A stretch of DNA of 18,172 bases from an uncultured Verrucomicrobiota bacterium (GTDB taxonomy: Bacteria > Verrucomicrobiota > Verrucomicrobiae > Opitutales > Opitutaceae). Under the pieces are notes generated by a model. The model was not told where the DNA came from and searched no databases. It saw nothing but the letters and a program-made list of their open reading frames with translations. Positions 1 through 18,172 of the stretch are shown piece after piece. Position numbers and translations under genes: made by a program. The stretch covers positions 1 through 18,172 of the forward strand of contig CAMLQS010000065.1 in NCBI GenBank assembly GCA_946482165.1. The letters are read 5' to 3'. Position 1 is the stretch's first letter. Every line of letters begins with the position of its first letter.

Positions 1-171
1 ACGAACGTTTGGAACAATCCGGTGCTCAAGCGTTGGTTGCCGCTGTTCGGTGTCGATGACGACGAGGGCCTGGGGCGGGAGGCCGGCGGCGGCGATGGCC
101 TGGGCGTCGGCGGCGTTCACGGAGGCGAAGGCCTGCGCGGCGGCGAGGAGGAGGACGGAGGTAGGTTTCAT
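1..171 (-). CDS. Secreted protein of unknown function, N-terminal fragment (runs off left edge)
   Basis: The reading frame opens with ATG at 171-169 and stays open for 57 codons to the window edge, so only the N terminus is visible. It begins MKPTSVLLLAAAQAFASVNA, a good Sec signal peptide: one lysine, a Leu/Ala-rich core, then small residues with likely cleavage near residue 20. The mature start is Ala-rich, then reads LVVIDTEQRQPTLEHR. I recognise no family. The start has no Shine-Dalgarno sequence, like most starts here. It lies 125 bases downstream of the SnoaL-like gene on the same strand. The opposite strand gives longer open frames, but these have no signal peptide or family-like sequence and look like GC-rich shadows. 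The signal peptide is fairly sure; the function is unknown. Confidence 0.6.
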   Translation of the reverse strand, partial: MKPTSVLLLAAAQAFASVNAADAQAIAAAGLPPQALVVIDTEQRQPTLEHRIVPNVR

Positions 172-296
172 GTGGCGTGGGAGGGGCTGAGGGCAGGTCG
201 ACGGAATCGGCCGTCACGCGGACATGCGTCGAGCGTCCGTCATCTACGCCAAATTTTTCGAACGATCTTCCGCGATAGCGGCGCCCGGCCCCGGGT
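172..296. other. Intergenic gap without a gene
   Basis: These 125 bases separate the SnoaL-like gene from the truncated secreted-protein gene. I see no convincing sigma-70 promoter, terminator hairpin with a T-run, or short gene. The AT-richer stretch around 250-262 (aaatttttcg) is the only notable composition change and could lie in a promoter for the secreted protein. That is inference only. Confidence 0.4.
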
Positions 297-686
297 TCAT
301 CGCCCCCAGAAGGCGTCCTCGGCGTTTTGATCGCTCGAAAACAAGCGCACCTCGACGATCCGGCCGTTTTCGATCCGCAGGAGATCGATGCCGGGTTGCG
401 CGAGCGTCATGCCGGGCCGCTGTGCCGAGAACTCGAGTTCGATCGCGACCCATTCTCCGTTGGCCATGAAGCGGCCGGCCCGGGGGATGGAAAAGGTGCC
501 GCCGGACACCTCCATCATGGCGCCGAACATGGAGAGGACTTCGCCGATGCCCCGATGCGTGCCGGAAAAGCGGTTCTTTCCGGGCTGGTGCCAGACCACG
601 TCTGGGGAGATGAGTTCGCCGAGACGGCGTTGGTCGGCGACTTGGATGGCGCGAATGTATTCTTTCGCGGTTTCGACGGGAGACAT
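297..686 (-). CDS. SnoaL-like / NTF2-fold family protein
   Basis: This is a 129-residue protein. It has the layout of the SnoaL/NTF2-like fold: an N-terminal helix pair (VETAKEYIRAIQVADQRRLGELI), the motif PDVVWHQPG, a helix with GTHRGIGEVLSMFGAMME, then beta strands including EWVAIELEF and the ending GIDLLRIENGRIVEVRLF. That last pattern is typical of small cone-shaped polyketide-cyclase-like or ketosteroid-isomerase-like proteins. The family includes isomerases, cyclases and proteins with no known reaction, so no substrate can be named. I chose ATG at 686 because the family normally starts with a short MxxxETA-type N terminus. An in-frame start at 755 would add 23 non-conserved residues. 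The gene follows the kinase on the same strand after a 138-base gap and need not share its function. Confidence 0.8.
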   Translation of the reverse strand: MSPVETAKEYIRAIQVADQRRLGELISPDVVWHQPGKNRFSGTHRGIGEVLSMFGAMMEVSGGTFSIPRAGRFMANGEWVAIELEFSAQRPGMTLAQPGIDLLRIENGRIVEVRLFSSDQNAEDAFWGR

Positions 687-824
687 GGAGGATTTCTGGT
701 TGTTTTGGCCGGAGGGCGGCGCGTGGTGTGACCGCAGGGTCGGTCTTAATGACACGCGCCGTTGAGGCGTGGATTACGCCAAGAAAATCGCGAATCGGGA
801 GACGTTCGGACGCGTAGGCCGTGC
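687..824. other. Intergenic gap between kinase and SnoaL-like gene
   Basis: This 138-base spacer on the minus-strand side follows the kinase stop. It contains a small inverted repeat, ggcgt-ggatt-acgcc at 766-780, with only five paired bases and no T-run, so it is too weak to call a terminator. A promoter for the SnoaL-like gene probably lies here, but I cannot identify -35 and -10 elements. Confidence 0.35.
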
Positions 825-3092
825 TTAACCATCCGCTTCCGCCTGCTCGATCAACGCCTCCGCTTCGTTGAGCAGGAGTTCGGCGATCACCCAATCAAAC
901 CAGAATCCGCCTTCGGGATCGTTGACGCGAAGGGGGCGGGTGAGCCTCGGTTTGAAGGCAGCGCGGGCTTCCTCCAGGTCTTGTCGGGCGCCTTCCGACT
1001 CTCCGAGCCGCCACCGTGCCATGGCACGGATAAGCCGCACGCTGGCCGAACGGCAAACCGGGCGTTCGCCGGCCGCCAACACCGGGTCGACGAAGAGGTT
1101 CACCTCCCTGTCATGGCCGTCGCGGTGTTTCAAGAGGGCCAGGGTTTGGCAGCGCCAGGACAGGTCCAAGCGGGAGGAAGACCGGGCGTCGTCTAGGGCG
1201 CACGTTTCCGCGAGGCGGGCGAAGGGCCGCAGGATTTCAAGCAACTCGTCCGTCGGTGGCAGCAGCAGGGAACTCTTGAGCACGCGGTCCGCTATCATGG
1301 GATCCGACGTGTCGTGCGCCGACACCGCGACTTGACGGCAGAAGAGTCGATAGCCCTCGAGGTCCCCGCTTTTCACGATCGACACGCCGGCGGCGACCAT
1401 GTCGAGCGAGGCGCTGTCCACGCTTTCGTAGCGGTTGGCACGCAGAAGGGACAGGTAACGTTTTCGCGCCGAGGTCCAGTCGCCGCGTAGAGCGTTCCAT
1501 TCGCCGAGCGTGCGGAGCATGTCCGAGCCTTCGAGAGTGGCGGGTTCGCTGGGGAGGCGCGCGGCCAGCATGTCCGCTTCCGCGAGATCGCCGCCCTGGA
1601 TCGCGGCAGCCACCTGGCGGATGCCTTCGCGCCATTCGGCTTGGCGGCGCAGTTCGCCCTCCACTTTGAGCCCTCGTTCGGCGGCGGCGCGCAAACGGGC
1701 CTGTTCCTTGCGCAATTCGCGTTCGCGCAAGAGCAGCACGGTCGTGACGCCCAATCCCGCCGCCAAGGTCAGGGTGATCGCCGCGCCGGCCGCGAAGGCT
1801 GCGCGGTGCCGGCGGACGAGTTTTCGCAGCCGATAGAGGCGGCTCGGCGGACGCGCCGAAACGAGTTCGTCGCCGAGGTGGCGCCGCACATCCGCGACAA
1901 AGTCGTTGGCCGTCTGGTAACGCCGGTCGCGGTCCTTCTCCAAGGCCTTGGTCGTGATCCAGTCGAGATCGCCGCACAGCCGCGTCGCCAGCCGGGACGG
2001 ATCGCTTTGGCGAAGCCGGGCGATCTCGGAGCGCGCGGCCCCGGGCAGGGCGGCGAACAGCGCCGAGGGCCGGAGCGGCTCCTGGTCCCGCAGCACTCGG
2101 CGCATCTCGTCCACGCCGGCTTCGAGCAGTTTTGCGGTGTCGAAGGGCGTGCGCCCGGTGAGCAGCTCGTGCAGAAGCACGCCGAGGCTGTAGATGTCGC
2201 TTCGCGTATCCACATCCAGGCGGCTTATCTGCGCCTGCTCCGGGCTCATGTAGGCCGGCGTGCCGATGAAGTGCTCGCACGGGGTGAGCAACGTCTCGTC
2301 CGTGAGCTTGCCCTCGACGGCCTTGGCGACGCCGAAGTCGATCACGATGGGCCGCGGCACGCCGTCATGCAGGGCCACGAGGACATTGGAGGGCTTGATG
2401 TCGCGGTGGATGACTCCCTTTTGGTGCGCGTGCTGGACCGCGATGCACACCTGCGAAAAAAGCTCCAGTCGTCGCCGCAGATCGAGCCGGTGCTGATCGC
2501 AAAAGCGGGTGATTTTCGTCCCGCGCACGAGCTCCATGACGAGATAGGGGCGCCCGGTCTCGGTGGCTCCGGCGTCCAGCACCCGCGCGATGTGGGGGTG
2601 GTCCATCATCGCGAGAGCCTGGCGCTCGATGTTGAATCGGGCGACGAATGCCTCCGTATCCATGCCGAGCTTGATGATTTTGAGCGCGACCTGCCTGCGG
2701 ATCGGATGTTCCTGCTCCGCCAGATACACGACGCCGCAACCGCCTTGGCCCAAGACTTCGATCAGCCGGTAGGAACCGATTTTCGTGCCCGCGGGCGGAG
2801 CGGAGGCGCGGTCCAACGCGGCGGATTGCCACACGGCCGGATCCTCGGCGAGCGCGAGGCAATCGTCGGCGGTCAGCGAGAAGGCCGCGTCGCTTTCGGC
2901 GAACAAGCCCCCGGCCTTTTCGTGAGCAGCCAGCAGCCGTTCCACGCGGTTTCGCATCCCGGAATCGCCCGCGCAGGCGTCGTCGAGGAATGCACGCCGC
3001 GCCTCCGGCTCCTCGTGTTCGAGCGCGCCGCAGAAAAGTTCCTCGGCCCTGGCGGTGCGGAGAGGATCACGATCCATGGGGGTATTGTTCAC
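825..3092 (-). CDS. Membrane-spanning serine/threonine protein kinase with C-terminal helical region
   Basis: This is a 755-residue Hanks-type kinase. Residues 15-65 match the helical N terminus common in Planctomycetes/Verrucomicrobia kinases (EELF..ALE... ERLLAAHEKAGG). The catalytic domain spans about 108-405: glycine loop GQGGCGVVYLAE (115-126), lysine 138 in VALK, Glu157, catalytic HRDIKPSN (229-236), DFG (252-254) and GTPAYMSPEQ (278-287). All key residues are present, so it should be active. One hydrophobic segment (about 432-456) predicts a cytoplasmic kinase and an extracytoplasmic C terminus of about 300 residues. That part is charged and helical, possibly TPR-like (LGEWNALRGDWTSARKRYL), and could be the sensor. 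The outermost start is GTG at 3092; ATG at 3077 (residue 6) is at least as likely. The ECF sigma-factor gene ends 39 bases upstream on the same strand, suggesting kinase control of that sigma factor. Confidence 0.93.
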   Translation of the reverse strand: MNNTPMDRDPLRTARAEELFCGALEHEEPEARRAFLDDACAGDSGMRNRVERLLAAHEKAGGLFAESDAAFSLTADDCLALAEDPAVWQSAALDRASAPPAGTKIGSYRLIEVLGQGGCGVVYLAEQEHPIRRQVALKIIKLGMDTEAFVARFNIERQALAMMDHPHIARVLDAGATETGRPYLVMELVRGTKITRFCDQHRLDLRRRLELFSQVCIAVQHAHQKGVIHRDIKPSNVLVALHDGVPRPIVIDFGVAKAVEGKLTDETLLTPCEHFIGTPAYMSPEQAQISRLDVDTRSDIYSLGVLLHELLTGRTPFDTAKLLEAGVDEMRRVLRDQEPLRPSALFAALPGAARSEIARLRQSDPSRLATRLCGDLDWITTKALEKDRDRRYQTANDFVADVRRHLGDELVSARPPSRLYRLRKLVRRHRAAFAAGAAITLTLAAGLGVTTVLLLRERELRKEQARLRAAAERGLKVEGELRRQAEWREGIRQVAAAIQGGDLAEADMLAARLPSEPATLEGSDMLRTLGEWNALRGDWTSARKRYLSLLRANRYESVDSASLDMVAAGVSIVKSGDLEGYRLFCRQVAVSAHDTSDPMIADRVLKSSLLLPPTDELLEILRPFARLAETCALDDARSSSRLDLSWRCQTLALLKHRDGHDREVNLFVDPVLAAGERPVCRSASVRLIRAMARWRLGESEGARQDLEEARAAFKPRLTRPLRVNDPEGGFWFDWVIAELLLNEAEALIEQAEADG

Positions 3093-3131
3093 TGCATGCG
3101 CGTTGAGACGCGGTTCTACGACACGGCCGGT

Positions 3132-3701
3132 TCAGGTTTCTTTCTGCAGCCGGAGAAACAGCCAAGTTCTGGCGCAGAGCCAGTGTCGGTTTACGGTGCG
3201 CTCCGAGATACCTAGGCTTTCCGCGACTTGGTTATTGGTCAGGCCCCCGAAGAATTTCATCACCACCACGCGTCCGCGCTCGGGATTTTCGATTTCCAAC
3301 GCGTTCAACGCCTCGTGGATGAGGAGCAGTTTCTCGTCTGGCGCGGCTTTGGCCAAGTTGAGCTCGTCGAGCTCGACGCGCTGCTGCGCACCGCCGCCGC
3401 GTTTCAACCGAGACCGCTGGCGCGCCTTGTCGATCAAGATGCGGCGCATCGCCTGGGACGCCGCGCCGAAAAAATGGGCCCGGTTTTGCCAGGCCGGGCC
3501 TGCTTGGTCGCCGGGGCCGGAAAGCCGCAGCCAAGCCTCATGAACCAACGCGGTGGCCTGCAGCGTATGGCCGGCCGCTTCTCGCGCCATGCGTGAGGCG
3601 GCCATTCGACGCAACTCGTCGTATACGAGCGGCAGGAGCTTCGCGGAAGCGTGGGCGTCTCCGCGGCCTATCTCTTGCAGCACCAAGGTCAGGTCGCTCA
3701 T
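3132..3701 (-). CDS. ECF-type RNA polymerase sigma factor (PF07638 / TIGR02999-like)
   Basis: This is a 189-residue sigma-70 family protein with regions 2 and 4 only. Region 2 (about 5-97) has the hallmark text of the Sigma70_ECF family: LPLVYDELRRMAASRM, HTLQATALVHEAWLRL and NRAHFFGAASQAMRRILIDKAR. Region 4 (about 122-182) contains the helix-turn-helix LTNNQVAESLGISERTVNRHW. I chose ATG at 3701 because the family begins about there (MSDLTLVLQEIGRGD). The frame extends to 4022, but the extra 107 residues look like random coding and would overlap the divergent gene. No anti-sigma gene is nearby; instead a Ser/Thr kinase follows. Sigma factors of this class in Planctomycetes, Acidobacteria and Verrucomicrobia are often paired with such kinases, and one such pair in Vibrio is known to be controlled by threonine phosphorylation. 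Its targets are unknown. Confidence 0.93.
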   Translation of the reverse strand: MSDLTLVLQEIGRGDAHASAKLLPLVYDELRRMAASRMAREAAGHTLQATALVHEAWLRLSGPGDQAGPAWQNRAHFFGAASQAMRRILIDKARQRSRLKRGGGAQQRVELDELNLAKAAPDEKLLLIHEALNALEIENPERGRVVVMKFFGGLTNNQVAESLGISERTVNRHWLCARTWLFLRLQKET

Positions 3702-3879
3702 GGCCCGAAAAGCAAACCGCCCCGACCCTCGATGCGCGAGCGGACAATGAGATTGCCCCGGAAAACCAGGGGACGCGCATCCGCGGCTGCCTCCCGCCGG
3801 TCCGAACCCCGCCGCGAATAGTGACGAAGCCGTTACCTTATTCGAACCGCGTCCGCTCTCAGGATCGGCCAAGACCGGG
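3702..3879. promoter_or_regulatory. Divergent intergenic region with likely promoters for the sigma factor and the redox operon
   Basis: These 178 bases separate the sigma-factor start (minus) from the DUF3570 start (plus), so promoters for both units should lie here. I see no canonical sigma-70 -35/-10 pair. Two similar decamers in direct orientation, tccgaacccc (3801-3810) and ttcgaaccgc (3841-3850), match at 8 of 10 positions and lie exactly 40 bases apart. GAACC-like boxes are typical of ECF -35 elements, but I do not find a matching -10 at the right distance. An AT-richer segment (3830-3847) lies between them. A weak hairpin (cccc/gggg, 3756-3772) is also present. The regulatory role is inferred from position. 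Confidence 0.4.
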
Positions 3880-5085
3880 ATGCGCAATCCCCGTCGCCTC
3901 ATGCTCGCCTCCGCTTCTTCCCGCCACGTCGGTTCAGTTCGCATCCCCTGCGGCCTGTTGTCGGCCTCCGTGCTGTCGCTTCTGGCCGCGCGGAGCCACG
4001 CCGAGTCGTCGGTCACGTTCAAAAATCAGTCCTGGCAGGAGGACGACGAACGCATCCGCGTGGACGCCCAATACGCCCTGCTCGACGCGGAGCTAAGCCC
4101 CGACGCCCGCCTGAAGGTCATGGGCCTGATCGACACGATCGCGGGCGCCACCCCGACGGGCGAGAAGGCCGCTCCCGGCGCGCCTCCGCCCACCTCGGAA
4201 ATGGAGGACGAGCGCAAGGCGTGGAACGCCGACTTCGCCTATCAGTTTCCGCGCGTGAACGTTTCGATCGGCCACGGCGTCAGCCGCGAGAGCGACTACG
4301 TCTCGCACGGTTACGCGCTCAACACGCTCACCGACTTTAACCAGAAAAACACCCTCCTGCGCGTCGGCTGGGGGCATACCGACGACCGCCTCATGCAGAA
4401 GTTCTGGTCGGAGGACCGCGAGAAGACCGGCGACGATTTTCTCCTCGGCGTCACCCAGCTCCTTTCGCCCGCCTTCGCCCTCACCGTCAACCTGGGCTAC
4501 GGCCGCGCCGAGGGCTTCCTCAGCGATCCCTACAAGATCGTCTCGACCACCCGCCTCGCCCTCGATCCCGGCACCTATTACACGCCGCCCGAGAACCGCC
4601 CGCGCGAAAAGGACAAGGCGAGTCTGTTCGTCGGCGCCAACCGGCACTTCGAGCGACTCGACGCCGCCCTCGACGCATCGTATCGATTTTATCACGACAG
4701 CTTCGGAGTCGACAGCCACACCGTGGAGCTGAAGTGGCTCCAGCGGGCCGGCGCGCATCTCCTCGTCGAGCCCTCGATCCGCTACTATCGGCAAAGCGCG
4801 GCGGACTTTTATCACTACGACCTAGATGCGGCCGGCGTCGTCACCAACTACGATCCGCTCTTCGAGACCGGCACCGGCGAGGGGCCGTATTACTCGTCCG
4901 ACCACCGCCTCTCCGAGATGGAAACGATCACCCTCGGCTTGAAGGTCTCCTGGATTTTCAACGCCCACTGCTCGGTCGACGTTTCCCTCGAGCGCTACCT
5001 CATGCAGGGGCTCGACGATGTCACGCCATCGGGCGTCTACAGCGACGCCAACATCATCACCTTCGGCCTGAAGCTCAGCCGCTGA
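3880..5085 (+). CDS. DUF3570 outer-membrane beta-barrel protein, candidate ApbE substrate
   Basis: This is a 401-residue protein that I assign to DUF3570 (PF12094) from its sequence and neighbours. A signal peptide (hydrophobic core 25-37, likely cleavage after Ala41 in RSHA|ES) precedes an N-terminal part containing YALLDAELSP and GLIDTIAGATPTGE (82-95). The rest alternates polar and aromatic residues as in an outer-membrane barrel (for example FAYQFPRVNVSIGHGVS, LFVGANRHFERLDAALDASYRFYHD) and ends in the strand NIITFGLKLSR. The heptad DTIAGAT (85-91) resembles the flavin-attachment motif of ApbE targets. DUF3570 genes commonly sit with apbE, a TlpA-like thioredoxin and DUF4266, exactly as here; the molecular role is unknown. 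The start is ATG 3880; ATG 3901 is possible. It is the first gene of the operon, and apbE starts 33 bases downstream in the same frame. Confidence 0.88.
   Translation: MRNPRRLMLASASSRHVGSVRIPCGLLSASVLSLLAARSHAESSVTFKNQSWQEDDERIRVDAQYALLDAELSPDARLKVMGLIDTIAGATPTGEKAAPGAPPPTSEMEDERKAWNADFAYQFPRVNVSIGHGVSRESDYVSHGYALNTLTDFNQKNTLLRVGWGHTDDRLMQKFWSEDREKTGDDFLLGVTQLLSPAFALTVNLGYGRAEGFLSDPYKIVSTTRLALDPGTYYTPPENRPREKDKASLFVGANRHFERLDAALDASYRFYHDSFGVDSHTVELKWLQRAGAHLLVEPSIRYYRQSAADFYHYDLDAAGVVTNYDPLFETGTGEGPYYSSDHRLSEMETITLGLKVSWIFNAHCSVDVSLERYLMQGLDDVTPSGVYSDANIITFGLKLSR
4132..4152 (+). other. Candidate flavinylation motif DTIAGAT in DUF3570 (Thr91)
   Basis: These codons encode residues 85-91, Asp-Thr-Ile-Ala-Gly-Ala-Thr, followed by Pro-Thr-Gly. 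ApbE enzymes attach FMN to the last threonine of motifs of the type D-x-x-[S/T/A]-[G/A]-A-T. The motif lies about 44 residues after the predicted signal cleavage site, so it would be extracytoplasmic and cannot itself be a signal-peptidase site. Modification is inferred. Confidence 0.5.
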
Positions 5086-5118
5086 TCCGCCGCCCCGGCA
5101 TTCCGCCCGCTCCTCGTC

Positions 5119-6114
5119 ATGTGCGCCCTCTTGTCCGTCGCGCCTGTCCGTTCCGCCGCCGCCGCTTCCCCGCCCGCGAACGCGCCGTGCGCGGTGCGTC
5201 GCCACCGCTGGACGGCGTTGGGCACGACCTGCGAGATCCAGTTCGTCTGCGAAGATGACGGCCTCGCGCGCCGCTTCGAAACCGAGGCGGTCGCCTGGGT
5301 CGCGACCTTCGAGGCGCGTTACTCCCGTTTCCGCCCCGACAGCCTTGTCGGCCGCATCAACGCCGCCGCCGGCCGCGAATGGGTGGCGGTGGACGAGGAG
5401 ATGGACGGCTTTCTCGATTTCTGCGGATCCCTCCACTTCCTCACCCAGGGCGCGCTCGACGCGACCGCCACGCCGGTGATGCGCCTCTGGGATTACAAGG
5501 CCGCGGTGCCACGCGTCCCCGCCGACGCCGAGATCGCCGCCGCCCTTCGCCTCGTCGGTTGGGGAAAAGTGCAACGCGAGCCCGGTCGCGTGCGCCTGCC
5601 CGAGCCCGGGATGGCCATCGACTTCGGCGGCTGGGGCAAGGAATACGCGGTCGACGCCGTCGCCGCGCTCGCCCGCTCCCTTGGGATCGCCCGCGCCTTG
5701 GTCGACTTCGGCCACGATCTTTTCGCCGTCGGCGCCGCTCCCGGAAAACCCGGCTGGCACATCGGCCTTGAAGATCCGGCCAACCCCGCCGGCCCGTGCC
5801 GCGGCAGCCTGGCCGCCGCCGACATCGGCGTCGCGAGCTCGGGAGACTACCTCCGAGGTTTCACCGTCGGCGGAAAGCGCTACGGTCACATCGTCGATCC
5901 GCGCACCGGCCGCCCTGTGTGCAACGGCTGCCGCCAAGTCACCGTCGTCGCGCCCACCTGCCTCCAGGCCGGCGCGCTCTCGACCGCGATTTTCATCCTG
6001 GGGCCCGACGCCGGTCTCGCCCTCGCCGGCCAGATCATGGGCGTCGAGGCCCGCGTCGTCGCAGATCGCGCCGTCCACCAGACCCGCGGCTTTTTTCGTT
6101 ATGTCGTTTCCTGA
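5119..6114 (+). CDS. apbE: FAD:protein FMN transferase (ApbE family)
   Basis: This is a 331-residue ApbE-family protein. The enzyme splits FAD and links FMN by a phosphoester bond to a threonine of extracytoplasmic redox proteins. Family landmarks occur in order: ALGTTCEIQF (33-42), RYSRFRPDSLVGRIN (66-80), ALDATATPVMRLWDY (112-126), IDFGGWGKEYAVDAV, the glycine turn FGHDL, and SSGDYLRGF...HIVDPRTGRPV. The glycine-rich segment reads GKEYAVD rather than the common GKGYAVD. In the final motif AGALSTAIF the usual Asp (ADALxT), a metal ligand in studied ApbE proteins, is Gly285; Thr289 is kept. The start at 5119 gives a hydrophobic leader (MCALLSVAPVRSAAAA) without a basic n-region, and the same frame is open from the DUF3570 stop, so the true N terminus is uncertain. 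It overlaps the TlpA-like gene by 14 bases. Confidence 0.92.
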   Translation: MCALLSVAPVRSAAAASPPANAPCAVRRHRWTALGTTCEIQFVCEDDGLARRFETEAVAWVATFEARYSRFRPDSLVGRINAAAGREWVAVDEEMDGFLDFCGSLHFLTQGALDATATPVMRLWDYKAAVPRVPADAEIAAALRLVGWGKVQREPGRVRLPEPGMAIDFGGWGKEYAVDAVAALARSLGIARALVDFGHDLFAVGAAPGKPGWHIGLEDPANPAGPCRGSLAAADIGVASSGDYLRGFTVGGKRYGHIVDPRTGRPVCNGCRQVTVVAPTCLQAGALSTAIFILGPDAGLALAGQIMGVEARVVADRAVHQTRGFFRYVVS

Positions 6115-6628
6115 TCCCCTGTGCTTCGTCCGTCGCGCCGCCGTTTTGCTCCTCGGCGCGTCGATGCTCTTCACCGTCGCCCCGGCCGCTCGCGCGGAGG
6201 TCAAGGTTGGCGAGCCGTTTCCCGACCTCTCCGCCCACGCGCTCGAGGGGGCGCTTCCGCCCCGCGCCGGGCGGGTCGTCCTGGTGGACTTCTGGGCCAC
6301 CTGGTGCGCCCCGTGCAAAGCCTCCTTCCCCGCCTACGACGCGCTCCACACCGAGTTCGCCGCGCGCGGCTTCACCGTCATCGGCGTCAGCGTGGACAAA
6401 AAGGCCGCGCCCTACGCCGAGTTCATCAAACGTTTCGCCCCCGCCTTCCCGACCGTGCGCGATGGCGAACAAAAGCTCGTCGCCGCGGTGCGTCCGCCCG
6501 CCATGCCCACCTGCTACCTGCTGGATCGCAAGGGCGTGCTCCGTCTCGTCCACCGCGGTTTTCACGGCGACGCCGACGCCGCGCTGCTTCGCGCCGAAAT
6601 CCTGAAACTCCTCGACGAACAACCATGA
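6101..6628 (+). CDS. TlpA/ResA-like periplasmic thioredoxin
   Basis: This is a 175-residue exported thioredoxin-fold protein. A signal peptide (RR at 11-12, core AAVLLLGASMLFTVA) probably ends after ARA at residue 32. The TlpA pattern follows: VGEPFPDLSAHALEG, VVLVDFWATWCAPCK with the redox pair Cys69/Cys72, FTVIGVSVDKK, and the cis-proline region PPAMPTCYLLDRKGVL. Such proteins usually reduce extracytoplasmic disulfides using electrons from a DsbD/CcdA-type membrane partner, and a DsbD-like gene closes this operon. The likely client here is another operon product, for example the CxC lipoprotein encoded next; that is inference. An extra cysteine lies just after the cis-proline. ATG 6101 lies inside the end of apbE, and the stop overlaps the next start in ATGA, so translational coupling is likely. 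Confidence 0.93.
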   Translation: MSFPDPLCFVRRAAVLLLGASMLFTVAPAARAEVKVGEPFPDLSAHALEGALPPRAGRVVLVDFWATWCAPCKASFPAYDALHTEFAARGFTVIGVSVDKKAAPYAEFIKRFAPAFPTVRDGEQKLVAAVRPPAMPTCYLLDRKGVLRLVHRGFHGDADAALLRAEILKLLDEQP

Positions 6629-6861
6629 ACTCCCGCGCCCTCCGCGTCCCCGCCCTCCTGGTCTTCTGCGCGCTGGCCGGCGGCTGCTCCTCCGTCCGGC
6701 TCACCCGTGTGCAGCCGTGGGAACGCGCCGCCCTCGCCGATTACACGATGCAGCCCGAGCGCGATCCGCTCCAGGCCGCCATGAGCGAGCACATCTATTT
6801 TTCGCGCGAGGCCTCCTCCGGCGGCCGAGGCGTCGGCGGCAGCGGCTGCGGCTGCAACTGA
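6625..6861 (+). CDS. DUF4266 small lipoprotein with C-terminal CxC tail
   Basis: This 78-residue protein matches the DUF4266 (PF14086) pattern: RVQPWERAALADYTMQPERDP, then HIYFSREASSGG and a glycine-rich tail ending GCGCN. The N terminus MNSRALRVPALLVFCALAGG followed by Cys21 is a lipoprotein signal peptide with an LAGGC lipobox, so the mature protein should be a lipid-anchored peptide of about 58 residues. Two cysteines (75 and 77) sit almost at the C terminus after a flexible Gly/Ser linker, which suggests a redox-active or metal-binding CxC reachable by the neighbouring TlpA-like thioredoxin. The family has no known function. ATG 6625 overlaps the TlpA-like stop by four bases (ATGA). The next gene starts 14 bases downstream. 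Confidence 0.9.
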   Translation: MNSRALRVPALLVFCALAGGCSSVRLTRVQPWERAALADYTMQPERDPLQAAMSEHIYFSREASSGGRGVGGSGCGCN

Positions 6862-6875
6862 GGTTTCCATCCCCG

Positions 6876-8348
6876 ATGTATCTTCACACCCTGCTTTACC
6901 GGTTCCGCTGGCTGCACGCGCCTTCCGTGCTGCTCCTGCTCCTCCTGCAACGCATGCCCGTGCTGCGCGTGCTCGCCGGCGCCTCGCCCGGCTTCGGGCT
7001 CCAGTCCGGAGACCTGTTGAAATCCGCCTTCGCCCTAGCCGCCCTCGGCGCGGTCGACACCGTCGCGGGCGCCACCACCTTCAACGCCACCGTCGTCTCG
7101 CCCACGACCGTCACGCCGACCAGCGGCGGCCCGGGAGCCACATTCAACGCGAGCGGCAACGCCAACGCCGCCTTCAGCGTCGCGTTCAATGTCACCGGCG
7201 CCCCGGCCACCGCAAAATCCTGGAAAGTCACCGGCACCTTCCCGCCCGGCCTCACCGTCGCGGGCGGCACCGCGGTGGCCGGCGGGTTTCGGGTCAACGC
7301 GCTCAAAGTCACCATCTCCGGCAGGCCCACCGCCGCCGCCGTCCAGTCCCTTACCGTCACCGCCTACGATTCGCTCAACACGCCCTCCACCGCCAACCAG
7401 GCCAGCGTCACCTGCCGCATAACCGTCGTCGGCGCCAACGCCCCTCCGTCCTTCACCACCCATCCCGGATCGCAGGCCGTCACCTCCGGCGGCAACGTCA
7501 CCTTCACCGCCGCCGTCACCGGCACGCCGACTCCGACGCTCCAGTGGTTCAAGGGCACCACGTCGCTCCCGGGAAAAACCACGGCCACGCTCGCGCTCAC
7601 CGGTGTCACCGTCGCCGACGCGGGCGATTACAAGCTCGTCGCGACCAACTCATCCGCGCCCGCCGGCGTCTCGTCCAACGTCGCCACGCTCACGGTCAAC
7701 ACCGCGCCGGCCATCACCAGCGCAGCGTCCGCTCTGTTCCAGGCGCTTCAAACCGGCCAGACCTTCACCGTGACCGCGACGGGGAATCCGGCGCCGACCT
7801 TTTCCGCCACCGGTCTTCCCGCCTGGGCCGTGCTCGATCCCGCCACCGGTGTCATCAGCGGCACTCCCGCCACCGCCCAGGCCGGCACGACAACGGTCAC
7901 GCTGACCGCGAGCAACGGCGTCGCGCCCGCCGCCAACCAGACCTTTTCGCTCTTGGTGAAAACCGCCGTGCGCCTCTGGCAGGAGGCCGGCTTCACCGCC
8001 GCAGAGCTCGCCGCTCCCGACGTTTCGGGCAACGCCGCCGTCCTCGCGCCCGACGGTCTGCCCAATCTGCTCCACTACGCGCTCGGCTACGGCCCGCGCG
8101 AGACCGTTCCCTCCTCCGCTCTCGCGTTCTCTAGGATCGGCGACGACTTGGCCCTTGTCTACGCCCGGCCGAGCACCCGGTTCGGCGTCGTTTACCACGT
8201 CGAAAGCTCCACGGACCTCATCACCTGGAGCACCACCGGCGTCACACACCAGTTGGTCTCCTCCTCGGGCGGCGTCGACACCTGGCGCGGCTCCGTGCCC
8301 GCCGGAGCGCCTCGGGTGTTTCTGCGCTTGAAGGTCGCCGAACAATAA
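6876..8348 (+). CDS. Ig-like secreted/anchored protein with DTVAGAT module (paralogue 1)
   Basis: This is a 490-residue protein. Residues 1-67 form an unusual N-terminal module: RWLHAP, a hydrophobic stretch (about 16-34, ending QRMPVLR), a short loop, a second hydrophobic stretch LLKSAFALAALGAV, then DTVAGAT (61-67). It could be an extended signal sequence, a membrane anchor, or a flavinylation site. Next come a putative-Ig (He_PIG-like) domain (about 71-185), an Ig-like domain (about 190-275, TLQWFKG...DAGDYKLVATN), a second He_PIG-like domain (about 278-362, AVLDPATGVISGTP), and a C-terminal module common in verrucomicrobial secreted proteins (DGLPNLLHYALGYGP, VYHVESSTDLITWS). No catalytic residues stand out. 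I chose ATG 6876 because it lies just after the DUF4266 stop; the frame is open to 6717 but that part overlaps the lipoprotein gene. Confidence 0.82.
   Translation: MYLHTLLYRFRWLHAPSVLLLLLLQRMPVLRVLAGASPGFGLQSGDLLKSAFALAALGAVDTVAGATTFNATVVSPTTVTPTSGGPGATFNASGNANAAFSVAFNVTGAPATAKSWKVTGTFPPGLTVAGGTAVAGGFRVNALKVTISGRPTAAAVQSLTVTAYDSLNTPSTANQASVTCRITVVGANAPPSFTTHPGSQAVTSGGNVTFTAAVTGTPTPTLQWFKGTTSLPGKTTATLALTGVTVADAGDYKLVATNSSAPAGVSSNVATLTVNTAPAITSAASALFQALQTGQTFTVTATGNPAPTFSATGLPAWAVLDPATGVISGTPATAQAGTTTVTLTASNGVAPAANQTFSLLVKTAVRLWQEAGFTAAELAAPDVSGNAAVLAPDGLPNLLHYALGYGPRETVPSSALAFSRIGDDLALVYARPSTRFGVVYHVESSTDLITWSTTGVTHQLVSSSGGVDTWRGSVPAGAPRVFLRLKVAEQ
7016..7075 (+). repeat. 60-base direct repeat, copy 1 (module end incl. 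DTVAGAT)
   Basis: This stretch matches 8550-8609 at 59 of 60 positions; the one difference is a/c near the middle (ccctagcc against ccctcgcc). It encodes the second hydrophobic segment and nearly all of the DTVAGAT heptad of paralogue 1. Third-codon positions match as well, unlike the more diverged flanks. Confidence 0.9.
7056..7076 (+). other. Candidate flavinylation motif DTVAGAT in Ig-like protein 1 (Thr67)
   Basis: The codons encode residues 61-67, Asp-Thr-Val-Ala-Gly-Ala-Thr, followed by Thr. The heptad is the same in paralogue 2 and differs from the DUF3570 copy only by Val for Ile. An alternative reading is that AGA is a signal-peptidase AxA site with cleavage just before Thr67; the sequence alone cannot decide. 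Confidence 0.45.
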
Positions 8349-8355
8349 GCCGCTC

Positions 8356-8380
8356 CGGTCGCTTCATCGGGGCGCGACCG
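8356..8380 (+). other. GC-rich hairpin just after Ig-like gene 1
   Basis: A perfect 7-base inverted repeat, cggtcgc (8356-8362) and gcgaccg (8374-8380), encloses an 11-base loop. It begins eight bases after the stop codon in the 61-base gap, the largest within the operon. There is no following T-run, so it is not a standard intrinsic terminator. It might reduce read-through or protect the upstream mRNA. Confidence 0.4.
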
Positions 8381-8409
8381 CTTCGTCCAAATTCGGATCC
8401 GTCGTCGTC

Positions 8410-10914
8410 ATGAATTTCTCGATACTGTTCCAGCGTCTCCGCTGGCTGCACGCGCCCGCGTTCCTGCTCGTGCTGCTTCTGCAACGCGCGCCCGTGCTGC
8501 GCCTGTTCGCCGGCGCCTCGCCCGACTTCGGCCTCCGGGCCGGCGACTTGTTGAAATCCGCCTTCGCCCTCGCCGCCCTCGGCGCGGTCGACACCGTCGC
8601 GGGCGCCACGAGTTTCAACTCGATTCCGGTTGCTCCGACCATCGCCAATCCGGACTCCACCGGCGTCGGCGGGACCTTCACCGTCTCGAGTCCGGTAGAC
8701 GAATCCTTCGGCCTCTCTTTCACCGTCTCGGGTTCTCCCGCCCCGGTTCGTTCCTGGAAGGTCTCCGGCGGCCTGCCTCCCGGCGTCGGCGTCACCGGCG
8801 GTTCCGTCACCGCGTCGGGCATCGTCGCAAACGGCCTCAAGCTCACGCTCGACGGCAACCCCAACGTCCCCGGTTCATACACGCTCACGGTCGGCGCCTA
8901 CGAAAATCTCAACGCCGGCGGACGCAGCGCCAGCGTCATCTGCCGCGTCACGATCAGCGGAGTCTCTTTGCCCGCCGCGCCGGTCTTCGCCACCGAGCCC
9001 GCATCCCGGACCGTCGCCGCCGGCTCCAACGTCACCTTCACCGCCGTCGTCGCCGGTTCTCCCGCGCCGACTCTGCAATGGTTCAAGGACGACGAGCCGC
9101 TGCCGGGCAAGACCGCCGCCACGCTGACCTTGGTCGCCGTCCAGCCCGCAGCCGCGGGCGGCTACCGCCTCGTCGCCACCAACGATTCCGCCCCCGGAGG
9201 CGTGTCGTCCGCGACCGCGACGCTCACGGTCAACCACGCCCCGATCATCGCCTCCTCGCCGCCCGCCGCGCTCACCGCCGGGCTCGGGGACACCGTCACG
9301 CTCTCCGTCGCCGCCACCGCGCAACCCTCCGCTTCCTACCAATGGCGCAAGGGCGCGGCCGCTCTGCCCGACCAGACCGGTCCCGACCTGACGCTGGGTC
9401 CGATCACCTTCGCGGACGACGGCACCTACTCGGTCGTCGTGTCCAACGCCGTCGGCTCGCGCACTCTTTCCACGCGGCTCTCCGTGATCGTGCCGCCGCC
9501 CGCCGATCTGGTCGACCCGGGCACGCTCAAGACCGGTTCCTCCGTCCGCTTCGATCTCGGCGGCGGCCGGCCGGTGCCGGAGGGGCTCGTCTACAAAGCG
9601 AAGGGTTTGCCCGCCGGTCTCACGCTCGATCCCGCCACCGGAATCATCACAGGCGTCATCAAGGCCCGCCCCGGCGCCGCCAAAGTCCTCACCTACGCCC
9701 AGGCCGGCGCGCTCAAGAGCGTGACCAAAACCGCCACGCTCCTCATCGGCGCCTTCCCGGCCTCGCTCGTCGGAAAATACGAGGCGCTGCTCGACGCCGC
9801 GGGCGAGACGCCGCTGCCCGCCGGCAAGCTCAGCCTTGCCGTTGCCGCCAACGGCGCCGTCACCGGCACGCTCCTCGCCGACGGCCTCGCGGGTCTGCCG
9901 GTGCGAGGTGGGCTCGTTCTGGCCGAAAGCCAGACCTCCGCCGCCGCCACGCTTTCCGTCGCCCGCGCCAAGCCGCTTCCGCCCTATACCCTCGTCCTCT
10001 CGGTTCATGACAACGCTCCCGCGCTCGCCGCCACGCTCTCGCTCGGAGCCGACATCCTTGGCGCCGCCACCGAAGGAGCCCGCCTTCTCGGCGCCGCGCC
10101 GGCCGGAGCGGTCGGCCCGCACACACTCCTGCTTTCCGCGCCGACCAACCTCGGTTCCGTCGCCGAGTTCCCTCTCGGCTTCGGCCACGCCACCGCGACG
10201 CTCAACGCGAAGGGCGTGCTCACGCTTTCGGGCAAGCACGCCGACGGCGCGAGATTCACCGCCTCGCTGCCTCTCGGCGCCGACCGCGTGGCCCGGCTTT
10301 ATTCCAAGCCCTATGCGCTCGTCGGCGGCTACCTCGCCGGGCCGCTGCCCTTCACGCCGCGCGCCGACAACCCCGATCGCTGGCGCGTCACCGCGTCCGC
10401 AGGTTCCGAACTCTACTGGCGCAAGCCCGACCCCGTCGCCGCCACGGCCAACTACGCCGACGGCTTTGGCCCTCTCGCGCTCACCGCCCGCATCGAGCCT
10501 TGGACAAAACCTGCCGCCGCCGCGCCGCTGCCTCCGCTCCTCGGGCTGCCTCCCTCCGGCGACCTCGCCCTGGAAATTGCCGCCACCGGCGTGGCCAACA
10601 CCGAAGACGGTCCCCACGGCCTGCCCGTCGCGCTGCATTTCGACCCGATAAAAAACCTCTTCGCCGTCGTCGGCGCCAACCCCGCGGTCTTCACCGCGAA
10701 ACTCGCCCCCGCCACCGGCGCGCTTGGCGGCGGGTTCATTCTGAAAACCATCCCGCCTCTTGCCCCGCGAAAAGTGACCTTCGCCGGCGTGGCCATCCAA
10801 CACGCACCCGACGACGGGCCCGGCCCCGTCGCCGGCGGTTTTTTCCTTCTCCCCGCTGCAGCCGCGGGCGGCCCCGTCTTCTCCGGTCGGGTCGTCCTCT
10901 CCGTCGCTCCCTGA
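8410..10914 (+). CDS. Large Ig-like secreted/anchored protein with DTVAGAT module (paralogue 2)
   Basis: This 834-residue protein begins with the same 67-residue module as its neighbour (RWLHAPAFLLVLLLQRAPVL, then LLKSAFALAALGAV and DTVAGAT at 61-67). It continues with a He_PIG-like domain (about 71-185), an Ig-like domain (192-275, TLQWFKDDEPLPGK), a second Ig-like domain (278-362, SYQWRKGAAALP...DDGTYSVVVSNAVG) and another He_PIG-like unit (366-447, GLTLDPATGIITG). From about 450 to the end lies a long beta-rich region starting VGKYEALLDAAGE, of a type I associate with verrucomicrobial surface proteins; its ending GGPVFSGRVVLSVAP is typical. There are few cysteines and no recognisable catalytic site. 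It is probably an extracytoplasmic structural or carrier protein. ATG 8410 is the only well-placed start. The gene ends 14 bases before the DsbD-like gene. Confidence 0.82.
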   Translation: MNFSILFQRLRWLHAPAFLLVLLLQRAPVLRLFAGASPDFGLRAGDLLKSAFALAALGAVDTVAGATSFNSIPVAPTIANPDSTGVGGTFTVSSPVDESFGLSFTVSGSPAPVRSWKVSGGLPPGVGVTGGSVTASGIVANGLKLTLDGNPNVPGSYTLTVGAYENLNAGGRSASVICRVTISGVSLPAAPVFATEPASRTVAAGSNVTFTAVVAGSPAPTLQWFKDDEPLPGKTAATLTLVAVQPAAAGGYRLVATNDSAPGGVSSATATLTVNHAPIIASSPPAALTAGLGDTVTLSVAATAQPSASYQWRKGAAALPDQTGPDLTLGPITFADDGTYSVVVSNAVGSRTLSTRLSVIVPPPADLVDPGTLKTGSSVRFDLGGGRPVPEGLVYKAKGLPAGLTLDPATGIITGVIKARPGAAKVLTYAQAGALKSVTKTATLLIGAFPASLVGKYEALLDAAGETPLPAGKLSLAVAANGAVTGTLLADGLAGLPVRGGLVLAESQTSAAATLSVARAKPLPPYTLVLSVHDNAPALAATLSLGADILGAATEGARLLGAAPAGAVGPHTLLLSAPTNLGSVAEFPLGFGHATATLNAKGVLTLSGKHADGARFTASLPLGADRVARLYSKPYALVGGYLAGPLPFTPRADNPDRWRVTASAGSELYWRKPDPVAATANYADGFGPLALTARIEPWTKPAAAAPLPPLLGLPPSGDLALEIAATGVANTEDGPHGLPVALHFDPIKNLFAVVGANPAVFTAKLAPATGALGGGFILKTIPPLAPRKVTFAGVAIQHAPDDGPGPVAGGFFLLPAAAAGGPVFSGRVVLSVAP
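8550..8609 (+). repeat. 60-base direct repeat, copy 2 (module end incl. DTVAGAT)
   Basis: This is the partner of 7016-7075 with one mismatch in 60 bases, encoding the same residues of the N-terminal module of paralogue 2. It points to tandem duplication of the Ig-like gene with later divergence, or to gene conversion holding this part constant. Confidence 0.9.
8590..8610 (+). other. Candidate flavinylation motif DTVAGAT in Ig-like protein 2 (Thr67)
   Basis: The codons encode residues 61-67, Asp-Thr-Val-Ala-Gly-Ala-Thr, followed by Ser-Phe-Asn. It matches paralogue 1 in sequence and residue number. Flavin attachment at Thr67 is inferred from similarity to ApbE target motifs and from apbE in the same operon. 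Confidence 0.45.
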
Positions 10915-10928
10915 AGTTTTCCGCGCCC

Positions 10929-13007
10929 ATGCTCGTCCGTCCCTTTCGCTTGCTCCTGCTCCTCGCCCTCTGCGCGCTCCCCGTTGCCTTGCGCGCGCAG
11001 GTGAAAGCCTCGCTTGTCGCGCTCAAGTCCACATTCCCCGCCTCCGCGTCCGAGGTTGTCGTGGGCCTCCGGCTGGAGCACGAGCCGCACTGGCACACCT
11101 ACTGGCTTCAGCCCGGCACCGGGCTGCCCACCAGCCTCGCCTGGCAACTCCCCCCCGGCTGGAGCGCCGGTCCGATCCGCTGGCCCGCACCCCATCGCGT
11201 CTACGACACCGCGGGCAATCTCGCCGGCAACGGCTACGACGGGGTCGTCACCCTGCCTGTCACGCTTACTCCGCCGCGCGACCTCGCATCCGGCGTGCCT
11301 GTCACGCTGCGCGCCAAGGCCGAGTGGCTCATGTGCAAGGACGTCTGCATCCCCGGCTCCGCCGACTTGAGCATCAGCCTCATGCCCACGGCCCCCGGGG
11401 CGATCACTCCGGCCAACGTCACCGACTCCGCCGAAGGCGAAGCGCTCCTCGCCACGCTCGAATCGCTGCCAAAGCCGCTCCCCGCCGAGCTCGTGGTGAA
11501 GCTCACGCGGACCGACCCTGCCGCGAAGCTCGTTCAATTTAAGGTCTCAGGTCTCCGCCCTCAGCCTTCGGGCGAGCCTTGGTATTTCGACGCCGACGCC
11601 GCCATTGCCTACGACCGGCCTCAGATGCTCGTGTCCGGTTCGTCCGTCGGCCGGCTCGTCATCGACCTTCCGGTCTCCGACTACGCCGAGCCTTTCCCCG
11701 CGCGTCTCCGCGGCTTGCTCACCTTCGCCGGCGGCCCCGCCTACGAGCTCGATCTTCCCATCGCGCCCGCGACCGCCGCGTCCGCCGCCCCGGCGAACTC
11801 CGCCCCATCCCTGGGCGGCATTCTCGCCTTGGCGTTCGTCGGCGGGCTCATCCTGAACCTCATGCCCTGCGTCTTCCCCGTGCTCGGACTGAAGGTCATG
11901 GGCTTCGTGCAACAGTCCGGACATGATCGCAAAAAGATCACCGCGCACGGTCTCGTGTTCACCGGCGGCGTGTTGCTCTCGTTCTGGTTGCTCGCCGGCG
12001 TGCTCGCCGTTCTCCGCGCCGGCGGCTCGCAGCTTGGCTGGGGATTCCAGCTCCAGGAGCCGGCCTTCGTCTTTGCGATGGCCGCGGTCCTCCTCGCCTT
12101 CGCGCTCAACATGTCGGGCGTATTTGAGTTCGCCCTCCGCGCCACCGCCGTCGGCGGCTCGCTCCAGCAAAAGCAGGGCTACGCCGGCTCCTTCTTCACC
12201 GGCGTGCTCGCCACCGTCGTCGCCACCCCGTGCAGCGCGCCCTTCCTCGCCCCCGCCCTCGGCGCCGCGCTCGCCCTCCCGGTCGCCGCGAGCTTCGCCG
12301 TCTTCACCGCCGTCGGCTTCGGCCTCGCCACGCCCTACCTCGCGCTCGCCGCGTTCCCCGCCGCGGTCCGGGCCCTGCCGCGACCCGGCGCCTGGATGGA
12401 GACCTTCAAGCAAGGCATGGCCTTTCTCCTCTACGCCACCGTCGCGCTGATGATCTGGATTCTCGCCGGGCAGGTTTCCCCCGAGGCGCTCCTCTCCGCG
12501 CTTCTCGCGCTCTCCGGTCTCGCGTTCGGGCTCTGGATCTACGGCCGGGCCACCGCGCCCGGGGCGAGAAAACCCCGCCGCGTCGCCCTTGCGCTCTCGC
12601 TCCTCTCCATCGTCGGCGCGCTCTTTGCCGGCTGGCCGCGCGCCGCCGCGCCCGGCGAGATCGTTTGGGAGCCGTGGAGCGCCGAGCGCGTCGCCGAGCT
12701 CCGGAAAGAAGGCCGCCCCATCTACGTCGATTTCACCGCCCGCTGGTGCTTCACCTGCCAGACCAACAAGAAGGCCGTCTTCCACGGCCCCGGCTCCGGC
12801 GAGGTTTTGAAGACCTTCCGTGACAGAAAGGTCGCCGCCCTCCGCGCCGACTGGACCAACCGCGATCCGAAGATCACCGCCGAGCTCGCCCGCTGGAAAC
12901 GCGCCGCCGTGCCGTTCAACCTCGTCTACCTGCCCGCGTCGCCCGAACCCGCGCTCCTCCCCGAATTGCTCACGCCGTCTGTCGTGCTCGGGGAGCTGGT
13001 TCGCTAA
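10929..13007 (+). CDS. dsbD: DsbD/ScsB-like thiol:disulfide interchange transporter
   Basis: This 692-residue protein carries reducing power from the cytoplasm across the inner membrane. Order of parts: signal peptide (1-23, ALRA|Q); a periplasmic alpha-type domain with the redox motif EWLMCKDVCIPG (Cys136/Cys140); a CcdA-like membrane domain (about 295-570) with the paired cysteines in LMPCVFPVLG (Cys314) and VATPCSAPF (Cys435); and a C-terminal thioredoxin-like domain with DFTARWCFTCQTNK (Cys607/Cys610) and cis-proline VPFNLVY (Pro662). All six expected cysteines are present, so it looks functional. The alpha domain resembles ScsB-type proteins more than E. coli DsbD. It starts 14 bases after the second Ig-like gene and is the natural electron source for the TlpA-like protein. 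Its stop lies four bases from the end of the convergent RND gene, with no room for a terminator. Confidence 0.94.
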   Translation: MLVRPFRLLLLLALCALPVALRAQVKASLVALKSTFPASASEVVVGLRLEHEPHWHTYWLQPGTGLPTSLAWQLPPGWSAGPIRWPAPHRVYDTAGNLAGNGYDGVVTLPVTLTPPRDLASGVPVTLRAKAEWLMCKDVCIPGSADLSISLMPTAPGAITPANVTDSAEGEALLATLESLPKPLPAELVVKLTRTDPAAKLVQFKVSGLRPQPSGEPWYFDADAAIAYDRPQMLVSGSSVGRLVIDLPVSDYAEPFPARLRGLLTFAGGPAYELDLPIAPATAASAAPANSAPSLGGILALAFVGGLILNLMPCVFPVLGLKVMGFVQQSGHDRKKITAHGLVFTGGVLLSFWLLAGVLAVLRAGGSQLGWGFQLQEPAFVFAMAAVLLAFALNMSGVFEFALRATAVGGSLQQKQGYAGSFFTGVLATVVATPCSAPFLAPALGAALALPVAASFAVFTAVGFGLATPYLALAAFPAAVRALPRPGAWMETFKQGMAFLLYATVALMIWILAGQVSPEALLSALLALSGLAFGLWIYGRATAPGARKPRRVALALSLLSIVGALFAGWPRAAAPGEIVWEPWSAERVAELRKEGRPIYVDFTARWCFTCQTNKKAVFHGPGSGEVLKTFRDRKVAALRADWTNRDPKITAELARWKRAAVPFNLVYLPASPEPALLPELLTPSVVLGELVR

Positions 13008-13011
13008 GCAC

Positions 13012-16000
13012 TCAGGCCGGAGCGATCTCGTGGCGTCCGTGGTCGCCGGGTTTCTTCACTTTGAACCAGATCGCGTAGAGGGCGGGAAGGAACAGGAGCG
13101 TGAGCACCGTGCCTGCGCCGACGCCGCCGATAAGCACGTAAGCCAGGGCGCCCCAGAACGACGAATGGGTGAGGGGAATAAAGGCCAGCATCGCGGCGAC
13201 GGCCGTAAGCACCACCGGGCGGGCGCGCCGCACCGTGGATTCGATGATCGCCTCGTAGTCGGAAAGACCGGCCGCCTTGTCGCGCTGGATCTGGTCGACC
13301 AGGATCAGCGTATTGCGAATCAGGATACCCGAGAGACCGATGAGCCCGAGGATCGCGTTGAATCCGAAAGGCTGGTTGAAAAGAATCAAGGTCGGCACGG
13401 CGCCCACCAATCCCAGGGGACCGGTGGCGAATACCATGAACATGGCCGAAAACGAGCGGACCTGAAACATGATCAACGCCAGCGTCGAGATGATCATCAC
13501 GGGGAAGAGCAGCGCGAGGGCCTTGTTGGCTTTCGCGCTTTCTTCGACGGAGCCGCCCGTGTCGATCCGGTAGCCGTCGGGCAGACCGGCCTTGATCGCC
13601 GCGAGTTGGGGCAAAATCTCGGCCGTGACGTCCGGCGGCTGGACTCCCTCGACCACGTCGCCTTGGACGGCGATGTAGAGCTCCCGATCATAACGCTTCA
13701 ACACGGCGTCTTCCATCCGCGTCTCGATTCGGGCGATCTGCCGGAGCGGAAACGAGCGCCCCTGATCGTTGCGAACGATCAAATCCCCGATCGCGTCGAG
13801 GCCGTCCCGCTCAAGCTTCGGACTTCTGACCTGGACGTCGACGGTGCGGTCTCCGCTCCGCACCTGGGACACGGTTGCGCCCTGGAGTATCGCCTGGAGC
13901 TGGAGCGCCGCATCCTGCGGATTGAGTCCGACCAGGTGCAGGCGCGCCTCGTCAAAGGCCAGATGCAGCACGGGTGTCTTTTCGCCCCAGTCCAGATGCG
14001 CGTCTCGGAGCCGCGGGTTTTTCTCCATGACCAGCCGGACATCATTCGCGATCCGACGGATTTCATTCAGATCGCCGCCGGTCACCCGGAAAAGGACGGG
14101 ATAAGGCACCGGCGGCCCGAACAGAAACTGCGTCACGCGCACGCGCGCCTCGGGGAAGCGTCCCTCCGCCACCAAATCGCGGATTTTGGTTTTCAACGCG
14201 TCTCGCTCGCGGGGGTTCGCCGTTCGAATGACCACTTGGGCAAAGGCGGGGTTGGGCAGCTCGGAATTGAGCGAAAAGAAAAAGCGCGGCGCGCCTTGCC
14301 CGATGTAGCTCGTGACCTGCTTCGCTTCGGGCAAGGCCAGCATGGCTTGCTCGATGCGATGAACCGTCTTCTCGGTCGCGGAGAACGCGGACCCGGCGGG
14401 AAGATTGATCTCGAGCGTCAGCTCCACGCGGTCCGAGTTGGGGAAGAACTGCTTCTTCACCAGCGCCATCCCCAGAACGGACAGAACAAACAACCCCGCG
14501 GTGCCTCCCAGCGTCAGCCATTTGCGATCCACGCACGTGCGGATCAGGCGGCGGAAGCGCTCGTAGTTTTTCGTGTCGTAGATCGAATGGTGGTCGTCCG
14601 CTTTCCTCGGGATGTCCGGCAGAAGCTTCACGCCCATGTAAGGCGTGAAAAATACGGCCACGAACCAGGATACGATGAGCGAAAAGGCGACGATCCAGAA
14701 AATGTTTCCGGCGTATTCGCCGGCGGTGGAACGAGCGAATCCCACCGGCAGGAAGCCGACGATCGTCACCAAGGTCCCGGTGAGCATGGGCGCCGCCGTC
14801 GAAGTCCAGGCGTAGCCCGCCGCCTTCACGCGATCCCAGCCTTCCTCCATTTTCACGACCATGGTCTCGATCGCGATGATCGCGTCGTCCACCAGCAGTC
14901 CGAGGGAGAGAATGAGGGCGCCCAAGGTGATGCGGTCGAAGTCCCGGCCGGTCACGAGCATGATCAGGAACACGGCGGCGAGCGTGAGCGGAACGGCCGC
15001 GGCCACGACGACGCCGACGCGAAAGCCGAGGGTCAGCAGGCTGACGAGAATCACCACTCCCAGCGCGGTGAAGAACTTCACCATGAATTCCCCGATCGAC
15101 TCCTTGATGACCGCGGCTTGGTCGGAAATCTGCGTGAGCGAGATGCCTGCGGGGAGCTCCGCCTGGAGGCGACGCACTTCAGCCGCGAGGTCTTCGCCGA
15201 GGGTGAGGCCGTTGTAGCGTTTGTGCATCACCACGCCCAGGACCAGCGCGGGCTCGCCGCCGTTGCGGATCAAGTAGCCGGGCGGATCTTCGTAACCTTT
15301 TCTGACTTCGGCCACGTCTCCGACGGTCAACGTCTTGCCGGGGACCGAAAGAGGGATTGATCGGACCGATTCGAGATCCGTGATCGCGCCGTCGACCCGA
15401 AGATAGACGCGAGGTCCGGCGGTTTCGACGAAACCGGACGGCGTGACGTCGTTATGGCGCGCGATGGCGCCGAACAAGGACTGGGCGCCCAGGCCCAGCG
15501 TCGCGAGTCGTTGATACGAGACTTCGACGAAGATCTTTTGGTCCGGCTCGCCCAGGATCTTCACCTTTTGGACGCCCGGCACACGAGTCAGCCGCTGCCG
15601 AAGTCGTTCCGCGTCTTGCGCCAGGTCGCGGTGCGGAAGATCGGCGGCCTTGAGCGCGTAGAGGGAGAAATAGACGTCGGTGTATTCGTCATTGAATACG
15701 GGACCGAGCACGCCGCGGGGCAGGAGACGCGCCTCGTCGCCGAGTTTTTTTCGGACCTGGTAAAACTCCGCGGGCACCTCGTCGGGCGGCGTGTTGTCCT
15801 TCAGGTAGACCTTCATCGTCATCAGCCCGGGACGCGAGGTGGTCTCCGCGCGATCATAGTGCTCGAGTTCCTGAAGGCGTTTTTCGAGTCGGTCCGCGAC
15901 CTGGTTTTGCATCTCCTCCGCGGTGGCACCCGGCCAGATGGCGGTCACGGTCATGATCTTCACCACGAAGGTCGGGTCCTCGGCGCGCCCGAGCTTGCCG

Positions 16001-16095
16001 AACGCGAGCAGGCCGGCGCCCGCGATCGCGATGAGGAGAAACAGGGTGATGGCGCGTTCTTTGACCGCGAAAGCCGAAAGATTGAAACGGTTCAT
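13012..16095 (-). CDS. RND efflux transporter permease (HAE1/TriC-like)
   Basis: This 1027-residue inner-membrane pump is close to full family length. The N terminus FAVKERAITLFLLIAIAGAG and then GKLGRAEDPTF, IWPGATAEEMQNQVADRLEK and TSRPGLMTMKVYL are typical of the RND subgroup containing TriC. Two halves each carry one N-terminal membrane segment, a large periplasmic loop and a membrane bundle. The proton-relay aspartates of segment 4 are present (LSLGLLVDDAIIAIE, Asp403/Asp404). The segment-10 position that is lysine in AcrB appears as arginine (GILIRNTLILVDQ), as I recall for this subgroup. It would export small hydrophobic or toxic molecules by proton antiport with the adaptor encoded upstream. 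ATG 16095 overlaps the adaptor stop by four bases and has an AAGGA Shine-Dalgarno-like site, one of the few in the window. Substrate unknown. Confidence 0.94.
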   Translation of the reverse strand: MNRFNLSAFAVKERAITLFLLIAIAGAGLLAFGKLGRAEDPTFVVKIMTVTAIWPGATAEEMQNQVADRLEKRLQELEHYDRAETTSRPGLMTMKVYLKDNTPPDEVPAEFYQVRKKLGDEARLLPRGVLGPVFNDEYTDVYFSLYALKAADLPHRDLAQDAERLRQRLTRVPGVQKVKILGEPDQKIFVEVSYQRLATLGLGAQSLFGAIARHNDVTPSGFVETAGPRVYLRVDGAITDLESVRSIPLSVPGKTLTVGDVAEVRKGYEDPPGYLIRNGGEPALVLGVVMHKRYNGLTLGEDLAAEVRRLQAELPAGISLTQISDQAAVIKESIGEFMVKFFTALGVVILVSLLTLGFRVGVVVAAAVPLTLAAVFLIMLVTGRDFDRITLGALILSLGLLVDDAIIAIETMVVKMEEGWDRVKAAGYAWTSTAAPMLTGTLVTIVGFLPVGFARSTAGEYAGNIFWIVAFSLIVSWFVAVFFTPYMGVKLLPDIPRKADDHHSIYDTKNYERFRRLIRTCVDRKWLTLGGTAGLFVLSVLGMALVKKQFFPNSDRVELTLEINLPAGSAFSATEKTVHRIEQAMLALPEAKQVTSYIGQGAPRFFFSLNSELPNPAFAQVVIRTANPRERDALKTKIRDLVAEGRFPEARVRVTQFLFGPPVPYPVLFRVTGGDLNEIRRIANDVRLVMEKNPRLRDAHLDWGEKTPVLHLAFDEARLHLVGLNPQDAALQLQAILQGATVSQVRSGDRTVDVQVRSPKLERDGLDAIGDLIVRNDQGRSFPLRQIARIETRMEDAVLKRYDRELYIAVQGDVVEGVQPPDVTAEILPQLAAIKAGLPDGYRIDTGGSVEESAKANKALALLFPVMIISTLALIMFQVRSFSAMFMVFATGPLGLVGAVPTLILFNQPFGFNAILGLIGLSGILIRNTLILVDQIQRDKAAGLSDYEAIIESTVRRARPVVLTAVAAMLAFIPLTHSSFWGALAYVLIGGVGAGTVLTLLFLPALYAIWFKVKKPGDHGRHEIAPA

Positions 16096-17273
16096 TTGCC
16101 GTCCTTCGCGAAGGGTTTTTCCAGGCGCACGACCTGGCCGGAATTCAGAAGCTGGGCGCCGAGGGCAACCACGAGATCGCCTTGCCGGAGCCCCTGGCCG
16201 ATCAACGCGGTTTCGGCTCCGAGCCGGGCGATGGAGACGGCGCGCCTTTGCAGGGACGACGTGCGCGGATCGACGATCCACACCGCGGCGCCCTCGCCGC
16301 GGTCGATCAAGCCGCCCAGCGGAATTTCCGCCATCGGCTGCGCCGTCTCTCGCGTCGCGGACACGCGCACGGTGACGGTGGCGCCCAGGGGAAAGCCGGC
16401 GGGATCGCCTGCGAGAACGTAGCGGGCTTGATAAGTGCGCGCGACGGGGTCCGCGACGCCGGAGACTTCGCGCAAGGTCGCGGGCACCGTTTCCGCCGGG
16501 TCGAGGTAGAGCCGCGCCGAGGCGGCACGATCGCGGATCTCCGCCAACGAGCTTTCGGGAATATCGACCGCGGCTTCCCGGGCGCCGTCCTTGGCCAGCA
16601 CGATCACGGCTTGCCCGGCCGAGACCACCTGGCCCGGCTCGGCCAGCGTGGACATGACGACGCCGTCGGAGTCGGCACACAGCGTCGTGTAGCCGGCCTG
16701 ATTGGCGATTTGATCCACCTGCGCCTCGGCGGAGCGTTGTCGGGCGGCGCCGCTTTCGGCCGCGGCGGTCGCCTTTTCCAAAAGGTCCCGCGACTCGGCG
16801 CCTTTCTCCACGAGACCGCGGACGCGCGTTTGTTCCAGGCTGGCCTGCGTGGCGACGGCGCGCGCGGCGTCGACCGAGGCGCGCGCGGACTGCAGCGCGA
16901 GTTGGTAGTCGACAGGATCGAGCTTCAGCAAGGGCTGGTCCTTTTTGACCGTGTCGCCGGCGTTCACCAAGCGCTCGGCGATCTTTCCCGCGACACGAAA
17001 GCCGAGACTGCTCTCGGTGCGCGCCCGGACGACTCCGGTAAAATGCATCGTCTCTCCGGCCGCGTGGTGGGCGGCGTCGATTTCAACCACCCTTACCACG
17101 CTGGGCGCGCTGACGGTGGCGGTCGCGTCGCCTCGGCCGCAGCCGGACAACGCGATGCTCCCGACGAAGCCGAAAGCGATCAGAACGCCACCATGAACCC
17201 GCCAGGCTCGGCCGAGTCGGCTCGTCGAGGCGTGATCGGATTCGGGGACGCGGGAATCGGTGCGGATGTTCAT
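16092..17273 (-). CDS. RND efflux periplasmic adaptor lipoprotein (HlyD/AcrA family)
   Basis: This is a 393-residue membrane-fusion protein. From the chosen start, a long basic n-region leads to GVLIAFGFVGSIALSG and Cys45, a lipobox (ALSGC), so it is probably lipid-anchored. The adaptor layout follows: beta-barrel/lipoyl half (FTGVVRARTESSLGFRVAGKIAERLV, GDTVKKDQPLLKLDPVDY), an alpha-hairpin (about 110-185, rich in Ala/Glu/Gln), the second lipoyl half (LCADSDGVVMSTLAEPGQVVSAGQAV) and the membrane-proximal part (VWIVDPRTSSLQRRAVSI). It links the RND permease to an outer-membrane channel, which is not encoded in the window. I preferred ATG 17273; GTG 17315 in the same frame would add 14 residues and overlap the dehydrogenase stop (GTGA), so it is a real alternative. 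Its stop overlaps the permease start (ATGA). Confidence 0.92.
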   Translation of the reverse strand: MNIRTDSRVPESDHASTSRLGRAWRVHGGVLIAFGFVGSIALSGCGRGDATATVSAPSVVRVVEIDAAHHAAGETMHFTGVVRARTESSLGFRVAGKIAERLVNAGDTVKKDQPLLKLDPVDYQLALQSARASVDAARAVATQASLEQTRVRGLVEKGAESRDLLEKATAAAESGAARQRSAEAQVDQIANQAGYTTLCADSDGVVMSTLAEPGQVVSAGQAVIVLAKDGAREAAVDIPESSLAEIRDRAASARLYLDPAETVPATLREVSGVADPVARTYQARYVLAGDPAGFPLGATVTVRVSATRETAQPMAEIPLGGLIDRGEGAAVWIVDPRTSSLQRRAVSIARLGAETALIGQGLRQGDLVVALGAQLLNSGQVVRLEKPFAKDGK

Positions 17274-17311
17274 GGCGGCGATTTTTTTGAAGGTGCTTCC
17301 GGCGCTTCCGT

Positions 17312-18073
17312 TCACGCATTCATCGTTCGCGACATCATCGCTTGGTGCAGGCGGCGCGGCGTGGCCCAGGTGAAGATCGCCACCAGCTTGTTGGAGAAGC
17401 CCGGCACGACGCTCATGCGGCCCGCCTGCAACGCACGAATGCCGGCGCGCACGACGGGGGCGGGCTTCATCATCAAAAGCTTCAGGGTGGTCGTGAGCTT
17501 TTGCCGCGCCGCGGTGGCGAAGCCGGTGTCCGACATACCCGGGCAGAGCGTGGTGACCGTGATGCCGTCGCGCTTGAGCTCGCGGTGGAGCGCCTCGCCC
17601 AGGCGCAACACGTAGGCCTTGGCGGCGGAATAGACGGCGAAGTTTTCCACGCCCTGGTAGGCCAGCAGGCTCGCGACGAGCAGGATCTTGCCGCGTCGGC
17701 GGTCGCGCATGTCTCGCGCAAAGAGGTGGGTCACCGCGGTGAGGCCCGCGATATCCAGCTGCACCATCGCCAGGGCGGCGTCGAGCGGGGCGTCGGCGAA
17801 GGGGCCCTGAAGGCCATGTCCGGCGTTGTTGATCAGGATATCGATAGCAACGCCGCGGTCGCGAAGCCGCCCGTGCAATCGCACGACCGCGGCGATATCT
17901 GTGAGATCAACCTGCTCCACCAAGACTTCGCAGCCGTGCCGCCGACGAAGGCTCTCGGCCAGGGCTTGCAGCCGGTCGAGCCGGCGCGCGACCAGCACCA
18001 AATCATGGCCTTGTTCGGCGTATTGGCGGGCGAATTCCTCGCCGAAGCCGCTCGATGCGCCCGTGATAAGCAC
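17312..18073 (-). CDS. Short-chain dehydrogenase/reductase (SDR family)
   Basis: This is a classical SDR oxidoreductase of about 253 residues. Visible motifs are the cofactor loop TGASSGFG (4-11), the basic residues VARRLDRL after beta-2 that suggest NADP(H), DLTD (56-59), NNAGHG (82-87) and the catalytic Ser135, Tyr148 and Lys152 (YSAAK). The substrate cannot be predicted; the C-terminal part (KLTTTLKLLMMKPAPVV, VPGFSNKLVAIF) resembles SDRs acting on lipid-like or hydrophobic substrates. The start is uncertain: GTG 18073 puts the glycine loop unusually close to the N terminus, and the same frame is open to the right window edge (WVLITG preceded by EVAKS). The gene may therefore begin outside the window. 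It lies directly upstream of the efflux adaptor on the same strand, so co-transcription is likely. Confidence 0.88.
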   Translation of the reverse strand: MLITGASSGFGEEFARQYAEQGHDLVLVARRLDRLQALAESLRRRHGCEVLVEQVDLTDIAAVVRLHGRLRDRGVAIDILINNAGHGLQGPFADAPLDAALAMVQLDIAGLTAVTHLFARDMRDRRRGKILLVASLLAYQGVENFAVYSAAKAYVLRLGEALHRELKRDGITVTTLCPGMSDTGFATAARQKLTTTLKLLMMKPAPVVRAGIRALQAGRMSVVPGFSNKLVAIFTWATPRRLHQAMMSRTMNA

Positions 18074-18172
18074 CCACGATTTGGCGACCTCATTTGGGTT
18101 TGGCTTTTTGCCGGGCCGGCTCGCCGGGTGGAGATCGCCGGCGAGGCGAGAGTGAGCGCGGGCGCTTTGACT
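18074..18172. other. Right edge: upstream region or N-terminal extension of the SDR gene
   Basis: In the SDR frame there is no stop codon from 18073 to the window end, and no ATG, GTG or TTG in that frame. An ATG on the minus strand at 18093 is in a different frame. This stretch is therefore either the 5' untranslated region or coding sequence of an SDR whose start lies outside the window. No promoter is recognisable. Confidence 0.4.

Follow-up and report, generated by a model that had tools for sequence, protein, structure and literature searches.

Ig-like proteins encoded in a DsbD-type flavinylation operon of Opitutaceae are a candidate new class of ApbE substrate

ApbE-bound flavins provide a widespread route for electrons outside the cytosol, and an operon from an uncultured Opitutaceae bacterium raises the question of which proteins an ApbE homologue modifies. 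The DNA analysed, here called the window, is the whole stretch of 18,172 nucleotides that makes up positions 1 to 18,172 of contig CAMLQS010000065.1 (GenBank assembly GCA_946482165.1). A first-pass annotation had proposed that three proteins of this operon, a DUF3570 protein and two Ig-like proteins (Ig1 and Ig2), are substrates of the ApbE encoded between them, based on a heptad that all three share. The features concerned are as follows.

3880..5085, + strand: DUF3570 protein, 401 aa, predicted outer-membrane beta-barrel (PF12094, E=3e-69)
4132..4152, + strand: DTIAGAT, predicted FMN site Thr91 of DUF3570 (family flavinylation in PMC8238504, excerpts)
5119..6114, + strand: ApbE, FAD:protein FMN transferase homologue (PF02424, E=6e-71)
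6101..6628, + strand: TlpA/ResA-like thioredoxin, WCAPC
6625..6861, + strand: DUF4266, small secreted protein with CxC at its end (PF14086, E=1e-22)
6876..8348, + strand: Ig1, 490 aa, N-terminal membrane domain followed by the motif and Ig-like domains
6876..7055, + strand: Ig1 N-terminal domain up to the motif, with LLQRxP segment, Arg/Lys loop, and K49 followed by 11 uncharged residues
7056..7076, + strand: DTVAGAT of Ig1 (Asp61-Thr67), candidate FMN site
8410..10914, + strand: Ig2, 834 aa, N-terminal domain as in Ig1, Ig-like domains, different C-terminal part
8590..8610, + strand: DTVAGAT of Ig2 (Asp61-Thr67), candidate FMN site
10929..13007, + strand: DsbD-type transmembrane thiol reductase that ends in a thioredoxin domain (PF11412, PF02683, PF13899)

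The seven genes all lie on the + strand in the order DUF3570-ApbE-TlpA-DUF4266-Ig1-Ig2-DsbD, with gaps of at most 61 bases. ApbE, DUF3570, a thioredoxin-like protein, DUF4266 and DsbD are thus encoded in one gene run, and these are the members of the DsbD gene clusters described in the consulted text of Meheust et al. 2021 (PMC8238504). The window operon is this published "DsbD" flavinylation cluster with two Ig genes added, and its DsbD protein is the likely electron donor. Most of the relatives with a name, for both the Ig and the DUF3570 proteins, come from Opitutaceae and other Opitutae, which points to that group as the most likely origin of the window. By eye, genes for a serine/threonine kinase and for a sigma-factor-like protein lie divergently upstream of the operon (window 825-4022, - strand) and may regulate it, while genes for an RND-type efflux pump and a membrane-fusion protein (13012-17315, - strand) are convergent to DsbD.

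The heptads were where the annotation had placed them, namely DTIAGAT in DUF3570 (residues D85-T91) and DTVAGAT in both Ig-like proteins (D61-T67 in each), all in frame. A search of the window for GAYACNRTNGCNGGNGCNAC that allowed up to 2 mismatches returned exactly three sites, each with 0 mismatches (4132-4151, 7056-7075 and 8590-8609, + strand), while 200 shuffles gave a mean of 0.20 sites and a maximum of 2, so that 3 was never reached. The annotation had also correctly counted 19 of 21 identical bases between the DUF3570 and Ig1 heptads; Ig1 and Ig2 agree at 20 of 21. The DNA likeness between DUF3570 and Ig carries little weight, because the proteins of DUF3570 relatives read DSIAGAT, DAIAGAT and similar, and the likeness between the Ig1 and Ig2 motifs follows from an N-terminal domain common to both (72% identity over 76 aa). 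We rejected the possibility that the DNA repeat has a role of its own, as the residues around the acceptor differ among relatives. As a separate observation, the DNA of Ig1 and Ig2 is identical at 58/60 bases up to and including the motif (7017-7076 versus 8551-8610), compared with 52/60 just upstream and only 32/60 just downstream, which could reflect either gene conversion or strong constraint.

For the DUF3570 protein, modification by ApbE would be no novelty. The available part of Meheust et al. 2021 (PMC8238504) reports that C. luteolum DUF3570 receives its flavin from ApbE at [S/T]GA[S/T] motifs, so this third of the finding was already known for the family. The window protein belongs to this class by its match to PF12094 (E=3e-69) together with DTIAGAT. 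In an alignment of 121 DUF3570 sequences, consisting of the window protein and 120 listed among 1042 matches, D85, I87, G89 and T91 are invariant, residue 90 is A in 117, N in 3 and V in 1, and a single [S/T/A]GA[S/T] motif is found in 116 sequences and none in 5. Position 4 of the motif is A in 109 of these 121, T in 8, S in 3 and V in 1; the Ala form is therefore the usual one in the aligned set, and not the mild departure that the annotation had taken it for. Elsewhere in the order, position 4 of the DUF3570 motif is commonly S or T, and one group carries DTITG[S/T]TP. The AlphaFold2 model of the window protein is a barrel (mean pLDDT 91, 16 strands by manual count) in which DTIAGAT lies inside strand 76-92, adjoining loop 93-104, and Foldseek matched the model mainly to outer-membrane barrels, including FepA, FadL and OmpG. 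Outer-membrane barrels usually have both ends in the periplasm, and by this topology loop 93-104 would lie outside.

The novelty therefore rests with the Ig-like proteins. In Pfam and NCBIfam, the annotation's remark that they lack a recognisable FMN-binding domain is borne out: Ig1 and Ig2 gave no match to the FMN-bind, NqrB/RnfD, DUF2271, DUF3570, Flavodoxin_4 or FMN_red profiles of these collections, Pfam found only Ig-type and related beta-sandwich domains, NCBIfam found nothing, and Foldseek with the Ig1 model returned Ig-domain proteins. A search with Ig1 residues 1-90 yielded 15 proteins, and in the window Ig pair and 14 of these relatives (the near-identical P0005 was left out of alignment A1) the GAT is invariant, the Asp position is occupied by D, N or H, and A or T stands at position 4. 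A contig scan that confirmed at least two loci served as the entry to a search of 372 genomes of the order. Profile A3 (8 rows) detected the Ig N-terminal domain in 53/372 genomes, and profile A4, built from 38 diverse N-termini out of 39 selected, each ending before the motif, which was thereby masked (L064, with an odd start, was omitted), gave 90 matches in the same 53/372. In many genomes part of the first-look candidates were scored, so absences in these counts are not absolute. A sample of 133 genomes from the phylum, which overlaps the order sample, had matches in 4 genomes, all found previously.

Although the motif was hidden from A4, the pattern [H/N/D/Q][S/T/A]x[A/S/T/V][G/A]A[T/S], read from the fetched DNA, directly follows 88 of the 90 matches, a figure to be taken with the shared ancestry of the genomes and the motif-bearing membership of A4 in mind. 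The remaining two are one RAISGAS and one decayed copy with stops; all 89 intact matches therefore keep a final Thr or Ser and the A of GA. Among the 88 heptads, position 1 is H in 39, N in 29, D in 15 and Q in 5; position 2 is S in 40, T in 31 and A in 17; position 4 is A in 53, T in 17, S in 13 and V in 5; position 5 is G in 85 and A in 3; position 6 is A in all 88; and position 7 is T in 77 and S in 11. Compared with the ApbE site D-x-x-[S/T]-G-A-[S/T], the last three positions fit in nearly all, while Asp is present in 15/88 and position 4 is mostly Ala; the window heptads have the Asp but Ala at position 4. The decayed copy of the N-terminal domain, with in-frame stop codons, lies at G050:C46:27857-27991 (L242). 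In two genomes with Ig genes away from DUF3570 (L058 and L065), these genes form adjacent pairs near what look by eye like genes for enolase, HemJ and a TonB-dependent receptor.

The rarity of Asp, 15/88 Ig motifs compared with 121/121 DUF3570 sequences (the window's and 120 listed of 1042), counts against the Ig proteins being substrates. The annotation had suggested asking whether the Asp and GAT positions are invariant only in genomes with this ApbE, and had named homologues beside apbE without the Thr or Asp as evidence against its proposal. Asp proved variable, in contrast to the final T/S and the A of GA, which were kept, and at L001, for example, a protein with YNSVAGAT adjoins apbE. 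The consulted part of a review (PMC12052999) calls the Asp strictly conserved in known ApbE motifs and, citing Bertsova 2019, describes only minor effects on flavinylation when it is changed to Ala; because that change mattered so little, we consider the Asp criterion too strict. Of the three proposed substrates, DUF3570 thus stands at the level of its family (PMC8238504, in the part consulted), while the proposal for the Ig proteins is plausible, and has more behind it than the annotation could draw on, in an altered form in which the Asp is not conserved.

The position of the heptad relative to the membrane bears on what it may be. The last charged residue before it is Lys or Arg in 94/94 Ig frames, 11-12 uncharged residues separate this charge from the motif in 80/88 distinct Ig cases, and the loop before is positive, while the 20 residues after the motif are slightly negative. 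This charge pattern fits Ig domains that lie outside and a motif at the outer face of the membrane, whether the protein is cut or uncut. In the AlphaFold2 model of Ig1, low-confidence helices span residues 3-24, 28-34 and 44-57, strands begin at 68, and the heptad (61-67) lies outside a helix. Residues 3-65 have pLDDT <50 and the model is uninformative on an FMN pocket, which we counted against the Ig proteins being substrates.

The same geometry would suit an extended signal peptide, cut by signal peptidase I at VAGA|T, an alternative that the annotation had raised; in that case the likeness to an ApbE site would be coincidental and the first 66 residues, and with them the heptad except for its last residue, would be absent from the mature protein. 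By the (-3,-1) rule, signal peptidase I cuts where these two positions hold small residues, and the Ig proteins have them after a hydrophobic stretch (A at -1 in 88/88, A/S/T/V at -3), so cleavage before the Thr is possible; the succession of Lys/Arg, 11-12 uncharged residues and a polar stretch is likewise typical of signal peptides. Cleavage leaves unexplained the G at -2 (85/88), the restriction to T/S at +1 (88/88) and the H/N/D/Q at -6 (required by the regex, which missed one intact match with R among the 90), as well as the co-variation and the almost one-to-one occurrence with DUF3570 (74/76 genomes) described below. TlpA proteins from these loci have signal-peptide sites that vary at -2 and +1 (17 parsed among 60 frames). 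We nevertheless rejected conservation at -2 and +1 as proof against a signal peptide, since in DUF3570 relatives these positions are conserved in an ordinary signal peptide as well (R in 17/21 and E in 20/21, with 21 of 87 frames parsed by a regex that itself restricted +1). Overall, this is the strongest of the rival readings, but we judge it unlikely that the domain is a signal peptide of this kind.

The heptad could instead be a structural or sorting element of surface Ig proteins, acting in helix packing or as a dedicated export or anchoring signal, with no flavin involved and with secretion of these proteins dependent on the same operon. The LLQRxP segment is also conserved, and the Ig C-terminal parts are highly variable, as in surface proteins. 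It is harder to see from a structural or sorting role why a hydroxyl residue and the A are kept across subfamilies with little else in common, why the heptad departs from the ApbE consensus only at the first residue, or why it co-varies with DUF3570, a true ApbE target. We consider such a role improbable.

If the Ig proteins are modified by the same system as DUF3570, the genomic company of the two becomes relevant. Among the 372 genomes of the order, DUF3570 was found over the cut-off in 76 (77 at E 0.001), DUF4266 in 72 and ApbE in 251. All 53 genomes with the Ig N-terminal domain fall within the 76 with DUF3570 (hypergeometric 2e-46, with kinship ignored). The other 23 DUF3570 genomes were covered by a heptad scan of the fetched clusters followed by a closer look, and with a pattern that includes the heptad, H[A/S/G][L/M/I][S/T]GA[T/S] (mostly HALSGAT), 20 of them yielded 21 more diverged proteins, 19 of which are on the strand of DUF3570 within its locus. 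Their heptad is mostly ~80 residues into the open frame, with a hydrophobic stretch, sometimes LLQRxP, and by eye the next segment resembles a putative Ig domain. The last charge is Lys/Arg in 20/21 of them, with a spacing of 12 or 15 rather than 11-12, which we counted against the Ig proteins being substrates. As a further observation by eye, most of the diverged Ig-type proteins at L179-L203 (~285 aa) end in an aromatic-rich part with GWLY-like repeats. In total, 74/76 DUF3570 genomes have a heptad-bearing Ig-type protein, among them G292 with HVLTGAT; in the other two, G187 and G224, the cluster lies at the end of its contig.

We also examined position independently of the motif: for each DUF4266, the longest frame that follows it on the same strand was chosen without regard to the heptad; 9 further cases had no such frame. 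The heptad occurs in the first 230 aa of 55/73 of these frames compared with 5/1167 gene-like frames outside the DUF3570 and Ig-type groups, a background from which the 102 Ig-type frames, all with the heptad and some recognised by it, are excluded. The heptad is therefore found after DUF4266 more often than by chance. The 18/73 frames that lack the motif were inspected by eye: G292 has HVLTGAT, in G047 the rule took another gene, in G204 another frame, and in the remaining cases the Ig genes are elsewhere or are separated from DUF4266 by other genes. Of 94 Ig frames (three genes counted twice because of overlapping loci, whereas the 90 A4 matches are counted once each), 52 share a fetched locus with DUF3570 and 50 with ApbE, and the rest lie at contig ends or in other parts of the genome. 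All 53 Ig genomes have ApbE, as do 251/372 overall, and G002, G166, G262 and G302 have one ApbE match each, which is the cluster's own. For 42/94 Ig frames the fetched locus has no DUF3570, which counts against the Ig proteins being substrates. Taken together, the Ig-like proteins are probably a constant partner of DUF3570 in the order, an association that is new.

With the commonest state in the genome used when the partner lay outside the locus, residue 4 is the same in the DUF3570 and Ig motifs at 59/80 tips (A-A 26, S-S 23, T-T 7, V-V 3) and differs at 21/80 (T-A 9, S-A 5, S-T 3, A-V 2, A-S 1, T-S 1). When evolution was simulated on the DUF3570 tree, agreement this high arose in 0/4000 simulations of the Ig trait and 1/4000 of the DUF3570 trait, and mutual information as high in 3/4000 and 8/4000, respectively. 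With same-locus pairs only, shuffles that ignore kinship matched the agreement in 140/20000. In three genomes with two clusters each (G198, G204 and G351), both proteins of one cluster have V (DAIVGAT) and both of the other have A, although this V-V pairing is probably one event. No such V pair was seen in G282, G317 or G367, which have two DUF3570 genes, and V in the Ig motif is also paired with A in DUF3570 (G317, G323). Residue 4 of the Ig motif thus co-varies with that of DUF3570 beyond the phylogenetic null. Since parsimony places few changes at this residue (7 for Ig and 15 for DUF3570), the co-variation is support, short of proof.

The enzyme itself is unusual. The window ApbE matches PF02424 (E=6e-71) and keeps the Ser (in SSGDY) and His (in YGHIVDP) of the catalytic triad, but the Asp is replaced by Gly in AGALST (5968-5985, + strand). 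In an alignment to the solved ApbEs 5mgy, 6nxi and 7esa, these have Asp where the window protein has Gly; in the numbering of the review (PMC12052999, in the part consulted), the triad is Asp285, Ser241 and His257. Gly replaces Asp in 81/81 aligned cluster ApbE frames, all of which keep the His, the Ser and the Thr of AGALST (three genes occur twice because of overlapping loci, and two partial frames were omitted). The incomplete Ser/His/Asp triad counts against the Ig proteins being substrates, and from its sequence we class the window protein as a homologue of ApbE whose triad is altered rather than as a proven transferase. We met no mention of an Asp-less ApbE in the portions of the ApbE literature consulted for the other questions. 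The uniform replacement could mean that the cluster enzyme attaches a group other than FMN or modifies only one of the two protein types. Against such an altered activity, the ApbE of the C. luteolum DUF3570 cluster does flavinylate according to the consulted text of PMC8238504, whatever its residue at the Asp position may be, and we regard an altered activity as highly improbable.

Taken together, we favour with moderate confidence the interpretation that the Ig-like proteins are a new, previously undescribed class of ApbE substrate, and their flavinylation at a heptad with a relaxed first residue is a likely, and new, prediction. In the mechanism we propose, the seven genes form one electron-transfer operon. 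The DsbD and TlpA-like proteins would carry electrons out to the periplasm, and Thr91 of DUF3570, the barrel in the outer membrane, would receive FMN from ApbE, a step shown for the family and extended here to the window protein. The Ig N-terminal domain, with its LLQRxP, Lys/Arg and 11-12 uncharged residues, would set [H/N/D/Q]-[S/T/A]-x-[A/S/T/V]-G-A-[T/S] on the inner membrane's outer face, and there ApbE may esterify the last Thr/Ser of the heptad with FMN. More speculatively, electrons could cross the periplasm between flavin on Ig rods at the inner membrane and flavin in the DUF3570 barrel.

The full combination, in which the Ig proteins form a new ApbE substrate class with a ~65-residue N-terminal membrane domain and FMN on Thr/Ser at the inner membrane's outer surface, the heptad Asp is relaxed to His/Asn, the enzymes are a distinct Asp-less ApbE subfamily, and the Ig proteins are the constant inner-membrane partner of DUF3570 across the order, has in our estimate an even chance of being correct as a whole. 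If true, a relaxed heptad would be the sole mark by which this substrate class can be recognised, and the recognition rule would extend beyond Asp. It would also hint at how DUF3570 systems bridge the inner and outer membranes and would offer a natural Asp-less ApbE for the study of mechanism.

How does this system compare with those already described? Our literature search, largely without subscription papers, found no paper that describes Ig-like proteins as ApbE substrates, and the word immunoglobulin is absent from the main text of PMC8238504, the one paper in that search to name DUF3570 or DUF4266. The consulted part of that 2021 survey counts 670 genomes (4%) with apbE but without a known substrate. 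Relative to its DsbD cluster, as given there, the window has all five gene types in one gene run and differs in the two Ig-like genes between DUF4266 and DsbD. Its DUF3570 protein and relatives belong to the same Pfam family as those of PMC8238504, with the D, G and T of the motif invariant; going by the text consulted, they differ in that position 4 is mostly Ala rather than Ser/Thr and in that one motif is present in 116/121 (the window's and 120 listed of 1042) where two are conserved in the published set.

Other ApbE substrates named in the consulted portion of PMC11334425 are FMN-bind, NqrB/RnfD, DUF2271, Flavodoxin_4 and FMN_red. The Ig proteins resemble these in having a [S/T]GA[S/T]-like site and in often adjoining apbE, and NqrB/RnfD is membrane-embedded, as the Ig N-terminal domain is predicted to be. 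Unlike them, Ig1 and Ig2 match none of those families, and their site ends a single hydrophobic segment that precedes the Ig domains. A comparison in another respect is offered by the trypanosomatid fumarate reductase (PMC8065229, in the part consulted): its motif, like that of the Ig proteins, is short and N-terminal, with the acceptor, a Ser, near the protein start, whereas that motif carries the Asp and is joined to the ApbE domain in one protein.
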